From Geminisphaera colitermitum TAV2 (GTDB taxonomy: Bacteria > Verrucomicrobiota > Verrucomicrobiia > Opitutales > Opitutaceae), in contig NZ_ABEA03000188.1 in the NCBI RefSeq assembly GCF_000171235.2, forward strand, positions 1 to 64,000: 64,000 nucleotides of DNA. Reading direction: 5' to 3'. Both the position numbers and the translations under genes were made by a program. Numbering within the stretch: position 1 is the stretch's first letter; each line of letters opens with the position of its first letter. Below the pieces are notes generated by a model. It ran no database searches, was not told the origin of the DNA, and was given only the letters and a program-made list of their open reading frames with translations. Below, piece by piece: positions 1 to 64,000 of the stretch.

Positions 1-422
1 CACTCCCCCGCTACCTGCGGGCAATGAAACTACGCGCCGACCGCTGGCGCCAAAACCAGGCAAAGGACGCCGACCGCGCCCGCAACCTCGCCCCCTACGA
101 AGCCCAGCTCACCCGCGACCCATCCCCCCTCCCTCCCGCCGCGCGCGACACCCTGCGCTGGCTCGTCGAAGAACTGCGAGTGAGCCTGTTCGCGCAAGAA
201 CTCGGCACCACCGAACCCATTTCTCCCGTAAAACTCGACCGGCTGATTGCCGCATGGCGGCGCGGCGGTGCGAACGGCGCGGGCGATGCGGGCGGCAGGG
301 CAGGGGAGCCGGCCCCCATCGTGGCCTCCCCGATCACGAAACCGGAGGAAAAAAAAGCGCCGCCGCTCAAAAGCTTTGGGGCGCTGGACGGCCTGTTCGG
401 CGGTGTGCGAAAGGCGCGCTGA
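1..422 (+). CDS. hrpA: ATP-dependent RNA helicase HrpA, C-terminal end (partial)
   Basis: The reading frame is open from the window edge, so this is the 3' end of a larger gene and the ATG at 24 is internal. The segment LRWLVEELRVSLFAQELGT followed by PISPVKLDRLIAAW matches what I know of the C-terminal DUF3418 region of HrpA-type DEAH helicases. The helicase motifs lie upstream of the window. The last ~60 residues are Gly/Ala-rich and then charged, probably a lineage-specific tail. HrpA helicases remodel RNA and rescue stalled ribosomes (family knowledge). Confidence 0.8.
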   Translation, partial: LPRYLRAMKLRADRWRQNQAKDADRARNLAPYEAQLTRDPSPLPPAARDTLRWLVEELRVSLFAQELGTTEPISPVKLDRLIAAWRRGGANGAGDAGGRAGEPAPIVASPITKPEEKKAPPLKSFGALDGLFGGVRKAR

Positions 423-668
423 TACCAAAGATTCATTATTAGATGCTCCAACGCCCCATTTGTAGCTCCCCGAACTCCATCCGGAACTCCCAAAACTCCA
501 TTGGGGGCCCCCAATACGCCGTTTGGGCGTCCCAACACGGCATCAAGTTCTGCTTCAGATGGTTTCAGGAAACCATCTGAAGCAGAAAAAAAACATTCTG
601 CTGCAATTTTTTGCCGCTCCGGCATTGACGTGCCCAGTTAAAATCCAACGCTCCCCAACTCCCCCCTC
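423..668. other. Spacer with degenerate tandem repeats
   Basis: No convincing gene. About 445-545 holds four or five degenerate ~24-bp units built on an aactcc/ccaatacgcc theme. Read on the minus strand they give the repeated pattern GVLGAPN, a low-complexity shadow rather than a protein. A perfect hairpin follows at 548-587. The spacer separates hrpA from the TPR/ExbB operon and should hold that operon's promoter, but I could not identify one. Confidence 0.5.
548..587. repeat. Perfect 19-bp hairpin with 2-nt loop
   Basis: TTCTGCTTCAGATGGTTTC is followed by AG and then its exact reverse complement, then a run of A on the plus strand. A run of T would be needed for a rho-independent terminator of hrpA, so this is not canonical on either strand. 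It may act as a cruciform or RNA stability element. Confidence 0.7.
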
Positions 669-3590
669 ATGCTTGCCTGTCCCCGCTTCAACAACACCCA
701 CCGGCCCGCCCGCACCCGTCGCGTAGCTGTCGCGCTTACGACCACGCTCCTCCTGCTCGCCCCCGCCTTCCTACTTGCCCCCCCCTCCACCTTCGCCCAA
801 GCCAAACCCGCCGCCCCCGTCATCCCCCAAATCCCCTTCCCCCAGATTCTCGCCGAAGCCGAGAACAACATCACCCAACGCCGCCCCGCCGACGCTGCCG
901 CGCTCCTTGACCGCGTCCTCAGCCGCGTGGCCGAAGGCGAAAAACTCCCCCAAGGCGCCGACATCAACCGCATCCGCCTCACCGCCGCCACCACCCACTT
1001 CCAATCGCAAAACTTCCCCCGCGCCATCGCCATCGCCCAACAACTCGCCGACCCCAAAAACCGCGACGCCACCGACTCCCAACGCGCCGAGGCCCGCATG
1101 ATCCACGGCCTCAGCCTCGCCCTCCAACAAAAATACGCCGACGCCATCCCCATCTTCCGCGCCGCCGAGCAATCCATTGCCCACCGCGACAAAGCCCTCC
1201 TCTACGGAGCCATGTCCGCCCAGCAAGCCAGCCAGCTCGAGACCGCCGCCGCCACCTACACCCGCCTCCTCACCACCGCTGCGCACGACCGCGACTGGGC
1301 CGACGCCGCCCTCTCCCTCATCTCCATCCGCATCCAGCAGAAAAAACTCCCCGACGCCCGCAACGGCCTCGACCTCCTTCGCAAAGACCTCCCCCTCGTC
1401 GATAACCTCGCCGGCCTCAACATCCTCAGCCTCCAACTCGGCGACGCCCTCCTCGCTGCCGGCGACCCCGCCGGAGCGCTCACCGCCTACCGCACCGTCC
1501 TCGACAAAGCCGAACTCCTCCGCCAGCAGTCCCACCGCACCCGCCGCCTCGAAACCGGCATCGAACGCGCCAAACTCCTCACCACCGCCGACGCCTCCAC
1601 CCTCGACGCCCTCCGCCGCGCCCAAGCCCGCCTCGACCAAATCAAGACTGCAGCCGCCGAAATCGAAAAACTCAAAAACTACGACGCCACCCTCCTCTTC
1701 CGCCTCGGCACCGCCTTCCAGCAACGCGGCGGCGCTTGGGAAGCAGCCATCGTTTTTGAAGAAATCATTACCCGCCACCCCACTGCCCCCGAACGCGAAA
1801 ACGCCTACTACGGCCTCGTCCGCGCCTACTCCGACGCCGGACGCTTCGACAAAACCTCCGCCGCCGCCGGACGCTTCATCAACGCCTACCCCAACAGCCA
1901 GTTCGCCCCCCAGGCCCTCTACCTCGCCGCCATGGCCGCCGGGCAACGCAAACTCCTCGCCACCCAACTCGAATTCCTCGGCATCGCCACCAAACGCTTC
2001 TCCCAATCCGAACTCGCCGAGCCCATGACCATGATGAAGGCCAACGCCCTCTTCAGCTCCGGCCTTTACGCCGAGGCCGGTCAAACCTGCCGCGAATACC
2101 TCGCCACCTACACCGGCTCCCAAGCCAAATTCCGCGAAGACGCCACCTACCTCGGCGCCATGGCCACTCTCGCCGAAGGCCGCATCACCGACGCCGCCGG
2201 CCAGATCGAAACCTACCTCAAAACCTACCCCGCCGGACGCTTTGCCTCCGACGCCGCCTACCGCCTCGCCGCCACCGACTACGCCCGCCAGAACAACGAC
2301 GCCGCCCTCAAACGCACCCAAGACTGGCTCGCCACCGCCGAACCCGGCAACCCCCAGCGCGGCGAAGTCGCCTCCCTCCAAGGCGACATCCTTGCCACCC
2401 TCGGACGCACCCCCGAAGCCATCACCGCCTACCGCACCGCCCTCGAATACTCCCTCTCCGACGACCAACTCGGCTACATCCTCGACGAACTCACCCGCCT
2501 CTACCAAAGCACCCGCGACTTTGAATCCGCCATTGCCCTCTGGGAAAACTTCGCCCGCGAGCACCCCGACCACCCCCTCACCATCAACGCCGCCTACTGG
2601 ATCGCCCGCCTCAACACCCGCCTTGGCCGCACCGACGCCGCCCTCACCCGCGTCTCCGAAATCGCCGCCCGCTACATCACCGAACCCGACCGCGACTCCG
2701 TTGAACGCCTCCTCGTCGAACTCTCCGCCCTCATCGCCCGCCCCCCCCGCGCCATCCGCGGCCAGCCCAAACCCACCGTCCCCACGCTCGACCAACTCTT
2801 TGCCCGCGTTGACAAAGAACTCCTCGTCAACGGCTCCGTCCGTCAAAACCCCACCGCGCAGGCCCGCGCCCTCTTCGTCCAGTCCGAGATTGCCAACTTC
2901 CGCAAAAACCCCGCCCGCTCCGCTGAAATCCTCGACCGCCTTGCCGCCCTCTATCCCATCGACACCCTCCCCCCCGGCATCCTCGGCAAACTCGGCGACC
3001 ACATGCTCGCCAAAACCCCGCCCGCCCCCGACCTCGCCCGCGCCTGTTACACCCGCATCGTCACCGCCTACCCCAAGTCCATATTTGCCGACTTCGGCTA
3101 CGCCGGCCTCGGCCAGCTTGCCCTCCGCGACGGCAACGGCGAAGACGCCCTCCAGCAATTCAACAACGCCATCGACCTCGCCGGAGCCCGCTTCAAACTC
3201 CTTGACGCCACCCTTGGCCGCGCCCGCGCCCTCCTCCTTCTCAACCGCCTCGACGACGCCAAAGACCTCTACGAACAAGTCGCCGGCAACCGCACTTGGC
3301 GCGGCGAAGCCACCGCCGAGAGCGTCTATTCCCTCGGCCAGATATTCCTCAAACGAGGCACCCCCGAAGACCTCGCCCAAGCGCAGGCCCGCTTCCAGCG
3401 CGTTTACATCTCCTACAAAAAATGGACTCCCTGGGTCGCCAAATCCTACCTCGGCAGTGCCGACGCCTTTGAAAAACTCGGCCAAAAGCAGGAAGCCATC
3501 AACACCCTCCGCGAAATGCTCCGGCAGGAACGCCTTGCCTCCCTCCCCGAAACCGCCACCGCCCGCCAACGCCTCGCCGTCCTCGAATAA
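669..3590 (+). CDS. Large secreted TPR-repeat protein
   Basis: 973 aa. An N-terminal signal peptide is visible (basic start, hydrophobic core TTTLLLLAPAFLL, then a probable cut after TFAQA). The rest is almost entirely alpha-helical tetratricopeptide-like repeats, with recurring A-x-x-Y / A-x-x-x-F-x-x-A patterns and phrases such as EAITAYRTALEYS. It is probably periplasmic or outer-membrane associated and used for protein-protein contacts. It leads a run of same-strand genes ending in ExbB/ExbD-like proteins, which suggests a scaffold for an energised envelope machine (inference). Codon use is strongly C-ending, and the long antisense ORFs here are shadows of it. Confidence 0.85.
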   Translation: MLACPRFNNTHRPARTRRVAVALTTTLLLLAPAFLLAPPSTFAQAKPAAPVIPQIPFPQILAEAENNITQRRPADAAALLDRVLSRVAEGEKLPQGADINRIRLTAATTHFQSQNFPRAIAIAQQLADPKNRDATDSQRAEARMIHGLSLALQQKYADAIPIFRAAEQSIAHRDKALLYGAMSAQQASQLETAAATYTRLLTTAAHDRDWADAALSLISIRIQQKKLPDARNGLDLLRKDLPLVDNLAGLNILSLQLGDALLAAGDPAGALTAYRTVLDKAELLRQQSHRTRRLETGIERAKLLTTADASTLDALRRAQARLDQIKTAAAEIEKLKNYDATLLFRLGTAFQQRGGAWEAAIVFEEIITRHPTAPERENAYYGLVRAYSDAGRFDKTSAAAGRFINAYPNSQFAPQALYLAAMAAGQRKLLATQLEFLGIATKRFSQSELAEPMTMMKANALFSSGLYAEAGQTCREYLATYTGSQAKFREDATYLGAMATLAEGRITDAAGQIETYLKTYPAGRFASDAAYRLAATDYARQNNDAALKRTQDWLATAEPGNPQRGEVASLQGDILATLGRTPEAITAYRTALEYSLSDDQLGYILDELTRLYQSTRDFESAIALWENFAREHPDHPLTINAAYWIARLNTRLGRTDAALTRVSEIAARYITEPDRDSVERLLVELSALIARPPRAIRGQPKPTVPTLDQLFARVDKELLVNGSVRQNPTAQARALFVQSEIANFRKNPARSAEILDRLAALYPIDTLPPGILGKLGDHMLAKTPPAPDLARACYTRIVTAYPKSIFADFGYAGLGQLALRDGNGEDALQQFNNAIDLAGARFKLLDATLGRARALLLLNRLDDAKDLYEQVAGNRTWRGEATAESVYSLGQIFLKRGTPEDLAQAQARFQRVYISYKKWTPWVAKSYLGSADAFEKLGQKQEAINTLREMLRQERLASLPETATARQRLAVLE

Positions 3591-3718
3591 AAAAAAGCTG
3601 AAAAGCTAAAAAGCTAAAATAAGGCGACCCAAAGCACCATGAAACACCTTCGCTCCGCTCTCCCCCCCCCCCGCTCCTTTTTCAGCTTTTTAGTTTTTAG
3701 CTTTTCAGCTTTTTTTAT
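3591..3718 (+). repeat. Mirror-paired AGCTTTT/AAAAGCT junction repeat
   Basis: Directly after the stop codon comes an A-rich series of AAAAGCT units (3592-3620). The complementary series of AGCTTTT units (3680-3716) lies inside the start of the next gene. The two halves can pair, placing the start codon in the loop. The second half is translated and forms the hydrophobic core of the next protein's signal peptide. Confidence 0.75.
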
Positions 3719-4499
3719 TCACGCCCAAACCTACATCCTCGACAACGGAGCCGCCGTCCCCGCCGCTGCGGTCAAAGTTTCCGGCGCCGACCTCGTGCAA
3801 GCCCTTGCTGACGGCGCAGCCGAACGCCGATTCCCCATCGCCAACATCGCCCGGCTCGATTTTCCCGAACCACCCGAACTCGCTGAAACCGCCGCTCTCA
3901 TCACCAGCGGACAATCCGCACAAGCCCTCTACAAAATAGAACCCGTTTACCGCCAGTTTGCCCCCTTCTCCAAACTCCCCGGCTCCTATTGGAGCGAAGC
4001 AGCCATCCTGCGCCTCCGCGCCCTCCTCCTCCCCCCCAACACCAAAGCCGATCCCAAGGCCGCCGAGGAAGCCCCTGCGCGCATCCGTGCCGCCGCCCGC
4101 GAAATAATGAGCACCTCCACCGACCCGGAAGCCATTGGAGAAGCCAGACTCGCCCTTGCCGAACTCGACATCCGCTCCGGACGTCCCGAGATGGCCGTCG
4201 CCATGCTCAACGAAATCGTTCGTGACGCCCCCGGCACTGTCAAAGCCCGCGCCTGGCTCCTTCGCGGCGACCTCGCCATGAAACGCAATGCCTACGAAGA
4301 AGCCCTCGACGCCTACCTGCGCATCCCTGCCCTCTTTGGCACGCTCGACGATCTCATGCCCGCCGCCCTCCTTGGCAGTGCCCGCGCCTACAAAGGCTAC
4401 GGCGACAAAGACCGCGCCGAACGCGCCTACCTCGACCTCCTCGACAACTACAAAACCACCCCGCAAGCCACCGCCGCCAAAGCCGAATCCGGACTATAA
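3639..4499 (+). CDS. Secreted TPR-like protein
   Basis: 286 aa with a signal peptide whose hydrophobic core (FFSFLVFSFSAFFIHA) is encoded by the AGCTTTT repeat, followed by a probable mature start near QTYILDNG. The remainder is helical with TPR-like spacing, including EMAVAMLNEIVRDAPG and RAWLLRGDLAMKRNAYEEAL. It is probably a periplasmic partner of the large TPR protein upstream, in the same orientation 48 bp away. No enzyme motif is seen. The start at 3639 is needed to include the signal peptide, but the poly-C run at ~3661 makes the 5' end sensitive to sequencing errors. Confidence 0.75.
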   Translation: MKHLRSALPPPRSFFSFLVFSFSAFFIHAQTYILDNGAAVPAAAVKVSGADLVQALADGAAERRFPIANIARLDFPEPPELAETAALITSGQSAQALYKIEPVYRQFAPFSKLPGSYWSEAAILRLRALLLPPNTKADPKAAEEAPARIRAAAREIMSTSTDPEAIGEARLALAELDIRSGRPEMAVAMLNEIVRDAPGTVKARAWLLRGDLAMKRNAYEEALDAYLRIPALFGTLDDLMPAALLGSARAYKGYGDKDRAERAYLDLLDNYKTTPQATAAKAESGL

Positions 4500-4870
4500 A
4501 AAATTAATAATTAAAAATTACAGACCTACGCATATGTCCTCCTCAACCAATTCCAATGGCCCCCCCCCCCCCTGTTCCCCAGCAACAATCAACACCGTCA
4601 CTCCCCGTCCGCTTCAGGGAACTTCTAAAAATTACACAGAGGACACAGAGGAGGCACAGAGTTTGGGGAGGCCTGTCCGGTGGAAGGACATTTTCCTCGC
4701 GAATGAATGTCTCTGTAATTCATTTATTATAAATAAAATAATATTTCTTACGGAAAAAAGAGCAAAGTCGTTTTGTCCTCCCTAAACTCTGTGCCTTCTC
4801 TGTGATCTCTGTGTAATTTCTGATTTTTAGAACCACCCTTAATTATTAATTCTTAATTCTTAATTTCATC
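4500..4870. other. 371-bp AT-rich spacer made of nested inverted repeats
   Basis: No gene. The outer pair is aattaataattaaaaatta after the upstream stop and ttaattattaattcttaatt just before the exbB-like start. Inside it is the ~45-bp imperfect inverted repeat listed separately, plus a poly-C run near 4561. The centre (4690-4765) is very AT-rich and could hold a promoter for the exbB-like gene. Confidence 0.6.
4623..4832. repeat. ~210-bp palindromic element with CACAGAG-type arms
   Basis: The left arm (4623-4669) contains ACACAGAGG repeats. The right arm (4779-4832) is its imperfect reverse complement (CTCTGTGTAATT and so on). About 110 bp of AT-rich sequence lies between. The arms resemble the gcggag/gcagag words at 8210, 23310 and 23840, so they look like members of a dispersed family. 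No flanking target duplication was identified. Confidence 0.6.
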
Positions 4871-5701
4871 ATGAACCTCCCCCGCCACATCGCCACCGCC
4901 CTCGCGGCGCTGGCCCCGATTACCGCCCTCGCGCAACAAACCGCCAACGGCGCCGCTGCCGAGACGACCGTCAAGACCAAGTCCCTCCTCGCCGAACTCA
5001 GCGCCCCCTCCATCATCCCGCTCTGGTTCTGCTCCGCGGTCATCGTTTACCTCGTGATCGACCTCTATCTCAAGACGGCGCACAAACAATGCATCCGCCC
5101 CGCCGCCGTTGCCACCCTTCGGCAGCAATTCCGCGACGGAGCCTACCAGGACGCCTTCACCTGGACTGAACAACACCCCTCGCCCCTCGCCAACGTCATC
5201 CACGCCGGCCTCCGCCACTCGCCCAACGGCAAACAAGCCGCCGAGGACGCCATGGCCATTGCCATCGTCGGCGAAAACACCAGTTACCAAAACCGCATCG
5301 CCTACCTCTCCGTCATCGGCGTCATCGCCCCTATGATCGGACTCACCGGCACGGTGATCGGCATGATCTCGGCCTTCGCCTCCATGAGCCAGGCCGGAGC
5401 CGCCGACCCCTCCAAACTCTCCGGGGCCATCGGACACGTGCTTCACGCCACGGCCTCCGGACTGGCGGTGGCGATTCCCGCCTTCGTATTCTATTATCTG
5501 ATACGCAACCGCGTCACGCGCGTCATCCACGAACTCTCCATCGCCGCGACCGACCTTTTTAGAAAATTCCCCTACGAGCACCTCGAACACGTCGAGTTTA
5601 CCGGCGGCGAAACCTACGCCGGCCTCCCCAACTGGCTCCGTCCCCAAACCGAACAGCGCGAGCAACCCGCCGCCGAAGCCGCCCCCGACACCGCCAGCTA
5701 A
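4871..5701 (+). CDS. exbB: MotA/TolQ/ExbB-family proton channel protein
   Basis: 276 aa. There is a cleavable-looking N-terminal segment (MNLPRHIATALAALAPITALAQ), a membrane helix around LWFCSAVIVYLVIDLYL, and then two helices, YLSVIGVIAPMIGLTGTVIGMI and a later GLAVAIPAFVFYYLI. The pattern GxxAPMIGLTGTVxGM is diagnostic of the ExbB/TolQ/MotA channel fold. The protein would use the proton gradient to drive an envelope process together with the two ExbD-like partners downstream. The C-terminal tail is acidic and proline-rich. The system is not specifically TonB or Tol by sequence alone. Confidence 0.9.
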   Translation: MNLPRHIATALAALAPITALAQQTANGAAAETTVKTKSLLAELSAPSIIPLWFCSAVIVYLVIDLYLKTAHKQCIRPAAVATLRQQFRDGAYQDAFTWTEQHPSPLANVIHAGLRHSPNGKQAAEDAMAIAIVGENTSYQNRIAYLSVIGVIAPMIGLTGTVIGMISAFASMSQAGAADPSKLSGAIGHVLHATASGLAVAIPAFVFYYLIRNRVTRVIHELSIAATDLFRKFPYEHLEHVEFTGGETYAGLPNWLRPQTEQREQPAAEAAPDTAS

Positions 5702-5745
5702 TCCTCCTCCGAACCCTGAACACCCAACCCTAACCCACTACCACC

Positions 5746-6168
5746 ATGGCCAGCAGTGCAGGCGGCGAAGGCGAGCCCGAATTCCAGATCGCCCCCATGC
5801 TCGACGTCATGCTCGTGCTGCTCATCTTCTTCATGAGCATCACGGCGACGGCGGTGAGTCGATACGACCCTGCGATTCAGGTTCCCGTTGCGCCCGACGC
5901 CAACAAGAAGGAGGACTCCCAAAGCGAACTCGTATTCAACATCGCGTGGAAGCCTGACGCGCACGCCGCGCAAATCACCTACGAAGAAGAGCCGGTTAAT
6001 TTCGAGGCGGTCATTCCCCGCCTTGCCCGGCACCTCAAGGCCGATCCCAAGGTCCGCGTCCTCATCCGAGCCGACAACGAAACCCCCGTCAGTTACATCA
6101 ACCAAGTCATCGAAGCCGCCGCCAAAGCCGGCATCGTGGACATCACTTTCGCCACCATGAACCGATGA
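5746..6168 (+). CDS. exbD: ExbD/TolR-family biopolymer transport protein 1
   Basis: 140 aa with one N-terminal membrane helix (MLDVMLVLLIFFMSITA) preceded by the family motif FQIAPMLDVMLVLLIFF, whose Asp is the proposed proton-binding residue. A periplasmic domain ending in YINQVIEAAAKAGIVDITFAT follows, typical of the ExbD/TolR C-terminus. It lies 44 bp after the ExbB-like gene and is paralogous to the next gene. Two different ExbD subunits with one ExbB is a common arrangement in Bacteroidota and Verrucomicrobiota (family knowledge). Confidence 0.9.
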   Translation: MASSAGGEGEPEFQIAPMLDVMLVLLIFFMSITATAVSRYDPAIQVPVAPDANKKEDSQSELVFNIAWKPDAHAAQITYEEEPVNFEAVIPRLARHLKADPKVRVLIRADNETPVSYINQVIEAAAKAGIVDITFATMNR

Positions 6169-6196
6169 AAAAAAGCTAAACAGCTTTTTCCCTTCC

Positions 6197-6640
6197 ATGC
6201 GCCTTCCCGCCCACACCGCCAATCCCGACGTTGGCTTCCAGATCGCCCCCATGCTCGACGTGATGCTCGTGCTGCTTATCTTCTTTATGGCGCTGGCCGC
6301 GCAAATCCGCATCGAACACATCCTCCAGACCAAACTCCCCGGCGTGGCCGTGGCGAGCGGAACCGCCGAGTTTGTTGACGAGCAAATCCTCATCATAGAC
6401 GAAGCCGGCGAAGTCACCCTCAACGACGAAACCTACGACAACGCAGCCAGCCACGAAATGCCCCAACTCACCGGCACCCTCATGCGCCTCAAAGAATCGA
6501 GCGACGCCGCCAAGAGCAAAGTCGTCGTCACCCTCGTCAGCCACCCCGAGTCCCCCTACTACCGCACCATCGACGTCCTCAACGCCCTCGCCGTCGCCGG
6601 CATCACCAACGTCACCTTCACCGCCGACGCGGAACTGTAA
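6197..6640 (+). CDS. exbD: ExbD/TolR-family biopolymer transport protein 2
   Basis: 147 aa, with the same layout as its upstream paralog: FQIAPMLDVMLVLLIFFMAL at the N-terminus and a periplasmic domain ending in TIDVLNALAVAGITNVTFTA. The spacer before it contains a mini AAAAAGCT-aaac-AGCTTTTT hairpin (6170-6190) directly after the previous stop. Probably co-translated with exbB and the first exbD. Confidence 0.9.
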   Translation: MRLPAHTANPDVGFQIAPMLDVMLVLLIFFMALAAQIRIEHILQTKLPGVAVASGTAEFVDEQILIIDEAGEVTLNDETYDNAASHEMPQLTGTLMRLKESSDAAKSKVVVTLVSHPESPYYRTIDVLNALAVAGITNVTFTADAEL

Positions 6641-6649
6641 CCAAATCCC

Positions 6650-8128
6650 ATGAGCGTCCCCCCTCGTGCCAAAAAAACACTCATCGAACGCGTCACCAGC
6701 AGCGTCCCCCTGCTTGTTACCGTCATCATCCACGTCATCCTGATCCTTATCGCGGGCGCATTTGTCGTGCAGGAGCAAATCCTCAAGCCGAAGAAAAAAT
6801 TCGAGGCCGCCGCCGCCACCGAGTCCACCGCGCAAAAACAAATCGAACACCGCCTTCAGGTCGCCCGCAAAAGCAGCGCCACCGCCAGCAGCAGCACTCC
6901 CATCTCGGCCAACCGCATCTATTCCAGTGCCGAAGGCGCGCTCCAACTCCCCGAGATGCCCGACCTGCCCAGCATGGGCGCGGGCGGTTTTGGGGGCTTC
7001 GGCTCCGGTGTGGACATCGGTGCCGGCACGGGTGGCGGCATGGGCGGCGTCGGCAACACCAGCCTCGGCGGACGCGGCTTCATGTCCCTCTCCTTCCTCG
7101 GCATGACCAGCCAGAACGTCAGCAAAATCGTCTTCGTTCTCGATATTGGCACCGAGCTCATGGACATCCGCAAAGGCGGCTTCCCTGCATTCCAAATCAT
7201 CCGCGAGCAGATCATGCAACTCGTCAACAGCCTCCCCCCCTCCGCCGAGTTTGGCGTCGTCCTCTTCGAGACCGGCGCCTACGGCAGTCGCGGACGCGTG
7301 GCCGCCTATCGCGGCGAACTCATGGCCGCCAACGTTGCCAACAAAGAAGACTTTTTCCGCTGGCTGACCCCCATCAACACTGACGCCAAACGCACCGGCA
7401 TCCAATCCGTCCCCCGCAGTTCCTTCTTCAAACCCAAGCCCCTCCCCCCCAACGCCGGCATCGACCCCCTCTTCAAAGCTCCCGACTGGGCCTACGCCCT
7501 GCACATGGCCCTCGAAATGCAGCCTGACACCGTTTACATCATCACCGGCAGCCAAGGCACCACATGGCGACGCGCCACCGACGCCGAACTCGCCAAGCGC
7601 AAACGCGCCTACGACGAAAAAGTGGACGACCTCAGAAAACGCGGCATCCCCGACATCAAAGCCGCCATGGAGGCCCGCCGCGCCGCCTACGCCAAAGCCC
7701 GCCGCGAACTCGATGCCATCAACGAAAAACTTAAGGCCCAAGGCAAACAACCCCTTGTGGCCCGCGTCCCCGAACGCATCTTCCAAAAAGACTTCCAGGC
7801 CGAACTCACCAAACTCGGTTACAGCATCAAACTCGACGGCACTGGCTGGACCGACAAAGACGGCAAAACCATTGGCTGGGTCGGTTACGTTGAGCACGCC
7901 AACGAACCTTTTTCGGAGAACTACAATTACATTTCCCGACTCCAGGCCGCGCTTGTGCCCAAGCGGGCCACCATCAACGTATTTCTCTTTGTCGGACCCA
8001 ACGAGCAACCCAAGGAACCGATGGAGAACCTCGGCAAAGTAGCGAGCCGCAACAACGGTCGTTTCGAACTCCTTACGACCAAGCGCCTCGAAGAACTCAA
8101 GCGCCGCGCCGCCGAAGCCAACAAATAG
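6650..8128 (+). CDS. Membrane-anchored VWA-like protein with Gly-rich linker
   Basis: 492 aa. It has a short cytoplasmic N-terminus, one membrane helix (PLLVTVIIHVILILIAGAFVV), a basic/coiled segment and a Gly-rich stretch near residues 105-140. A von Willebrand A-like fold follows, opening with KIVFVLDIGTELMD. The usual MIDAS motif DxSxS is replaced by DIGTE, so metal binding is probably altered or lost. A Lys/Arg-rich helical insert lies near residues 305-370. The topology resembles TonB, with an N-terminal anchor and a periplasmic effector region. Coupled to the ExbB/ExbD genes 10 bp upstream it may be the energised effector (inference). Confidence 0.75.
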   Translation: MSVPPRAKKTLIERVTSSVPLLVTVIIHVILILIAGAFVVQEQILKPKKKFEAAAATESTAQKQIEHRLQVARKSSATASSSTPISANRIYSSAEGALQLPEMPDLPSMGAGGFGGFGSGVDIGAGTGGGMGGVGNTSLGGRGFMSLSFLGMTSQNVSKIVFVLDIGTELMDIRKGGFPAFQIIREQIMQLVNSLPPSAEFGVVLFETGAYGSRGRVAAYRGELMAANVANKEDFFRWLTPINTDAKRTGIQSVPRSSFFKPKPLPPNAGIDPLFKAPDWAYALHMALEMQPDTVYIITGSQGTTWRRATDAELAKRKRAYDEKVDDLRKRGIPDIKAAMEARRAAYAKARRELDAINEKLKAQGKQPLVARVPERIFQKDFQAELTKLGYSIKLDGTGWTDKDGKTIGWVGYVEHANEPFSENYNYISRLQAALVPKRATINVFLFVGPNEQPKEPMENLGKVASRNNGRFELLTTKRLEELKRRAAEANK

Positions 8129-8255
8129 AGCAGGGGGGGCACGCTTTCTTCATTGGACGCCTCACTGGGTGAGTTCGAGTATTTTGGGTTCAATCTGTCG
8201 CAAAATTCAAATCTCACGCGGAGTCGCGGAGTCGCGGGGGCGCGGAGGGATCGGA

Positions 8256-8428
8256 TTTAGAGCGTTTTCAGTTGAGTTGTAGCCATCGTCTTCCCGGTAG
8301 GGAGGCCTCTCCGAGGCCTCCGAAACCACGCTCCAAGCACCTACGAGTTTCGCATTCTCGGCGGAGGCCTCGGAGAGGCCTCCCTACCAGGTATTGAATG
8401 GCTATAGTTTAAATGAAACGGCTCTAAA
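8256..8428. mobile_element. MITE-like palindromic element, copy 1
   Basis: ~170 bp with terminal inverted repeats beginning tttAGAGC and ending GCTCTaaa, homologous over ~29 bp (both inner ends reach TAGCCAT). In the middle is a perfect 27-bp inverted repeat starting ggtagggaggcctctcc. It has no coding capacity. A second copy with the same ends and the same stem lies at 63361-63542. The TA next to GAGC at both ends fits the TA target of IS5/IS427-type transposases. Confidence 0.85.
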
Positions 8429-8485
8429 TTACATAATTACAATTATATGAATAAATTATGGATTTGTTCAACAGCACCGAGCAGA

Positions 8486-8612
8486 ATGTTTGAAATAGTG
8501 CGATCTGGCCTGATTTGGTGCGATTTGCCCGCTGGGAGACGGCTCCAAAAGCGAGCGGGGCGGTGAATGTTTGAAACACCAGCCCCGCGTGACGTGTGCG
8601 AAATGTTTGAAA
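8486..8612. other. Probable left end of Mu-like prophage: transposase-binding repeats
   Basis: Three direct copies of ATGTTTGAAA lie at 8486-8495, 8567-8576 and 8603-8612, just beyond the last phage gene. Mu-type phage ends carry several transposase-binding sites and begin with TG, so TGTTTGAAAT at 8487 is a candidate terminus. Two GTGCGATYTG words lie between the first two sites. The matching right end was not found and has probably been lost. Confidence 0.5.
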
Positions 8613-8616
8613 CGGG

Positions 8617-10152
8617 TCAGCGTGCCCGACTGGCGACGCCGTTGGCGGTGATCGCCATCATCGCCTCTTCCATCACGCGAGCCGAACGCGATGGATCGAA
8701 CTTCGCCGCACAGAACGCTTGCACGCCATCGATGGCCTCGGCAGGCGTCCGGGCGTTCATGATGATGTCGCGGATGGGTGCCAGGTCTCCCCGGAGTGTT
8801 TTTGCCCACTCGGGCGCCGCAGTCTGGGCGATCGCATTGGTTGGGTCGATCAGAGGCGCTCCTGGCGACGCGAAGGCAACGAAGGGACCAGGGGCGGGGG
8901 CAGACGGCATGCGCTCGATCGGGAGGCCGATGCGTTCACTGATGGTTTCCAAGCCGGAATCCGCGATCCGAAGCCCGCCGGCGGCAAGCGAACTGATAAG
9001 CGAGCCCGTGGCCTCGGTTTCATCCGCCTCCAGCGATCCCCATACGGCCAGTGGCGCCCGGCCTCGGTAGCCATTGATGCGGAGGTATTGCGTGAAGAGT
9101 TGATGTCGCAGGGTGGCGGCCAGACGGCGGGCGTCGGACTGGCGCTTGTCCTGGCGTTTGCTGGCCTGGGCATCGGAGGTGCCGGAGTTCATGCCGGTGG
9201 CCTGCGCATCGGAACTGAGGGTTTCACCCAGGATCAGCTTTGATTTCTCGCGGTTGCACAGTTCGAGGAATGTCTGGTAGGCGGCGCCACTGTCGTTGGC
9301 GGCGGCCTGCTTGATTTCGACCTCGGTTTCCTTGCTAATGACGAGACCACCCATTTTCTGAGAAAACTGAAACGCCGACAACAGCACTGCGCGGGAATCA
9401 TCATCGGCCTGGTCATACTTGCCGACGAGGAAAGGGCCGCCGTAGCGATCAAGAAAGCGCGCCCACCAGTCACGATCCATCATGGAAAGCAACCACCAGA
9501 ACACGATCGAACGCATGGGACCGCCCCAGTTGTCGGGTAGTGAAAGTAGATGTCCCCGATGGATGATGTAGCGGCCTTCCTCGGGCTTTTGTCCTCCGGG
9601 GCCGACTGGCCAGCCTTCTGTGTTGGTGGGCAAAATCTCCAACTCCCCCGACGTGTAGGAAAGCAACTGGTAAGGAACGGACGTGAGTTCGGCCAACTCG
9701 TAACGCAGGCCCGGCTTCGAACTGAGGCGGAAGGTTTTTTCCAGAAGCGAAACCGGCCAGAGCACGGAATCCAACAAATGGGCGCAGGCGTTCTCCCATT
9801 TTGGATAATCGGCGATCATTGCTTCGATGACGGCGGCGGCGATGACATCATCGGGATTCTTTTTATCCCACGGCTGGATGCTGAGGGTGTCGCTGGTGAC
9901 GGCCTCTTTGCGATCGGCGAAGCGGCCCTGGAGGTGAGAATCGGATGCGATGATTTCCTGATAGAGCTGAAACAGCCGCGTCACGTCACCGCCCTCGGCG
10001 GCCCGGAAGGTGTCATGCACATCGTCCACGGTCAGCGTGGACGCGATTGAAGTGGGGATGGCGCGGTTGTTGAACAGCGTCACCCGGCGGAGAGGGAGCA
10101 GCGAAGCGAGGTAACGGCTAATGGCCTGAGCGCGTTCTTTGAGTGTAAGCAT
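8617..10152 (-). CDS. Portal protein, Mu gp29-like (DUF935)
   Basis: 511 aa, close to the Mu gp29 length. N-terminal features include TLTVDDVHDTFRAAEGGDV and LFQLYQEIIASDSHLQGRFADRK, typical of DUF935 portals, followed by a long alpha/beta body and a variable Ala-rich C-terminus. It forms the dodecameric DNA channel at the head vertex and docks the terminase. It is the last gene of the leftward operon and ends next to the presumed prophage left end, whereas in Mu it is followed directly by F. Here the F gene is 18 kb away on the other strand. Confidence 0.9.
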   Translation of the reverse strand: MLTLKERAQAISRYLASLLPLRRVTLFNNRAIPTSIASTLTVDDVHDTFRAAEGGDVTRLFQLYQEIIASDSHLQGRFADRKEAVTSDTLSIQPWDKKNPDDVIAAAVIEAMIADYPKWENACAHLLDSVLWPVSLLEKTFRLSSKPGLRYELAELTSVPYQLLSYTSGELEILPTNTEGWPVGPGGQKPEEGRYIIHRGHLLSLPDNWGGPMRSIVFWWLLSMMDRDWWARFLDRYGGPFLVGKYDQADDDSRAVLLSAFQFSQKMGGLVISKETEVEIKQAAANDSGAAYQTFLELCNREKSKLILGETLSSDAQATGMNSGTSDAQASKRQDKRQSDARRLAATLRHQLFTQYLRINGYRGRAPLAVWGSLEADETEATGSLISSLAAGGLRIADSGLETISERIGLPIERMPSAPAPGPFVAFASPGAPLIDPTNAIAQTAAPEWAKTLRGDLAPIRDIIMNARTPAEAIDGVQAFCAAKFDPSRSARVMEEAMMAITANGVASRAR

Positions 10153-10170
10153 GATGTGTGTGTCCTCTGG

Positions 10171-10914
10171 TTAGATGGGACGGATGATGCCGCCCCGTTT
10201 TTGAAATTTTTTCGCCCATGGATTGCGGACGCCGGCGCGCACCGCGCCGCGGTTGACGCCGAGGGTGCCGGTTGGAGCGCCATGCGCATCCGCCCGGCCG
10301 GATTTCGACATGAGGGCATGCAGGGCGAGTTTGCCGCCGTCCCACACGTCGCCGTGTCCGCCGTCCTCCGCGATTGCCGCCACGAAACTGCCGCGATCCC
10401 GCGACACGAGGCGGATGTCAGTCTTGATCCATTCGCATGGCGGGAGCGCAAGGTATCCGTCCTCGATTGTATTGGTAAATAAATTACCAAGATAGGACTT
10501 CATCGTCATGCTCTCGCCCATGTGCTCGATCGTCTCGCTGGCGACGACAAGTTCCACCGGGACGAGTCCGGCAAACTCACGTCGCAGTTGCGCGGCGAAG
10601 AAGCGTTCGCTGGTCGCGTCGATGCAGAGCCGCCTTGCCCGCAGGCCATGCGGGAGTCCGGTCAAAATCGTGCGAAGGATTGCCTTGGTGACGGCGGGAT
10701 CAGCCGTTTTCCACCGCAACACGAGCCGCATGTAGTAGCTCAGCGCCACTTGCTGGCAGACGGACAACGAACTGGGGTTGCTCTTGTCCTTGGTCGTGGT
10801 GGCGATGTCCAAGCCCAGACCGATGCGCGGATGTTCCGGCGAAAAACAGCTCTGCCAATCCACCGGAAGAATGTCGGCGACGTTGACGGTTTTAACTCGG
10901 CGGGACGGCTTCAT
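10171..10914 (-). CDS. Terminase large subunit, nuclease part (split gene)
   Basis: 247 aa from the ATG at 10914, which overlaps the upstream stop as ATGA; the longer ORF in the track is not needed. Acidic nuclease-type motifs are visible: GLGLDIATTTKDKSN near the N-terminus, CIDATSERFF in the middle, and HGDVWDGGKLALHA at the end. This is the order expected for the RNase H-like C-terminal domain of Mu gp28 terminases. The ATPase domain is on a separate gene (11126-12058), with a 72-codon gene between them. The two presumably reassemble into one packaging motor. Confidence 0.8.
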   Translation of the reverse strand: MKPSRRVKTVNVADILPVDWQSCFSPEHPRIGLGLDIATTTKDKSNPSSLSVCQQVALSYYMRLVLRWKTADPAVTKAILRTILTGLPHGLRARRLCIDATSERFFAAQLRREFAGLVPVELVVASETIEHMGESMTMKSYLGNLFTNTIEDGYLALPPCEWIKTDIRLVSRDRGSFVAAIAEDGGHGDVWDGGKLALHALMSKSGRADAHGAPTGTLGVNRGAVRAGVRNPWAKKFQKRGGIIRPI

Positions 10915-11129
10915 GCGAGGGGCGGACGATGGGGGTTGGCTTTGTTGACCCAGGCTTTGCGGCAACGCATCCGGCGATAGCGTTGGCGTTTGAACAGTAG
11001 GTTGAGCACGTCGAAACGGGCACGATCCAGCTTGTCCATCCACGCCACCCAGCCGTGATCTTCGTCGGGAGGTGCGGACTTGAGCAGGTGGCAGTAACGG
11101 ACAACTGCGCGATCGAGTTTCGTGATCAT
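10911..11129 (-). CDS. Small basic protein between the two terminase halves
   Basis: 72 aa, highly basic, with LLFKRQRYRRMRCRKAWVNKA near the C-terminus. It overlaps both neighbours by ATGA, so all three are translationally coupled. I do not recognise the family. It could be a linker or adaptor that joins the terminase halves, or a small DNA-binding protein. It is not a homing endonuclease by length or motif. Confidence 0.7.
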   Translation of the reverse strand: MITKLDRAVVRYCHLLKSAPPDEDHGWVAWMDKLDRARFDVLNLLFKRQRYRRMRCRKAWVNKANPHRPPLA

Positions 11130-12058
11130 TCCACTACTGCCTCCGTGATGTTGGCTCCGACGCAGGTGCCCTTGCCGAGCGCCATGGCGCGACCAATGGC
11201 CATTAGGCTGACGGCGGCCGTGCCACCCGCGATGAACTTCAGGCCGTAGTTGCGATCCCAGGCCGTCTTGTCGAAGGCCAGCGCCCGGTGTTGTTCAGGC
11301 GTGATCTTCTCGCCCGTGTCGGGATGGTGCATTAACACACCAGCAAGCGCGGCATCCCAAGCATCCACCCGGTGGATCATCAGACCGTAGTCTGATTTGT
11401 AAAAATTGCCCGCCGCGTTGGGAGTGAACTCCGTGCCCTCCGGCGGCAAAAGCATCTCGTAGGAATAGTGCTTGTCGTCGGGCGGCGGCGTGGTGGCGAG
11501 GCGGAGACGGAATTGCGGGTTCGACTCCATGAACGGCTCGATCGCTTCGAGGACTTCCTGACAATTCGGCCACCGTCCAAACTCGTCGCCGATGATGTGT
11601 CCTGTCCAGCCGACCGCCGTGTTTGGATTCGGCGCGATCACACGCGTGCGACTGCACGTCGTGCGATCATGCCACAACTTCGCCTCCAGTTTGGAATGCT
11701 CGAACAGATCGCAGAAACCGTCGAAGTCGATGTCGTCGGCGTTGGTCTCCAGCTTCAGTGCATTCGCTGCCGCTACCGCCTTGAGCTTCGCCAGATGATC
11801 GCGCCACGACTGCGCCTCCTTCACGATAATTTCCGTGCCCAGTGCAATGGCCGCCGAAATGATCGACGTGAGCACACCCGGCGTCTCCATCATCCAATCC
11901 AGCGCCTCGTTGCTCAACAAATAGCTCTTCCCTCCCTGCCTTCGCCACACGTAACCGAGACGGCGCAGTGGATGTCGAAACCCAGCCCTCTGGTACGCAC
12001 GAAACGGCACCACACCAGTCTGGGGGGGAGAGGGGGGGCTTGTTTTAGCCTTACCCAT
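11126..12058 (-). CDS. Terminase large subunit, ATPase part (split gene)
   Basis: 310 aa from the ATG at 12058; a start 8 codons upstream is also possible. A Walker A-like RRQGGKSY occurs ~40 residues in and a Walker B HIIGDEFGRW around residue 155. A coupling-motif-like RLATTPPPDD follows. This matches the ATPase half of Mu gp28-type terminases, but the reading frame stops before the nuclease domain. The start lies within the end of the DUF3486 gene, again suggesting coupling. Confidence 0.85.
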   Translation of the reverse strand: MGKAKTSPPSPPQTGVVPFRAYQRAGFRHPLRRLGYVWRRQGGKSYLLSNEALDWMMETPGVLTSIISAAIALGTEIIVKEAQSWRDHLAKLKAVAAANALKLETNADDIDFDGFCDLFEHSKLEAKLWHDRTTCSRTRVIAPNPNTAVGWTGHIIGDEFGRWPNCQEVLEAIEPFMESNPQFRLRLATTPPPDDKHYSYEMLLPPEGTEFTPNAAGNFYKSDYGLMIHRVDAWDAALAGVLMHHPDTGEKITPEQHRALAFDKTAWDRNYGLKFIAGGTAAVSLMAIGRAMALGKGTCVGANITEAVVE

Positions 12059-12746
12059 TACTTGCCTCCTCCACCGGACCAAACATGTGCAAGCGCAATT
12101 GTTCCACCTTCACCGCCGGCTTCGCCTTGCCTTCGGCGATTTCCGCCGCCTTCCGGTCGGAATAAAATTTCAAAAACATCTCCGCCGTCGCCCGCTGCAC
12201 CTTGATTTCCTCCAATGCCAGCTTGCGATCATTCTGCGCCAGTCGCCGCTCATTTTGCTCGATTGTCCGCTCCGACATCCGCGCCTTCTTTGCGTCCGCC
12301 TGACTCTTTTGCAGCCGGGCGAGCGCATCCACAAGGCCGAGGTAGGTGCCCGGTTTTTTCGACAACAGTTTTTTCTGTGCCTCCACATCCAAGCTTTCGA
12401 AAATCATGAGGAGTTGGCCGCCGGCGATGGCCGTGGCGCCCTCCGTAGTGCTTCCGCCGCTACGCTCCGCGAGGGCCAGCGAGTAGTCCGCGAGCCCCTT
12501 GGTGCGGTCGAGTTGTTCGCGTCGCTCGCGCCATTCCTTGTAGCCGCCTTGCCGCCACTCGCTGAGATTTTGTGCGGAGATGGGTTCCTCGCCAAAATAC
12601 TCGTCCAACACCGACAATACCTCCGGCAGCGTGTGCAGCCAGGCGATGATGCGCGGGCCTGGCTCGCCATCGTCCAGACGACGATTGACCTCGTTGCGGA
12701 TAACGAGGGGCAGACGGGCGATCTTACCGGTGCGGGCGGTGGTCAT
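12051..12746 (-). CDS. Mu gp27-like small terminase subunit (DUF3486)
   Basis: 231 aa from MTTARTGKIARLP, a start that forms an ATGA overlap with the stop of the outer spanin gene. The family pattern IARLPLVIRNEVNRRLDDGE and later ISAQNLSEWRQGGYKEW is typical of DUF3486, the DNA-recognition subunit of Mu-type terminases. The middle and C-terminal parts form long charged helices suited to oligomerisation. It lies directly upstream of the ATPase half of the large subunit, as in Mu. Confidence 0.88.
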   Translation of the reverse strand: MTTARTGKIARLPLVIRNEVNRRLDDGEPGPRIIAWLHTLPEVLSVLDEYFGEEPISAQNLSEWRQGGYKEWRERREQLDRTKGLADYSLALAERSGGSTTEGATAIAGGQLLMIFESLDVEAQKKLLSKKPGTYLGLVDALARLQKSQADAKKARMSERTIEQNERRLAQNDRKLALEEIKVQRATAEMFLKFYSDRKAAEIAEGKAKPAVKVEQLRLHMFGPVEEASNG

Positions 12747-13018
12747 TGTTTGTTGCGTTCTTCCGCCAAGGCGGCGGCGAGTGCCCAAACTTCGCGCTCG
12801 CGCGCGGCGTAGCGCTCGCCCGAGTGCCAGAGTTCATCCACTTGCGGTGTGTATAGACCTTCCGCTGTCTGGATTGGCCTTCCGGCGCGGAGATGCAAGA
12901 TGGGCGGCTGATAGAGCGTCCGCTGCGACGCGGCGCTTGACGAGCAGCCGCTCATGCAGGCGATCGGCACGCTCGTGATCAGCAGCAGCAGTGCTGCGGC
13001 GTAGAGTTGTGATTTCAT
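12743..13018 (-). CDS. Rz1-like outer-membrane spanin lipoprotein
   Basis: 91 aa from MKSQLYAAALLLLITSVPIA. A lipoprotein signal is seen, with Cys residues at ACMSGC. It is embedded out of frame in the end of the Rz-like gene (12834-13124), the classical overlapping Rz/Rz1 layout. The outer spanin pairs with the inner spanin to fuse inner and outer membranes at lysis. Because it is read in a different frame from Rz, the pair is easily missed by automatic annotation. Confidence 0.7.
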   Translation of the reverse strand: MKSQLYAAALLLLITSVPIACMSGCSSSAASQRTLYQPPILHLRAGRPIQTAEGLYTPQVDELWHSGERYAAREREVWALAAALAEERNKQ

Positions 13019-13124
13019 TTTCGAGGGCTTCGCATTCTCTCTCGATGCGGTCAGGGTAGCGCAGCGCATAGATATAAAGCGCGGCCGCAGCCGCGCGAAA
13101 AAACCATTCGAGCGCACCCCACAT
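12834..13124 (-). CDS. Rz-like inner-membrane spanin
   Basis: 96 aa with an N-terminal membrane anchor (ALEWFFRAAAAALYIYAL) and then a charged coiled coil (RIERECEALENEITTLRR and onward), the architecture of i-spanins. It overlaps the Rz1-like lipoprotein gene in another frame and follows the holin-like gene by 12 bp. Assigned by architecture and neighbours rather than by strong sequence similarity. Confidence 0.65.
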   Translation of the reverse strand: MWGALEWFFRAAAAALYIYALRYPDRIERECEALENEITTLRRSTAAADHERADRLHERLLVKRRVAADALSAAHLASPRRKANPDSGRSIHTASG

Positions 13125-13136
13125 CGTTGCCGGTGG

Positions 13137-13337
13137 TTAGTTGTCGGTGGTGGTGTCGCTGACTTTTTCGCCGCTCTTTTTGCGAGCGACGATAACCCAG
13201 ATGACACCGACGAGAGTGGCGGCCGCGCCGGCGCCCGTGACGATTTCCGTGCTGGTAGCCAGCCCGGAGCTGGTGAGAAAGCCGCCCCCGAAAGTGAGGA
13301 CTTGCTGAATGAGTTTGATGATCGTGTCTTTGCTCAT
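13137..13337 (-). CDS. Holin-like small membrane protein
   Basis: 66 aa with two hydrophobic segments (QVLTFGGGFLTSSGLA and AAATLVGVIWVIVARKK) and a charged tail, placed directly before the spanin pair. This suggests a class II-like holin that permeabilises the inner membrane. No endolysin gene is recognisable in this operon; it may be among the lost right-end genes or one of the unknown ORFs. Confidence 0.6.
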   Translation of the reverse strand: MSKDTIIKLIQQVLTFGGGFLTSSGLATSTEIVTGAGAAATLVGVIWVIVARKKSGEKVSDTTTDN

Positions 13338-13455
13338 GGTATTGTATTTTTACTTACGTTGGGAACCGCCGGGGACGCACCGTTCCCCGGCGGGTTATGT
13401 TTTCTGACGATCCCGCGTGGCACTGCGGTGCGCACGGCGTCACGCGGAAGAGGAG

Positions 13456-13725
13456 TCATGGGCAGGCCGCCACGCCGGCGGCCGTGGCCTGGTAGTGGAG
13501 GACGCCGGTCACCGGATCGGGGATGGAGGTGATGAGGCCGCGGCGGAAAAGAGCGTCGATTTCCTTGTTGGCATCCTCCGCACTTGGTTCGAAATCCAAA
13601 ACCTTGCTGCGGATCACGCGGCGCGTCAGTGCCTCGGCGGGGAGTGCCACCGTGCGGGCGGCGGTCAGTTCGGAGAGGAGCGCGGTGCGCAGATCGTTGC
13701 GCTGGCTGGTGGTGATCAGGCTCAT
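13456..13725 (-). CDS. Small phage protein with winged-helix character
   Basis: 89 aa from MSLITTSQRNDLRTALLSEL. The segment PAEALTRRVIRSKVLDFEPS and IDALFRRGLITSIPDPVTGVLHYQ looks like a winged helix with a beta hairpin. It sits in the leftward lysis/packaging operon between the coiled-coil membrane protein and the holin-like gene. No function assigned. Confidence 0.6.
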   Translation of the reverse strand: MSLITTSQRNDLRTALLSELTAARTVALPAEALTRRVIRSKVLDFEPSAEDANKEIDALFRRGLITSIPDPVTGVLHYQATAAGVAACP

Positions 13726-13741
13726 GGTTCGGGTGGGTGGG

Positions 13742-14131
13742 TCAGGTGCGTTGGTTGCGTTCGATGGCGCCCTCAATGCGGCCCAAGGCGCGCTCCATCG
13801 TCTGGAAGTTGCGGTTGAAGGAGGACTGCACGGCTTCGATCCGTTTATACACGCCGTTGATCAGGTCGTCGGTCTGCTTGCGTTGCTCCGCCGCCTCCCT
13901 GTCCTGTTTTTCCACCAGTGCGGCGTGCTGTTCTTTCAGCGCCTTCAAGTCGGCTTCGATCCGGCTCAGGTCGGCATCCACCGGCGGACGCCGGCGGAAA
14001 TATGCCCAGACGGACAAGGCCAGCGCCGCGATCGACAGCGACGAGATGAGCCCCGTTTGAAACTCAGATGTGAGCGGCGTGGGCTGGCTGGAGGCAAACA
14101 GGGCAAGGCTGGAAAAGTCGGCGGGCGGCAT
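13742..14131 (-). CDS. Membrane-anchored coiled-coil protein (DUF2730-like)
   Basis: 129 aa from the internal ATG at 14131. One membrane helix (LISSLSIAALALSVWAYF) is followed by a long coiled coil (LSRIEADLKALKEQHAALVEKQ and on), as in DUF2730 proteins of Mu-like phages (Mu gp25 region). It lies just downstream of a strong terminator, so it is likely the first gene of the lysis/packaging transcript. Confidence 0.65.
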   Translation of the reverse strand: MPPADFSSLALFASSQPTPLTSEFQTGLISSLSIAALALSVWAYFRRRPPVDADLSRIEADLKALKEQHAALVEKQDREAAEQRKQTDDLINGVYKRIEAVQSSFNRNFQTMERALGRIEGAIERNQRT

Positions 14132-14148
14132 GCCCGCGCATTCTGCCC

Positions 14149-14181
14149 AAAACAAAGCCCCACGGCTAAAGGCCGTGGGGC
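14149..14181 (-). terminator. Rho-independent terminator of the three-Cys gene pair
   Basis: On the minus strand GCCCCACGG, a 7-nt loop, CCGTGGGGC and then TTTGTTTT form a strong hairpin plus U-rich tail. It lies after the tcmP-like gene and before the next operon, so the three-Cys pair is its own transcription unit. Confidence 0.8.
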
Positions 14182-14209
14182 CGGTGGGGAGGATGACGCG
14201 GGAGAATGT

Positions 14210-15118
14210 CTAAGTCCAAACGGGGTCTTGAGACGGAAAAGAAAGAGCAAGTGTTTTCACCCAATCGCATTCCTCCTGTGTCACCAATGTCCCCAACGCT
14301 TCGGTTCCATTGTAAGCGCGACTCATGAGTTGTGGGGCTGCATCATGGTCCGTCCCATGGATCATGTAGAACATCACCTTGGAACTCTTTGCATCTTCGT
14401 AGATGGGATAATAATTGGCATGTTTGTAGCCTAGTTCCTGTTTGAATCGTTCAACCAACATCCACGGACGATCTTTGCGCTTTGCCTGCACAAAAGGACG
14501 CCAATCTTCCAACCCCGTCCACCTCTTCAGAACAACATCAGGATTCTTTAGATTTTTGGTGCAACGTTCAAACCACCATGATGGGAGAAAGTAAAAAATC
14601 TCAACTTTGTGACCAGCTTGTTTATGCTGGGCAACCGCCTGCACCGTCGCCCAGTCGCATTCCGTAGTGCGTTGATCGAGAAGGCAGAACGTTGCCATTT
14701 TTTCCTTGGTCGGATTTGCCGCCAAATAACGCGGCAGTTCCGTGTTGCTGTCACCAGCGACAATATCAACAGGACGGTTGTCGCCTTTCGCCTCTGCCTC
14801 TTTTAGCTCACGGAGACAGGCAAGTCCTTTTTGGCCAATCTCACAGAGGGTGAATTTTCGGAACCATTTTGGTGTCATTTCCAGCACTTGCTTGGCAGCC
14901 CACGATGATTCCCTATTCTCATTTTGGGGGCCGGCAAATGCATCAATGTAGTATCCGTGATGTGTGATCATCACGAATAGCTTCAGGTAACGCTGAATCA
15001 ACTGCGCCTTGCTTGCCGTCCAAACTCGCCTTTGCAGTGTGCTTACCCAGACGGGAAGAGGGCGAGTCGGGTATTTGTTAATATCAAAGAGGCACCCATC
15101 TGCATCTGGATCGGTCAT
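14210..15118 (-). CDS. tcmP: Three-Cys-motif partner protein TcmP
   Basis: 302 aa. Recognised by KAQLIQRYLKLFVMITHHGYYIDAFAGP near the N-terminus (GxYxDxFAGP-type motif) together with FCLLDQRTTECDWATVQ and the adjoining DUF5131 gene, its usual partner. The N-terminal segment resembles a methyltransferase-like Rossmann start, but the family function is not established. It overlaps the partner gene by ATGA and is followed by its own terminator, which looks like a moron cassette between repressor region and late genes. Confidence 0.8.
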   Translation of the reverse strand: MTDPDADGCLFDINKYPTRPLPVWVSTLQRRVWTASKAQLIQRYLKLFVMITHHGYYIDAFAGPQNENRESSWAAKQVLEMTPKWFRKFTLCEIGQKGLACLRELKEAEAKGDNRPVDIVAGDSNTELPRYLAANPTKEKMATFCLLDQRTTECDWATVQAVAQHKQAGHKVEIFYFLPSWWFERCTKNLKNPDVVLKRWTGLEDWRPFVQAKRKDRPWMLVERFKQELGYKHANYYPIYEDAKSSKVMFYMIHGTDHDAAPQLMSRAYNGTEALGTLVTQEECDWVKTLALSFPSQDPVWT

Positions 15119-15957
15119 GCCATGGCAGGAAGCCCATCATAGACCTCACCGTCAAGCAAACGACCAGCATCTTTCTTCCCTAACGGTGCCATGGGTATGG
15201 CGGTTCCGTCATGAGATTTCACGGCAACCACCCCCTTGATGCTCTCTTCGATAATTTCAATTGGTGCCCAGTGCCCCCACTGTTTGAAATGGAAAGCTAT
15301 ATCGTATTCCTCAGCGGCATCACGCAGCCCCCGTGCCCAATCAGGGTGCATGGGACGTGATTTGGCCCCACTTTCTCCACCAGCAATGATCCAAGAAATA
15401 GGAGAGGATTTATTTCCCTTTACCCACTTGGAAATGTCAACCGGACCCAAAAGAGGCTCACAGCTAAGAAAGCGCACTTTGGCTGGGTTTTCCAAAAGAT
15501 GAGGGATGCGCAAGTCAGCGTAGCGTTGATTTTCTACGGTTGTTCCAAGCCAGACATTGTCTGGCCAGAGATCGCCCCACGGGGCGAGACGCTTAACAAG
15601 CTGGGGACGTTTGGTGAGAAGAAGCCAGTCGAGCATTGGGGTCTCAGCTATGAGTCCCCACAGTCGCTCACGACTGCTATCTAGATCCCGGCGATTTTCA
15701 AAAACGTCGGCCATTGATGCACAAAACACCCGCGCCCGCTCATTGGCAACAACGGCATCCGCATGCCACCGTAACGGTTCCTTCCAGTGGTTGTCGGAGA
15801 AAAAGCGGCGGGCCGCCTTGGCCCCCCAAACATCCTCGCCCACTCGCTTCGCCCATGACTCGGCATAGCAATGATCGCATGCGGGAGACACCTTGGCGCA
15901 TCCCCACCAAGGGTTAAATGTATGATGAGTCCACTCGATCTGTGAGTTCTTGCCCAT
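15115..15957 (-). CDS. Phage Gp37/Gp68-like three-Cys protein (DUF5131)
   Basis: 280 aa from MGKNSQIEWTHHTFNPWWGC; the ATG 13 codons upstream is less likely. The motif CAKVSPACDHCYAE contains a CxxxxxxCxxC cluster like that of radical-SAM-related DUF5131 proteins. LLLTKRPQLV, VWLGTTVENQ and IIAGGESGAKSRPMHPDW are family hallmarks. It is paired with TcmP. Known family members are carried by phages and genomic islands; the biochemical role is unsettled. Confidence 0.85.
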   Translation of the reverse strand: MGKNSQIEWTHHTFNPWWGCAKVSPACDHCYAESWAKRVGEDVWGAKAARRFFSDNHWKEPLRWHADAVVANERARVFCASMADVFENRRDLDSSRERLWGLIAETPMLDWLLLTKRPQLVKRLAPWGDLWPDNVWLGTTVENQRYADLRIPHLLENPAKVRFLSCEPLLGPVDISKWVKGNKSSPISWIIAGGESGAKSRPMHPDWARGLRDAAEEYDIAFHFKQWGHWAPIEIIEESIKGVVAVKSHDGTAIPMAPLGKKDAGRLLDGEVYDGLPAMA

Positions 15958-16063
15958 GATCAAAACAATATCGTGCGCATCCAACCCAAGGCGCAATCAC
16001 GTTAGTTGAAATCCTGCGCGCAAAAAGCTTCACTGTAGGACGCATGACGCAGTCTGTGTCGAG

Positions 16064-16825
16064 TTATCTCCCGGAATCGCTGGTCCTTGCCGCCCTCAAC
16101 CGCAACACCGCCTTCTGCTCGCTCGTCGTGTAGCGGGGGATCGTCATCCCGGCGCCAAGCGTGTTGGTGTAGGAATAGATGCCATCGGGCCACAGCAACT
16201 TATTGACGGATTGCCCGTCCACGAGACCGGATGTGTCGCACTCAACAAAAATACGGTCAACCCAACGGCTCTCTCGCATTGTTTCGGTTTCGGTCCATGT
16301 GTAGGTAACCATTTTGTGAGAATCCAACCCAATGCCCTTACCCTTGGCGGACTGTATCGCCTGCGTTGTCTTGGGTGGACCATAATAAACAACCCCCTTG
16401 GCCAGAATGCCGCCCGGCACCACCTGCAACACCTCAAGCGTTCCGGCATGGGCAAGCTTTCGGCATTCCTCTAAATCCGCCTTGGCTTGTTCCTTTTCTC
16501 GGGAAGCTCGGACCCTCGCCTGCGTTTCCTTCTCATGTGTTTTTGCTACCTCCGGATCGTAGCCGTATTGCTTTTGGAGAGCGTCGGGCATCAGGTGCCA
16601 CTCCACCGTGGTCACCCCTCCCTCGTGTTTCACCACGGCGGCGGCAGGCGTGCTCGTGATGATCCGGGCGGACTTGAGCACACGACCATCCAAGAGGGTG
16701 ATGTCGGGGCGCTCACTGGCGGCGGGGACGACAGCCGGGGTGGCGGGGGAGGGTTCGGTAGCGATGGCTACGCCGACAGTGGCAACGCATGCCATGCCGA
16801 GAGTCAGGAGGCGAAGAGAGTTCAT
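16064..16825 (-). CDS. Secreted protein of unknown function
   Basis: 253 aa with a clear signal peptide (LRLLTLGMACVATVGVAIATEP). The mature part has a beta-rich segment around ITLLDGRVLKSARIITSTPAAAVVKH, then a charged helix and the segment GVVYYGPPKTTQAIQ. SLA-like or TPR domains are not evident. Similar small beta modules occur in secreted Verrucomicrobiota proteins (impression only). In a temperate phage it may be a lysogenic-conversion gene. Confidence 0.65.
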   Translation of the reverse strand: MNSLRLLTLGMACVATVGVAIATEPSPATPAVVPAASERPDITLLDGRVLKSARIITSTPAAAVVKHEGGVTTVEWHLMPDALQKQYGYDPEVAKTHEKETQARVRASREKEQAKADLEECRKLAHAGTLEVLQVVPGGILAKGVVYYGPPKTTQAIQSAKGKGIGLDSHKMVTYTWTETETMRESRWVDRIFVECDTSGLVDGQSVNKLLWPDGIYSYTNTLGAGMTIPRYTTSEQKAVLRLRAARTSDSGR

Positions 16826-16875
16826 GACGATTAGCTGGAGAGGGAATGGCTTCTGGTAGAAAAAAGCGGGCTGGA

Positions 16876-17142
16876 TCAGGCGGCAGGCTCCTGACCGCTG
16901 ATGCGCACGAGCTGACGCAGTAGCTCCAACTGCTGTTCTGCATGGGTATCCGTGTCGCGTTCAAAAATCATGTAGTGCACCTCCCGGCGAAAGAGGAGCA
17001 TCGAGCGGCGCGTTTCGTGGATGGTGCGGGCTAGTTTGAACCCCGCTTTAGCGGCGTCATCCAGCTTTCGCTGGAGCTTGCTCTGACTAAGGTTACCGGT
17101 GAAAAAACCGGTCGTGAGTTCTGAAACGGCGTATTCTTTCAT
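16876..17142 (-). CDS. Small DUF4177-like protein
   Basis: 88 aa from MKEYAVSELTTGFFTGNLSQ. It shows the DUF4177 pattern of a leading beta strand, LQRKLDDAAKAGFKLARTIHE, and a C-terminal strand HYMIFERD. Function is unknown. It lies 33 bp after the repressor gene and so is likely expressed in the lysogen. Confidence 0.65.
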   Translation of the reverse strand: MKEYAVSELTTGFFTGNLSQSKLQRKLDDAAKAGFKLARTIHETRRSMLLFRREVHYMIFERDTDTHAEQQLELLRQLVRISGQEPAA

Positions 17143-17174
17143 GGTGGTAGTGGGTTGAAGGAAATGACTAGGGA

Positions 17175-17822
17175 TTAGCGCCAGTGCAGCCGTTGCGAGG
17201 AATGCACCGGCCAAATCCAGTGAAAATCTTCCGGTGTGTAGGTGAGAGGCTGATACACGGGATTGATCGAGGTCAGGACGATGGTTCGTTTTTCCGGCCC
17301 GGAAGCGTTGAGGATTTTGAGAACCACACCGTCATTTTTCAGCTTGGCGACCACCGGACAATGATTGCGCGGTTCCACCTCCGGCATGACCACCACCACG
17401 TCGCCAGGACGAAAGTCCGGCAGCATCGAATCGCCTTCGACGGTGATGGCGAAAGCGTGAGGAGTGGCGCAGGAGGTGTAGATGGTGTTCTGCCAGTCCC
17501 GCGGGATTTCCTCGTAAGATACGGCCTCGCCAGCGTGTGCCCAAGAAATGACAGGAATCTCGCGCGGGGCGAGGTCTCGTAAGGGGTGCCCCACCCCATA
17601 GGGTGCGGGGTTTTCTCGTAACTCACCTCTGTTTGTGAACTCTAGTTCTCTTTTTAGAGTCTCCAATTTCAGATGAATGTTCGCTGAAATGGGGCGATCA
17701 TTGGACTCCAGTTTTCCGATCCATTCACGAGTGTAGCCAAGTCTCTGCCCAAGCTCCTCTTGGGTAAGCCCTGCTGACTCACGCCATTCCTTGAGTTGTT
17801 TGCCTGAAATGGGGGAGTTCAC
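17175..17822 (-). CDS. cI/LexA-type autocleaving repressor (XRE HTH plus S24 peptidase)
   Basis: 215 aa with a GTG start. Residues ~8-60 form an XRE helix-turn-helix (LKEWRESAGLTQEELGQRLG). Residues ~90-200 form an S24 domain with the likely cleavage site Ala-Gly in SWAHAGEA, catalytic Ser132 in GDSMLPDFRPGD and Lys169 in GVVLKI. RecA-stimulated self-cleavage would induce the phage. It is divergent from the Ner-like gene, with operators in the 100-bp spacer. Mu itself uses a different repressor type, so this is a lambdoid-style switch on a Mu-like phage. Confidence 0.9.
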   Translation of the reverse strand: MNSPISGKQLKEWRESAGLTQEELGQRLGYTREWIGKLESNDRPISANIHLKLETLKRELEFTNRGELRENPAPYGVGHPLRDLAPREIPVISWAHAGEAVSYEEIPRDWQNTIYTSCATPHAFAITVEGDSMLPDFRPGDVVVVMPEVEPRNHCPVVAKLKNDGVVLKILNASGPEKRTIVLTSINPVYQPLTYTPEDFHWIWPVHSSQRLHWR

Positions 17823-17910
17823 GCGAAAAAGTGAAGTTTTGTTCTCATTGGATCTTGACGCGAACTTTTATTCGCTTCTCTATTGACGGACGTAAACCAA
17901 AGTTCACACG
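17818..17910. promoter_or_regulatory. Divergent early/repressor promoter region with inverted repeats
   Basis: Two inverted repeats are seen: TTCAC-N8-GTGAA (17818-17835), overlapping the repressor start, and GCGAA-N6-TTCGC (17860-17875). A further half site AGTTCAC lies at ~17901. A plausible rightward -35 TTGACG is at 17855-17860, with a weak -10 near 17878-17883 directly beside the second repeat. They fit operators for the cI-type repressor and the Ner-like protein. Confidence 0.55.
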
Positions 17911-17923
17911 CCGCCCCCGCTCA

Positions 17924-18112
17924 ATGCAAGCCTCAACTCGTCATGATCCGGTCGTTCTGAAGATCGCTCTTCTGAAAGCGCGAGACCGCTTTCCGACTGT
18001 GGCGGCACTTGCCCGCTACATCAATCGTCCACGTCCGACGGTCAGCGCGGCTATCAATCGCGGTCAGCATCCTCGGGTGCTCAGTCAGATCAGGGAGGTG
18101 TTGCGTGGATAA
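17924..18112 (+). CDS. Ner/Cro-like small DNA-binding protein
   Basis: 62 aa from MQASTRHDPVVLKIALL; the longer ORF start would run through the operator region. A helix-turn-helix is visible in FPTVAALARYINRPRPTVSAAINRG. Its place as first gene opposite the repressor matches Ner/Cro-type regulators that turn down early and repressor transcription. Confidence 0.7.
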   Translation: MQASTRHDPVVLKIALLKARDRFPTVAALARYINRPRPTVSAAINRGQHPRVLSQIREVLRG

Positions 18113-18113
18113 C

Positions 18114-18335
18114 ATGGATACCATGGCCCTGCGCCGCGTTGCCCGCATTGCGTGGGAAAATCGTGAGCGGCTGGAACTCAATCCAAACGACACCGAACAA
18201 GTGCTGATCGCTTGGATGGCCGTCGGCACGAACGACGAAGCGGAAGCCGCTTCTGCCCTGCTTGCCGCTATCCGCGAGGCCGACCGCAAGCAGGCCACTT
18301 TCGACCGTCTCCTTCAACGCACCCCCGCCGCCTGA
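18114..18335 (+). CDS. Small early phage protein
   Basis: 73 aa from MDTMALRRVARIAWENRERL; a GTG at 18105 overlapping the previous stop is an alternative start. Helical, with IAWMAVGTNDEAEAASALLAAIREAD. Unknown function. It follows the Ner-like gene without a gap, within the early operon. Confidence 0.55.
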   Translation: MDTMALRRVARIAWENRERLELNPNDTEQVLIAWMAVGTNDEAEAASALLAAIREADRKQATFDRLLQRTPAA

Positions 18336-18337
18336 TC

Positions 18338-18676
18338 ATGGATACGACGACACCTGCAACCACGTATCGCCCGATGCCGATGCCGGCGGATTTTTGCACG
18401 GAGGCCGAAATAGCCCTGCACCGGGAGTGGATGGCCCTGCCCGGAACGACCCGCATGGAAGCCGAGCTGGTCGAACTGAAACGCCAACTCCGGGCCAAAC
18501 ACGCGGAGATTCGCAAGGCCAAGGCGGCCACATCCCGCGCCGCGGATCGTTTCATCGCCACGCCGGGCGGAGCCCGGTGGTGGAAAGCCTGGTTGGCTGC
18601 CAGCCGCGAGAACTGCCTCTGCCGCACCGCCCATGCGGGCGAGACGCCCGCGCCACGCCAACCCGCCGCCGCCTAA
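18338..18676 (+). CDS. Small early phage protein with repeat-derived C-terminus
   Basis: 112 aa from MDTTTPATTYRPMP. A charged coiled segment (AELVELKRQLRAKHAEIRKAKAA) is followed by CRTAHAGETPAPRQPAAA. That tail is encoded by a copy of the dispersed gggcgagacgcccgcgc word that also builds the 31.3-31.4 kb spacer. No known domain. Confidence 0.55.
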   Translation: MDTTTPATTYRPMPMPADFCTEAEIALHREWMALPGTTRMEAELVELKRQLRAKHAEIRKAKAATSRAADRFIATPGGARWWKAWLAASRENCLCRTAHAGETPAPRQPAAA

Positions 18677-18684
18677 CCTTTCCC

Positions 18685-19590
18685 ATGTCCGAACACACCT
18701 CCACACACACCACCACGCTCACGCCCGACGAAGTGTTCTTCGCCGATCCCGCCACGCTCGCCGTGCATCCGCTCCTAGCCGTCATGCCGCCAGTCACCCG
18801 CGAGGATGCCGAGACCGAGGGGTTTATTGAAACCGTCCGCCAGTCCGGCCGTATCGATATCGCCATTATTCTGGATGAGGAAGGCCGCATCATGGACGGC
18901 CGCCGCCGTCGCCTTGCCGCTGCCACGCTCGGCCTTCCTCTCCCCGCCGTTCGCCGTCCGTCCTCCGAGGCCGCCACCATCGTCCTCAACGCCCTCGCCG
19001 GACGCCGCAACCTCACCAAAGGCGCTCTCGCCTACCTCTCCCTCCCGCTCCTCCAGCCAGCGATTGAGGAAGCCCGCCGCCGCTGGGTCGCAGCTCTTCA
19101 AACCGGGACAGCAGGGACCAAATCCAACTCAGTTGGATTTGGTCAGAAGACCCTCGCCCAGATCGCCGCCGACCTCGGTTTCAGTGACGAGCTTTTGCGA
19201 CAGGCGACCAAAGTCCGCGACCTGCTCAACGATCCCACTGTTTACACATGGGGCGAGGCCGCGCAGGAGGCCACGCGCCGGGGCTGGTTCGAGCCCAAGC
19301 TCTTCGCCGGCGAGATCGGCCTCGGCGGCATCATCCAAGCCATCGCCGGCAAGACCGCCACTGACGGACAAGCCCGCGTTGTGCCCCCCGTCGCCGAGCT
19401 TTTCCAACGCGATTTCAGCAGTGTCGGCAAACGCTTCACCGCCAAATGGGAAACCCTCTCGCCCGAAGAGCGCCGCCCCGTCGTCAAGGCCGTCGCCGAC
19501 GAAGTCACCACCTGGCCCGAGGACGTGCAACGAGCCCTCCTCACCAGCCTCAAGTCCGCCCTCAAGGCCGGACCCGAACCCAAGTTCTAA
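18685..19590 (+). CDS. ParB-like partition/nuclease-fold protein
   Basis: 301 aa from MSEHTSTHTTTLTPDEVFF. The N-terminal half carries the ParB fold signature (LLAVMPPVTREDAETEGFIE, then IDIAIILDEEGRIMDGRRRRLAA). The middle has a helix-turn-helix-like QIAADLGFSDELLRQATKVRD. ParB-like proteins recur upstream of transposase genes in Mu-like phages and may act in replication or transposition control (inference). The next spacer holds half of the AGCTTTC junction repeat and the CTTTTTCCAAAATG start context. Confidence 0.8.
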   Translation: MSEHTSTHTTTLTPDEVFFADPATLAVHPLLAVMPPVTREDAETEGFIETVRQSGRIDIAIILDEEGRIMDGRRRRLAAATLGLPLPAVRRPSSEAATIVLNALAGRRNLTKGALAYLSLPLLQPAIEEARRRWVAALQTGTAGTKSNSVGFGQKTLAQIAADLGFSDELLRQATKVRDLLNDPTVYTWGEAAQEATRRGWFEPKLFAGEIGLGGIIQAIAGKTATDGQARVVPPVAELFQRDFSSVGKRFTAKWETLSPEERRPVVKAVADEVTTWPEDVQRALLTSLKSALKAGPEPKF

Positions 19591-19622
19591 CCCACTGATT
19601 TCAGCTTTCAGCTTTTTCCAAA

Positions 19623-21590
19623 ATGCCCACCGATTTTCAGGTCAACGAGGAAGCCCGCCGCATCGAAGCCGTGAAGACGATTCTCGTGTTCACGGGGCAG
19701 GGTTTTTCGCAGAACGCCGCCGCCGCGCAGGCCGGGCTTTCCCCGGCCAAGGCGTCGCGCCTCATGAGCCTGTATCAGATCGGTGGATTCGCCGCCCTGC
19801 GCCCCCGCACCACCAACAGCGGACGACGCCCCCTCGTCACCCTCAGCGAGGTGGAGAAAGCCGCCATCCAGCGCCTCACTCTCATGAGCGATCCCCACGA
19901 CCCCCAAAAAACTCGCACCGTCGGCGTCTCCTTCGCCCTGCGCACCTACGCCCGTTCCGAAACCTGCCGCCCCGAACTCGCCGACGTGATCCTCAAACCA
20001 CGCACCAGCAAACACACCCTCACCCGCACCCTCAAACGCCTCGCCCGCCCCACCCAGTCCAGCCGCCTCCTCAACGCCGGCCCCGACACCTTCAATCTCC
20101 ACGGCATCTGCACCCCACGCGATCTCACCTACATCGACTTCGACGGGCAGGAAAAACCCATTCACCCCGGCCTCGTCTTCGAGGCCGACGACATGACCAG
20201 CAACGAACCCTGCTGCGTCGAATGGGACGACCCCGCCGACCCCTGCGCCGCCCGCTACGGCGTGCGCCTCGTGCGCCCCCAAGTCCTCTTCTGGCTCGAT
20301 GTCGGCACCGGCCGCTACGTCGGCTACTCCACCATCCTCCGTTACAACGACGCCTACCGCGCCAAAGATATATTGTGGTCCCTCTCCCACATCTTCCACT
20401 CCGTCGGTGCCCCCCGCTTCCTCCGCTTCGAATACGGCACATGGGACGCCCACCTCATCAACGCCATCCAAAGCGTCCACCACATCTGCCAAATCCAGCG
20501 CGCCACGTCCGCAAAAACCAAATACATCGAAAACCGCTTCAACATGCTCCAAAAATTCCTCGCGCTCGGCGGGGTGAGCATGGGCCGCCACCGCGGCGTC
20601 AAAGAACGTGAAACCAAAGACTGGATCGCCTGCCGCGCCGGCTCCCGCGACCCCCGCCCCCTCTTCCCCACGCTCGCCCAGTGGACCGCCCGCGTGGACG
20701 CCGCCCTCGTCGCCTTCAACGCCGAACCCGTCGAAGGCGAAATCTACGGCCCCGCCAACGCCCGCCGCTTCCACAACCGCCGCGCCTGGATACCCGACGA
20801 AATCTGGCACCAGCACATGGAGACCGCGCCCATGAGGAAGCCGACGCTGGAAGAAAGCTACCGCTTCCTCCCCGAACAAGCCCCCGTCACCATTCGCGGT
20901 GCCCACGTCCGCATCAAAAGCGCCGAGCACGACGCCACCTTCTACTTCTACTCCGATCACTTCGCCCGCCTCGGCGACGGCTATCAAGTCACCGTCTGCT
21001 GTGACCCCTCCCAGCCCCACCTCGGCGCCGCCATTTTGAACCGCGAGACCGGCGCCCGCGCCGCCATCGACCCCGCCTCCCCCGTCGGTCTGGCCAGGCC
21101 CTACCGCGAAGCCCAGCTCATCTGCATCGCGGAGGCCGTCGATCGCGTCCCCCAATTCTCCGCCACCAGCCAGTGGGACGACCGCGCCAGCTTCGAGCGC
21201 CGCCGCCGCTACCGCGAACAATGCCGCCTCCAATACCGCGCCATCATGCCCTTCGGACGCGGCCCCCAGTCCGCCGCCACCGAACACCGCGACGGCCGCG
21301 GCAACGTCGCCACCCTCGCTGTCAACGCCCACCGCCTCTCCGATCCCACCACTTCGACGTTGGATGTTGAACGTTCGACGTTGGACGTTCGGCGCGAAGC
21401 GCCGCGTCCCCTCTCGCCCGCCATCGCCGAGCGCGCCCGCGGGCAGGACACCCGCGCCCTCGTCCGCGAAGCCGCCGGCCGCCTCACACCGGCCGACCTC
21501 ACCGCCGCCACGGAGGATGACGACATCATCACCGAAGCCCCGCCCGCCGCCTTTTCCGCCGACGAAATCGCCAGCCTTCTCAGCCAGTAA
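19623..21590 (+). CDS. MuA-like DDE transposase
   Basis: 655 aa. The N-terminus has a helix-turn-helix (SQNAAAAQAGLSPAKASRLM). The RNase H-like core shows VFEADDM (Asp ~187), FWLDVGTGRYVGYS and KYIENRFNMLQKFL (Glu ~302), followed by a Mu-type C-terminal beta domain (EQAPVTIRGAHVRIKSAEHDATFYFY). It joins phage ends to target DNA in replicative transposition, activated by the MuB-like ATPase downstream. Residues ~577-595 are encoded by the GTTGGA/GTTCGACG dispersed repeat, an in-frame insertion near the C-terminus. Confidence 0.93.
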   Translation: MPTDFQVNEEARRIEAVKTILVFTGQGFSQNAAAAQAGLSPAKASRLMSLYQIGGFAALRPRTTNSGRRPLVTLSEVEKAAIQRLTLMSDPHDPQKTRTVGVSFALRTYARSETCRPELADVILKPRTSKHTLTRTLKRLARPTQSSRLLNAGPDTFNLHGICTPRDLTYIDFDGQEKPIHPGLVFEADDMTSNEPCCVEWDDPADPCAARYGVRLVRPQVLFWLDVGTGRYVGYSTILRYNDAYRAKDILWSLSHIFHSVGAPRFLRFEYGTWDAHLINAIQSVHHICQIQRATSAKTKYIENRFNMLQKFLALGGVSMGRHRGVKERETKDWIACRAGSRDPRPLFPTLAQWTARVDAALVAFNAEPVEGEIYGPANARRFHNRRAWIPDEIWHQHMETAPMRKPTLEESYRFLPEQAPVTIRGAHVRIKSAEHDATFYFYSDHFARLGDGYQVTVCCDPSQPHLGAAILNRETGARAAIDPASPVGLARPYREAQLICIAEAVDRVPQFSATSQWDDRASFERRRRYREQCRLQYRAIMPFGRGPQSAATEHRDGRGNVATLAVNAHRLSDPTTSTLDVERSTLDVRREAPRPLSPAIAERARGQDTRALVREAAGRLTPADLTAATEDDDIITEAPPAAFSADEIASLLSQ

Positions 21591-21615
21591 CCACCACCCG
21601 ACAACCCACGCCGCC

Positions 21616-22530
21616 ATGATCGCCATCAACATCCAACGCCCAACATCCAACACCCAACGTCCAATAAAAAAAGTATCCTCCCCTTCGGAGTTGGATGTTG
21701 GACGTTCGACGTTGGACGTTCGGCGCGAAGCGCCGCGCACGGCCTCCGGCCGCGCCTCCGCCGCCCGCGAAACCTTTGTCGAGACGCCCGCCACCCGCCT
21801 CATCTGGGCCGGCCTCGATTACGCCGTGCGCAACAACTCCATCGCCCTCATCGAAGGCGACACCGGCCACGGCAAAACCCTCGCCACCGAAGCCTGGAGC
21901 CTCGCCCGCCCCCACCTCGCCGTCATCCTCATCGAAGCCCCCTCCATTGGCGGCGTCAGGCTGTTCCTCTCCGAAATCTGCCGCGCCATCGGCGAGACCG
22001 GCAACCTCTCGCTGGCCGAAATGCGCCGCGTCATCCGCGACTGGTTCGCCGAATCCGACAACCGGATACTCATCATCGACCAGGCCCACGACCTCCTCCC
22101 CCGCAGCCGCGGAGCCAAGGCCGACAAAATCGACTTCCTGCGCGAACTCCACGATTTTGCCGAGTGCCCCATCGGCCTGCTCTGCACCGTCAAACTTGTG
22201 CGGGAAATGTCCCGCAGCGCCTACAACTTCGAGCAAATCATGGGCCGCGTCGGGATGCCCGTAAAACTCCCCGCCGAACTCGGCGAGGAGCACTACCGCC
22301 CCCTCATCGTCCCCTGGTTCCCGCGCCCCGGCCCCAAGCTCCTCGCCGCCTGCGGCCAGGTGGCCAACGATAAACTGCCCCGCCAGAAAGGCCGCCTCCG
22401 CCTCCTCTCGCAAATCTGCCGCCTGGCCAACCGCGTGGCCGCGAAAAAAGGCGAAACCCTCGCCGAGCACCACTTCTTCAAAGCCCTCGCCCTGCGCGAC
22501 CAGATGATGGGCAACCCCGCGCACGTCTGA
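21616..22530 (+). CDS. MuB-like AAA+ ATPase
   Basis: 304 aa. Walker A is GDTGHGKT (~81-88) and Walker B is RILIIDQAHDLL (~150). The domain starts at about residue 47. It binds target DNA and stimulates the transposase (family role). The first ~45 residues (QRPTSNTQRPI, then LDVGRSTLDVRREAPR) are translated copies of the same dispersed repeat found near the transposase C-terminus, in inverted and direct orientation, so they are unlikely to be functional family sequence. The start at 21616 is the only ATG that fits. Confidence 0.88.
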   Translation: MIAINIQRPTSNTQRPIKKVSSPSELDVGRSTLDVRREAPRTASGRASAARETFVETPATRLIWAGLDYAVRNNSIALIEGDTGHGKTLATEAWSLARPHLAVILIEAPSIGGVRLFLSEICRAIGETGNLSLAEMRRVIRDWFAESDNRILIIDQAHDLLPRSRGAKADKIDFLRELHDFAECPIGLLCTVKLVREMSRSAYNFEQIMGRVGMPVKLPAELGEEHYRPLIVPWFPRPGPKLLAACGQVANDKLPRQKGRLRLLSQICRLANRVAAKKGETLAEHHFFKALALRDQMMGNPAHV

Positions 22531-22532
22531 TC

Positions 22533-23051
22533 ATGCCCACCGCCGCCGACATCACCAACCTTGCCGCCCTCGTGCGCGAACTCTCCGTGCACCAGCAAGC
22601 CCTTGCCCTCAGCGACGCCGCCCTCGTGCGCCGATACCCCGATCTTGGCAGCCCCCGCACCTGGCGCGGACGCCTCATGGCCCAGGCATGGGGCGAACTG
22701 GATGTGGATGCCTGGATCGTGCGCCTGCGCTCCATCACCGACGCCATCGACACCGAACCCGCCACTCCCGTTCACCGACCGCAAGACCCCTGCTGGCTCG
22801 TCAAACGCCACCTCGCCGAGTCCGAACGCGGCCTCGCCGAACGCCACTACGACGTAGCCCTCGCCCACCTCGCCGCCGCCCGCCGCGAAACCGACGCACT
22901 CCTCGCCGAGCACGAACATCCCGCCTCCACCATCAATGAAAAAGACAAAAAAACTGAACCTCGCACCGGCCCAAATCGCCGAACTGCGCGCCCGCCTCTG
23001 CGCCCACCTGTCCTACCTCGGACGCTTCACCGACCAGCTCACCATCATTGA
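22533..23051 (+). CDS. Early phage protein, unknown
   Basis: 172 aa, starting 3 bp after the ATPase stop. The N-terminal half, including LVRELSVHQQALALSDAALVRR and RTWRGRLMAQAW, looks like a helical DNA-binding segment. The last ~38 residues overlap the next gene out of frame and are Pro/Arg-rich, so the functional part probably ends near residue 135. Confidence 0.6.
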   Translation: MPTAADITNLAALVRELSVHQQALALSDAALVRRYPDLGSPRTWRGRLMAQAWGELDVDAWIVRLRSITDAIDTEPATPVHRPQDPCWLVKRHLAESERGLAERHYDVALAHLAAARRETDALLAEHEHPASTINEKDKKTEPRTGPNRRTARPPLRPPVLPRTLHRPAHHH

Positions 23052-23214
23052 GCAAATCCAGCATTGCCCAGGCAAACACGATGCCGCCGCCAGCGACATC
23101 GAAACGGCGATCCTCACCCTGCACCGCGAAGCCATCGACCTCGCCGTCGAAGCCGACGAACTCGCCGAAGTCATCGGCCAACTCACCGACAAAATCGAAG
23201 CCCCCCGCGCATGA
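22936..23214 (+). CDS. Small helical early protein
   Basis: 92 aa, starting inside the end of the previous ORF. Helical and acidic toward the C-terminus (EADELAEVIGQLTDKIEAPRA). The segment QLTIIEQIQHCPGKHDAAASDIETAIL looks like a paired-helix dimer. No family recognised. Coupled by ATGA to the next small gene. Confidence 0.6.
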   Translation: MKKTKKLNLAPAQIAELRARLCAHLSYLGRFTDQLTIIEQIQHCPGKHDAAASDIETAILTLHREAIDLAVEADELAEVIGQLTDKIEAPRA

Positions 23215-23309
23215 ACACCCCGCGCCTCACCTTCTGGCTCGTCGTCGCCAACGCCTTCGCCGCCGGCTTCTGCGCCGCGACCCTCACCGTCCTCCTCATC
23301 ACAACCTGA
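23211..23309 (+). CDS. Very small single-span membrane protein
   Basis: 32 aa, essentially one membrane helix (FWLVVANAFAAGFCAATLTVLLI). The start overlaps the upstream stop as ATGA, which supports translation. Unknown role. Confidence 0.45.
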   Translation: MNTPRLTFWLVVANAFAAGFCAATLTVLLITT

Positions 23310-23389
23310 TCTCACGCGGAGACGCAGAGGCGCAGAGAAAACCATTCTGAAAATTCTGTTAATTCCGTCCAAAAACAAAACCACCCGCC
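23310..23389 (+). repeat. Dispersed CGCGGAG/GCAGAG spacer repeat, copy A
   Basis: tctcacgcggagacgcagag is followed by accattctgaaaattctg and ends before a start codon. A very similar copy lies at 23837-23914 and a related piece at 8207-8250. Confidence 0.7.
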
Positions 23390-23836
23390 ATGTCCAAAAT
23401 CGAAATATCCACCGTCGCGAAAATCATCACGACGATCATCCCGGAACCGGCCATCACCAAGCCGATCCTTGAGGCCATCAACGAAGCCGCCGCCGCCAAA
23501 GCCGATAACGAGGAAACGCCGCCGCCGGTCAAAAAACAATGGTGCATCCTCATCTCCGATCCCGAGGGCACGCTCCCCGAAAACGATCTCGTTGGTTGGG
23601 TTCTGCAAATCCCGGAAAACGAGAGCGTCCTCACCACGCAGGAGCGCATTCACCGCGCCGCCTACGAGTTCAACACCACCAAAAAAGGCCGCATGTTGCC
23701 CGCCGAGAAGATGGGCGACGCCATCGAAAACATCCCGGCCAAGCACTTCAAAGAACAGCAAGTCTGGATCAAGTCTAAGACCCCCGTGCTCATGCTCCGC
23801 ACCGACAACAAAATCCCGATGGAGAAAAAGGAATAA
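23390..23836 (+). CDS. Early phage protein, unknown
   Basis: 148 aa. A beta/alpha segment, KKQWCILISDPEGTLPENDLVGWVLQIPE, is followed by TTQERIHRAAYEFNTTKKG. This resembles a single compact domain but I do not recognise it. It is bracketed by two near-identical 70-bp spacers of the type tcacgcggag...gcagagaaaaccattctg (23310-23389 and 23837-23914). Its position before gam suggests a role in replication or DNA protection. Confidence 0.65.
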   Translation: MSKIEISTVAKIITTIIPEPAITKPILEAINEAAAAKADNEETPPPVKKQWCILISDPEGTLPENDLVGWVLQIPENESVLTTQERIHRAAYEFNTTKKGRMLPAEKMGDAIENIPAKHFKEQQVWIKSKTPVLMLRTDNKIPMEKKE

Positions 23837-23914
23837 TTCACGCGGAGCCGCGGAGAGCGCAGAGAAAAACCATTCTGAAAATTCTAAAAAATCTGTCCAA
23901 ACCCACCACCCACC
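23837..23914 (+). repeat. Dispersed CGCGGAG/GCAGAG spacer repeat, copy B
   Basis: ttcacgcggagccgcggaga is followed by accattctgaaaattct, almost the same as the spacer before the previous gene. The duplication suggests that whole junction spacers are copied between gene boundaries. Confidence 0.7.
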
Positions 23915-24472
23915 ATGCCAACAATCGCACAATCCCCCACTCCCCTCGAATTGATCGACGTTCACGCCAAAGCCTACGCCGAGGCCCGCCGCGTGCTCGC
24001 CGAGCGCACCGCCGCCCTGGAAGATGAAGTCCGCGACGCGCACCGTCGCAAGCGCCCCGGCATCAAGACTGCTCTCGCCATCGCGCAGGATACCCAGGCC
24101 AACCTCTCCGCCGCCATCCAGTCCCACCCGGAGCTTTTTGAGAGACCGCGCACCATGACGCTCCACGGCGTCAAAATCGGCTTCCAGAAAGGCAAGGGAA
24201 AGCTCACTTGGGACGATGAGGAATCCGTCGTCGTCCGCATTGAAAAAATGTTCGGGCTCGATGCCGACGCCTACCTTGTCATCAAGAAAAAACCCTCCGC
24301 CACCGCGTTGGGAAACCTCGAAACCCGCGAACTCGCCAAGCTCGGCGTCACCGTCGAAACCACCGGCGACCAAGTCTTCATCAAGACCAGTGACAGCGCC
24401 GTCGATAAGCTCGTCAAAAAGCTTCTCAAGGAAGGAGCGGTTGAGGAAGCGGAAGAGTCCGGCAGCTCATAG
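23915..24472 (+). CDS. gam: Gam-like host-nuclease inhibitor / DNA-end protection protein
   Basis: 185 aa. The Mu Gam family is recognised by the N-terminal coiled helix, TMTLHGVKIGFQKGKGKLTW and the C-terminal region with VRIEKMFGLDADAYLVIKKKPSA. Gam is a bacterial Ku-like dimer that shields linear DNA ends from RecBCD/exonucleases. It lies in its expected place downstream of the A and B genes. Confidence 0.88.
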   Translation: MPTIAQSPTPLELIDVHAKAYAEARRVLAERTAALEDEVRDAHRRKRPGIKTALAIAQDTQANLSAAIQSHPELFERPRTMTLHGVKIGFQKGKGKLTWDDEESVVVRIEKMFGLDADAYLVIKKKPSATALGNLETRELAKLGVTVETTGDQVFIKTSDSAVDKLVKKLLKEGAVEEAEESGSS

Positions 24473-24503
24473 CTCCAAGCTCACAGCTCCAAGCTCTACT
24501 CAC

Positions 24504-25046
24504 ATGCAATACTTCACCAACGATCAAAAAGCCCAGGTCGCCATGCTCGCCAAACGCGCCTACGACGCCTGGGAGATGCGCGAAGCCCACGAGTGCATCA
24601 ACGATCACCTCAGCCGCACCGCCTGCTTTGAACAATGGCGTCACCAGGAAACAGGCAAAGTCACCGGTGGCATCACCTCGCTGCGCCGGTGTGTCAGCGA
24701 ACTCCACTTCCTCCCCCTCATTGCCCACTTCAACAACCTGCTTGGCGAAGGCGGCATGGCCCTGCGCACCCTCCTCCGCCATGCCGAGGCCGGCCGCATC
24801 ACGGTGTTTTACAAACTCCAGCAAGCCCTCGCCGAACGCGGCCTCAGCGAAGGTTACGCTGCCGCCATCTGCCGCCGTCAGTATAAATGCGACCTCGGCG
24901 ACGCCGAGGAAAAGCAACTCTGGCACCTGTTTTTCACCATCAAAAACCGCCGCAAGGCCGTCGCAAAACCCGCGCGCAAGGCCCCGCGTTACGTCCGGGA
25001 AAACCTCGGCACACTCACCACGACCGACGACGGCAACCCGTTTTGA
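24504..25046 (+). CDS. Early phage protein, unknown
   Basis: 180 aa from MQYFTNDQKAQVAMLAKRAY. It resembles a helical replication- or regulation-type protein: CINDHLSRTACFEQWRHQETGK, then SLRRCVSELHFLPLIAHFNNLLGE. It takes the place of the gp16/GemA gene of Mu but lacks the motifs I would need for that call. The 31-bp leader is a tandem agctccaagctc repeat. Confidence 0.6.
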   Translation: MQYFTNDQKAQVAMLAKRAYDAWEMREAHECINDHLSRTACFEQWRHQETGKVTGGITSLRRCVSELHFLPLIAHFNNLLGEGGMALRTLLRHAEAGRITVFYKLQQALAERGLSEGYAAAICRRQYKCDLGDAEEKQLWHLFFTIKNRRKAVAKPARKAPRYVRENLGTLTTTDDGNPF

Positions 25047-25133
25047 ACCACTAATACACACTGATGAACACTAATAAAATCCGGTCCGAATTAGTGACCA
25101 TTAGTGATCATTAGTGGTTAAAAAATCCGAAAC
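25047..25133 (+). repeat. Mirror-paired CACTAAT/ATTAGTG junction repeat
   Basis: The upstream half has aaccactaat and cactaataaaat. The downstream half has attagtgaccattagtg and attagtggtt, its reverse complement. Same design as the AGCTTTT and TTAATTCTT junctions but with an unrelated word. Confidence 0.75.
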
Positions 25134-25487
25134 ATGAATACACGAAAAACCAGAAAACCCCGCCCGGCGAAACCCGCGCCCCTCGGCTATATCATCCTCA
25201 CTGCTGCCGGACTGCCGGCAGACAGCACCATCACCAACGTCCCCAATGGCAGCATCCGCATGTTCCCCTCCCGCCGCGCCGCCGCCAGTCTGGCCGCCAA
25301 GACGCAATGGGTGATCGGGGAAATGCAAGGCAGTCTTCTGGAAGCGTGGGGCGCGCCAAAGCTCGCCATGATCCCCTTCCGCGTCGTCCCCGTGTTCGGC
25401 AAAAAACGCCGCCCACCCGTCACCCGTCGTCCCAACACCACGCTCCCCCCCCCCTCCTCCCACACACACACCATTCTTAATTTTTAA
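25134..25487 (+). CDS. Small early phage protein, unknown
   Basis: 117 aa. A basic N-terminus is followed by GYIILTAAGLPADSTITNVP and FPSRRAAASLAAKTQWVI, giving a compact alpha/beta domain. The last ~12 residues are encoded by the poly-C/TTAATTCTTAATT junction repeat and are probably dispensable. Confidence 0.55.
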   Translation: MNTRKTRKPRPAKPAPLGYIILTAAGLPADSTITNVPNGSIRMFPSRRAAASLAAKTQWVIGEMQGSLLEAWGAPKLAMIPFRVVPVFGKKRRPPVTRRPNTTLPPPSSHTHTILNF

Positions 25488-25509
25488 TTCTTAATTCTTA
25501 ATTTCCATC

Positions 25510-25965
25510 ATGTCCGCGCCCTCGCTGCCCATCCAACTGCCCGTTTCGCCCGCCCTCTCGGTGCCCGCCCTGCGCCCCCTGGAACGCGTGCAGGTGGCGC
25601 CGGGCCATTTTGTGGACATGCACCCGTCCGAGGAAAACCCGCCCCGCCACACCCTCACCGAACTCATCCCCGTCGGCGGCGGACTCTACCGGCAAGTCAC
25701 CCGTCTGATGCCCGCCTGGCTCCCCTTCAACGAAGAAACCCTGCGCAAAGTCGGCATCAGCATTTCCAAAAGCACCCTGCACCGCCTCGGGCGCGCCAAC
25801 CTCATCCGCGTCCGCCAGACCAGCCCCTCGTGTTACGAATTTCACTACGACTCCTGGCTCCAGCACTGCGCCGCAGTCGAGGCCGACCCCGAATTTTGGG
25901 AAAAGGAAGTCGAAACCACCGCCGGCAAACGCACCCGATTCCAACTCTACCGCGAAGCACTCTGA
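25510..25965 (+). CDS. Early/middle phage regulatory-like protein
   Basis: 151 aa. After a Pro-rich start the sequence LMPAWLPFNEETLRKVGISISKSTLHRLGRANLIRVRQTSPSCYEFHY looks like a DNA-binding domain with recognition helix ISKSTLHRLGR and a beta wing. It may be an excisionase- or Mor-like regulator. It is the last phage gene before the attC array. Confidence 0.6.
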   Translation: MSAPSLPIQLPVSPALSVPALRPLERVQVAPGHFVDMHPSEENPPRHTLTELIPVGGGLYRQVTRLMPAWLPFNEETLRKVGISISKSTLHRLGRANLIRVRQTSPSCYEFHYDSWLQHCAAVEADPEFWEKEVETTAGKRTRFQLYREAL

Positions 25966-26045
25966 CCGCGCCATGCGCGAAAATCCCAATGGAGAAAATG
26001 ACCATTCCAACACCAGACACTCTCCTTTGCTCCGCCTTGCCAAAT

Positions 26046-26079
26046 AACCCCCTTTGCCGACTTTTGCCGAGGGGTTTTT
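26046..26079 (+). terminator. Possible terminator at the upstream edge of the attC array
   Basis: AACCCC, a 19-nt loop, GGGGTT and a T run on the plus strand. The stem is short, so it is moderate as a terminator. It marks the left edge of the cassette region. Nothing else is seen in 25966-26045. Confidence 0.4.
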
Positions 26080-26086
26080 CCAAGTG

Positions 26087-26293
26087 ATGAAACCTACCGG
26101 GCAACTTTTATCAGACGATCACGAAAACGAAGCTCGTGGAGAAGGTATCTGCGACTTTTGTGGCGAACACGCACCTGCTCTCTGGGTCTTTAATTGCGGC
26201 CCTGTCGCCGGAGCCTGTTATTGCCGAAAATGTGCCCCCTTGTCCGAAACGGATGCGAACACCGAGCGCACTGACGCCGGAGGCGTTCAGTGA
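26087..26293 (+). CDS. Cassette gene 0: small Cys-rich protein
   Basis: 68 aa from MKPTGQLLSDDHENEARG. Two CxxC-type pairs (CDFCGEH and CYCRKCAP) suggest a zinc ribbon. Its end is part of attC1. I could not find this cassette's own leading core site, so the array's left boundary is unclear. Confidence 0.55.
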   Translation: MKPTGQLLSDDHENEARGEGICDFCGEHAPALWVFNCGPVAGACYCRKCAPLSETDANTERTDAGGVQ

Positions 26294-26308
26294 CGCGGCT
26301 GGTTAGCC
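26254..26308 (+). repeat. attC site 1
   Basis: R'' TGCGAAC, stem CACTGACGCC / GGCGTTCAGTG with one unpaired base, R' GTTAGCC. The unpaired base in one arm is the attC feature that sets strand choice. Confidence 0.75.
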
Positions 26309-26319
26309 TGTATCCAATT

Positions 26320-26559
26320 ATGAAATACGCAAAATCACAAAACGGCCTCATCCACCTAACCAACGAGTGCAATTCCGAATATACGCTCTGTGGAGATGCG
26401 TGGAATATCGATTCTGAAGAGGACGGCGTCGAAGAAGGGTTGGCTTGGGTCGATTGGCCAAGAGGCCCTGTCACATGCCCGAATTGTGCGGGTGTCATCC
26501 TGTCTTGTCGCCGCGTTCGAGTAGCTGTGGCTAACACCGAGACGAGGGAACGCCGATGA
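26320..26559 (+). CDS. Cassette gene 1: small protein with CPNC motif
   Basis: 79 aa from MKYAKSQNGLIHLTNECN. It contains C residues at NSEYTLCG and a CPNCAG pair, a possible zinc site, with a central acidic stretch. The start lies 11 bp after the attC1 core and the end runs into attC2, as usual for cassette genes. No function known. Confidence 0.65.
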   Translation: MKYAKSQNGLIHLTNECNSEYTLCGDAWNIDSEEDGVEEGLAWVDWPRGPVTCPNCAGVILSCRRVRVAVANTETRERR

Positions 26560-26620
26560 ACAACGACACGACATCATCAACGGGAACGTCATCGGCGTTC
26601 CCTCGGGCGACTGGTTCGGC
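26529..26620 (+). repeat. attC site 2 (long loop)
   Basis: R'' GGCTAAC, perfect 17-bp stem arms at 26543-26559 and 26589-26605 (CGAGGGAACGCCGATGA and complement), R' GTTCGGC. The 29-nt loop gives a site of ~92 bp. Confidence 0.8.
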
Positions 26621-26633
26621 AGCGGCCGCAAAA

Positions 26634-26885
26634 ATGCGGACACTCCGCCAATGCCTCGGCTTCACTCAGGCCGCGTTCGCGGCTCGCGCTGGAGTCAGTC
26701 GCGAATCCGTCGCCGCCTACGAATGCGGAAATCTCGCATGGCCGGCCTCGGCGATCTCACTCTTGGCTGCGGATAGTGACCTTCGCGCCCGACTCGCGGC
26801 GAAACTCGGCGAGCTAGCAGAGATCGCACGGGGTTTCGAGCTGCCGAACCCGAAAGCGCCCGATCCGAAGGATTCGGGCAGGTGA
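26634..26885 (+). CDS. Cassette gene 2: XRE-family HTH regulator
   Basis: 83 aa from MRTLRQCLGFTQAAFAARAG. The ORF-track start at 26556 would place 26 residues inside attC2, so the later ATG is preferred. The helix-turn-helix covers FTQAAFAARAGVSRESVAAYECG. A free-standing XRE domain in a cassette may be an antitoxin-type regulator, but no toxin partner is next to it. Confidence 0.75.
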   Translation: MRTLRQCLGFTQAAFAARAGVSRESVAAYECGNLAWPASAISLLAADSDLRARLAAKLGELAEIARGFELPNPKAPDPKDSGR

Positions 26886-26895
26886 ATTGTTAGCC
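26843..26895 (+). repeat. attC site 3
   Basis: R'' GCCGAAC, stem GCCCGATCC / GGATTCGGGC with one extra base in the right arm, GAA loop, R' GTTAGCC. Confidence 0.85.
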
Positions 26896-26901
26896 TTTAT
26901 C

Positions 26902-27201
26902 ATGAAATTAGAACTACCAAAAATAACTCTTGAGCAGCGAGAGATGAGCCCGCTGCTCAACATCCTAGGCGAAGCATTCCGCACCGATAATGCTGATGGA
27001 GCCGTAACCGGCCCCGGCGAGCCGGGGCCTGCAAGGGCAGTCCGCGACGGAGCGGTGTTTCGGCATTACGAAGCCTTGTGTGGAGATTTGCGTGCCCGCG
27101 TCGAAGCCATCGCGCAAGAGGCTTTTGTCGCAGGGGCAAATTACGCCAAGGCTAACACCACCGGCCCGGTGGGCGAAGCCTCACCGGAGACACATGGTTA
27201 G
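26902..27201 (+). CDS. Cassette gene 3: small protein, unknown
   Basis: 99 aa from MKLELPKITLEQREMSPL. A helical pattern is seen (FRHYEALCGDLRARVEAIAQEAFVAGANYAKA). The C-terminal ~15 residues are encoded by attC4. The start lies 7 bp after the core site. No family recognised. Confidence 0.65.
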   Translation: MKLELPKITLEQREMSPLLNILGEAFRTDNADGAVTGPGEPGPARAVRDGAVFRHYEALCGDLRARVEAIAQEAFVAGANYAKANTTGPVGEASPETHG

Positions 27202-27203
27202 AC
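27150..27203 (+). repeat. attC site 4
   Basis: R'' GGCTAAC, stem CCGGTGGGC / GCCTCACCGG with one extrahelical T, GAA loop, R' GTTAGAC. Confidence 0.85.
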
Positions 27204-27215
27204 CGTCTTTATTTT

Positions 27216-27602
27216 ATGAATACAAAAAAACTATCAACGCCCATAAGGAAATGCCTCTTCATTCGTGAGAACGGGTTCTACATGCTGGAAATCCCCGAAG
27301 GAACAATCGCGGACAATGCCGAGGCCAACCCCGGCACTCTGCGCGTAGAGGATGCGATAACAGGCGAGGTGCTTTGGTCTAACGTCCGAGATGAGCCATG
27401 CGAGATGGCGAGTAACGAAAATCAAAAATGCTTTACGAATACCTGCGTAGCAACAATCGCATTGGCTCTGGCGTCTTGTTCGGTGGTTTGTTTTTCTTTT
27501 CTTATTACCAGCGACTTTCGCTTGCCGATTTGCTTCTTTTTCAGGCTGACGGTTTTTTGCGGTGCCTCTCAGTTTTTTCAGGCTGACGGTTTTAGTTTTT
27601 AA
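27216..27602 (+). CDS. Cassette gene 4, running through attC5
   Basis: 128 aa by ORF. The first ~55 residues (IRKCLFIRENGFYMLEIPEGTI and on) look like a small beta domain. The rest is translated attC5 and the T-rich next cassette, giving an unnatural Cys/Phe-rich hydrophobic tail. The original stop may have been lost, so only the N-terminal part is likely meaningful. Confidence 0.45.
   Translation: MNTKKLSTPIRKCLFIRENGFYMLEIPEGTIADNAEANPGTLRVEDAITGEVLWSNVRDEPCEMASNENQKCFTNTCVATIALALASCSVVCFSFLITSDFRLPICFFFRLTVFCGASQFFQADGFSF
27377..27484 (+). repeat. attC site 5 (long)
   Basis: R'' GTCTAAC, stem GAGCCATGCGA / TCGCATTGGCTC with an extrahelical base, loop ~50 nt, R' GTTCGGT. Confidence 0.75.
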
Positions 27603-27850
27603 TATATCGCCTCCCCCCCCCCCTCTTACCGAACGTCAAAGATGAGCCGCGTGGCTGCAAACAAAAAAGGGGAATCGCTTTCTCAAAAATATCACGAACA
27701 ACGTGGCGCCAGCCACGTTGGCTCCAGCGCCTTGTTCGGCAGTTTGTCTTCTTTTCTTTTTCAGGCTGACGGGGAGGGGAGGGATAATAATATACTACAA
27801 CTCCGCCACCTGATCTTCTTTTCCGTGCCTCTCAGCTTTGCCGAACACGT
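27479..27850 (+). other. ORF-less cassettes 5 and 6
   Basis: Cassette 5 (27479-27734) and the truncated cassette 6 (from 27735) contain T-rich sequence with three copies of ttttcaggctgacgg and a poly-C run (27612-27624), but no credible gene. The ORF 27642-28022 runs across attC6 into the F gene in the wrong frame. Confidence 0.65.
27629..27740 (+). repeat. attC site 6 (long, branched)
   Basis: R'' ACCGAAC, stem GAGCCGCGTGGC / GCCACGTTGGCTC with an extra base, R' GTTCGGC. The loop includes a secondary hairpin (AACGTGGC/GCCACGTT). A lone R''-type GCCGAAC at 27840-27846 marks the end of the last, incomplete cassette. Confidence 0.78.
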
Positions 27851-27882
27851 AATTCTCCGAACCCGCCTTCGTATATCCACCC

Positions 27883-29457
27883 ATGCCCAGCATCCTTCTC
27901 AAACCCGTTCCGCACACCGAGGCCGTTGCTTGGCTCAAGGGCAAACCTTCGATTGCCTCCAGTGTCTTTGGGAAACTCATCCCGGAGATCAGGGCGCGGG
28001 TGTTTGCCGTGTCGGGCATTGAGTCGGCAAAAGTGCTGCAATCGCTCCGTGACCGCATCGCCGATCTCCCGCTCGGCGGAGATTGGGACGCGATCAAACG
28101 CGACCTCGTCAACGACATCTCCCCGTTCGTCGCGGAGGGTGACGACGCCGAGGCCGCCGCGGAGCGAAAGGCGGAGCTGCTGTTGCGCACGCACGGCTAC
28201 CAATCCTACGCCGCCGCCCAGTATCAGGTCATGGACCGCCAGCGCGACGTGTTCCCCTACTGGCGCTACAACTCCGCGCAGGATGCCCACGTCCGCGACA
28301 GCCACCGCGCCCTCGACGGCGTCGTGTTGCCCCACGACGATCCCTTTTGGACCACCCATTGGCCTCCTTGGGATTATGGGTGCCGCTGCACCACTGTCGG
28401 CCTCAGCCGCTCCGACGTGGAAGACATTGCCGCCGAAGATCAGAAAAAACCGGCGGATCAACGCTCCATCCTCTCCCCCGACCAGCGCCGCATCATGTCC
28501 ACCAGTGGATACCTGGTGCGCGGCCCCACGACTAATATAGATGTGCGCAGCCCGCGGGATCGCGGACGCCCCGACGCTTACTCCTGGCAACCCGGCGAAC
28601 TCCGCCTCCCCGTAGCCGACCTGCGCAAACGCTACGAAGCCCCCGTCTGGTCCGCCTTCGAATCCTTCGCCCGCAAGCAATCGCTGGATGACGGCCGCAC
28701 GCTCTGGGGCTGGCTCGAAGGCGACGACACGGGATCGACAACAAAACCCGCCACGCCCTCGCCGACGCCCGCATTGCCGGAGGAGAAGCCGCTCCGTCTC
28801 ACCCTGCCCGAGCCGGAGCCCGCGCCGGCGAAGCCACGACAAGCGCCGGTCAGCCAGGCGTTGCAGGTAAAGGCCCGCGGCCCCGTCCGCAAAGCCGTGA
28901 AGCGCGCCCTCGAACTGGTGGACAAAGCGCACGATGACGGCGCGCTGCCGCCGCTCCCGGTCACGGGCAGCGCCGGCCATCCCGGTGCCTACGGCGCCTA
29001 TCGCCATGCCATGGGCGGCGCGCCGGTTAACATCGGTGTATCCGAAAAGTCTCCGCACAAGCTCAACACCATGACACACGAGCTGGGGCATTTTCTGGAC
29101 CATCAGGCACTCGGCGAGGCCGGTCGCTTCGCCTCGCAGGAAAGCCCGCTGCTGGAAGGCTGGCGGCGTGTAGTAGCCGACAGCGGCCCGATCCGGCGCA
29201 TCCAGGAAAAGATGGAGACGATCACCCACTCGGGCGTGCGGCAGCACCTGGATTATCTGCTGCGCGGACGGGAAATCTGGGCGCGGGCCTATGCCCAGTA
29301 CGTGGCCACGCGCACCGGGGATGCCGAAATGCTGGCGGAGCTGGACTCCATGCGCAGCAAACCCGGTTACGGCGAATATGTGACCTGGACCGCAGAGGAG
29401 TTTGCACCGATCGCCGAAGAGATTGATGATGTATTCCGCCAGAAAGGATGGATCTGA
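27883..29457 (+). CDS. Mu F-like head morphogenesis protein fused to a zincin-type metallopeptidase domain
   Basis: 524 aa. Residues ~60-180 hold the Mu F domain, with SAQDAHVRDSHRALDGVVLP, an FW element and DYGCRCTTVGL. Residues ~260-300 are a Pro-rich linker. The C-terminal ~200 residues contain THELGHFLDH (HExxH-like HELGH, ~398-402), typical of gluzincin/ADP-ribosyl-toxin-associated metallopeptidases. F is a minor capsid protein that acts early in head assembly. The peptidase could mature the head or act on the cell during entry (inference). First head gene after the attC array. Confidence 0.85.
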   Translation: MPSILLKPVPHTEAVAWLKGKPSIASSVFGKLIPEIRARVFAVSGIESAKVLQSLRDRIADLPLGGDWDAIKRDLVNDISPFVAEGDDAEAAAERKAELLLRTHGYQSYAAAQYQVMDRQRDVFPYWRYNSAQDAHVRDSHRALDGVVLPHDDPFWTTHWPPWDYGCRCTTVGLSRSDVEDIAAEDQKKPADQRSILSPDQRRIMSTSGYLVRGPTTNIDVRSPRDRGRPDAYSWQPGELRLPVADLRKRYEAPVWSAFESFARKQSLDDGRTLWGWLEGDDTGSTTKPATPSPTPALPEEKPLRLTLPEPEPAPAKPRQAPVSQALQVKARGPVRKAVKRALELVDKAHDDGALPPLPVTGSAGHPGAYGAYRHAMGGAPVNIGVSEKSPHKLNTMTHELGHFLDHQALGEAGRFASQESPLLEGWRRVVADSGPIRRIQEKMETITHSGVRQHLDYLLRGREIWARAYAQYVATRTGDAEMLAELDSMRSKPGYGEYVTWTAEEFAPIAEEIDDVFRQKGWI

Positions 29458-29459
29458 TC

Positions 29460-29642
29460 ATGGAAACCACACCTCCCGAAAGCCCGACACCCGACGAAAC
29501 TGCCGCCGAACGCGAGGAGACCATCCTCGCCCTCATGTCGGAACTGGGCTGCTCCCGCGAATCGGCGGAGGCGCTGGCGGGGATGCACGGCGATGTGGTG
29601 GAAGCAGATGAGGTCAGATCACATCTGAACGAGGACAGCTAG
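29460..29642 (+). CDS. Small acidic phage protein (UBA-like)
   Basis: 60 aa starting 2 bp after the F gene. It contains ILALMSELGCSRESAEALAGMHGDV, a three-helix UBA-like pattern. Its 3' end overlaps the end of the convergent moron gene by ~29 bp. Confidence 0.5.
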   Translation: METTPPESPTPDETAAEREETILALMSELGCSRESAEALAGMHGDVVEADEVRSHLNEDS

Positions 29643-30321
29643 AACACCGGGGTTCCTGATTCCGGGTTATTTCGCGGATTTTGATCTGGTCCGCCAAGGG
29701 GGCGTTCGGGTTAGAATTATCCCAGTGGATTTCGAAAACTTGAGGAGGGTCTGATGCATAACCCTCGGCTTGAGCTTGGAGTGTATACCGCAAGCAATCG
29801 CCAGGTTTTACTCTGCCACAGAAATTACGATCGAGCTTGTGAACACACGGAGAAATTTCCTCTCGGTGTCGCCGGCTTCTTCCGGTTGGATCATCATAAT
29901 ATACCGCCATCTCGAAAAACTCTTCGTATGGAACATCTATTACATTGTTGGAATTTACCCATTTGAACCGCAATGGAAATGGGAGCGACAGTCTTCTAAA
30001 ATCTCCTTCTCTGGTATGCTTGGCGATCTCAACCAAGACCACTCGGCAGTTTTTTGGTGTTCTCCATTTGGTCAAATTCTGAACCTTTGCATGTATCCAA
30101 TAGTCTTCTGTGTCATAGTCATTTTCAGCGATGCGGCCGGGGGGATGAATGAATGTTCCGATAGGATTATTCAGTTCGATTCGCAGTTTGATCGGTAACA
30201 ACCTTGCTCGCAGCCAATCACCGAACAATGCGACTATGACAGCGAAGAAGGTTCCCAATGCTGCTGCCAAAGTGCCGACCGTGTTCCCAACTTCCAGAAT
30301 AGATGTAGATTTGGTGCCCAT
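29614..30321 (-). CDS. Membrane-anchored moron protein, unknown
   Basis: 235 aa, on the strand opposite to all surrounding head genes. An N-terminal membrane helix (VGTLAAALGTFFAVIVALFG) is followed by a beta-rich cytoplasmic or periplasmic domain (KLRIELNNPIGTFIHPPG, WIHAKVQNLTKW). Base composition is visibly lower in GC than its neighbours and codon use differs, suggesting recent acquisition. It is probably expressed in the lysogen and may be a superinfection-exclusion or defence gene (inference). Confidence 0.7.
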   Translation of the reverse strand: MGTKSTSILEVGNTVGTLAAALGTFFAVIVALFGDWLRARLLPIKLRIELNNPIGTFIHPPGRIAENDYDTEDYWIHAKVQNLTKWRTPKNCRVVLVEIAKHTREGDFRRLSLPFPLRFKWVNSNNVIDVPYEEFFEMAVYYDDPTGRSRRHREEISPCVHKLDRNFCGRVKPGDCLRYTLQAQAEGYASDPPQVFEIHWDNSNPNAPLADQIKIREITRNQEPRCSSCPRSDVI

Positions 30322-30397
30322 AGGTATGGTGGTTCCTTTATATCGCGGTGTTCTCCACTCGCCCAGTCAATCAAGTAACCGCGCCATCCTCCCCACA

Positions 30398-30438
30398 CCC
30401 CCCCGCCCGGCTTCGCCGCCGACGGGGGTTTTTTGTTT
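30398..30438 (+). terminator. Terminator upstream of the gene at 30448
   Basis: A GC-rich hairpin (CCCCC...CCGGC ttc GCCG...CGGGGG) is followed by TTTTTTGTTT on the plus strand. It would stop rightward transcripts from the early/F region, implying a new promoter for the remaining head genes or anti-termination. Confidence 0.6.
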
Positions 30439-30447
30439 AATCGCGGC

Positions 30448-30726
30448 ATGGACCGCGCTCTCGAATGCCATCGCCGCAACCAGAAAAATCACTTTCGCCG
30501 CAGCGCCCTCCGCCGGATCGGGCTGACCGTCACCGCCGGCGATTACCTGCGGATCGCGATGCGGATCAGGGAAAACAAGTCGGGCGTCGTTTTCCTCGGC
30601 CACGGCCGGCCCGGCTCCACGCTCTGGCGGGTGAAGTGGCGCGGCGCTTACCTCACCGTCGTCTGGGGTCACCGCACCGATCGCCCCGTCACCACCTGGC
30701 GCTTCCGCGGGAAGCGCCGCCGGTAA
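30448..30726 (+). CDS. Small basic phage protein
   Basis: 92 aa from MDRALECHRRNQKNHFRR. It resembles a small beta-barrel (GLTVTAGDYLRIAMRIRENKSGVVFLGH and WRVKWRGAYLTVVWGHRTD). Possibly a phage protein of the F-G interval. Function unknown. Confidence 0.6.
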   Translation: MDRALECHRRNQKNHFRRSALRRIGLTVTAGDYLRIAMRIRENKSGVVFLGHGRPGSTLWRVKWRGAYLTVVWGHRTDRPVTTWRFRGKRRR

Positions 30727-30732
30727 CCGGCT

Positions 30733-31215
30733 ATGCAAATCCGCGACACCATTTCCCCCTCCCTGGCCAAGCTCGCCGCCGGCATTGAGAATAAAAAGCC
30801 CATCCTCGAAGCGATGGGGACGCAACTGGCATCCCTCACCCAACGCGCCTTCAACGAACCCGACCTGCGCCCCGCTCCCTGGCCGGCGAAGCGCGACGGC
30901 TCCCCCGCCACCCTCCGCAAAAACCAGGTCCTCGTCCGCTCCATCCGCATCACCGACCTCACCAACGATTCCGTCACCGTCAGCACCGACCGCCTCTATG
31001 CCGCCATTCACCAGTTCGGCGGCGAAATCCGCGCCAAAGGCAAAGCCCTCCGATTCCAGCTTGGAGGCAAGACGATCTTCGCCAAAAAAGTCAAAATCCC
31101 CCCCCGCCCCTTTTTCCCGATCATCAACGGACAATTCACCGATCAAGCCCGCGACAAAATCCGCCGCGTCGGTGAAGAGAAAATCGCCGCCCTCACCAAG
31201 CCCCCCGGTTCCTGA
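30733..31215 (+). CDS. Mu G-like virion morphogenesis protein
   Basis: 160 aa. The N-terminal helix MQIRDTISPSLAKLAAGIE, a middle RSIRITDLTNDSVTVSTDRLYAAIHQFGG and a C-terminal PPRPFFPI are characteristic of the phage virion morphogenesis/tail-completion family (Mu gpG, P2 gpS). It lies in its expected place between the F and protease genes. Confidence 0.85.
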   Translation: MQIRDTISPSLAKLAAGIENKKPILEAMGTQLASLTQRAFNEPDLRPAPWPAKRDGSPATLRKNQVLVRSIRITDLTNDSVTVSTDRLYAAIHQFGGEIRAKGKALRFQLGGKTIFAKKVKIPPRPFFPIINGQFTDQARDKIRRVGEEKIAALTKPPGS

Positions 31216-31557
31216 TCGCCCGAAGTGGCGCGGGCTTTTGTTGCCAATCCCAATCGCCCGCTGTAGGGGCGTCGCTTGCGACGCCCGCAATCCGATGTAG
31301 CGCAGGCGTCCCGCCTGCAATCCAGCCTGCCGCGCGAAGCGCCGCACTCCATAAAAGTCACCGCGCTTCGCGCTATAGACAAGATGGCAGGCGGGACGCC
31401 TGCGCTACGTCAGAATGCGGGCGGGACGCCCGCCCGTTGGATGTTCAGCGTTGGATGTTCGACGTTGGATGTTCGCACCGCAACGCGGTGCGCGTCACCT
31501 TCCCCACACGCGCCACCCGCCTTAGTCATCCCTCCCCACATCGGGCACACTGACGGC
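31216..31557. repeat. 342-bp repeat-built spacer before the protease gene
   Basis: It contains tgtagcgcaggcgtcccgcc and its reverse complement ~90 bp away, a cgcgaagcgc palindrome pair, and three GTTGGATGTTC-type units (31437-31480) shared with the MuA- and MuB-like genes. It is open in the frame of the downstream gene, but the encoded peptide (AGGTPALRQ, FSVGCSTLDV) is repeat-derived. I treat it as non-coding. Confidence 0.7.
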
Positions 31558-32535
31558 GTGATTATCGCCTTCCGCTCACCCGTTCCGCTGCCCGCCGGCA
31601 ACCCACCTCCGGCGCGCCTCTGCGTTCTCCCCTGGGGCCGCAACGAAGGTGTGCAGGCGTCACCCATCTGTAACGAAACCACGGCCGCGCTCCTGCCGCA
31701 AAACCAGCGTATCGCCAACTTCGATACCGCTATTCTCGACTTCAACCACAACACCCTCCCCGGCACCGAAGCCTACAAGTCCGACAAGGAACCCCGCAAG
31801 ATCGCCGCCAAGGGCAAAGTCGAACTGATCCCCGGCGAAGGACTGTATTTCTCCGCCCTCGACTGGACCCCCGAAGGCAAGGACGCCTGGACCGGCGGCC
31901 ACTTCCCCGACCTCTCCCCCGCCGTCAAAATGAACGACGCCGGCGAAGTCATCTTCATCCACAGCGCCGGCCTCTGCCAGCAAGGCAGCATCACCGGGCT
32001 GCACGCATTTTCCGTCGGCGGCCTGCCGGCGATGAAAGCCAGCACCGCCACACCACCAACCACACCACCCATGGACTACAAAAAACTCCTCTGCATCACC
32101 TACGGTCTCGACCCGGAAAAAGCCACCGACGCCGAAATCGAAGCCGCCGCCGCCGCGTTCGCCAAAAAGAACGCCGAGACGCCCGCCAAGCCGGAAACAC
32201 CGTCGGCCGATCCCGCCGCCACCGCCGCCATCACGGCCCTCACCGCCAGCGTCAAAGCCATCAATGACCGCATGGAAACGCAGGACCGCCAGATCATCAT
32301 CAACCAGGCGCTCGCCCAGGGAAAAGTCATCCCCAACGGCGTTGAAAAACTCCCCCTTGAGCAGTTCAAGACTGTCGTGGACGCCCTCCCCGCCGACCAG
32401 GTGCCGATGGACAAACGCACACCCGAAGGCGTCAAAGCATTCACCTCGCCCGGTCTCGGCAACGACGCCGAACAAGCCGCCATCAACCGCCAGCTCGGCC
32501 TCTCCCCCGAGACCTTCGCCAAGCACAACAAGTAA
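31558..32535 (+). CDS. Mu I-like prohead protease/scaffold
   Basis: 325 aa using a GTG start (MIIAFRSPVPLPAGNPPP). The ORF-track start at 31276 adds ~94 repeat-derived residues that I reject. The Mu gpI pattern is visible: IANFDTAILDFNHNTLPGTEAY and GHFPDLSPAVKMNDAG, followed by an internal scaffold-like charged region beginning near MDYKKLLCITYGLD. That internal Met may start a separate scaffold product, as gpZ does in Mu. Confidence 0.8.
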   Translation: MIIAFRSPVPLPAGNPPPARLCVLPWGRNEGVQASPICNETTAALLPQNQRIANFDTAILDFNHNTLPGTEAYKSDKEPRKIAAKGKVELIPGEGLYFSALDWTPEGKDAWTGGHFPDLSPAVKMNDAGEVIFIHSAGLCQQGSITGLHAFSVGGLPAMKASTATPPTTPPMDYKKLLCITYGLDPEKATDAEIEAAAAAFAKKNAETPAKPETPSADPAATAAITALTASVKAINDRMETQDRQIIINQALAQGKVIPNGVEKLPLEQFKTVVDALPADQVPMDKRTPEGVKAFTSPGLGNDAEQAAINRQLGLSPETFAKHNK

Positions 32536-32644
32536 AACCGGCTGACGCCGGAAATCCTAAACAACGGAAAAATCCTAAATCCCAAACAGTCACCGCGGCT
32601 CCGCCGCCCTGTATCCAATTCTCAACTCTTAATTCGTAATCAAA

Positions 32645-33055
32645 ATGCCAGCCGCCACCTCTGCCATCAACACTGACTTCCGCCTCGGCGACGAGTTCGC
32701 CTATCCGGTTGCCGCCGCCACCAAGATCTGGCTCGGCACCCTCGTCGCTCTCGACGCCACCGGCCGCGCCGTTCCCGCCGCCAACACCGCCGCCCTCAAA
32801 GTCGCCGGCGTCTCCCAGCAGGACATCGACAACTCCGACGGCGCCGCCGGCGACCAGCTCGTCAACCTCCGCCGTGGCGTCCACAAATTCGCCAACAGCG
32901 CCACGGCTCCGCTCACCGTCGCCGACCTCCTCACCGTCGCCCTGGTGGAGGACGACTGCACCGTCACGAAGACGGCCACCAACAACATCAAGGCCGGCCG
33001 CGTGCTGGCGATCGACGCCGACGGCGGCATCTGGATCGACACCCGCGACACCTGA
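32645..33055 (+). CDS. Head decoration/cement protein
   Basis: 136 aa, beta-rich (KIWLGTLVALDATGRAVPAA, then VEDDCTVTKTATNNIKAGRVLAIDADGGIWI). It fits the decoration/DUF2190-type proteins encoded between protease and major head protein. It would stabilise the expanded capsid. Confidence 0.7.
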   Translation: MPAATSAINTDFRLGDEFAYPVAAATKIWLGTLVALDATGRAVPAANTAALKVAGVSQQDIDNSDGAAGDQLVNLRRGVHKFANSATAPLTVADLLTVALVEDDCTVTKTATNNIKAGRVLAIDADGGIWIDTRDT

Positions 33056-33172
33056 AAAAACTGAAAGCTAAAAACTAAAAGCTAAAATAAAACCAACCCG
33101 TATCCAAACATCAACGACAGCCGAAATCTGATTTTAGCTTTTTAGCGTTTCAGCTTTCAGCCTTTTCCAAAA
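33056..33172 (+). repeat. Mirror-paired AAAGCT/AGCTTT junction repeat
   Basis: The upstream half is ctgaaagctaaaaactaaaa. The downstream half is gattttagctttttagcg followed by tttcagctttcag. Both sit between stop and start codons, and the leader ends CTTTTCCAAAAATG with no Shine-Dalgarno. Confidence 0.8.
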
Positions 33173-34075
33173 ATGATCATCACCTCTGCCACTCTCGCCA
33201 AAATCAACAAAGGCTTCCGTTCTCTCTATCTGGAAGCCTTTCAGGGCGGCGCTCCCCGCGTCGCCAGCTACGCCATGCGCGCCACCTCGCAATCCGCCGA
33301 GGAAGTTTACGGCTGGCTCGGCTCCGTGCCCGGTATGCGCGAACTCATCGGCGAAGTCGTCATCCGCAACCTCATCGAGCACGCCTACAGCATCCCGAAC
33401 AAGGAATTTGAAAGCACCATCGCCGTGAAGCGTTCCGCCATCGAGCGCGACAAACTCGGCGTTTACACTCCCCTCTTCCAGGCCATGGGCACCGCCGCCC
33501 GCCAGCACCCTGACGAACTCCTGGCCAACACCATCCTCGGCGGCTTCGAAAAACCCTGCTACACTGGCAAACCCTTCTTCGCCGCCAATCACGAGCCCCA
33601 GAAAGGCAAAACCAAGTTCAGCAACGTCGGCACCAAAAAGCTCTCCGCTGTCAACTTCCGCACCGCCCGCGAGAACATCAAAAGTCGTCTCAATGCCGAC
33701 GGCCGTCCCATGAACCTCGGCCTCGACCTCGTGCTCGTCGTCTCCCCGAAAAACGAAGCCCTCGGCCGCGAAATCCTCGTCGCTGAGCTGGTGGGTGGCG
33801 GCAACACCAACGTCGATAAAGGCACGGCCCGCCTCGAAGTCTGGCCTCAACTCGCCGGCACGCCCGATGCCTGGTTCCTCTTCGAAGTCGGCTACCCGGT
33901 AAAACCCTTCATCCACCAGGTGGAAGTGGAGACCGAGTTCCAGAGCTTGGACAACCCGGCCGACTCCCACGTCCTCCTGAAGAAGGAATACCTGCACCAG
34001 TCCTACGGCCGCTATAACACCGGCTACGGCCTGCCCGAACTCGTCTACGGCTCCGACGGCTCTGCCGCCGCTTAA
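33173..34075 (+). CDS. Mu T-like major head protein
   Basis: 300 aa, the usual Mu gpT length. Diagnostic segments are TLAKINKGFRSLYLEAFQGG near the N-terminus, the FFAANHEP element, and VELVGGGNTNVDKGT-like LVGGGNTN with PEVW-type strands toward the C-terminus. HK97-fold capsid protein that forms the icosahedral shell. Confidence 0.92.
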   Translation: MIITSATLAKINKGFRSLYLEAFQGGAPRVASYAMRATSQSAEEVYGWLGSVPGMRELIGEVVIRNLIEHAYSIPNKEFESTIAVKRSAIERDKLGVYTPLFQAMGTAARQHPDELLANTILGGFEKPCYTGKPFFAANHEPQKGKTKFSNVGTKKLSAVNFRTARENIKSRLNADGRPMNLGLDLVLVVSPKNEALGREILVAELVGGGNTNVDKGTARLEVWPQLAGTPDAWFLFEVGYPVKPFIHQVEVETEFQSLDNPADSHVLLKKEYLHQSYGRYNTGYGLPELVYGSDGSAAA

Positions 34076-34208
34076 CCCGGCTTCGCCGGGAAATCCTAAA
34101 AAACGGAAAATCCAAACCACAAACACACAAACCAGCCCGCATTTTTCTCACTCCTTTTGGGATTTGTCCCCTTTTGAAGTTTGGGATTTGCGGGCAAAGC
34201 CCGCCGCC
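34076..34208 (+). repeat. Mirror-paired AATCCTAAAA/TTTTGGGATT junction repeat
   Basis: aaatcctaaaaaacggaaaa after the stop and ttttgggatttgtcc plus tttgggatttgcggg before the next start are inverted relative to each other. A related aatcctaaacaacgg word occurs at 32550-32580. Confidence 0.7.
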
Positions 34209-34637
34209 ATGCCCGACTACATCACCCGCGCCGCCCTCTCCGCCATCGTCCCCCCGCAATTCATCCTCGAAGCACTCGATGATAACAAAGATGGCATTGA
34301 AGACCCCGGCCTGTATCAAGACCTCCTGACCGTCGCCCAGAAAGAAGTGGACGGCATCCTCGGCAAACGCTTCCGCGTCCCCTTCGCCAACCCCATCCCC
34401 GACATCGTCTCCACGGCCACGCTCAAGATCATGGGCGAGCTTCTGTATAAGCGTCGCGGATACAGCGGAGAACAAAACCCCCACGAAGCCGCCGCCAACA
34501 AAGAACGCGCCGCCCTCGAAAAAATCGCCTCCGGCACCGATCCCCTCACCCCCGAAGTGCAGCGCAAAAACCCCTCTGCCTCCATCGTCACCGAAAAAGC
34601 CAAGACCACCAGCCGCTCCGGTCGCACCGCCGTCTAA
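34209..34637 (+). CDS. Mu gp36-like head-completion protein (DUF1320)
   Basis: 142 aa from MPDYITRAALSAIVPPQFI. Typical DUF1320 features are the helical body with EVDGILGKRFRVPFANPIPDIVSTATLKI. It probably forms the head-tail connector below the portal. Confidence 0.82.
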   Translation: MPDYITRAALSAIVPPQFILEALDDNKDGIEDPGLYQDLLTVAQKEVDGILGKRFRVPFANPIPDIVSTATLKIMGELLYKRRGYSGEQNPHEAAANKERAALEKIASGTDPLTPEVQRKNPSASIVTEKAKTTSRSGRTAV

Positions 34638-34677
34638 TTTCAGCGTTTCAGTTTTCAGCGTTTCAGCTTTTCCAAAA

Positions 34678-35190
34678 ATGCCACAGGCCGAACCCTACAC
34701 ACCCGACGCTCTCCTGGCCGAACTCCACGCCGACCTTGAGCCCTGGCTGCGCGCCAACAAAGGCACCCTCTCCGTCGCCGCCGATCCCTACAACTTCCTC
34801 GAATTGCTCGCCGACTCCCCCTCGGCCTTCCGTGTCGTCCTCCACTGGGCCGGCGAACAAAACCCCTCCGACCAGGAGGGAGCCGGCGTCTTCGCCCCGC
34901 AAAAATTCGACCTCGGCGTCACCGCCAACCTCGGCCTCACCGCCACTCCTGAAATCGCCCTCTTTAAGCCAGGCCCCAACGCCACCCGCCCCCCCCTCCT
35001 GCAACTCGTCGCCGCCGTGCGCGATCGCGTCCGCGGCTACACCTGGCCCGCTGGCAATACCACCCGCTACATGCTCTACCGCGGCTGCGACCCCGTGACA
35101 CTCCCCGACGCCATGCCCCTGCGCGCCTACCGCCTCCAGTTCCAACTCACCATCGGCCTGCCACCTGCCTACTACCGCAACCTCCTCTGA
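34678..35190 (+). CDS. gp37-like neck/tail-completion protein
   Basis: 170 aa, located where Mu encodes gp37. The sequence VVLHWAGEQNPSDQEGAG and RLQFQLTIGLPP is consistent with a beta-sandwich tail-terminator-like protein. Assigned mainly by position. The leader holds only one half of the AGCTTTC junction repeat. Confidence 0.55.
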   Translation: MPQAEPYTPDALLAELHADLEPWLRANKGTLSVAADPYNFLELLADSPSAFRVVLHWAGEQNPSDQEGAGVFAPQKFDLGVTANLGLTATPEIALFKPGPNATRPPLLQLVAAVRDRVRGYTWPAGNTTRYMLYRGCDPVTLPDAMPLRAYRLQFQLTIGLPPAYYRNLL

Positions 35191-35304
35191 AAAAGCTGAA
35201 AGCTAACACGCTGAAAGCTAAAATAAAAACCACCGAACAACCAACCACTCAACGCGGCCCGAACTCTGTAGCTTTTCAGCTTTCAGTTTTCAGCTTTTCC
35301 AAAA
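35191..35304 (+). repeat. Mirror-paired AAAGCT/AGCTTT junction repeat, second late copy
   Basis: aaagctgaaagctaacacgc after the stop, and tagcttttcagctttcag with tttcagcttttccaaaaatg before the next start. Same design and same start context as 33056-33172. Confidence 0.8.
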
Positions 35305-35661
35305 ATGGCAAACGTTCCCACCATTCGCGGTGACAACACCGTCCTCTTCGGCGCCGACGGCGTCTATTCCGGCAACGGCATCATCGTCAGCGGCTCCAAA
35401 AAGGGTAATTCCGAAAAACTCGAAGTCGGTGACGAGAACGGTTTCACCGTCGCCGTCATCTGGTTCAATAACAAGAAACAGTGCTCGTTCGAAATGATCG
35501 TGAAGACGGCCGCTCCCGAACTGGAGGAAGGCGACGAGATCGAACTTTGCGGCGTGGCGGCCTGTTACGTCGATGACGTGGAGGAAGTCTGGGCGCAGAA
35601 GGACGTGCGCCGCTTTCGCGTCAACGCCACCAAATACGCCGCCATCGTCTCCGGAGCCTGA
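35305..35661 (+). CDS. Tail tube-like protein
   Basis: 118 aa, beta-rich (VIVSGSKKGNSEKLEVGDENG, VAVIWFNNKKQCSFEMIV, EGDEIELCG). Size and position before the frameshifted tail chaperone fit a small tail tube or tube-like protein. No sheath gene is seen, so the phage may have had a non-contractile tail, unlike Mu (inference). Confidence 0.55.
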   Translation: MANVPTIRGDNTVLFGADGVYSGNGIIVSGSKKGNSEKLEVGDENGFTVAVIWFNNKKQCSFEMIVKTAAPELEEGDEIELCGVAACYVDDVEEVWAQKDVRRFRVNATKYAAIVSGA

Positions 35662-35666
35662 TCACC

Positions 35667-36263
35667 ATGGGCAAAGCATCTTCACGCAAACGGGCCGTTC
35701 GCGCCGCCGCCGCTAATTCCGCCGCTTTTTTCAGCCAGGCTGAGGCGGACGCCGTCCGCCAAGTTACGCACGGGGAGGAGAGCCAGCGCACACCGTCGCA
35801 GGTGCTCAACGCCTTCTTCCCGCCCACGCTCCGGATCGGGGCATTCAGGCTGGAAGAGTTTACCCTGGCTACCTACATGCTGCTCGAACAACTCGGTTGC
35901 CGACTCATTACCAATCGCAAGGCAGCAGACAATTTTGACGCGGCCATGGCGGGCTTCGTGCTGACTCGTCCGATCGCGGACACCCGCGCCCTGGCCGAAG
36001 GAGAAACGCTCCCTGTTGTCGCCACCCGCTGCACCCCGCTCACCAACGCCATCTGGGCGCTCGCCACGAAGGTGCCAGCCGGCGAGATGACCGTGTTTGG
36101 CGCAACCATCGGCCGCCAGATCGCGGCCGGGTTTGCCACGGTCATCGGTGCTCACTCTCCCGCGTCCTCGGGCGAACCCGCCGGGGATGGCGACGCCTCA
36201 AAAAAAAAGACGCCGCCATCTCCGGTCTTCCCGAACGCACCAACGGCCTCGGCTGGGGGCTGA
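35667..36263 (+). CDS. Tail assembly chaperone, short form (with -1 frameshift site)
   Basis: 198 aa. The helical body LEEFTLATYMLLEQLGCRL and FDAAMAGFVLTRP fits a tail chaperone. Near the 3' end is A9G (36199-36208), read tca-aaa-aaa-aag in frame 0. A -1 slip there continues into the open frame DAAISGLPERTNGLGWG of the next feature. This G/GT-type frameshift is a hallmark of tail chaperone genes before the tape measure. Confidence 0.75.
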   Translation: MGKASSRKRAVRAAAANSAAFFSQAEADAVRQVTHGEESQRTPSQVLNAFFPPTLRIGAFRLEEFTLATYMLLEQLGCRLITNRKAADNFDAAMAGFVLTRPIADTRALAEGETLPVVATRCTPLTNAIWALATKVPAGEMTVFGATIGRQIAAGFATVIGAHSPASSGEPAGDGDASKKKTPPSPVFPNAPTASAGG

Positions 36264-36452
36264 CGCTGCTGGATACGCTCATGCACGAATACGGCTGGAC
36301 CGTGGACTACACGATGCTCCGGCCCCTCGGTCAGTGTTTCGCCCTCTATGCCGCGATCGATGCCCGCTACGGCAACGACCCGAAAGGTCCCGCCTACGTC
36401 GAACAGGACATCATCTCCACTCTCGCAAACGCTAGAGCGTGTAGTCACGAGA
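36205..36452 (+). pseudogene. Frameshift extension of tail chaperone, truncated by IS
   Basis: The -1 frame after the A9G slip site encodes DAAISGLPERTNGLGWGLTL and DARYGNDPKGPAYVEQDIIS, a protein-like sequence. After IISTLANA it enters the left inverted repeat of the IS427-like element. If the IS is removed the frame closes after ~10 codons in AT-rich DNA, so the rest of the gene and the whole tail module were already gone. Confidence 0.7.
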
Positions 36453-37226
36453 TTGAAGCCCAGAGGATGGCACACCTGAATTGGACGGCAGCGAGGAAAG
36501 AGGAGGCTCGTTTTGCGTATCGGGTTGCGATGCCGCGCCATTGCTTGAGTCGTAGGAATGCATTTTCTACCAGATGCCTGATCCGATAAAGATAAGGGTC
36601 ATATTCGCGTTGTTCTATGCGATTGGTCTTTGGAGGAATCTGCGGGCAGATGCCTGCGGCCTGCGCCATTTCGATGATGGCGTTGGTGTCATATCCCTTG
36701 TCGGCGATCAGATGGTCTGCGGCAATGCCTTCAATCAACCTGCCAGCCTGTGTGCAATCAGCCGTGGAACCCGCTGTAACAATGACTCGCACCGGCATAC
36801 CATGCGCATCCACGGCCAAATGTAGTTTGGTGTTTCGCCCCCTTTTGTCAGACCGATCGCCTCGTTTCCACCTCTGGCTCCCGCCGCATGCGGATGGATT
36901 TTGACATGACTGGCATCAATCATCAGCCACTCAAAATCGGGCTCGTTCATCAGTTCCGACAACAGGCGCTCCCAATGCCCCTTGTCTCTCCAGCGACAAA
37001 AACGCCTGTGCGTGTTGCTCCACCCTCCGTAATCCTCTGGAAGATCCCTCCAAGGCGCACCAGTGCGTAAAATCCACAGAACCGCGTTGAGGAACTTGCG
37101 GTTGTCCTCCGCCACCCCTCCCCACGCTCCTTTCCTTCCAGGTAGCAGCGGCTCCAGAACGCTCCAAACTCGGTCCGAAATGTCGTGACGGTGTTGATCT
37201 TTCGCCATGCTGACATTCTCCATCAC
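36445..37226 (-). CDS. IS427-group transposase, two ORFs with programmed -1 frameshift
   Basis: ORF A (36735-37226) starts MMENVSMAKDQHRHDISDRVW and carries the N-terminal DUF4096-type domain, the first catalytic Asp in FEWLMIDASHVKI and TKGG. At AAAAGGGGGC (near 36840) a -1 slip joins it to the ORF B frame (36445-36819): RNTKLHLAVDAHG, IADKGYDTNAI (second Asp) and the final Glu in HLVENAFLRLKQW. Together they give a complete DDE transposase of ~260 aa. The frameshift is normal for this IS group, so the gene may be active. Confidence 0.85.
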
Positions 37227-37251
37227 AAAAAAACTCAGTCAATCTTATCTC

Positions 37252-38713
37252 GTCGGTGCTGAGGAAGGGCGGTATTAAGCGAGTTTGAAGCATGGCGAGG
37301 TGCGCAAGGCGGGAAAAAGCGCGAGCAGAAGGCGGGAAAAAAAGGCCAAAAGGAAAGCTAGGAGCTTTCCGAAGTTCATCGCGGCGGCGCTGAGGATGGC
37401 ATTGACCTTGTCTCCGATCAATCCGCGTAACTTGTTGCGCTCCATACGATGTTCATTCTTGAGATGTCCGATTGTCGGCTCAATGGCGGCACGGCGTTTC
37501 ATCCAGCGCCAGACTCGTTTGGGGATTTTCCCTCGCCTGCGTTTGTCCACGATCACCTCCACCGGCCCCTCATAATTGTGCCCTCGATAACCCATGTCCA
37601 CGTGCGCCGTTTTCGGCCCCTGTTTTTCAATATAGAGCCGTTTTACCTGCTCCATTTGCGCTTCAAGCGTGTGCCCATCATACGGATTGTCTGGCATACA
37701 TAACGCTCCCAACAGCCAACCTCCCTTGCTCGTCGATGCCACACTTACCTTCTGCCCAAATTCATATTTCTTTCCCGATTTCCCTTTCGATATGCATTCC
37801 ACCTTTGGCTCATGCACACTATACACTTTGTTTTTGTCTGCTGTCTTTTGTTTGTAAATTTGCTTGCTCGTCTCCAGCAACCCTTGCAATGCCGCCACAG
37901 GCTTTTGTCTCTCTATCTCTCGTATCACACGGCCCAGATTCGTCCTCAGTTTCCTCACACATGCCTTCGCTCTCTTCATCTTTCGGCTATGCATATAGCG
38001 CCCGGCCATCATCAATAATCCCCTCCCTACCCGTTCATAACTCTGCTTCACTTTCAGCCCGGCTTTCCGCGCTTCCTTCACCAGCCTCTCCCTCGCCCGA
38101 TCATACGATCTCGCATCGGTCGGATAACGTACCTCCTTGGTTTGCACCGTCGTGTCAACGTTGATATGCACCACCTGCACCGGCTTTAACCCCTTCATCC
38201 TCACCGCGCTCTCTATCGTCTGCTTGAGCATCTGTTCGGCTCCACTCTCCCCCAATCTCTTCCTCCACCTCGTCATGCTCGACGAGTCTATCGGCTTCTC
38301 ATGCTCAAAATACTGCATCCCCGATAAATATTGCCAATATGGATTCTCCACCCAATGCTCCAGCACCTCTTCGTCGCTCAGATCATATTGATACTTCAAA
38401 TAATGTAACGATACCATCAACCTCGTCCCCAACCCGGGCTGCCCCAACCTCTCATGATACGTCGGCCCCAAATGCTTGTCAAACTCGGCCCAGTTTATAT
38501 TCCCGGCCAGCTTCACCATCGGATGGTTCATGTTCACCAACATTATTAACTCCATCTTGAACATTTCCCTCTGTCTCTCGTGCTTGTTTTCCTTTGGCTT
38601 CATCTTTTTCCCAGATTTTCCTTATAAATTGCCCTTTTCTGGGAAAATTTCACTCCAGTCTCAAGCGTTAAATTGCTCCTTGATAGGAAATTAAATGGTT
38701 CTTCAGCACCGAC
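37252..38713 (-). mobile_element. Nested insertion sequence (IS5-like superfamily)
   Basis: 1462 bp with inverted repeats GTCGGTGCTGAGGAA (left) and TTCTTCAGCACCGAC (right). It is flanked by the 6-bp direct repeat TATCTC (37246-37251 and 38714-38719), and lies just inside the transposase-start end of the IS427-like element. It therefore arrived after the outer element. Confidence 0.88.
37275..38603 (-). CDS. IS5-like DDE transposase (DUF772 type)
   Basis: 442 aa. An N-terminal DUF772-like region (LGTRLMVSLHYLKYQYDLSDEEVLEHW) leads into the catalytic core with Asp in HINVDTTVQTKE, Asp in AHVDMGYRGHN and Glu in RRAAIEPTIGHLKNEHR. The central insert is Lys/Arg-rich. The frame is intact. It fits the long IS5-type transposases (IS1478-like), though the 6-bp target duplication is longer than usual for IS5. 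Confidence 0.85.
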   Translation of the reverse strand: MKPKENKHERQREMFKMELIMLVNMNHPMVKLAGNINWAEFDKHLGPTYHERLGQPGLGTRLMVSLHYLKYQYDLSDEEVLEHWVENPYWQYLSGMQYFEHEKPIDSSSMTRWRKRLGESGAEQMLKQTIESAVRMKGLKPVQVVHINVDTTVQTKEVRYPTDARSYDRARERLVKEARKAGLKVKQSYERVGRGLLMMAGRYMHSRKMKRAKACVRKLRTNLGRVIREIERQKPVAALQGLLETSKQIYKQKTADKNKVYSVHEPKVECISKGKSGKKYEFGQKVSVASTSKGGWLLGALCMPDNPYDGHTLEAQMEQVKRLYIEKQGPKTAHVDMGYRGHNYEGPVEVIVDKRRRGKIPKRVWRWMKRRAAIEPTIGHLKNEHRMERNKLRGLIGDKVNAILSAAAMNFGKLLAFLLAFFSRLLLALFPALRTSPCFKLA

Positions 38714-38753
38714 TATCTCGTGACTACACGCTCTAGACAGAATTTACAGAATT

Positions 38754-38906
38754 TTATGAATTAACAGAATGCTGTCTGGCCAATAATCCAGCAATACCTC
38801 CGCTCTGAATAGCACAACTTGGTTTTGGGACTGGGAGTATCTCTCCCCATTTATTTCGCCATGATGCATCTATAAATTCGCGCTGCTTAGAGGATAGTTC
38901 TGGCAT
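38754..38906 (-). CDS. Possible small protein between IS and thrS
   Basis: 50 aa, too short for the ORF track: MPELSSKQREFIDASWRN at the start and GGIAGLLARQHSVNS at the end. The last residues are encoded by the ttctgttaattc dispersed word. The amphipathic N-terminus looks protein-like, but no ribosome site is obvious. The remainder of 38737-38971 is AT-rich with acagaattt repeats. Confidence 0.3.
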   Translation of the reverse strand: MPELSSKQREFIDASWRNKWGEILPVPKPSCAIQSGGIAGLLARQHSVNS

Positions 38907-38971
38907 GTTTTTTGGGCTAACAGTAGTAATGTTTCTGATCTGGAGATGTTTTTGATTGGGCGCTTCCCACG

Positions 38972-40912
38972 TCAGGCTTTCTGATCGGGTTGATCGGTTT
39001 TGGCGATTTTGACAGGCAGGGCGCGGGTGCGGATTTCTTCAAGGAGACGCGCCTTCCAGTCGGCAAACGGCATGACGCCTTCGTCGCCTTTGGCTCGGCT
39101 GCGGACACTGATCGCTTCGGCTTCGGCTTCCTTTTGCCCAGCAACGATCATGTAGGGGATTTTTGACAGTTCGGCGCGACGGAGCTTGGCGCCGATCTTG
39201 TCGCTGTCGCTGTCGAGGACGACGCGCACACCTGCTTCGCGCAACTCGTTGTAGAGTTTTTCTGAATACGCAGCGACCTTGTCGGAGATCGGGAGGATGC
39301 GGACTTGTTCGGGCGCGAGCCACACGGGGAAGTCGCCAGCAAAGTGTTCGATGAGCACACCGCAGAAGCGTTCCATCGAGCCAAAGGGGGCGCGGTGGAT
39401 CATCACGGGGCGGTGGGGTTGGTTGTCCGCACCGATGTAGCTGAGGTCGAAACGGACGGGGAGGTTGTAGTCAACTTGCACGGTGCCGAGCTGCCATTCG
39501 CGTCCGATCACGTCTTTGATGACGAAATCGATCTTCGGACCATAGAAGGCGGCTTCGCCGGGTTCTTCGGTGAAGGGGACGCCGAGGGTTTGCGCAGCGG
39601 TGCGGCAGGCGTTTTCGGCTTTGTCCCAGTTTTCGGCGGCTCCGGTGTATTTGTTGGAGTCGGGGTCGCGGAGGCCGACGCGCACGCGATAGTCGGCCAT
39701 GCCGAGGGTGGAGAGGACGGTCTTGACGAGCGAGAGGCAGCCTTGGATTTCCTGCGCGATTTGTTCTTCGGTGCAGAAGAGGTGGGCGTCGTCCTGCGTG
39801 AAGCCGCGGACGCGGGTCATGCCGTTGAGTTCGCCGGATTGCTCCCAGCGGTAAACGGTGCCAAATTCGGCGAGGCGCACGGGGAGGTCGCGGTAGGAGT
39901 GCGGTTGCGAGGCGAAGATTTTGATGTGGTGGGGGCAGTTCATCGGCTTGAGCAGGAAGCCGTCGAGAAGCGCGGTGGGATCGGGGTTGATGCGGTCGGC
40001 TCCGATCATGGCGGTTCCGGTGCGTTCGTTGAGTTGGGCGGCGAAGGCGGGGGATACGGCTTCGAGGCGGGCTGTCATGTCGGCGCAACTACAGCCGGCG
40101 GCGCTGATCTGGGCGAGTTGGTCGGGCTCGATGATGGCGGGGAATTGCGCGTCCTTGTAGTAGGGGAAGTGGCCGGAGGTTTTGTAGAGGGCGAGTTTGC
40201 CGATGTGGGGGGTGAAGACTTGCGAGTAGCCTTGTTTGCGGAGTTCTTCGCTGATGAAGTTTTGCAGTTCCTGTCGCACGACGGAACCGGCGGGGGTCCA
40301 GAGGATGAGGCCTTGGCCGACGTCTTCGTCGATGTGGAAGAGTTTGAGGTCGCGGCCGAGTTTGCGGTGGTCGCGGAGTTTAGCCTGTTCCTGGCGTTCG
40401 AGGAATTGGGCGAGTTCGTCTTTGCTGGCAAAGGCGGTGCCGTAGATGCGTTGGAGTTGTTTGTTTTTTTCGTCGCCGCGGTGATAGGCGCCGGCGATGG
40501 AGAGGAGTTTGAAGGCTTTGACTTGTTTGGTGTAGCGGACGTGGGTGCCGGCGCAGAGGTCGATGAATTCGCCGTTCTGGTAGAAGGAGATGGCTTCGCC
40601 TGCGGGGATGTCGGCGAGGCGGCCGAGTTTGTAGCGTTCCTGGCCGCGTTCGCGGATGATGCGTTCGGCTTCTTCGCGGGTGGTTTCGAAGCGGCGGAAG
40701 GGTTGGTTTTCGTCGATGACTTTTTTCATCTCGGCCTCGATGCGGGCGAGGTCTTCGAGGGTGAATTTGTGATCGAGGTCGATGTCGTAATAAAAGCCGC
40801 TGTCAGTGGGGGGGCCGATGTCGAGCTTGGCCTCGGGGAAGAGGCGGAGGATGGCCGTCGCAAGGATGTGCGAGCTGGAGTGGCGGATTTCTTCGAGCGG
40901 TGTCATGGACAT
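38972..40912 (-). CDS. thrS: Threonyl-tRNA synthetase
   Basis: 646 aa class II synthetase charging tRNA-Thr. It begins directly at the editing (SAD) domain (RHSSSHILATAILRLFPEAK), so the N-terminal TGS domain of E. coli ThrRS is absent. The catalytic core shows motif 2 FGTVYRWEQSGELNGMTRVRGF, the zinc-ligand region MNCPHH, and motif 3 near PFGSMERFCGVLIEH. The C-terminal anticodon domain follows. A ~45-residue insert around ISAAGCSCADM precedes the MNCPHH segment. Intact and presumably essential. Confidence 0.95.
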   Translation of the reverse strand: MSMTPLEEIRHSSSHILATAILRLFPEAKLDIGPPTDSGFYYDIDLDHKFTLEDLARIEAEMKKVIDENQPFRRFETTREEAERIIRERGQERYKLGRLADIPAGEAISFYQNGEFIDLCAGTHVRYTKQVKAFKLLSIAGAYHRGDEKNKQLQRIYGTAFASKDELAQFLERQEQAKLRDHRKLGRDLKLFHIDEDVGQGLILWTPAGSVVRQELQNFISEELRKQGYSQVFTPHIGKLALYKTSGHFPYYKDAQFPAIIEPDQLAQISAAGCSCADMTARLEAVSPAFAAQLNERTGTAMIGADRINPDPTALLDGFLLKPMNCPHHIKIFASQPHSYRDLPVRLAEFGTVYRWEQSGELNGMTRVRGFTQDDAHLFCTEEQIAQEIQGCLSLVKTVLSTLGMADYRVRVGLRDPDSNKYTGAAENWDKAENACRTAAQTLGVPFTEEPGEAAFYGPKIDFVIKDVIGREWQLGTVQVDYNLPVRFDLSYIGADNQPHRPVMIHRAPFGSMERFCGVLIEHFAGDFPVWLAPEQVRILPISDKVAAYSEKLYNELREAGVRVVLDSDSDKIGAKLRRAELSKIPYMIVAGQKEAEAEAISVRSRAKGDEGVMPFADWKARLLEEIRTRALPVKIAKTDQPDQKA

Positions 40913-40999
40913 GGTGAGTGTAAAATGGATTTTGGATCTTAAATTTCAGATTTCAGAAAGAGGGAATGGGCAAGGAAAGGGAATGGCGAAAGGTGGTGC

Positions 41000-42418
41000 T
41001 TATTTTTTCGCTGGTTCGAGAGAGTAGCCGTCCTTGCGGTCGATCATGGTCCAGCCGGTGGCAGCGATTTGGGCGCGGAGGGCGTCGGCGGCGGCATAGT
41101 TTTTTTGTTGTTTGGCGGTCCAGCGTTGCTCGGCAAGGGCGGCGGTTTCAGCCGGGATTTCCGCGGGGGGGGGGGGGGGGAGGGGAGTGAGGTCGAGTCC
41201 GAGGGCTTGCTGAATGACGCGATCGAAAGCGGCAAGGTCGCCGTGGTGCGCGGGGCGGTGGTCGTAGCTGTTGATTTCGCCAAAGAGCGCGCCGAGGGCG
41301 GCGGGGGTGTTGAGGTCTTCGCGCAGGGCGTTGAGGACGGCGTCGAAACGGGTGCTGGGCGCGTGGTCGGGTTTGAGTCCGCGCTTGACGAGCGAGTCTC
41401 GGAAGTGGCGGAGCGTGGCGAGGGCTTTTTCGGCGGCGTGGAGGGAGTCGAGCGTGAAGTTGAGTTGCTTGCGCGGGTGTCCGGCAAGGAGCGCGTAGCG
41501 AAGGGCGGCGGGGGTGTGGCCCATCTCGCGGAGTTGGTCGAGGGTGTAGAGGTTGTTGAGCGATTTGCTCATTTTTTTCCCGTCAACGAGGAGGTGTTCG
41601 CTGTGATACCAGTGGCGGGCGAAGAGGGTGCCGTTGCAGCACTGGCTTTGGGCGATCTCGTTTTCGTGATGGGGAAAAAGAAGGTCCACGCCGCCGGTGT
41701 GCAGGTCGATGGTGTCGCCGAGGTGTTTTTTGCTCATGGCACTGCACTCAATGTGCCAGCCGGGACGGCCTTGTCCCCAGGGGCTGGGCCAGAAAACGTC
41801 GCCATCCTCGGGTTTGCGGGCTTTCCAGAGGGCGAAGTCGGAGCCGTCTTCTTTTTCGTCGGAATCGTGCGCGGCGGCCGGGGCGGCATTGCCGGAGGCA
41901 AGGGCGGAGCCGGGTTTGAGTTCGCGTTCCTTGACGCGGGAAAGGGCTCCGTAGCCGGGAAAGGAGTTGACCTTGAAATACACGGAGCCGTCGGCGGCGC
42001 GGTAGGCGTGGCCTTTGCGCTCAAGGATGGCGATCATGTCGATTTGTTCCGCAATATGCGTGGTAGCCGCGGGTTCGACGTGGGGCGGCAGGCAGCCGAG
42101 AGCGGTGCAATCGGCGTGGAATTTTTCGGTCCACTGGAGGGTGACGTCGGCTAGCGGACGTTTCTCTTCGCGTGAGCGGCGGATGGTTTTGTCGTCCACG
42201 TCGGTGAGGTTGCGGACGTGGCGCACGCGGTCAGGGCCAAATTCGATTTCGAGGAGGCGGCGGATGAGGTCGTTGACGACAAAGGTGCGGAAATTGCCGA
42301 TATGGGCCGGGGCGTAAACGGTGGGACCGCAATTATAGAAGCGAAAAAACCCGTCGGCGTGCGATGGAGCAAGTTCGCGGGCTTCGCGGGAAAGGGAGTC
42401 GTGGAGACGGATGGACAT
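41000..42418 (-). CDS. cysS: Cysteinyl-tRNA synthetase
   Basis: 472 aa from MSIRLHDSLSREARELAPSH. Class I synthetase with zinc/HIGH region FYNCGPTVYAPAHIGNF, WHIECSAMS and KMSKS in VDGKKMSKSLNN. The C-terminal helical domain contains a poly-Pro linker (LPPPPPAEIP) encoded by a run of 16 G on the plus strand (41165-41180). That run is a potential slippage site inside an essential gene. The ORF-track start upstream would run over the provirus boundary and is rejected. Confidence 0.94.
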   Translation of the reverse strand: MSIRLHDSLSREARELAPSHADGFFRFYNCGPTVYAPAHIGNFRTFVVNDLIRRLLEIEFGPDRVRHVRNLTDVDDKTIRRSREEKRPLADVTLQWTEKFHADCTALGCLPPHVEPAATTHIAEQIDMIAILERKGHAYRAADGSVYFKVNSFPGYGALSRVKERELKPGSALASGNAAPAAAHDSDEKEDGSDFALWKARKPEDGDVFWPSPWGQGRPGWHIECSAMSKKHLGDTIDLHTGGVDLLFPHHENEIAQSQCCNGTLFARHWYHSEHLLVDGKKMSKSLNNLYTLDQLREMGHTPAALRYALLAGHPRKQLNFTLDSLHAAEKALATLRHFRDSLVKRGLKPDHAPSTRFDAVLNALREDLNTPAALGALFGEINSYDHRPAHHGDLAAFDRVIQQALGLDLTPLPPPPPAEIPAETAALAEQRWTAKQQKNYAAADALRAQIAATGWTMIDRKDGYSLEPAKK

Positions 42419-42497
42419 GGAGCGGATCGGTGTGCGTGAAAGGAAACCGTTAACAGGTTTCACAGCATGGCGTGAAGGGGATTTTATTAGACTTCTT

Positions 42498-42525
42498 ACA
42501 TCGCACAATAGGCATTCCGTAAGAT
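42498..42525. other. dif-like attachment site, left (attL)
   Basis: 28 bp: ACATCGCACAA, TAGGCA, TTCCGTAAGAT, in the XerC-arm/centre/XerD-arm order. It shares 15 identical bases (CGCACAATAGGCATT) with the site at 61555-61582. The right arm is the poorer match to dif (TTATGTTAAAT), as expected for a hybrid site. Confidence 0.72.
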
Positions 42526-42588
42526 AATAATAATTAGTATGTTGCGATACTGAATGCTCCCGATTGGTATTTTGTAACCCATTGAAAA

Positions 42589-42810
42589 TCAACATGAGGA
42601 CTGCCCCCCTTTCTTTCGTGGGTGGTACCGGCGAATTTCGGCCAGAACTTCCCACACTTTTTCAGGCGGAACACCCGCCAGTTCGTTTGCGAACGTAGAG
42701 ACCAGCGCATTGCTGGACGAAAAACCTAGTATCCCGGCCATTGTATCCAAACGGACACGACATGAAGCCGTCAGAATGATTTTATATTGGTCCTTGACCT
42801 CTTCGCTCAT
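42589..42810 (-). CDS. Small provirus protein next to attL
   Basis: 73 aa from MSEEVKDQYKIILTASCRVR, whose ATG overlaps the upstream stop as ATGA. The pattern suggests a ribbon-helix-helix-like or small alpha/beta fold (RVRLDTMAGILGFSSSNALVST), but no firm call. It is the last gene of the group leading to attL. Confidence 0.6.
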   Translation of the reverse strand: MSEEVKDQYKIILTASCRVRLDTMAGILGFSSSNALVSTFANELAGVPPEKVWEVLAEIRRYHPRKKGGQSSC

Positions 42811-43211
42811 GCGCTTCGCTCCCATTTCCATCCGAGGTATTCATCCAAAAATTCCCATGCCCAGCGCGTGCGGCGGGCACGGCCAATGCCACCGTTGGAA
42901 CGGGCGGCGCGCTCGAAATTCCGCCAGCCACTCACCCGCAACATGGTTTCCAACGCGGCCACACTGCGCGGATGCAAAACGTGCTCACCCACGCGTAATT
43001 GAAGAATGGATACATTGCTTTTTGCCAATACTTCCAGCCGCGAAAAGAGGCGAGCGGACGAGCGGAAAACCTCTCGCCCCCTCGCCTCTGTTACCAGAAC
43101 CACCGGCACAGGGAGCCGGAGAGTCAACGGCACGTCGTCACTGGCGACCGCAGCGCCCGGCGTGGGGGACGCCGAACGGTGAAAACGGGCGTATTGGCCG
43201 GGGGATGGCAT
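42807..43211 (-). CDS. Provirus protein, unknown
   Basis: 134 aa from MPSPGQYARFHRSASPTPGA. A basic C-terminal half has LRVSGWRNFERAARSNGGIGRARRTRW. The middle VILQLRVGEHVLHPRSVAALETML looks helix-turn-helix-like, so DNA binding is possible. Tightly packed between its neighbours. Confidence 0.6.
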   Translation of the reverse strand: MPSPGQYARFHRSASPTPGAAVASDDVPLTLRLPVPVVLVTEARGREVFRSSARLFSRLEVLAKSNVSILQLRVGEHVLHPRSVAALETMLRVSGWRNFERAARSNGGIGRARRTRWAWEFLDEYLGWKWERSA

Positions 43212-43212
43212 G

Positions 43213-43491
43213 TCAGCTGATCCGAGTGAATTTGCCGTCACTCTTTTTGATCCAGAATATCAAATCTTCCGCCCGATATTGGTTGGAATTTCCGTGAAAA
43301 CGGTAATCCCCAAAATCGTCAATCTGGCGGATTTTAAAGGCATAGGGTTTGTTGTCATCGCCCAAGCCTTGGCGGTAGTATTTGGACGATTTCTTGATCG
43401 TCGCAAACAGAGTGAAGGGACCACTGGTAAAGCCGACCGGCTTAAGGTTGGCTGTTTCATCAACGGGGGGGATTTCGGTTTGTGTGCTCAT
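43213..43491 (-). CDS. Small provirus protein (possible ssDNA-binding-like)
   Basis: 92 aa from MSTQTEIPPVDETANLKPVG. A beta-rich, aromatic and basic body (FTLFATIKKSSKYYRQGLGD, GDYRFHGNSNQYRAEDLIFWIKK) would suit nucleic-acid binding. A rolling-circle replicon needs a single-strand binding protein, but the call is only a suggestion. Confidence 0.5.
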   Translation of the reverse strand: MSTQTEIPPVDETANLKPVGFTSGPFTLFATIKKSSKYYRQGLGDDNKPYAFKIRQIDDFGDYRFHGNSNQYRAEDLIFWIKKSDGKFTRIS

Positions 43492-43606
43492 TGTCTTTTT
43501 GTCGGGTTGTTTTGTCGGTATTGTGAGTTTGGATACTAGCGGAGAACCGCCCTCGCGCCCGGCCAGCCCCGACAAAAGGACTGGTCGCGGGCGCGGAGCG
43601 GGGAAA

Positions 43607-44098
43607 TCAGACCCCGGTGGCGGGTTGGGCCGTTTTCCCGTCATGGGCTGACGGGGCCACCGGGGAAATTGGGTAAAGTTCGGTCTCGACGGGGTGGAAT
43701 CCGGCCTTTCTCAACCGGCGATGAATGCCGAGGATTCCGGCACGCAAATACTTGAGGGGGATGCGCTCTCCCGCCGTGACGGTAATGCGTAAATCGTATT
43801 CCGCGGTGGGACCTAACGCAGTCACGTTACGTAACCCGCGAATCTGCTTAAGCATGCAATGTACATGCGGGTGAATCCACTTTTCTATCTCACTCGGCTT
43901 GGCAACATAACGAGGACGCGCTTTGGCGCGTGTTCCGGTATCCTTGAGCTTAATCTGGGCATCCCAACCTTTGCGTAATCGGGCGTTGATCCTGTTTATC
44001 CGTTGAGTCAGCCCGGCTTTGGCTTTATCGCGGCTGGCGAGTTCGGACGCTTGCGGGCGTGTTTCGGTGCGGGGGGATGATTTGTGTTTTTGGCCCAT
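43607..44098 (-). CDS. Basic provirus protein, unknown
   Basis: 163 aa. A strongly basic, Ser/Thr-rich N-terminus (QKHKSSPRTETRPQASEL) is followed by KPSEIEKWIHPHVHCMLKQI and YDLRITVTAGERIPLKYLRAGI. HPHVHC looks like a metal-type His motif but is not in a Rep context. It is divergent from the next gene across a perfect palindrome, so this may be regulatory. Confidence 0.55.
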   Translation of the reverse strand: MGQKHKSSPRTETRPQASELASRDKAKAGLTQRINRINARLRKGWDAQIKLKDTGTRAKARPRYVAKPSEIEKWIHPHVHCMLKQIRGLRNVTALGPTAEYDLRITVTAGERIPLKYLRAGILGIHRRLRKAGFHPVETELYPISPVAPSAHDGKTAQPATGV

Positions 44099-44110
44099 GT
44101 ATCACATGTA

Positions 44111-44132
44111 ACGTTAAAAACGTTTTTAACGT
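44111..44132. promoter_or_regulatory. Perfect 22-bp palindrome between divergent provirus genes
   Basis: Two head-to-head copies of ACGTTAAAAAC and its complement form an uninterrupted 22-bp palindrome. It is centred in the 55-bp gap between the leftward gene ending at 44098 and the rightward gene at 44154. A likely operator for a dimeric regulator controlling both directions. Confidence 0.7.
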
Positions 44133-44153
44133 CAATCATGTTTTAAGGGCAGG

Positions 44154-44654
44154 ATGATAAAAGGCGTTATGAATCCATCACCTGAAAAGCTAGATTCCCG
44201 CCTCGAACTTCGCCTTTCAACAGACACGTTCGAGATCCTCAAAAAAATCCATGTGTTGCATAAGATTCCACCCCAAGAACTACTTCGAGGGCTGGCGGAT
44301 GGTGTAGCTGATTTTTTTAAGCAGCACAAATTTTTCCAATTCCCCGCCGTGATCCAACCGGCGCATTTTCTAAATCAGGAAAGCAAAACAGATGCCCCGT
44401 CGATCATCACGCGTGCAGGATCGGAGATGCAGGATCCTTTCGTAACTACGGTCAGTGATGAAGATTCCGAGGGCCAACCAACGGATCATGTCCAATCTTA
44501 CTCCCGAGGGCAGATACCAACCGCTGAATTTGAGAGTAAGCAGCGCCATGCTATTTTGAACAGACGGAATCAATCCAAAAAATCCCGCGATTTTAACAGG
44601 CATCAACAGATGCTTGCCGACAAAACAGCAGGGAAAATTCCTGCCAAAAAATAA
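44154..44654 (+). CDS. Possible ribbon-helix-helix regulator
   Basis: 166 aa; ATG 44169 is an alternative start. The N-terminal LDSRLELRLSTDTFEILKKI, then HKIPPQELLRGLADGVADFF, matches a strand-helix-helix pattern. The C-terminal two thirds are hydrophilic and basic at the end (KKSRDFNRHQQML). One of only two rightward genes in the provirus and next to the palindrome, so it is the best candidate for its repressor (inference). Confidence 0.55.
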   Translation: MIKGVMNPSPEKLDSRLELRLSTDTFEILKKIHVLHKIPPQELLRGLADGVADFFKQHKFFQFPAVIQPAHFLNQESKTDAPSIITRAGSEMQDPFVTTVSDEDSEGQPTDHVQSYSRGQIPTAEFESKQRHAILNRRNQSKKSRDFNRHQQMLADKTAGKIPAKK

Positions 44655-44670
44655 CCGAAGAACCCATCAA

Positions 44671-45030
44671 ATGAGCGAACTGACCCCCGACGACGATCAT
44701 ACCGATGAAGAAATCGAGGATGCAAAATCCTTGGCGCTGTTACTGACCGAATTTGTTAGCCGAGGAAACCAGATGCCGTTTGCCTTTGATGAAAAATGGA
44801 AACGTGACGCGCTCATGCTGTCCGAAATGTCGGCAAAACTTTCCCATCCTGAACAACTTTCTGGGGATGAGCTTTATGATGTTGTTGATGCGTCGATGGC
44901 TCCCTTTGGCAGATGGGCAGAGCGATATCCATTACCCTTTTTGAGCAAGTTCGATTACCCTTACGAAACGTTCAGCTTTGATCCTTTTGACGGGCTAAAT
45001 CTCCCCTTGGATTTCCCGGACAACTACTGA
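44671..45030 (+). CDS. Acidic provirus protein, unknown
   Basis: 119 aa from MSELTPDDDHTDEEIEDAKS, with a very acidic N-terminus and an aromatic C-terminus (FDYPYETFSFDPFDG). It might mimic DNA or bind a basic partner. It follows the putative regulator by 16 bp and converges on the structural operon. Confidence 0.55.
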   Translation: MSELTPDDDHTDEEIEDAKSLALLLTEFVSRGNQMPFAFDEKWKRDALMLSEMSAKLSHPEQLSGDELYDVVDASMAPFGRWAERYPLPFLSKFDYPYETFSFDPFDGLNLPLDFPDNY

Positions 45031-45186
45031 TTGCCTCTATGACGCAGCCGGCGTGACAAGCCGGCGCCCGGTCACGATCGAGCGGTCACGATGCCGTTGC
45101 CGTGACTGACCAGGCACGCGACTCCCGCGGCAAGTCACGCGCAATATCCAGCCGCGTCATTTCCGGCGCACCTCGATACGGATCGA

Positions 45187-45213
45187 CAAAAAAGCCCGCC
45201 GTGGCAGGCGGGC
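45187..45213 (-). terminator. Terminator of the long leftward provirus operon
   Basis: On the minus strand GCCCGCC, a 6-nt loop, GGCGGGC and TTTTTT, just after the MazF-like gene. It closes the structural operon. The remaining 45031-45186 spacer holds only GC-rich inverted words. Confidence 0.85.
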
Positions 45214-45241
45214 CGGGAGAGGGCAGGGGAGGGGAAGCGCG

Positions 45242-45586
45242 TCAAAGGCGGAATGCCGCGGTAATCTTGCGCCTGATGGCTTGTTGTCGGGCCAGTGCGA
45301 CTCGCCCCGTTATGCTCGAAATTCTTGCGCGAGGGATGACATACATAAAGCTGCAACAGACGAGGGTAAGCCTGTCCAATCCGTCCGCGCCGTTCAGCAA
45401 CACTTCATCTTCCTGCGCGGGGATTGCCGGGCGTTTGCTCGTGCAATAGAGAACGTTGAGGCGGTGGGCCTTGTCCGATTCGCTGTATTCTTTCGGTGAG
45501 ATAATTACGGCATGATGCTCGTCTTTATCTTCCGAGTTAATACGCACTTTGACAATATCCCATTGGCGCAAGGTGGTGTTTGTCAT
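45242..45586 (-). CDS. MazF/PemK-like protein
   Basis: 114 aa. LRQWDIVKVRINSEDKDEHH, AVIISPKEY and a C-terminal SSITGRVALARQQAIRRKI fit the SH3-like MazF/PemK fold, whose members are usually mRNA-cleaving toxins. No classical antitoxin is adjacent. The upstream gene overlaps it by ATGA but looks membrane-anchored. It may be an addiction module part or a co-opted nucleic-acid binder. Confidence 0.55.
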   Translation of the reverse strand: MTNTTLRQWDIVKVRINSEDKDEHHAVIISPKEYSESDKAHRLNVLYCTSKRPAIPAQEDEVLLNGADGLDRLTLVCCSFMYVIPRARISSITGRVALARQQAIRRKITAAFRL

Positions 45587-45858
45587 TCCGGGAAAAACTC
45601 ATCCGCACCGTTTATCATGCGCAAGCGTTCATCAGTGAGTTTGATCGCCCCCTCTGGCAAATGCTCAATGGGAACAATTTTGCGTGCGACCTTGGCGCGG
45701 CGCAGCACAGGGCGGCGTTTGGCTTTGGGTGCCGGGCGTGGAAGTGTAGCAGTGCTCATATTCGCAGACTGTGAGCGGGAACGGCGGGTTGTCCAGCCTG
45801 CGACTGCGACAACCCCAGCGAATCCGGCGAGGGCGGCTAACATGTGCGCAGGCTTCAT
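45583..45858 (-). CDS. Membrane-anchored basic protein
   Basis: 91 aa from MKPAHMLAALAGFAGVVAVAG. One N-terminal membrane helix, a basic linker (RPAPKAKRRPVLRRAKVARK) and an acidic end (LTDERLRMINGADEFFPE). The basic part could contact viral DNA under the internal membrane. Confidence 0.55.
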   Translation of the reverse strand: MKPAHMLAALAGFAGVVAVAGWTTRRSRSQSANMSTATLPRPAPKAKRRPVLRRAKVARKIVPIEHLPEGAIKLTDERLRMINGADEFFPE

Positions 45859-46166
45859 TTTTTGCGTTTTATCAGAGCATAGACGGCTCCAATGGCAAAC
45901 AGCGTGCCGCCTATGATACCATAGGCTTTTTTCCAATTTCCGAACAGCCTGTTCAGCGTCGGATTCACTGGCTGGCCGAGCCCGTCGTATTTAATCGCCT
46001 GCCCGCGCAACACAGTCGGCACGCCAACCACAGCGATTGCGGCGATAATTGCAGCCAGCCATGACATTGCGCCGCCGCTGATTTTCCGCATGACGATGGC
46101 AGGGAGGGCGATTGCCGCGAGAAATGCCCCAGCCCAAGCGGCAGCATAGGAGTTAAGGTAACGCAT
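45855..46166 (-). CDS. Multi-span membrane protein
   Basis: 103 aa from MRYLNSYAAAWAGAFLAAIA. Three hydrophobic segments are visible (N-terminal, MSWLAAIIAAIAVVGVPTVL, and IIGGTLFAIGAVYAL). A candidate component of the virion's internal membrane, like the small PM2 membrane proteins. Confidence 0.6.
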   Translation of the reverse strand: MRYLNSYAAAWAGAFLAAIALPAIVMRKISGGAMSWLAAIIAAIAVVGVPTVLRGQAIKYDGLGQPVNPTLNRLFGNWKKAYGIIGGTLFAIGAVYALIKRKK

Positions 46167-46167
46167 G

Positions 46168-46362
46168 TTACTTCCCTCTTTTGTGGCGGGAGACTTTGCG
46201 GCCTGCGAGGGTGTAAACGTTGCCGCGCTTGCGACGGGCGCGTTTCTTCGCGGTGGCGTAGCCGCCCGCGCGTCCAACAATGGCGGCGGCGCGTTTGCGC
46301 GTGGCCGGTTTAGCGAGGGGGATGCGGCGTTTCGTTCCCTTGGCTTTGGTGCGTTTTTTCAT
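46168..46362 (-). CDS. Very basic DNA-condensing-type protein
   Basis: 64 aa with ~40% Lys+Arg, including KKRTKAKGTKRRIPLAKPAT and ATAKKRARRKRGN. It resembles histone-like or protamine-like virion proteins that neutralise packaged DNA. Confidence 0.6.
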   Translation of the reverse strand: MKKRTKAKGTKRRIPLAKPATRKRAAAIVGRAGGYATAKKRARRKRGNVYTLAGRKVSRHKRGK

Positions 46363-46555
46363 GGCGAGAAATTGGGAGAGAGGGGGAGGGGGGGGGCATG
46401 GCTTCGCGCCGCCATTTCCAGACCAGATAAGCGATGCCTAGCAATCCGCCGATGGCGGCGATGATGCCGTTGATGTGATCGAGTGTGAGGCTCGCCGTCG
46501 CGGGAACAGCGGCGGCGATGCAGTCGGCGAGTTTGGTGCGGAGGGCGGCAAACAT
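46310..46555 (-). CDS. Small membrane protein
   Basis: 81 aa with one helix (HINGIIAAIGGLLGIAYLVW). The 3' end overlaps the basic-protein gene by ~50 bp. The C-terminal Pro-rich tail comes from a poly-C run (46380-46397), so its exact end may vary. Confidence 0.5.
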   Translation of the reverse strand: MFAALRTKLADCIAAAVPATASLTLDHINGIIAAIGGLLGIAYLVWKWRREAMPPPSPSLPISRHEKTHQSQGNETPHPPR

Positions 46556-46557
46556 GG

Positions 46558-46971
46558 TTACTTGGCTTTCTTTTTCGGTGTTGGTGCCGGTGTCGGTAGG
46601 TAAGGGCGAATCAGCACGAACACGTAAGCGACGATGGCTCCGCCGATCACCCAGCGAAGCCAGACGGGGATGCTGCCGAGAATGCCCTTCCCAACGGTGT
46701 CGATTGCGGTGTTGATGCGGACGGGGAGTTCCTCAACGGACTCAGCAATTGCGGAGGGGACGCGTTCCGCCATCGTGGACGTCAGCTTGGTTCCAGTCAC
46801 AACGTTGCCGAAAATGGCATCTATGTTGGCGGCGGCCTCTGTCTCGGTGATCAGGCCGTCCTCTTGTTGCCGCTCCACGATTCCCGCCATTCGCGCTGCG
46901 TTATTTTCCTGCGCTTGGAGCGCGTCTGTGGTCCCTGTGGCCCAGCCGACTATCTTTGTCCACAATGTCAT
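46558..46971 (-). CDS. C-terminally anchored virion-type protein
   Basis: 137 aa: helical N-terminal two thirds and a C-terminal membrane helix (IPVWLRWVIGGAIVAYVFVLI) followed by a basic tail (PTPKKKAK). Like other tail-anchored proteins of this operon it may sit in the internal membrane and face the capsid. Confidence 0.6.
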   Translation of the reverse strand: MTLWTKIVGWATGTTDALQAQENNAARMAGIVERQQEDGLITETEAAANIDAIFGNVVTGTKLTSTMAERVPSAIAESVEELPVRINTAIDTVGKGILGSIPVWLRWVIGGAIVAYVFVLIRPYLPTPAPTPKKKAK

Positions 46972-46995
46972 CGTTTTGGTCTCCTTTATTCGTAG

Positions 46996-48120
46996 TTAAT
47001 TAATCAATACGCGTCCCCAAGAAATTTCAAAGTCGAGTGTCAGCGTGTGGTCACTGTCCTTGGTTTGGGGCTGGTCAAAGATGATACGGAAAATGGGGTA
47101 AAAGGTCTGGTAATCCCACCAGCCGAAACCGGCGCAACGGACGACAGCAATGTTGCCGTCGTTGATGGTGAATGTGGCGCGGTAGGTGTAGCGGCGACTT
47201 CCGCCGATGTAATTGGCGCGGATGGGTTCGACGGTTTTGACGGTGCCGGTGAGCGAGCCCGCGCCGGATTCGAGATGCGCGGCTTTGTGAATATCCGTGG
47301 AATCAGACACAAAAACCGGAATATAATAATTATACGCGTTGCAGGGGTGGAAGCGATGATTCCAGTTGAGATTTTCCAACTGCTGTTTGCCTCCGCCTGC
47401 GATCCATGCGGGAAAAGCGATGTTTTCGGGGGCCAGCGGTGAGACCGTGATGGCGAGTTCGAGAACGATCTTGAGTTGCTGGCCTGAAACCAGCGTGACA
47501 CCCCCGGCAGCGAGCACGTCGCGGCCAAAGAGGTTGCCGCCCGCTCCGTTCCAGCGCGACCAGCCGACTTCCTGAATGGTGACCTGTTGCGAGACGGCGG
47601 CGAAAACAAAGGTGCGTTTTAAGACGATTTTGCCGTCCAGAAGGTTGACACTGTTGTCGTCTGCTCCGGTGCCGAGCGTGGAGGTGCGCATGTATTCTGC
47701 GGCAAGGCCGGTCTGGTTGACATACCAAACGGTGCCGGGGGTGGGGATGGCGGAGGTGCGGGCCGTGGCAACGGTGACAGTCGTGGTGTCGGTGTACGCC
47801 TCAATGGGCATTTCTTCGCCGGTATCCAGTTTTAGGAGACGTCCGGCATCCTGAGCGACGAAGAAACCGGCAGAGGCGGTGACGGTAGTGCCGTTTTGGG
47901 TGAAGGTGACTTCACCGCTGGCGCGTTTGGTGGGATCGGTGCCTTTTCCGGCAACAGCGTAATTGACGACTTCATCCCAGCGATAGGAGGCGATGTCTTC
48001 GAGGCCGCGGTTGAGGATGAGGTTGCGGCGCCACGGGCGGGAGTCGGCAAGGGTGCCGTCCGGGTTGATCACGTCGATTTGGTAGCGGATGGCCGCGCCT
48101 TGATGTGAATGGATTTTCAT
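46996..48120 (-). CDS. Large beta-rich structural protein, candidate vertex/receptor protein
   Basis: 374 aa from MKIHSHQGAAIRYQIDVINP. Predominantly beta: GEVTFTQNGTTVTASAGFFV, TVTVATARTSAIPTPGTVWY, GGSRRYTYRATFTINDGN. No signal peptide. Resembles phage receptor-binding or spike proteins more than enzymes. It is the largest structural candidate besides the MCP, so an equivalent of PM2 spike P1 is plausible (inference). Confidence 0.6.
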   Translation of the reverse strand: MKIHSHQGAAIRYQIDVINPDGTLADSRPWRRNLILNRGLEDIASYRWDEVVNYAVAGKGTDPTKRASGEVTFTQNGTTVTASAGFFVAQDAGRLLKLDTGEEMPIEAYTDTTTVTVATARTSAIPTPGTVWYVNQTGLAAEYMRTSTLGTGADDNSVNLLDGKIVLKRTFVFAAVSQQVTIQEVGWSRWNGAGGNLFGRDVLAAGGVTLVSGQQLKIVLELAITVSPLAPENIAFPAWIAGGGKQQLENLNWNHRFHPCNAYNYYIPVFVSDSTDIHKAAHLESGAGSLTGTVKTVEPIRANYIGGSRRYTYRATFTINDGNIAVVRCAGFGWWDYQTFYPIFRIIFDQPQTKDSDHTLTLDFEISWGRVLIN

Positions 48121-48755
48121 GCGTCTGCGTTTGCGGGTTGGGCTTGATATAAAAATGCGGTGACTGCGGTTTTTTGCGAAAGGGGGTGTGCGGCGGAGTA
48201 ACGGCCAGCGGTCTGCATGGCCGCGCCTGCAAAGCCGGTGCGTTGCGCGGTGGCATCTGTGTGCGCATCGGTGGGCATGGGTTCGTAAGTCCACGCGGTT
48301 GCGCCGGTGCGTTGTGTTGTGGTGTCCGTGCGGGACAGAGGAGGGGAGGGGGTGTAAGCGCCCCATTTGATGCCGAGGGTGCGGGCGTCTTCCGTGATGA
48401 GAGGGCGTCCGTCCTCAGTGACGAGGATTACGGGCCGGATGCCGGTACGTTGCGTGGGGGGGACGGTGCAGGGCAGGGTAGGGGAGGGGGCGTAACCGCC
48501 CCATTTGATGCCGAGGGTGTGGCCGTTTTCCGTGATGAGAGGGCGTCCGTCTTCAGTGACAAGTATCACGGGCCGGATGCCGGTGCGTTGCGTGGGGGGG
48601 ACGGTGCGCGAGGTGACGGCAGTCAACTCATAGAGCGTGCCGGTCAACGCGGTGCGTTGCGTGGTGGCGGGCCGGTGATAGGGAACGCCACGGCGCGGTC
48701 CCACCCACAGGAGGGGCGTCGGGATGCGTTGAGTCTGTGCCTGCTGAAAAATCAT
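48117..48755 (-). CDS. Repeat-containing structural protein
   Basis: 212 aa from MIFQQAQTQRIPTPLLWVGP. It contains two near-identical ~43-residue units (TQRTGIRPVILVTEDGRPLI, then TLGIKWG) and at least four short TTQRTG/A modules. The duplication is also clear in DNA (48361-48470 versus 48482-48600). A modular, recombining fibre or adhesin-like protein is likely. It overlaps the previous gene by ATGA. Confidence 0.6.
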   Translation of the reverse strand: MIFQQAQTQRIPTPLLWVGPRRGVPYHRPATTQRTALTGTLYELTAVTSRTVPPTQRTGIRPVILVTEDGRPLITENGHTLGIKWGGYAPSPTLPCTVPPTQRTGIRPVILVTEDGRPLITEDARTLGIKWGAYTPSPPLSRTDTTTQRTGATAWTYEPMPTDAHTDATAQRTGFAGAAMQTAGRYSAAHPLSQKTAVTAFLYQAQPANADA

Positions 48756-48759
48756 CCGT

Positions 48760-49119
48760 TTACGGCGTGGGAATGGCGCTTTCGGCGGCGGCTTTGACGG
48801 CGAGGGGAACAAGACCACCGATAACTTTCGTCATCTCAGCGAGGGACTGTGCTTGCGCGGCATTTGCGGCCCCTGCGCTGTCCATCACGGTTGATGCGTC
48901 GGTTTTGATGGAAGCGGCGCGCAAAACGTAATCTCCAGCGACAAGTTCCAGTTTCTCAGCGGCCATGTTTTTCGGAAGCACAAGCTCAACGCTTCGTCCC
49001 TCCGGTGTTGAGAAATGCAACCGTGTGGCGGCGTCGCTAGCGTTGGTTCTTTGAAAGGCCGCGCAGCCGGAAAGGACGGCGAGCGCGGCGAGTAGTGTGA
49101 TAGTGAATACTATTTTCAT
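48760..49119 (-). CDS. Lipoprotein
   Basis: 119 aa with a lipobox (LLAALAVLSGC). The mature part carries FSTPEGRSVELVLPKNM and a C-terminal hydrophobic helix (IGGLVPLAVKAAAESA). It could act in lysis (spanin-like) or superinfection exclusion. Confidence 0.6.
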   Translation of the reverse strand: MKIVFTITLLAALAVLSGCAAFQRTNASDAATRLHFSTPEGRSVELVLPKNMAAEKLELVAGDYVLRAASIKTDASTVMDSAGAANAAQAQSLAEMTKVIGGLVPLAVKAAAESAIPTP

Positions 49120-49125
49120 TTTTGG

Positions 49126-49614
49126 TTATCGTTTAATGTGACGTTGACGGTAAAAATCGGGGAGACGGGCGGAGGGTTTTGATGGATAGGGCAGTCCGGT
49201 GCGTTTGCTGTAATTGTCGCGCCATGCCCCCCCCCCTCCCATGCGCACTGCGCGGTAAATGGTGCTCCGGGTCAGCCAGTTCACTCCGAGGGCTTCCATC
49301 GCTTCGAGGAAGATGGCGTCAGCTTCCGCACGCGTGAGGAGGATGTTGTCGGATTTGTTCTCTTCCGTTGATTGGTTGGCGTAGAGAAAATCATGGATGA
49401 TTGCGGCGGCGGTGTATTTACCAGCGGGCGGAAACACGCGCCAAAAGAGGCGCGGGATGCTGGCAAGGTCGGTGAAAAATCCGGTGGGCAGGTCAATGCG
49501 CCCGTGCGTGTCCGAGATGAACGCAAAGGGCGCGGCGAGTAGCAGCGCACGGTCTTGACCGAGGATGGTCTTGGTCTTGAGGGATCGTGGAAATTTGACG
49601 AGTGCGGCAGTCAT
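49126..49614 (-). CDS. DUF1353 phage protein
   Basis: 162 aa. The family pattern LPTGFFTDLASIPRLFWRVF, then GKYTAAAIIHDFLYAN, is clear. DUF1353 proteins are common in tailed-phage genomes near lysis or tail genes; their activity is not established, and a cell-wall function is often assumed from the His/Asp motif. The presence in a tailless virus operon is notable. Confidence 0.75.
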   Translation of the reverse strand: MTAALVKFPRSLKTKTILGQDRALLLAAPFAFISDTHGRIDLPTGFFTDLASIPRLFWRVFPPAGKYTAAAIIHDFLYANQSTEENKSDNILLTRAEADAIFLEAMEALGVNWLTRSTIYRAVRMGGGGAWRDNYSKRTGLPYPSKPSARLPDFYRQRHIKR

Positions 49615-50081
49615 TTTTGTTCGGCGGCGAGGGCGCGAAAGAGGTCGATGCGGGCGGACTCGACGGCGGCGGAGCCGCGGCGTTTCTCACGTCCCTCGAT
49701 CTGGCGCTGCCAGATGCCGAGAGGCGTGCCATTTGGGAGGTCGCCAATCGGGCGCGTGATCCCGGCATCCGTCATGAGTCGCGACACGTAGGCGCTGCGC
49801 GGGATGAGCGGATTGACAGGCGCATCGGGCAGACTGGCGGGTTTGACCTCCGGTTCGGGAGCGCGCACATCCTCGACCTTGACCGGGTCTTGCGCGGAGG
49901 CGGCGTCCACACATCGCGGGGCCGGTGTCACGGCGGGCTGTGCGGCGGGCGGTTTTTCGATACGCGCAACCATTGCGAGCCGTTCCAACATGGTCGGTTG
50001 TTTGGGCGCTGTCGGCGTGATGTCGGCGAGACAGAACAGGCCGGGCAACATGAGGAAAGGAACGAGCAACAGAGTGCGCAT
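49611..50081 (-). CDS. Secreted Pro-rich protein
   Basis: 156 aa with a signal peptide (LLLVPFLMLPGLFCLAD), a Pro/Ala-rich stalk (residues ~45-85) and a C-terminal domain (SRLMTDAGITRPIGDLPNG, then EKRRGSAAVESARIDLFRAL). ATGA overlap with the DUF1353 gene. Unknown; possibly part of a lysis or envelope module. Confidence 0.55.
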   Translation of the reverse strand: MRTLLLVPFLMLPGLFCLADITPTAPKQPTMLERLAMVARIEKPPAAQPAVTPAPRCVDAASAQDPVKVEDVRAPEPEVKPASLPDAPVNPLIPRSAYVSRLMTDAGITRPIGDLPNGTPLGIWQRQIEGREKRRGSAAVESARIDLFRALAAEQK

Positions 50082-50150
50082 GGCGGCGAATATTTGGGTT
50101 GGTGTTGCATCGGAGCCGCCGTCGCGGCCCCGGTTGTAGTGGCGGATTGA

Positions 50151-50852
50151 TTACGGCTGCGCTTTTTCCGAGACGGCGATGGAAGTCACGAGCTTTTGAA
50201 GCCATGCGTCACGAGCCGGACTAGCGTCTCGTTTGTCCACGGCGCGGGCCTCGGCTTTGAGCAAGGCAAGTTCCTGTGCAGGCGTTTTGGTCAGCAGGTA
50301 TTTGCTGAACCATTGTGTATAACCCTTATCAATCGCCCCCTTGCCGATGGCTTTGATGTAGGCGTTTTCACGAATCGACGGATTTTCCAGACGCTTTGCA
50401 GCCTTGGAAAACGCATGAAGATTGCCAGTCGTCACCTCTGTGACGGCGATTTCTTCGGCGCTGGCGAAGTTGGAGATGTAGAGCGAGGGCGCATACTCAC
50501 GCGCCAGATCCTGCACGGGGGGGATGCCGGGCAATGGCTGAATGGGATCGGTCTCGCGGGTCAGCGCGTTAGTGTAGTTGCGGATAATCAGACCGGCGAT
50601 GTTTGGGGCGAGGGTTTTCACCTCGGCGATGACGGGCAGGCCAAGGGCGAACACGGTGGCATCATTGGTGGCGCGCCATGCCTTGTAATTGGCGGCGCGG
50701 TCGGCCTGAGTGGCACCCTTGGCATACTCGGTTTCACCCTGTTTTTGCAGGGCAACGGCCTGTTGCGCGGCAGACAAAACCGGCGCGGGAGCGGCGGCGA
50801 AAAGCGCGCCGGCAAAGCTGGCAACGCTGAGGAGGATCATGAATTTTTTCAT
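50151..50852 (-). CDS. Secreted helical protein
   Basis: 233 aa with a signal peptide (MILLSVASFAGALFAAAPAP), then a helical body: LPVIAEVKTLAPNIAGLIIR, NLHAFSKAAKRLENP, TQWFSKYLLTKTPAQELAL. No catalytic motif recognised. It is exported, which is unusual for a virion component and suggests action in the periplasm during lysis or entry. Confidence 0.6.
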   Translation of the reverse strand: MKKFMILLSVASFAGALFAAAPAPVLSAAQQAVALQKQGETEYAKGATQADRAANYKAWRATNDATVFALGLPVIAEVKTLAPNIAGLIIRNYTNALTRETDPIQPLPGIPPVQDLAREYAPSLYISNFASAEEIAVTEVTTGNLHAFSKAAKRLENPSIRENAYIKAIGKGAIDKGYTQWFSKYLLTKTPAQELALLKAEARAVDKRDASPARDAWLQKLVTSIAVSEKAQP

Positions 50853-50913
50853 GGTGTGTTATGTTGGTTTTGTATTTTATTTACGAATACCAGCGAACGT
50901 CGCCGGAAATGGA

Positions 50914-51492
50914 TCAGGGGTTGGGGGCAACGAGCGCAAAGGTGGGCACGATGGGGTGCCAGATGTTTTCATAAGAGCCGCCGCTGATGCGCTGGTAACT
51001 CCAGATGAGGTTCGGGTTGTCTGGCCGGATCGTTACATCAACGGGGACAACCACGATGGCAGCGGCAATGGTCGCGCCGGTAGAACTGCGCATCGCGTAG
51101 ATGCTTTCAGTGGTGGACTGTCTGCGCCAGCGGCGGCGGTCGGTCCAGCCCGAATCCGTGAAAAACACGGTGGGTTTCGGCCCGGTCTGGCCTGACACTG
51201 CCACGCGCGCGGGGTCTGGCGAATGATAATACAGATACAAATCCGTAAACGGCGAGTGCTCGCCGAAATTCGAAACCGTGGCCTTGAGTTCGAAATCGGT
51301 AAAATTGGCTCCGAGCGGAAGAGTGAAAATGGCGAACTTGGGCGCACGCGCCAAGCCGTTGACCGTTGTTCCCTCTGGCACGGTCAGCGTGCCAGAGATT
51401 TCAGTCTGCCCGGTCAGTTTCGCGTCTTTGATCGGTGTGGCGGCATACGCCGCGCCTGCCACAAAAAGGAAAATGAAGAGAATGCGTGTCAT
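50914..51492 (-). CDS. Secreted beta-rich protein
   Basis: 192 aa from MTRILFIFLFVAGAAYA. After the signal peptide comes a beta-sandwich-like sequence (TQTEISGTLTVPEGTTVNG-type LTVPEGTTVNGLA, then IWSYQRISGGSYENIW). The start overlaps the preceding stop. Possibly a spike assembled outside the inner membrane; function unknown. Confidence 0.55.
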   Translation of the reverse strand: MTRILFIFLFVAGAAYAATPIKDAKLTGQTEISGTLTVPEGTTVNGLARAPKFAIFTLPLGANFTDFELKATVSNFGEHSPFTDLYLYYHSPDPARVAVSGQTGPKPTVFFTDSGWTDRRRWRRQSTTESIYAMRSSTGATIAAAIVVVPVDVTIRPDNPNLIWSYQRISGGSYENIWHPIVPTFALVAPNP

Positions 51493-51869
51493 GGCAAAAT
51501 GAGGCAAACGAGGATGTGCCCGGAGATGGATGGCGGGCCGGAGAGTTCGACGGTGAAGCCGTACATCGTGATCGACTCGGCAACTGGGTTTGCCCAAAGG
51601 TTATCGCCGTTTTCGGGCTTGGTAATGGAACAAAAGATACGCGATGGAGGCGCGGCAAAAGGGGAGGGGAATTCGACAATCACGGCGGATGCACCAGCGG
51701 AAATGGGTGTGGATACCAGCACAGGGGCGAATCCGCCGCCGCCGATCTTCGACACGGCGAGACGGCGCGAGCCGGACGGCCCGGACACCATCAGAAAATC
51801 ATCTGGGTCGATTACCTCGGCATCGGGTAGATCGGTCAACTTGGTCGGGATGTAGTCTTCAGGGCTCAT
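51489..51869 (-). CDS. Small structural/spike-like protein
   Basis: 126 aa. The N-terminal motif LTDLPDAEVIDPDDFLMV, followed by GSRRLAVSKIGGGG, is the short coiled-trimer start seen on many phage fibre proteins. The C-terminus is a beta domain (ISGHILVCLILP). Probable vertex decoration. Confidence 0.6.
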   Translation of the reverse strand: MSPEDYIPTKLTDLPDAEVIDPDDFLMVSGPSGSRRLAVSKIGGGGFAPVLVSTPISAGASAVIVEFPSPFAAPPSRIFCSITKPENGDNLWANPVAESITMYGFTVELSGPPSISGHILVCLILP

Positions 51870-51870
51870 T

Positions 51871-52446
51871 TTAGAGAATCCACCAAAGTTCGTGCATGGC
51901 GACGGCCACCGGCGCCGCGTTGGGATTGTGAATGCGCAGATAACGGCTGGTCTGGACGTTGATCGTTTCGCCGGGCCGGACTACGCCGCCCGGGTTGGGA
52001 GAGATGTTGTCGAATAGTTGCAGGGTGCCTTCTGGAGACAGGTTGGAAATAACCACACATTTGCGGCGTGTGCGGTTGGCTCTGGGGATGCCGTCCAACA
52101 CGACGGGGGCGACTGTCGTGATCGTGTCGCCGGGGATGGTGACAAACTCGGTGTTTTCCTCAATCTGGCGGCGGCCCGCCTCAACAAATTCCGTGTACCC
52201 CACCCATACTGAGATTTTCGCGGTTTGCCTGTCCAACATCCGCAATTCGATTCGCTCAAAATCCTCGCCTTCGAGGAAGCGAAAGCCTTCCCCGGCGTGA
52301 AGCACGCTTTCGGGGCAATTATCCACTTTGACAATGACGGCGGAGGGCGCATCCACGATGCGGAAATAACGTCCGCTCGCCGAAAGCGGGTAGGTTTCGC
52401 CCTCCGGAATAATGGGGCGGACTAGACGGCTGTGATATTGGATCAT
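51871..52446 (-). CDS. Candidate penton/vertex protein
   Basis: 191 aa from MIQYHSRLVRPIIPEGETYP. All-beta character, with FRIVDAPSAVIVKVDN, GFRFLEGEDFERIELRMLD and NVQTSRYLRIHNPNAAPVAV suggesting two stacked beta-sandwich units. Location next to the capsid genes makes it a candidate for the single-jelly-roll penton base. Assignment by fold impression only. Confidence 0.5.
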   Translation of the reverse strand: MIQYHSRLVRPIIPEGETYPLSASGRYFRIVDAPSAVIVKVDNCPESVLHAGEGFRFLEGEDFERIELRMLDRQTAKISVWVGYTEFVEAGRRQIEENTEFVTIPGDTITTVAPVVLDGIPRANRTRRKCVVISNLSPEGTLQLFDNISPNPGGVVRPGETINVQTSRYLRIHNPNAAPVAVAMHELWWIL

Positions 52447-52448
52447 GG

Positions 52449-53327
52449 TTATTTGTTGGCGAGGATGAGGAGACCGATGCCAAGGACGGCGGCGGCCCCG
52501 CCGACCACCCACTTGTTTTCGGTGAGTCCAGGTGACTTGTTTTCCGCGAATTTCTCCGTTGTGCTTTCAATCAGGCGCTCTGCGGTGCCGATGCTGTCTG
52601 CGCTTTGGGCTTTGGCGGCGTTGATCGTGGAGAGCGTGGTTGAGTGCTGGTAGGAAAGGGCAGTGCGCAGCGCGTCGATGGTTTCGGCGGTATTGTCGCC
52701 CGCGAAATCCAGCGCGGCGCGATGCGATTCGTTGACGGCGTCAATGGCGTTCTGAGTTGCCCCGGATACCACACCAAGCGCGGCACTTGTGGTGAGGTAA
52801 TTGGCTTCGAGGGATGCCCGGTTGGCGTCTCCCACGGTGGCAAAAGCGGCGTTGGCGGTGAAATAATTGGATGCCAGCGCGTCGGAGGCAGTGGATTTTT
52901 GTGCTTCGATGGATGCGGCGGCAGTGGCCTGTTGCGCTTCGACAGCGGCGGCGGCGGCTTCCGCACTGGCAAGGCTGGCAGTGCCTGCCGTGGCGAGCGC
53001 GGCGTTTGTCGTCAGATAGTTGGCTGCAAGAGCATCAGACACGGTGGCAAACGCGCCTTCGACCGCTCCGTAATCGGTCGCCGTCGTCACTGTCGTGAGC
53101 GAGATGTTGCTGTTGTTTCCAACCTTCCCGTTTTGCAGCAAGGAGCCGGTGTTGTCGGATTGGTCGATGGTGTTTCGCGAACCCGTGGTGGAAATGGCGT
53201 TGTCTTTGGCCGTTGCCCCCTGCCCGCTCCGGCCAACCGAGAGGGCGAGTTCTTGCGCACTGGATGTGGCAGAATAGTCCGTGGCGTTGGTATCGTTACT
53301 GGATTTTGATCCTCCAAAGAGTCCCAT
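52449..53327 (-). CDS. Tail-anchored Ala-rich repeat protein
   Basis: 292 aa. A Ser/Thr/Asn-rich start, then repeated ~20-40 residue units such as SDALAANYLTTNAALATAG and SDALASNYFTANAAFATVG, and a C-terminal membrane helix (WVVGGAAAVLGIGLLILANK). It resembles a long helical tether running from the internal membrane to the capsid. First of three consecutive C-terminally anchored proteins downstream of the capsid gene. Confidence 0.65.
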   Translation of the reverse strand: MGLFGGSKSSNDTNATDYSATSSAQELALSVGRSGQGATAKDNAISTTGSRNTIDQSDNTGSLLQNGKVGNNSNISLTTVTTATDYGAVEGAFATVSDALAANYLTTNAALATAGTASLASAEAAAAAVEAQQATAAASIEAQKSTASDALASNYFTANAAFATVGDANRASLEANYLTTSAALGVVSGATQNAIDAVNESHRAALDFAGDNTAETIDALRTALSYQHSTTLSTINAAKAQSADSIGTAERLIESTTEKFAENKSPGLTENKWVVGGAAAVLGIGLLILANK

Positions 53328-53328
53328 T

Positions 53329-53721
53329 TTATTTCCTCCGTTTTCGATTTTTCCCGCCCGTCAAAAAAGCGATGAGCCCGCCAACAAAAACGACGGCGGC
53401 GGCGACCCCGCCAATGAGAATCCATGTAGTGCCTGACAAACTACTGACGGCGGTTGTCATGGTTTGGAAGGGGTTGGACGGCGACGACGGTGCGTAATTT
53501 AGGGGGACGGACGAACCATCCTTCGCCGTGGCGGCTATGGCTTCGGCAGTGGCGGTAACTCCGTTGTCTCTGGATGTCAGGTCCGTGTTTGTCGAAATGC
53601 CTCCCGTCCAATTCCCTCCGACAATCTTGGGAGAAAAAATCACAGTGCCAGCGTTGCTCGCGGCCCCGATGGCGTCGGTGCCTGCAAATGAGTTGCTGCC
53701 TGCGATGTCGAGCCAGCTCAT
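53329..53721 (-). CDS. Tail-anchored small virion-type protein
   Basis: 130 aa: Asn/Ser/Thr-rich N-terminus (MSWLDIAGSNSFAGTDAIGA) and C-terminal membrane helix (TTWILIGGVAAAVVFVGGLI) with a basic end (GGKNRKRRK). Starts 7 bp downstream of its neighbour. Confidence 0.62.
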   Translation of the reverse strand: MSWLDIAGSNSFAGTDAIGAASNAGTVIFSPKIVGGNWTGGISTNTDLTSRDNGVTATAEAIAATAKDGSSVPLNYAPSSPSNPFQTMTTAVSSLSGTTWILIGGVAAAVVFVGGLIAFLTGGKNRKRRK

Positions 53722-53727
53722 GGTGGA

Positions 53728-54000
53728 TTAGCGACGACGGGCCATGAGGACGATGCCTCCGAGTGCGAGCACAACGGCGACGGCAAGGCCGATAATGTGT
53801 CCGGTGGAGAGCTTGAAACCGCCGCCCGTGGCGGCAGACTTGGCTTGTGCGGCAGCGGCTTGAGCGGCGGCGGCCTGTGCCTGTGCCTTGGCTACTTCAG
53901 CTTCGTTTTTGGAAGTCTGATACGAGCCGAAATATTGAAGCCCGGTGTTGAGCAGGTTGCTCAGCGTGCCGGATGAGGAAAGATCAAAGAGTGAGTCCAT
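53728..54000 (-). CDS. Tail-anchored small virion-type protein
   Basis: 90 aa with a helical Ala/Gln-rich middle (EVAKAQAQAAAAQAAAAQAK) and a C-terminal membrane helix (HIIGLAVAVVLALGGIVLMA) ending in RRR. Directly downstream of the capsid gene, in the position of the small membrane proteins (P3-P10) of PM2. Confidence 0.65.
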   Translation of the reverse strand: MDSLFDLSSSGTLSNLLNTGLQYFGSYQTSKNEAEVAKAQAQAAAAQAAAAQAKSAATGGGFKLSTGHIIGLAVAVVLALGGIVLMARRR

Positions 54001-54076
54001 GTGCGTTTTTTCCCATCCGCGCCTGTGCGGACGCGGACGGGGGACGTTGAGCGTTGCGGTTGATGGTGCGTAGGAC

Positions 54077-54898
54077 TCAGCCCTCGAACTTGGACAGAAT
54101 CTTCTCGTAAAGCATGTTCACCGCTTGGGCCTGCGGGCTGGTGACTCGCAAAAGCAGCTTCGAAGCGATGAGTGCATCTGTCGCCCCGAGAAGATCGAAG
54201 CACAGCGAGAAGTTGAAGGCGGTAGAATCCACCTGCGCATCGGCAAGGATGCGGGCAAGCTGTTCGCGCTTGAGATCGTAGAACAGCAGATCGTCCGCCG
54301 TGATGTCCACATGGCTGATGTCGTTGGCGGCTTCGAGATGCACGCGGGCAAGCCGTGTGTTCACCGGCAGCGATGGAATGTCGAACTGGCCTTCGTTGGC
54401 CTGTTCCGTGATGATGCCTTGGGCGATGATGGTTTTTAGGCGAACAGCATTGCCGTTGGCATCCTTCCCGACCGTGACACCCCTGTCGAACGTGCGCACG
54501 CCGTCGATACGGATGATGTCGGTTTCCTCCGCTTGTTCCTTGAGTGTGATTTCGTAGGTGAAGGATTTTTCCCCAACCATATCCCATGCGGTGCGGAGCA
54601 CGGCGTCGGGAGTTTGCTGCCAGTATTCGGCAAAGTAGATGGCAAGTTCATTGTCCACTTGAGGCATCTTGTTGAACTTGGCGATGCGACGGATGCGGGG
54701 GGCGCTCAGTTCACGAACAGTTTTGCCGTTCACATAGAGCGTCACCTTGTCGATGATTTCTTCCACTGGTGCGGGTGCGTTGTTCCGATAGCAGAAAAAA
54801 CGAAGGTCCATATAACGGACGTTGAGAGGCAGGGAACCGGTGGCAGTGCCCCCGGGAACCACGCCGGTCATTCCGATGATTCGATTGTGTAAAAACAT
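54077..54898 (-). CDS. Major capsid protein, double jelly-roll (PM2 P2-like)
   Basis: 273 aa (PM2 P2 is 269 aa). It aligns by eye with P2: ATGSLPLNVRYMDLRFFCY followed by a VTLYVNGKTVREL strand pair in the first jelly roll; then FDIPSLPVNTRLARVHLEA, a KREQLARILADA helix and FNFSLCFDLL in the second. Trimers would form the pseudo-T shell around an internal membrane. Neighbours (packaging ATPase upstream, tail-anchored membrane proteins downstream) match this role. HK97-type features are absent. Confidence 0.85.
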   Translation of the reverse strand: MFLHNRIIGMTGVVPGGTATGSLPLNVRYMDLRFFCYRNNAPAPVEEIIDKVTLYVNGKTVRELSAPRIRRIAKFNKMPQVDNELAIYFAEYWQQTPDAVLRTAWDMVGEKSFTYEITLKEQAEETDIIRIDGVRTFDRGVTVGKDANGNAVRLKTIIAQGIITEQANEGQFDIPSLPVNTRLARVHLEAANDISHVDITADDLLFYDLKREQLARILADAQVDSTAFNFSLCFDLLGATDALIASKLLLRVTSPQAQAVNMLYEKILSKFEG

Positions 54899-54946
54899 GG
54901 TGTGTTTTCGGTGTTGTGGGTTGCGGTTGGCGGGTGGATGTGGCGG

Positions 54947-55078
54947 TTAGGCGGCGGGGGTGCCGTTAACGACTTTGGCGACGGTCTTGCTGCGGTTGAC
55001 GAGGGCGAGCCCGGCAATCACGCCGATTGCCGAGACGACGATGGCGATGATGTAAGGAACGAATTTTTTCATTTTCAT
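54947..55078 (-). CDS. Tiny membrane protein upstream of the capsid gene
   Basis: 43 aa from MKMKKFVPYIIAIVVSAIGV: one membrane helix and a short basic tail (RSKTVAKVV). It is the first gene of the capsid transcript and typical of small lipid-bilayer proteins in PM2-like virions. Confidence 0.6.
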   Translation of the reverse strand: MKMKKFVPYIIAIVVSAIGVIAGLALVNRSKTVAKVVNGTPAA

Positions 55079-55350
55079 GATGTGGTGTAGTGCGGTTTGC
55101 GATACGTGCGATGAAGGCCCCTTTATCGTTCCTCCACTGCCCCCGCGAAAGCCTTCCGATGGACCAAAAACGGAAGGTTTGAGCCCTTTTGGGCCAAAAG
55201 CGGAAAAGATGGGAAGTTTTCGCCAAAAAGGGGAAGCCCGCACGGTCACAGGCAACCACTCCCCCCTTCCCCCCTCGCGAGCGAGGGGGAACCACCCACC
55301 ACAAACGCCGAGTCGAGTAGCCCCCCATCACACGCCGTGGGTGGGCGTTT
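55079..55350. promoter_or_regulatory. 272-bp spacer with several hairpins (promoter or replication origin candidate)
   Basis: The only large gap in the leftward gene set. It holds CCTTCCG...CGGAAGG, two gggccAAAAgcgg-type words and a GC stem CCCCCTCGC/GCGAGGGGG. It lies between the ATPase gene and the capsid operon. It could carry the late promoter or a Rep nick site; the sequence alone does not decide. Confidence 0.4.
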
Positions 55351-55881
55351 TCATGCGCTCAATTTCAGGAGCCGCGCCGGGGTGTAGCGATTCGTTTTGT
55401 AATAAAAACAGCGAGGTGGAAGGCTCGCGGCCTTGAGCAACACGGGATCGTTGAACTCTTTTGACCACAACTTCGCCGGGTCTGCCTGAACGGAAAACAG
55501 CGCGAGGGATGTGCAGTTTTCCCGGATGGCCGGATGCACCTGTGCCGCCCGCTGACTCACAAAAAAACAGCGATGCCCAAAGTGACGCCCCTTGGTAAAA
55601 CAGCGGTGAAAACCGAGATCGTATTTAGCCACCTCCGCATCCGCCAACTCCATAAAACAGGCGCAGTTTCGCGCCGCCCAAAACATGCGCAAAAACTCGG
55701 CGGGGTCGTCCGTCTGCCAAGAATGGCAGGCAAGCGGCCACGGTTCGATGTCCATGTGCAACACGAGCACGCCGACACCCGACGCCTTAAGATGGCTGGC
55801 TTTGTGTTTGGCGAGATGGCTTTTGCCACTCCCGGTCTGGCCCAAAATCGCCTCATGTAGTTGTAATGGAACTACGGTCAT
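55351..55881 (-). CDS. FtsK/HerA-type packaging ATPase (PM2 P9-like)
   Basis: 176 aa from MTVVPLQLHEAILGQTGSGK. Walker A is GQTGSGKS. The second acidic motif lies in VLVLHMDIEPW, and the late motif CFFVSQRAAQVHPAIRENC is typical of the short DNA-packaging ATPases of membrane-containing double jelly-roll viruses. It would pump genome into the preformed membrane-lined capsid. Compact size (PM2 P9 is ~240 aa) and position upstream of the capsid gene fit. Confidence 0.82.
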   Translation of the reverse strand: MTVVPLQLHEAILGQTGSGKSHLAKHKASHLKASGVGVLVLHMDIEPWPLACHSWQTDDPAEFLRMFWAARNCACFMELADAEVAKYDLGFHRCFTKGRHFGHRCFFVSQRAAQVHPAIRENCTSLALFSVQADPAKLWSKEFNDPVLLKAASLPPRCFYYKTNRYTPARLLKLSA

Positions 55882-55883
55882 AC

Positions 55884-56126
55884 TCACACGCGGCGGGCGA
55901 AGTAGATGAGTCCCCATGCCACCAACAGGCAGGCAATGCCGGGCAACGCGGCGAGGACGGTGCAAACGGCCCATGCGACGCCTCCACAGACGCAGACGAC
56001 GGCGATTCCCCAAAGCGCCCAGCGCACGAAAAACGCCACAAGTTCATCCGCCGCTTCGTAACGACGACGGCGAGGCGGAGCGGCGGGCGGGGTGGGTTTG
56101 GCGGGTTTGGTTGTGTTGGCTTTCAT
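55884..56126 (-). CDS. Small two-helix membrane protein
   Basis: 80 aa. A Lys/Pro/Arg-rich N-terminus is followed by a hydrophobic hairpin (FVRWALWGIAVVCVCGGVAW and LPGIACLLVAWGLIYFA). Directly upstream of the ATPase gene (3 bp). It may be part of the packaging vertex in the internal membrane, as the small ATPase-neighbour proteins of PRD1 are (inference). Confidence 0.6.
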   Translation of the reverse strand: MKANTTKPAKPTPPAAPPRRRRYEAADELVAFFVRWALWGIAVVCVCGGVAWAVCTVLAALPGIACLLVAWGLIYFARRV

Positions 56127-56144
56127 TGTTTGGCTTGGTCGAGA

Positions 56145-56990
56145 TTATTGCAGCCCATCAGTAGCGAAGGGGTCTTTTGCGCCCGTTGAAGGCGGCGCAG
56201 ATGGTGCCGGGGCAGGCGTGGTATGTTTGACAGGGGTAACGGGTTTTGCGGTCGCAAGCGGATCGTCTTTGCTCCCCCACGAATCGCGCCACCGTTTGAT
56301 TTTTGCAGCGGTTTTGGGGCGCATAGCGGTTTTGATGAGGTAGGCGACCAGCGCCGCGCCAATGGCGAAAATTCCGACAAACCGCCAGCCTCGCGCTCGG
56401 AGATAGGAGCCAAGCACGCGAACAAACGAGCGATGTTCCGTTGCCGATGGCGTTGCTTCGTCCATTTCGCCGGTTGCGACACCCGTAACCAGATAAAGGG
56501 CGGCGGCGGCGGTCTCCGCCGTGTCCTCTGGAGAACCGACAGGATCGGTGTCCGCGGGCACGGCCTCCGATGCTGGCGGCGGCGTGCCAGACGCCCCGGT
56601 CCTGGGAGAATCGGCTTCATCAGAAGGGGGGGGAGGGGGCGTTTCCGGGATGTAACTGGCGGCGGGGGGGGGAGGGGGGGGATTGCCGTTCCCGCTCATT
56701 CCCGTTGCCGTTTCCCCCGCCGTTTCCGTTTTTGGGCGACGTCCTCCTTTGGGTATCCATCGCCCCGTTTTCGGATGCCGTTTTGTGAGATGGATGCGAG
56801 AGTCAAAAAGGACTCCGGCAGAGTCCCGTTCCCCAACGGGCAATCCCGTTGGTTTCGGTGTTTCCGCCGTTTGGGAATCGGGATTCGCCGGTTCAGTCGC
56901 CGGGCTCGCCGCCGTCGCTTTGGGCATTTCGGTACTCGTGATCTCCGCCACGTTTACAGTTTCGATTTTTGGTTCGTTTTCGGTGCTCAT
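56145..56990 (-). CDS. Pro-rich membrane protein
   Basis: 281 aa from MSTENEPKIETVNVAEITST. A long acidic/Pro-rich region including two poly-Pro runs encoded by G-tracts (56627-56690) precedes a membrane helix (WRFVGIFAIGAALVAYLIKT) and a charged tail. Length of the poly-Pro runs may vary by slippage. Unknown; perhaps a vertex-associated protein. Confidence 0.55.
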   Translation of the reverse strand: MSTENEPKIETVNVAEITSTEMPKATAASPATEPANPDSQTAETPKPTGLPVGERDSAGVLFDSRIHLTKRHPKTGRWIPKGGRRPKTETAGETATGMSGNGNPPPPPPAASYIPETPPPPPSDEADSPRTGASGTPPPASEAVPADTDPVGSPEDTAETAAAALYLVTGVATGEMDEATPSATEHRSFVRVLGSYLRARGWRFVGIFAIGAALVAYLIKTAMRPKTAAKIKRWRDSWGSKDDPLATAKPVTPVKHTTPAPAPSAPPSTGAKDPFATDGLQ

Positions 56991-57209
56991 GGTAAAAGGC
57001 AAAAAGGGGGAGGAAACGGTTACGGCAGCGTTTCAAAATGGGGATGCGCAGCGGAATAAACGCGGATGGGCTGGCGGGCCAATTCCCATGCCCTTTGCGC
57101 GGGAAATCCTCTGCGCCGATACGACAGCCAACGGCCAACGCGACGACGGAATTGGTGCTCGGTTCGGGTTTTTCCTTTCATGATGATATACGAACTTCCG
57201 TTGGCTGAA

Positions 57210-57995
57210 TCAGGTGTTATGCCACCACTCGAAGAGCAGGGGCTGGATGAATTGTTTCTCGTTCAAAACTGTCTCGACTTGAGCGCAGTAGCGGAGGGCG
57301 TGGCGCGGATCGTGGGCGCTTGCGTTTTCCTCCTCGCTATGCCGACCATCGAAACTCCAAGCCATGCTGTCGGAGGAGTGCAGTAATTCACGCACGCTCG
57401 GATTGCGTAATGCTTCGATCTTGAGCCCGAAGCCGTGCAGACGGAGGTCGGGCCGCTCGCGCTTGATCGCAAGCAAAATATCCTCCACGACGCCCGGCTC
57501 GACGTTACGTTTGCACACTGATCCGACTCCGACCCATGCACCATGCGCGAGTAGCTTTCCGTATTGCTTGACGTGCGACACGTAATCCGGGACGGCGAAA
57601 CCTTGCAGGACCGGGAGCAAATAGACGCTCCCGACTAACTCACGCAGGCACACGTAACGCTCAATGGTTAACGCTTGGTGCTCTGCCACGGATTTCCCCG
57701 TAATTGCCAAAACAAACGGCTCGCACATGTAATCCTGTGTAGCAGCTGCAAGCAGCGTGCCGTTGCTCGACCAACGCCGGACTTGATCGGCGTAATCCTC
57801 TGGCTCGTGTCGGTAGCGGCCATGCGTGGTAAGCTCCGTGAATGCCCCGGAATCCATCATCCACGAGTTAACCCGGAAGGGGGATTTGCGCGTGCGCAGA
57901 CGGTTGACCGACACCATCACGCGGGCGAAGGGCCAACAGTCCGACACATTGCAAATTCCGGGAAAAAATTCCATGTATTCAAAAAGTAATGGCAT
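57210..57995 (-). CDS. DpdA-like deazapurine DNA-modification enzyme (TGT fold)
   Basis: 261 aa. Strong resemblance to phage DpdA-type proteins related to tRNA-guanine transglycosylase: SWMMDSGAFTELTTHGRY, AAATQDYMCEPFVLAITGKS, PVLQGFAVPDYV, VGVGSVCKRN and LHGFGLKIEALRN followed by DSMAWSFDGR. Such enzymes swap guanine in DNA for 7-deazaguanine derivatives and protect from restriction. No preQ0 synthesis genes are in the window, so the host must supply the base. It heads the group between the Rep operon and packaging genes. Confidence 0.82.
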   Translation of the reverse strand: MPLLFEYMEFFPGICNVSDCWPFARVMVSVNRLRTRKSPFRVNSWMMDSGAFTELTTHGRYRHEPEDYADQVRRWSSNGTLLAAATQDYMCEPFVLAITGKSVAEHQALTIERYVCLRELVGSVYLLPVLQGFAVPDYVSHVKQYGKLLAHGAWVGVGSVCKRNVEPGVVEDILLAIKRERPDLRLHGFGLKIEALRNPSVRELLHSSDSMAWSFDGRHSEEENASAHDPRHALRYCAQVETVLNEKQFIQPLLFEWWHNT

Positions 57996-58004
57996 AACAT
58001 GTCG

Positions 58005-58268
58005 CTAGACCGGACGCTCCGCGCCGGTCAGCTTTGGGTTATGCCTTCTAAAATTCGGGTGAGTTTTCCCGCACTGTATGCAGCGCATCCGCACGGGCTG
58101 GCGGACCTCTTCGAGGCCGTCCGTCGTGGACTCTATGCCGACCGCTTCACCGCTGGCAGTGTCGATTGTCATGATCCAGAATCCGCGCATCGGGATTTTC
58201 CGCTCGAACTTTGTAGAGCCGCAACCGCAGGCATAACCAGCCGGCCGCGCCAATGTCTTGTCAGCCAT
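58005..58268 (-). CDS. Small zinc-binding protein upstream of the DpdA-like gene
   Basis: 87 aa with ACGCGSTKFER near the start and MRCIQCGKTHPNFRR later, a probable four-Cys zinc site. 9 bp from the DpdA-like gene, so it may work with it; TGT enzymes normally carry a zinc domain that DpdA-like proteins may lack (speculative). Confidence 0.6.
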   Translation of the reverse strand: MADKTLARPAGYACGCGSTKFERKIPMRGFWIMTIDTASGEAVGIESTTDGLEEVRQPVRMRCIQCGKTHPNFRRHNPKLTGAERPV

Positions 58269-58530
58269 GTCGCACCTCCTGGTTAGACCTGTTTTTTTGG
58301 CCGACTGAAAAGCCGGTCATCCATGCTTCACGAAGCAGGCCAGAATCGAACTCCACTGGGGGCACCGTGTCTCCGCGCTCGCCGTCATAAACACCAAGGT
58401 CGAAAGCGATGTGTTCTTGCTCAGTGTGTCCGCAATCAGGGGGACAACCTCCGAGGTCGGGAATGTGCGCCGGTCTAACCAGAGCGCGGGAGGCAACGGG
58501 CGTTGCCGTAGTTGTGGTTTCGATACTCAT
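58261..58530 (-). CDS. Small provirus protein, unknown
   Basis: 89 aa. GGCPPDCGHTEQEHIAFDLG contains Cys/His residues and could bind metal. It overlaps the downstream zinc-protein start by 8 bp. No family recognised. Confidence 0.5.
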   Translation of the reverse strand: MSIETTTTATPVASRALVRPAHIPDLGGCPPDCGHTEQEHIAFDLGVYDGERGDTVPPVEFDSGLLREAWMTGFSVGQKNRSNQEVRHG

Positions 58531-58615
58531 GATTTCCGTGCCTCCTCTGAGGTGTTACGCCGAGGTCGAAAAATGCACGATTTCACCACACTGTTTTTTC
58601 GCGTCGATTTCATCG

Positions 58616-58897
58616 CTAGTATTTTTTCAACTCCTCTGTTTGCAGGTGAGGGAATACCCGTTTCAAAAGGCTCAGTTTTGCCCCTTCTCTAAAACGGTCT
58701 GGCACGTCTTTATCTGCGTCGATAAAACCGAGTTCTGCGCAGCGTTGTAGCACGCAATGGGGCACGTCGTTTAACAGCGTCTTGGCTCTCGCGAGCTGGA
58801 ACAAATTGCAGAGATCACCAACCGGCAGTTTTTCCAACTCATCCAAAAGCTGGTCCTCTGTATAAGGGGGACGCGTATTGTTTTTTTCGCTACTCAT
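58616..58897 (-). CDS. Small provirus protein, unknown
   Basis: 93 aa, helical and acidic (EDQLLDELEKLPVGDLCNLF, then VLQRCAELGFIDADKDVP). Its start overlaps the upstream stop by ATGA. Possibly a regulator of copy number in the Rep operon. Confidence 0.55.
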   Translation of the reverse strand: MSSEKNNTRPPYTEDQLLDELEKLPVGDLCNLFQLARAKTLLNDVPHCVLQRCAELGFIDADKDVPDRFREGAKLSLLKRVFPHLQTEELKKY

Positions 58898-59295
58898 GCC
58901 AATACCTCCGCGTTGACGTGTTCGCCTCCGCTGATGGACGGCGTGAGGAAAGAGGGTGTTTCCGCCTGACTCACCGTCGTCCCTAGCACTGCGGTTAGCG
59001 CTGGTCGGGCGAGCATGGCGGAAATTCTGTGTTTAATTCGTGGATACGCCTTGCCCATCGAACTCGCCAGTTCGTCAACGGGCACGGTGTGTGCGGAGAT
59101 TTGCCCGTGTTCGATCACGTAGATGCGGGCCATGCCGTTTTCTACCGCGACCACGTCCACGGGCAGAATGGTCAACCTCGCCACGGGGGGCGGTGTCGGG
59201 AGGTTCCAGTTGTGCGAAAAAGCCGGGCGAATCCAGATGACAGGACGCGGCAGGGCAGGGGAGGGGACGGCGGGTGTTTCGGTGGTGTTTTTCAT
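58894..59295 (-). CDS. Provirus protein following Rep, unknown
   Basis: 133 aa from MKNTTETPAVPSPALPRPVI. It has a small beta-barrel-like part (ARLTILPVDVVAVENGMARI). ATGA overlap with rep. Position suggests an accessory replication factor, but nothing more can be said. Confidence 0.55.
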   Translation of the reverse strand: MKNTTETPAVPSPALPRPVIWIRPAFSHNWNLPTPPPVARLTILPVDVVAVENGMARIYVIEHGQISAHTVPVDELASSMGKAYPRIKHRISAMLARPALTAVLGTTVSQAETPSFLTPSISGGEHVNAEVLA

Positions 59296-61010
59296 ACTTC
59301 GCAAAGGGTGTTGTAGGGGGCGGATCGTTCCCAAATCGGCGGTCCGGGAGGCTCAAAACGCACAGGCACGTCATCCATGAACGTCATTTCTCGCGCTTCG
59401 CTCCCTGCTATTGTGTCTGTGTGAACTCTAATGGGGCCGCCCGCTGGCGCGGCGCCTTCCGAGTGCCACATCTCGACTGTTTCAGCCCACAGGTTGTAAA
59501 CCAGCGGATGCGACATCACACGCTGGCGGTCAAACGCGCCGGTCCAGCCCACCACAACGCGCGGCTCTTTCTTCGGCGTCGGGCCGGTCGAAGACGGACG
59601 CGCGCGCGCCAGAACATGCAACACTGGGCCATCCTTTTTGCGCACGGGCTTGCCGTCTGCGATGCCCCAACCGGTTTTCGCGTCGATCCGGTCCATCGTC
59701 TCCACACGGCGAAGCTGAAACGCCAGCGCCTCAGCCTCGCGCGCCTCGGCATCCTTCCTCGTGTGCGCGTTATGATCGTCAACAACGGTCCAAATGACGC
59801 CATCGTGAGTCTTCTTCCTCCGCAGCGTTTTTTGAGCGTCTTTCCGCGCGCGGATTTCGTCTCGAAGCGTTCCCAACGGGACAACCAACCGCTGATGTTC
59901 CAACTGGCCGCAAATCCGCACCAATTGCTCGCCGGTGAGTTGCTCCATGTCATTCGGCTTGGTGACGTATTTGCAGACTTCGCGGGCGTCCCGAATGATC
60001 CCGCCTTCGTCCCAAATGTTTCCCCATTCCTTCCAAACCCACTTGAGCACTTCCTCCCATTTTTTCGGCGGGATGTAACCGACCAGCGAATGCACAACGC
60101 AATGGGTATGGACGTGAAAAAGGGGCTCGCCGTTTTCATCGAATTCGATGCGCCCGGCCTCCGAATCGGCCTTTTTCGCCAGCTTATCGTCAAATTCGAG
60201 GGTGCCAAACTCGTCAGACCGAAACACGATTTCGATCCCCCATTTCTCCCTTAATTTCTTGTTAAATTCGGAAATCCGCTTGTGCAAATCGCTCAACCGT
60301 TTGCTCAAACCGTCGATTCCAACACGATTGCCGCTCGTAAACGTCCAAAAACGGCAAAATGGGTGGCATTGGATAAAATATTCGAGCGCGGCCAGTTTTT
60401 GCGCCCGGATTTGCGCCGCCATGCAGGGGATGAAACACAGGCGGCGAAACGCGGGGATTTTCTCCATCGTCTGCGAATGGATATACCAAAAACACAATTG
60501 GTAATTGTCGTCCCGATACGCTTTGAAACCGGCGCATTCCATTTTATTGGCGATGGAGTGCGATTGCCGGTGCATTTCCTCCTTTGCCGCTTTCCGTTTC
60601 AGCCAAACGTCGAATTCGTCCCGTTTGCCCGTTTCGGCCATGCAATCGGCCAGATATTGGGCCTCCGCCCGTTTCACCCGCGCCAATTCCAAGGCTTTTT
60701 TGGGGTCATAAAGGGAGGCGACGGGGGTTGAATCGTCTGCATCGGAAATATAACGAATTTTGCCGTTTTCCGCGTCGAAAACGAGATGCCAATCAGGGTC
60801 GGGTAATCGGCCTTCTATCTCTTTTCGCGTTGCCTCGTTTTTGACTGCTTTCGGGAAACGTCGCGTAGTCGATTTGAAAAACGACACTTCCAGTCGGGCC
60901 ATTTCCGCCGCCTTTTTGGGGTCGAAACCGCTGTCTCGATATTGGCCGTAATGCTCCCAAAAAACGGCCTCGCATGAAGCAACAAAGGCTTGGTTGGCGG
61001 GTTCGCTCAT
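59292..61010 (-). CDS. Rolling-circle replication initiator (HUH endonuclease)
   Basis: 572 aa. Motif I FWTFTSGN (~221-228), motif II HVHTHCVVH (~299-307; His-hydrophobic-His metal site) and motif III VCKYVTKP (Tyr348, Lys351) appear in the right order. Rep nicks one strand at the origin, stays covalently attached and primes leading-strand synthesis, as PM2 P12 does. The large N-terminal region (~200 aa, helical and charged) is unusual. Coupled by ATGA to both neighbours. Confidence 0.88.
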   Translation of the reverse strand: MSEPANQAFVASCEAVFWEHYGQYRDSGFDPKKAAEMARLEVSFFKSTTRRFPKAVKNEATRKEIEGRLPDPDWHLVFDAENGKIRYISDADDSTPVASLYDPKKALELARVKRAEAQYLADCMAETGKRDEFDVWLKRKAAKEEMHRQSHSIANKMECAGFKAYRDDNYQLCFWYIHSQTMEKIPAFRRLCFIPCMAAQIRAQKLAALEYFIQCHPFCRFWTFTSGNRVGIDGLSKRLSDLHKRISEFNKKLREKWGIEIVFRSDEFGTLEFDDKLAKKADSEAGRIEFDENGEPLFHVHTHCVVHSLVGYIPPKKWEEVLKWVWKEWGNIWDEGGIIRDAREVCKYVTKPNDMEQLTGEQLVRICGQLEHQRLVVPLGTLRDEIRARKDAQKTLRRKKTHDGVIWTVVDDHNAHTRKDAEAREAEALAFQLRRVETMDRIDAKTGWGIADGKPVRKKDGPVLHVLARARPSSTGPTPKKEPRVVVGWTGAFDRQRVMSHPLVYNLWAETVEMWHSEGAAPAGGPIRVHTDTIAGSEAREMTFMDDVPVRFEPPGPPIWERSAPYNTLCEV

Positions 61011-61216
61011 GCGTGGACCTCCAACGGTTCGAGACCGGCCAAACGGCGCACGTCATTGATGCGGTAATACCAAGGGGCAAAAGGGCGGACGGGGGAGAGT
61101 TTGCCCTTTTGCCGCCAGTGGCGCACCGTTTTGGCTGACACGTTCAGGACAAACGCCGTTTCCTTTTGCGTAAAATGGGCGGAAGTGAATGCCCGGATTT
61201 CCTCCTGCGTCGTCAT
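61007..61216 (-). CDS. Excisionase/MerR-like HTH protein
   Basis: 69 aa. TQKETAFVLNVSAKTVRHWR is a helix-turn-helix and YRINDVRRLAGLEP is the typical wing/end of helix_turn_helix_17 (AlpA/Xis-type) domains. It may regulate the Rep operon or steer Xer-mediated excision at the dif-like ends. ATGA overlaps on both sides. Confidence 0.75.
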   Translation of the reverse strand: MTTQEEIRAFTSAHFTQKETAFVLNVSAKTVRHWRQKGKLSPVRPFAPWYYRINDVRRLAGLEPLEVHA

Positions 61217-61473
61217 GCGACGGCCTCCAATCCGCCCGCCAAGGCGTTAATTTCGGACTCCAGCCTGTGAGCTTTCTGCAAAAGCGTCAGAAGCTCGGTC
61301 TGCGGGCGTGTATGGGCTCCTGTGCCGATTTCCCGGCGCAAGGTAGCATGCTGTTTGCGCAGTTCCCAAAGCTGCAAACCGCGCCGGGTTTCGCTCGCGG
61401 TCAGTTTCCGTGCCAACCCACTGGCAGGCGTGGACTTTTGCGCAAACGACGCGGGGGGATTCGCAATATTCAC
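61213..61473 (-). CDS. First gene of the Rep operon, coiled coil
   Basis: 86 aa with a GTG start preceded by a strong AAAGGAGG site. LWELRKQHATLRREIGTGAH, then TLLQKAHRLESEINALAG, predicts two coiled-coil helices. It lies 82 bp from attR. Unknown role; the good ribosome site suggests high expression. Confidence 0.6.
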   Translation of the reverse strand: MNIANPPASFAQKSTPASGLARKLTASETRRGLQLWELRKQHATLRREIGTGAHTRPQTELLTLLQKAHRLESEINALAGGLEAVA

Positions 61474-61554
61474 GTCAAAAACCTCCTTTCACGAGGGAGA
61501 ATGGCGCGGGTTTTGCTAAAACGATAACCCGTTGATTTACAACACCTAGTAGAA

Positions 61555-61582
61555 GCAACGCACAATAGGCATTATGTCTAAT
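61555..61582. other. dif-like attachment site, right (attR)
   Basis: 28 bp: GCAACGCACAA, TAGGCA, TTATGTCTAAT. The XerD-side arm matches 9 of 11 positions of E. coli dif (TTATGTTAAAT), and the XerC-side arm keeps the CGCA core. It shares 15 identical bases with attL at 42502-42516. Confidence 0.75.
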
Positions 61583-61685
61583 CAAGGAATCTGCCGAAAT
61601 TTGCCTCTTAACGCCTCTTAGCAAGACCGGGGTTGCGCTTTGATCGCAGCGGAGCACGGTTTCCGCCCATTCCTTTCTTTCCTTT

Positions 61686-63293
61686 ATGCGATCCTCTGCC
61701 GTGCCCTCCCCTGCCATTCAAACTGAAGCCGATGCTCACAAGAGTGGCGCGGAACCGTTGTTTTCGTGGCTCACACAACGCATGGCGGGCGTTCTCATGC
61801 ATCCAACCTCGCTGCCGGGTGAACAAGGCATCGGCGTGCTGGACCATTCGGTGGACGCCTGGCTGCGCTTTCTGCGCGACTCAGGGATTCGCTGCTGGCA
61901 GGTCTGTCCGCTCGGTCCCACCGGCTACGGCGATTCGCCCTATCAGTGTTTCTCGGCATTCGCCGGCAATCCCTACCTGATCGACTTGCAGGCGCTCGTC
62001 GAAGCCGGACTGCTCGCCGATGCCGATCTCGCGGAACTCCGGCGCCTGCCACGCGAACAAGTCGATTTCGGATGGCTCTACGTCACCAAATGGCCGGTGC
62101 TCTTCAAAGCCTTCGACGCCTTCAAGTCCGCGCCCGAACGCGCTCCTTACGGCGACTTCGCCGTCTTCCGCAAGCAACACGCCGCCTGGCTGGAACCGTT
62201 CGCGCTGTTCCTCGCAATCAAAGACCACTTTGAAGGCAAACCTTGGTGGACGTGGCTCGATGACGTGCGTTTTTTCTCCAAAGCACGCCATTCCAACCTC
62301 GCCAAAAAACTCGCGCGCCGCGCCGAGGCTCATGCGTTTTTCCAGTATTTGTTTTTCGGCCAGTGGGCCGCCGTGCGTCGCAAGGCACGCGAATACGGCG
62401 TGGAAATCATCGGCGACGCCCCGATTTTTGTCGCGCGTGACAGCGCGGACGTCTGGACGCATCCCGAGTTGTTCCAACTCGATCTCAACTCAGGCGAACT
62501 GATCGCGGTCGCGGGCGTGCCGCCGGACTATTTTTCGGCGGACGGCCAGTTGTGGGGCAATCCGCTCTATCACTGGGAGGCGCATCAGGCGGACGACTAC
62601 GCTTGGTGGCGCGAACGCCTGCGCGCCAATTTTGCGCTTTGTGACATCGTCCGCATCGACCACTTCCGCGGCTTCGACACCTATTGGTCGATCCCGGCGA
62701 CAGCCAAAACGGCGAAGACCGGCGAATGGAAACAAGGGCCCGGCCTGCATTTCTTCGAAGTGCTCCAACGCGAGATGCCCGACGCCCGTCTGATCGCCGA
62801 GGACTTGGGCGAACTGTTCCCGAGCGTTCTGGAACTGCGCAACGCGACCGGACTGCCCGGCATGACGATCCTGCAATTTGCCTTCGGCGGCGACGCCACC
62901 AACCTCTACCTGCCGCACAACCTGCGGGCCAACAGCGTGGTGTACCCGGGAACCCATGACAACGATACGACTGTCGGCTGGTATGCCACGGCATCGGCCC
63001 ACGAACAGGATTACATGCGGCGCTATTTCCGCGTCAGCGGTCAGGAGCCGGGATGGGATTTCGTGCGCGCTTCCTACGGGGCCGTGAGCAACCTGGCCGT
63101 CGTCCCCGTGCAGGATCTGCTCAATCTCGGTGCCACCGCGCGCTTCAACACCCCCGGCAAAGCCGCTGGCAACTGGCAGTGGCGCTACAGTCACGAGCAA
63201 CTCATAGCGTTACACCGCCAGTCCGCCGCCTACTTGCGCGAACTGGCGACGCTTTATGGACGTCTGCCAGCGGAGCCCAAACCGGCGCGATAA
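61686..63293 (+). CDS. malQ: 4-alpha-glucanotransferase (amylomaltase, GH77)
   Basis: 535 aa. GH77 hallmarks: MHPTSLPGEQGIG near the start, QVCPLGPTGYGDSPYQCFSA, DHFRGFDTYW with the catalytic Asp region, ARLIAEDLGELFPSV and GTHDNDTTVGWY. Transfers glucan segments in maltodextrin/glycogen metabolism. A host gene immediately right of the provirus; its promoter side now begins at attR. The start at 61686 leaves a short non-conserved leader, and MAGVLMHP could be near the true core. Confidence 0.95.
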   Translation: MRSSAVPSPAIQTEADAHKSGAEPLFSWLTQRMAGVLMHPTSLPGEQGIGVLDHSVDAWLRFLRDSGIRCWQVCPLGPTGYGDSPYQCFSAFAGNPYLIDLQALVEAGLLADADLAELRRLPREQVDFGWLYVTKWPVLFKAFDAFKSAPERAPYGDFAVFRKQHAAWLEPFALFLAIKDHFEGKPWWTWLDDVRFFSKARHSNLAKKLARRAEAHAFFQYLFFGQWAAVRRKAREYGVEIIGDAPIFVARDSADVWTHPELFQLDLNSGELIAVAGVPPDYFSADGQLWGNPLYHWEAHQADDYAWWRERLRANFALCDIVRIDHFRGFDTYWSIPATAKTAKTGEWKQGPGLHFFEVLQREMPDARLIAEDLGELFPSVLELRNATGLPGMTILQFAFGGDATNLYLPHNLRANSVVYPGTHDNDTTVGWYATASAHEQDYMRRYFRVSGQEPGWDFVRASYGAVSNLAVVPVQDLLNLGATARFNTPGKAAGNWQWRYSHEQLIALHRQSAAYLRELATLYGRLPAEPKPAR

Positions 63294-63360
63294 AATATAT
63301 CCCCCCCCCCTCCCCTGCCCTGCCCTGCGGCGTCAGGATTGTATTTGTTTTACAGATACT

Positions 63361-63542
63361 AGAGCATTTACAATTGAGATGTAGCCGTCGTCTTTAACGG
63401 TAGGGAGGCCTCTCCGAGGCCTCCGAAACCACGCTCCATCTACCTATGAATTTCGCATTCTCATACCACGCACGGCGGAGGCCTCGGAGAGGCCTCCCTA
63501 CCAGGTATCAAATGGCTACAGCCTAAATGAAACTGCTGCTCT
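63361..63542. mobile_element. MITE-like palindromic element, copy 2
   Basis: 182 bp with ends AGAGC...GCTCT and the same central 27-bp inverted repeat as copy 1. It is flanked by AGATACT on both sides (63354-63360 and 63543-63549), which could be a 7-bp target duplication; alternatively the target is the TA next to GAGC. The right duplicate touches the menB stop codon. Preceded by a poly-C run at 63301-63312. Confidence 0.88.
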
Positions 63543-63547
63543 AGATA

Positions 63548-64000
63548 CTACGGGAGCCAGGGGAATTTGCGTGCGTCGGGTTTGCGTTTTTCCTGCTGCG
63601 CACTGTGAAACTCTTTCGCCTCCTCGCTCATGTAGTAGAGCAAGGTCGCGTTGCCCGCCAGTTCCTGGAGGCCGGCCTGACCGTCCACGTCGGCATTAAA
63701 GGCGCTCTTGAGACAGCGGATTGCCAGCGGACTGTGACCAAGAATCTCGCGCGCCCACTTGACACCCTCGGCTTCCAGACCGGCAACCGGCACCACGGCG
63801 TTGACCATGCCCATCTCCAGCGCCTGTTGCGCGGTGTATTGACGGCACAAATACCAGATTTCCCGCGCCTTTTTCTGCCCGACAATGCGCGCCAGATAGC
63901 TTGAGCCGAAACCACCGTCGAAGCTGCCCATGCGCGGGCCGACCTGACCACAAATGGCGTTGTCCGCAGCGATGGTGAGGTCGCACACAAGGTGCAGCAC
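63548..64000 (-). CDS. menB: 1,4-dihydroxy-2-naphthoyl-CoA synthase, C-terminal part
   Basis: Open to the window end. [20 protein letters not shown], then [20 protein letters not shown], is diagnostic of MenB within the crotonase family, and the C-terminus [20 protein letters not shown] matches too. Closes the second ring of menaquinone. The stop codon overlaps the presumed MITE target duplication, so the insertion was just tolerated. Confidence 0.93.

Follow-up and report, generated by a model that had tools for sequence, protein, structure and literature searches.

A probable two-polypeptide phage large terminase whose gene junction admits unrelated genes

Introduction

The large terminase (TerL) has been described, as a universal feature, as one protein with both an ATPase and a nuclease domain (PMC7824862). 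In the 64,000-nucleotide stretch of Geminisphaera colitermitum TAV2 DNA analysed here (contig NZ_ABEA03000188.1, positions 1 to 64,000; hereafter the window), the two sets of motifs lie in separate prophage genes, with a third gene of 72 codons between them. An initial annotation of the locus proposed a packaging motor of three polypeptides in which the small protein connects the ATPase to the nuclease. The locus thus raises the questions of whether the split is genuine, whether the two flanking genes together specify a large terminase, and what the gene between them is doing there.

Results

A packaging module with separate ATPase and nuclease genes

On the minus strand of the window, the genes of the module run in the order TerS-like gene, ATPase gene, 72-aa gene, nuclease gene and Mu-type portal gene. 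The ATPase reading frame (11126–12058, 310 aa) starts with an ATG at 12058 and has its stop codon at 11128–11126; the 72-codon frame (10911–11129) runs from an ATG at 11129 to a stop at 10913–10911, and the nuclease frame (10171–10914, 247 aa) runs from an ATG at 10914 to a stop that ends at 10171. Two ATGA overlaps hold the three together, one between the ATPase stop and the small-ORF start and the other between the small-ORF stop and the nuclease start. The initial annotation had this arrangement, a basic 72-codon ORF with an ATGA overlap on either side, exactly right in coordinates and strand. At the other end of the ATPase gene, its start overlaps the stop of the candidate gene for the small terminase subunit (TerS; 12051–12746, minus strand) by 8 bases (12058–12051). 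This candidate sits between lysis-type genes and the ATPase gene, and its homologues are found 5' of the ATPase gene or of a fused TerL gene in nearly all related loci; as it has no match in Pfam or PHROGs, its name rests on position and conservation. The portal gene (8617–10152, minus strand) matches PF06074 (Portal_Mu, E 1.7e-57), and the location of the ATPase and nuclease genes, between a TerS-like gene and a PF06074 portal gene, is that of a TerL gene.

The portal, together with a minor head protein of the Mu F type encoded on the opposite strand of the same prophage (27883–29457, plus strand; phrog_220, E 5.2e-38), marks the element as a Mu-like phage. A transposase was sought in the ORF at 18262–19590, which has no match in PHROGs. 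The packaging module (8617–12746) is located at the left end of the prophage, on the strand opposite to the early and head genes (17831–36000). Two adjacent genes at 14210–15996 on the minus strand, one of them a TcmP gene (TIGR04474, E 1.4e-33) and the other weakly matching a radical-SAM pair, lie between the repressor of the Mu-like prophage and the lysis-type genes. A second element occupies 46000–58000 on the minus strand and is possibly an internal-membrane or double-jelly-roll virus; it includes a match to a major head protein (54077–54898; phrog_8536, E 1.8e-4) and, at 55351–56013, what looks like a HerA/FtsK-type packaging ATPase (phrog_2666, E 1e-12).

The two genes correspond to the halves of a large terminase

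The first ORF alone carries the ATPase motifs RRQGGKS (Walker A), IIGDE (Walker B) and ATTPPPDD, and the last ORF alone carries the acidic nuclease motifs GLGLD, IDATSE and HGD, which bears out the assignment of the former to 11126–12058 and the latter to 10171–10914 in the initial annotation. Across 34 loci the Walker A GK[ST], Walker B DE and T-P-P-D motifs are conserved without exception or nearly so, and nuclease residues D36, E103, H187 and D189 are invariant in all 34. The ATPase aligns with the N-terminal half of one-piece relatives; its matches to the terminase large subunit family phrog_2 (E 2.2e-5) and to T4 gp17 (E 0.028) are weak, and it falls under the curated Pfam cut-off (Terminase_6N). 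The nuclease aligns with the C-terminal half of the same relatives and has no sequence match in Pfam, PHROGs or NCBIfam. Its AlphaFold model, of modest confidence (pLDDT 65.5), points to an RNase H-like fold, with the nuclease of the HCMV terminase (E 9.3e-5) and T4 gp17 (E 6.8e-4) as top matches, followed by RB49 gp17 and HSV pUL15. Single-ORF relatives span both halves, and in these the phrog_2 match covers both domains. The locus therefore specifies a P-loop ATPase with a coupling motif and an RNase H-like nuclease with acidic residues, as expected of TerL, in separate ORFs rather than in one polypeptide, and the same is true of 30 other loci. With the ATPase below the Pfam cut-off and the nuclease without a library match, automatic annotation misses terminases of this kind.

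The split is real, old and widespread

To place the split among relatives, we assembled 46 related loci from genome and viral collections for a larger tree, and found the ATPase and nuclease to be separately encoded in 31 and joined in one piece in 15. The maximum-likelihood tree gathers all split rows into a single branch (SH-aLRT 98), which also contains three one-piece rows. The TAV2 genome itself holds three split prophages and one with a one-piece gene, and close relatives outside it (L018, L028 and L045), whose ATPases are 72–82% identical, are also split. As these three and the two other prophages of the same genome share the split, that of the window is no sequencing frameshift, in agreement with the initial annotation. 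Sequencing or assembly error, or the decay of a dead prophage, is hardly credible as a general account and was rejected for the clade, since the 31 split loci, drawn from isolates, MAGs and viral contigs, share the split point and keep the catalytic residues; what speaks for error is one MAG locus (L019/L031). In that locus the nuclease frame is broken near its start, probably by an assembly error, and the ATPase gene and ATGA junction are intact. In all three ORFs of the window dN is well below dS in comparisons with homologues, with dS near saturation. We conclude that the split is real and old, and that it is widespread in the clade.

The distribution of the two forms suggests that there was probably one split, in the linker between the two domains, and at most a few re-fusions. 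Rooting on the one-piece relatives, together with the general architecture of TerL, gives the direction of change, from which it follows that the one-piece form is ancestral and the split derived. One locus inside the split clade, L058, encodes a one-piece TerL (5010–6641) whose linker keeps the split-type junction ITETLTLANIRDLVPADW, and is likely a re-fusion. A very long branch carries the two further one-piece rows, L081 and L083, whose placement is unsure. The informatively titled records come from Verrucomicrobiota or Kiritimatiellota, the exception being a weak match in a gammaproteobacterial MAG, and among named phage records there was no match for the ATPase, the nuclease or L058.

Unrelated genes occupy the junction

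We examined the junction in 27 split loci. The ATPase and nuclease genes are directly adjacent in 14 (including L060, where a short gap holds only a 23-codon ORF), and in the other 13 the slot is occupied by unrelated genes. Besides the 72/74-aa gene of the window and L016/L014, these comprise a C5 DNA methyltransferase (L024/L015), an N4/N6 methyltransferase with further ORFs (L028), an MT-A70 methyltransferase (L035), a 65-aa gene with a glycosyltransferase-like gene that was named by eye and has no Pfam match (L034), and unrelated small ORFs (L029, L032, L045, L050, L052, L054 and L055). The slot methyltransferases match PF00145 (E 6.8e-69), PF01555 (E 5.8e-40) and PF05063 (E 4.3e-15). At 24 of 26 loci an [AG]TGA overlap links the ATPase stop to the start of the next gene, whichever gene that is. 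Insertion of a gene at this point leaves both halves intact, which is why such a slot exists. The spacing between the genes for TerS and the ATPase is variable as well, ranging from no gap to ~2.3 kb (L028, L034, L035, L046, L058 and L060), which suggests a second cargo slot.

The contents of the junction bear on whether a single terminase protein is still made, through splicing of an intron, excision of an intein or programmed frameshifting. An intron-split terL restored by splicing is known (PMC12363816), and the adjacent split loci differ by one -1 frame step. However, a search of the junctions against Rfam recovered no intron or other RNA family above threshold, its one sub-threshold match to a frameshift element (E 0.64) being judged due to chance, and the small ORF of the window has no match in Pfam, PHROGs or NCBIfam and hence none to an intein or homing endonuclease. 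On these grounds intron and intein were rejected. Where a gene fills the slot, moreover, a frameshift would give fusions to unrelated proteins, and in the window two shifts would be needed. We regard a single restored protein as very unlikely, and favor two separate polypeptides.

A functional tie between the slot genes and the terminase is a further alternative, in which methyltransferases or a small basic protein would mark or mask the cut site and so control the nuclease. Three unrelated classes of DNA methyltransferase in the same slot of different phages fit this idea, as does the basic character of the small protein in the window. Most slot genes, however, are small unknowns and in many phages the slot is empty. 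Methyltransferases are, moreover, common anti-restriction cargo in phages. Control of cutting by the slot genes appears improbable, if somewhat less so than a restored single protein.

The 72-aa protein is most likely inserted cargo

The protein encoded in the slot of the window is basic (17 K/R and 7 D/E, pI 10.7) and is modelled as three helices (pLDDT 86), with no fold match in the PDB. It has no family match in Pfam, PHROGs, NCBIfam or PADLOC and no match among named phages or plasmids. That it is a third part of the motor, connecting ATPase and nuclease, was the central proposal of the initial annotation. Tight ATGA coupling on both sides of its gene and a dN below dS agree with this proposal, as does its presence in the same slot of two prophages with diverged terminases: the prophage in the window and L016/L014 belong to one genome, their ATPases share only 55% identity, and the gene could be useful in that setting. 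When the three-gene order was sought in relatives, though, these proved to be the only two of 31 split loci with the small gene in the slot; the remaining 29 lack it, unrelated genes fill its place elsewhere, and the coupling is equally tight where methyltransferases do so. Nor does it look like a piece of the TerL linker, a candidate that was rejected, as one-piece relatives have nothing similar in their linkers.

Four other Mu-like phages encode homologues of the 72-aa protein (L013 and L094, both from one phage; L067; L095; L096). The homologous genes belong to the early region, have GemA-like, MuB-like or Gam-like genes close by, and are not next to a terminase gene; the GemA and Gam identities are sub-cut-off Pfam matches (E 7e-4, 9e-4 and 1.5e-4). 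These phages have other terminases. In G441 a one-piece TerL similar to Mu gp28 lies ~18 kb from the homologue on the same contig, so the small protein is not limited to split terminases, and in G214, G463 and G581 we found no ATPase or nuclease of the window type. The opposite orientation of packaging and early genes seen in the window recurs in G441, G463 and G214, where the portal and small genes are on different strands. In L013/L094 the 72-aa gene comes immediately after another early gene, and a homologue of that early gene is still present in the window (25134–25487, plus strand; phmmer E 6.7e-6), which is consistent with transfer of the small gene out of the early region into the terminase slot.

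Because it is optional, is replaced by unrelated genes and has homologues in early regions, the 72-aa protein is most likely inserted cargo, probably from a Mu-like early gene cluster. The separation of the ATPase and nuclease genes stands, and a third motor subunit is highly improbable. Judged by its basic charge, its helical model and its homologues in early regions, the 72-aa protein may have a DNA-binding or regulatory role rather than that of a structural connector.

ATPase and nuclease halves have different histories

Compared with L024, the window has an ATPase that is 87% identical and a nuclease that is only 60% identical. The nuclease and portal of L024 are instead closest to those of L014 (70% and 71% identical), despite an L014 ATPase that is 52% identical. 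In topology tests two groupings fail on the nuclease data, namely the ATPase clade of five (AU p 3e-8) and the pair L012 and L024 (AU p 0.012), and a grouping of L024 with L014 fails on the ATPase data (AU p 8e-6), these p values being somewhat optimistic as the groups were named after the trees and identities had been seen. Judging from this significant conflict between the ATPase and nuclease trees, halves have been exchanged between phages, and the near saturation of synonymous sites indicates that the exchange was not recent.

Discussion

The explanation that we consider probable is a large terminase made of two polypeptides held together non-covalently, the junction of whose genes is a point of insertion and recombination and whose 72-aa neighbor is an inserted gene. 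The split and its spread, the catalytic residues, the variable slot, the tree conflict and the early-region homologues can be read from the sequences, and from there we infer non-covalent assembly, translational coupling and the role of the small protein. In outline, a single event would have split the gene in the inter-domain linker. The junction would then have received extra genes, usually with the tight start-stop overlaps kept, the 72-aa gene among them having moved in from a Mu-like early gene cluster, and would also have become the site where phages swap ATPase and nuclease halves. The ATPase and the RNase H-like nuclease may be translated from one message by coupled translation of the overlapping genes and reassemble on the portal without a covalent link.

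A bolder version, which we put forward tentatively, is that the ATPase alone forms the translocating ring and that the nuclease joins only for the first and last cuts, as a freely recruitable cutter, so that ATPases and nucleases of different phages could be combined. If so, the packaging motor would be a two-component machine with interchangeable parts, unlike the one-chain TerL. How the nuclease is held off during translocation and recruited for cutting has been studied in proteins whose domains are inseparable unless engineered. A terminase that is naturally in two polypeptides, together with its one-piece relatives in the same genome and its exchanged halves, would be a ready system for testing what contacts the motor requires, whether the nuclease remains on the ring, and whether halves that do not match can function.

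In the open-access literature searched, split terL appears through introns only, and a two-gene terminase with variable intervening genes was not found there, which is weak evidence of absence. The PHROGs families phrog_7579 and phrog_5909, short 'terminase large subunit' families that match one TerL half only, may hide further split cases or may represent fragments.

The locus resembles TerL of the T4 gp17 and Mu gp28 type in its ATPase motifs, RNase H-like fold and acidic residues, and in the operon order of small subunit, large subunit and Mu-type portal. It differs in that the domains are separate polypeptides between whose genes others may intervene. In Jug phages, terL is likewise in pieces, being interrupted by group I introns (PMC12363816); there RNA splicing rejoins the pieces, whereas in the window the break is at the domain boundary, is marked by start and stop overlaps, and shows no intron. 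Moron-like cargo sites of phages share with the slot a fixed position within a conserved operon and a content of unrelated genes that varies. The slot, unlike those sites, lies between two domains of a protein that is elsewhere single, and cargo can be there only because the gene was already split. Finally, the trees of TerL ATPase and nuclease domains are not strictly congruent (PMC12846349), so that different histories of the two parts have a parallel at the domain level; in the window, by contrast, the parts are separate genes, which allows exchange without recombination inside a reading frame.

Follow-up and report, generated by a model that had tools for sequence, protein, structure and literature searches.

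What is the run of short genes and repeated hairpins that separates the early genes of a Mu-like prophage from its head gene F, and how did it come to lie there? We addressed this question in a window of 64,000 nucleotides (positions 1-64000 of contig C38, genome G000), which belongs to a 5.67-Mb draft genome of 225 contigs. The preliminary description of this DNA had placed the run between the early genes and F of a Mu-like prophage, and profile matches to homologues of A, B, Gam, F, S, I and T in its flanks bear this out. The plus strand encodes a Mu-like transposase A (19623-21590; phrog_310, E 4e-13), a Mu B-like transposition ATPase (21364-22530; phrog_296, E 3e-25; AAA_22, TniB), a Gam-like end-protection protein (23915-24472; PF07352, phrog_491), the Mu F-like head protein (27883-29457; PF04233, E 8e-18) and a Mu gpT-like major head protein (33173-34075; PF10124, E 1e-64); a virion morphogenesis protein and a protease I complete the flanks. 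The element, IMG/VR provirus 2517572100_000009, thus has the MuA-type transposase, MuB ATPase, Gam and Mu-type head genes by which Mu-like phages are recognized. It differs from other Mu-like prophages in the insertion between early and head genes, and in having a portal gene and a weak match to terminase (8617-12082) on the minus strand, the other head genes being on the plus strand.

The inserted run spans 26254-27846 and consists of six consecutive cassettes bounded by 7-bp R′ and R″ boxes that are exact reverse complements, as had been proposed: 26302-26535 (GTTAGCC/GGCTAAC), 26614-26849, 26889-27156, 27197-27383, 27478-27634 and 27734-27846. It does not begin at 26046, where the preliminary description had set its edge; the leading piece is the start of a phage gene (26087-26293, plus strand) truncated by the array, and sequence comparison finds its opening, MKPxGQLLxDDH, in a sister prophage on contig C132 as well. 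A parser that required a box match, spacers of 6-11 nt, a stem and an inner stem, the geometry of an attC hairpin, returned a chain of six at this array. In 300 dinucleotide shuffles it returned no chain (269) or a chain of one (31) and nothing longer, and window tiles outside the array gave chains of at most two, the tile with two being a second real array. Chaining of R′/R″ boxes without hairpin geometry was dropped as a test, chance chains being numerous.

Homologous prophages, to which the preliminary description had pointed as a check, do not carry these ORFs at the corresponding position. There are two more Mu-like prophages in the genome, on contigs C116 and C132. The array and its ORFs are absent from the corresponding place in the C116 prophage and in genome G115, and the C132 prophage has a different array between the same flanks (F and a homologue of 25510-25965). 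The small size of the array ORFs, most of which lack family matches, would suit ordinary phage accessory genes that happen to lie among chance repeats, a reading that is contradicted by the shuffle test, by the absence of the ORFs from the corresponding place in related prophages and by covariation in the attC hairpins (52 double-change cells versus 17.6 in shuffles), and to which we attach practically no probability.

Single-strand folds gave the expected hairpins for the six attC, which all lie on the minus strand: a1 (26254-26308), a2 (26529-26620), a3 (26843-26895), a4 (27150-27203), a5 (27377-27484) and a6 (27628-27740), the last two with long loops. An extrahelical base had been ascribed to all of them; five have it, in each case a T, and the sixth, a2, is a perfect 17-bp stem that lacks it. 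Rfam at gathering thresholds produced no match. Our own covariance model, trained on 15 short-loop attC, accepted four of the six sites at E < 0.001; both a1 (E 1.3e-4) and a2 (E 9.6e-7) were held out of the training set. The long-loop sites a5 and a6 were missed by this short-loop model, and their assignment is based on geometry and exact box matches.

Numbered from the side of F, the plus-strand cassettes occupy 27634-27845 (cassette 1, 212 bp, defined by the R-box chain), 27383-27633 (cassette 2, 251 bp), 27156-27382 (cassette 3, 227 bp), 26849-27155 (cassette 4, 307 bp), 26535-26848 (cassette 5, 314 bp) and 26260-26534 (cassette 6, 275 bp, distal). The short ORF expected after every core is clear in four of them, starting at 26320 (to 26559, cassette 6), at 26556 (to 26885, cassette 5, a helix-turn-helix protein whose start codon falls within the attC loop), at 26902 (to 27201, cassette 4) and at 27216 (cassette 3; MNTKKLSTPIRKC..., extending into the next attC). 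No convincing ORF was found in the two cassettes adjoining F, of which cassette 2 has only a small one, and their attC are the weakest of the array. The sequence TTTTTCAGGCTGACGG occurs three times inside cassettes 1 and 2 (27537-27776).

The arrays on C38 and C132 share a terminal sequence of about 38 bp. In the window this attI-like site lies on the minus strand at 27840-27877 (ORF-strand GCCGAACACGTAATTCTCCGAACCCGCCTTCGTATATC), immediately before F, with its R box at 27840-27846. A search with the pattern AACAnnTnATTCnnCnAACnnnnnTTCGTATAT, with open spacers and at most three mismatches, found ten copies in the genome, and the reversed-pattern control found none. In filled copies the first 7 bp are the box of the adjoining cassette; two copies, on C116 (L046:12563) and C218 (L048:10156), are empty, and both have the R box GCGTAAC. 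Twenty aligned copies are near-invariant at AACA..T.ATT.....AA......TTCGTATA, positions that are partly set by the search pattern. From its position and conservation, we take the site to be the attI at which cassettes would enter. A search of 372 further genomes from the same order did not find it. Matches from a relaxed scan on AT-rich contigs (L053-L057, L060, L067, L069, L070) have no attC and were set aside as chance or unrelated, as were six marine viral contigs (L120-L124, L126) in which a site-like AATCAACATGTGATTCTGACAAAAACGTTTCGTACAT is conserved with no attC nearby.

Across the genome, all 18 matches of the covariance model at E < 1e-3 fall at site-bearing loci, on the same strand as the site, and no other confident attC array was found. 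A single weak attC-like match (E 0.006) lies at C220:35753-35807 in the same genome, where no docking site is known. Within 1.5 kb of 29 intI loci from the same order there was one weak match to the model, so these integrons use another class of attC or have none within that distance.

A record of insertion comes from a pair of related prophages with double-jelly-roll capsids. On C218 the site is empty and reads GCGTAAC-ACCTGATTC, without a cassette, and on C52 a segment of 1053 bp is inserted between two copies of GCGTAAC; the flanks of the two are 97.5% identical over 642 bp and 99.3% identical over 1500 bp. An insert that leaves the 7-bp box duplicated is the trace that remains when an integron cassette enters the R box of attI. 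This pair also bears on the proposal that the 38-bp site serves chiefly as a promoter or translation start for the gene behind it, and that cassettes end there by chance. Such a function would account for the near-invariance of the TTCGTATATC part, which is often a few bases before an ATG, and is at odds with the insertion on C52 exactly at the site, with the match between the first 7 bp of the site and the adjoining cassette box, and with the C116 copy, which follows the major head gene instead of preceding F and has no gene beginning immediately after it. We consider it very improbable as the main function, and it is possible that the docking site has a double role, as attI and as a promoter or translation-start element.

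The orientation of the cassettes departs from that of a standard integron. On the ORF strand the attC have a 6-bp outer stem and spacers of about 9 nt, and the extrahelical base is in the 3′ half in 27 of the 28 attC that have one (a T in 20). Set against the geometry of the aadA7 attC, these features mark the ORF strand as the probable bottom strand of attC. The canonical frame would then run leftwards from the site on the minus strand, from attI through six cassettes, each ending in its attC, to the broken phage gene at 26087, with attI at the 3′ end of the ORFs and the ORFs facing it. On this polarity, which is opposite to that assumed previously, the core described as leading each cassette is its distal attC box, and the distal box of a1, TGCGAAC, would be the original R box of attI. 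In a rough count, the longest ORF faces attI in 24 of 32 cassettes. Expression from a Pc beside attI, as in a typical integron, is therefore not what this arrangement offers, since an outward-reading promoter at attI would not express ORFs that face it; rightward phage transcription could instead express the cassettes and then continue into F. Most attI copies, including that in the window (27840-27852), supply an in-frame stop to the adjoining cassette ORF (AAC ANN TRA; AAC ACC TGA, AAC AAG TGA). As the boxes are often in frame as AAC, several attI-adjoining ORFs end in ...N-T-stop or ...N-K-stop, and several cassette ORFs are thus open-ended at the recombination junction.

Beside the Mu-like prophage, on the minus strand at 50000-61010, the window holds a tailless double-jelly-roll prophage with a cassette array of its own. 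Its genes include a P2-type double-jelly-roll major capsid protein (54077-54898, minus strand; PF18628, PF25513), an ATPase and a 572-aa replication-like protein. A second attI-like site lies on the plus strand at 57185-57222, with the ORFs on the minus strand, followed by a cassette encoding a DpdA-family protein (57217-58038, minus strand; ORF 57210-57995; PF23859, E 3e-38) and two further minus-strand cassettes recognized by R-box pairs (58039-58554), the distal box of which, GCGTAAC, is at 58554-58560, as identified from the junction sequence. The attC at 58231-58288 was recovered as a hold-out of the model (E 0.002). The DpdA cassette is identical at 828 of 828 nucleotides to one on C65, and the identity stops at the R boxes; C106 and C53 likewise have in common a 275-bp cassette (98.5% identity). 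The carriers of the site are diverse: double-jelly-roll elements on C38, C52 and C218, Mu-like prophages on C38, C116 and C132, a tailed prophage with intI on C100, a tailed prophage with an integrase and an exonuclease on C106, and elements with a helicase and methyltransferase on C53 and C65.

That no integrase is present holds for the C38 array itself; elsewhere in the genome there is one full intI, on C100, the only one in a draft of 225 contigs from which a further integrase could be missing. It lies on a separate tailed prophage, directly downstream of a copy of the docking site that has two mismatches and is among the more divergent ones. The protein scores 273.9 bits against TIGR02249 (cut-off 265) and aligns with 2a3v, the structure of the Vibrio cholerae integron integrase, at E 4e-43, and the alignment covers both the integron-specific insert and the catalytic residues. 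The surrounding segment, IMG/VR provirus 2517572100_000006, encodes a small terminase and a major head protein. Other viral contigs, in which the site is present too, encode relatives at 90, 75 and 71% identity, and these form one clade with the C100 protein (support 98/96); a further relative, at 74%, is found on 3300049823_000465. Genomes from the same order encode relatives at about 33-44% identity, which fall outside this phage clade, and among the matches listed to named phages and plasmids the best full-length ones are 31-46% identical. In all five phage intI genes examined, the docking site is directly upstream of intI. The genome encodes other tyrosine recombinases, including the phage integrase on C106, and one of these, or a Xer protein, might move the cassettes with the C100 IntI as a passenger. 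We regard this as highly improbable, given that in five separate phage records IntI is the only recombinase with the site at the start of its gene, and that attC hairpin geometry is, to our knowledge, specific to integron integrases.

Arrays of attC without a nearby integrase are called CALINs, the label given to this locus in the preliminary description. The six attC and the lack of a local intI agree with it, and the attI platform at 27840-27877 does not. Phage genomes are known to carry attC cassette arrays, some of them without intI (Qi et al. 2023, PMC9892861), and the capture of a fragment of a chromosomal integron by illegitimate recombination, an origin proposed for phage CALINs (PMC9892861), would leave an inert array of this kind. 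For the locus studied here such an origin is improbable: every array is closed by this attI-like site, which is found empty as well, the genome has neither a further intI nor a further confident attC array, sister prophages differ in their cassettes at the same spot, and unlike elements hold identical cassettes. We think it very likely, instead, that the six short genes are integron cassettes inserted successively at an attI owned by the phage, most likely by a phage-encoded IntI acting in trans. An IntI of the C100 type would recombine attC in single-stranded form with the attI docks of other prophages that share its cell, and insertion, excision and exchange could all proceed in this way. 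The earlier suggestion that a phage genome served as cassette acceptor is upheld as regards cassettes of integron type, and has to be widened from a single event to a site present in ten copies in one genome.

The system resembles sedentary chromosomal integrons in its logic of attI, attC array and IntI, in R′/R″ matching and in the extrahelical base of attC. It differs from them in being carried by prophages, with about ten sites in one genome and one intI for all, and in the cassette ORFs facing attI. In the inverted integrons of Treponema the order is intI, attI, cassettes (PMC3607928), and here it is cassettes, attI, intI. The attC arrays of phages, including those without intI, are a close precedent (PMC9892861): five of six phage attC tested were recombined by IntI1, and DNA-modification genes are among the cassettes (PMC9892861). 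The complete phage integrons in that study had been captured from hosts (Vibrio IntIA, class 1, Shewanella; PMC9892861), in contrast to the C100 IntI, with its 31-46% identity to the named phage and plasmid matches listed, and to the conserved attI that here is found on its own, with no intI, in many unrelated phages. In the open-access journal papers that we searched, neither stand-alone attI docks common to phages nor a clade of phage IntI proteins is reported, and we provisionally regard both as new.

Integrons are usually viewed as bacterial gene-capture platforms that are occasionally picked up by phages. Here the integrase belongs to a phage clade, and viruses that differ in capsid and in mode of replication have its docking site in common. 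With some confidence, we propose that this is a dedicated system of phage gene exchange, in which a phage IntI lineage acts on corresponding attI docks of unrelated viruses (Mu-like, other tailed and tailless double-jelly-roll phages) that share a host cell, so that cassettes, DNA-modification genes for example, pass between them. If so, anti-restriction and accessory genes would be swapped among phages in a modular, site-specific manner, and some orphan attC clusters in phages could be docks on which an integrase acts in trans. Empty docks, filled docks and intI occur together in one polylysogenic genome, which thus provides a directly testable system. The site with its cassettes also occurs in viral contigs from other samples and isolates, one of which, 42.6 kb in length, has three.
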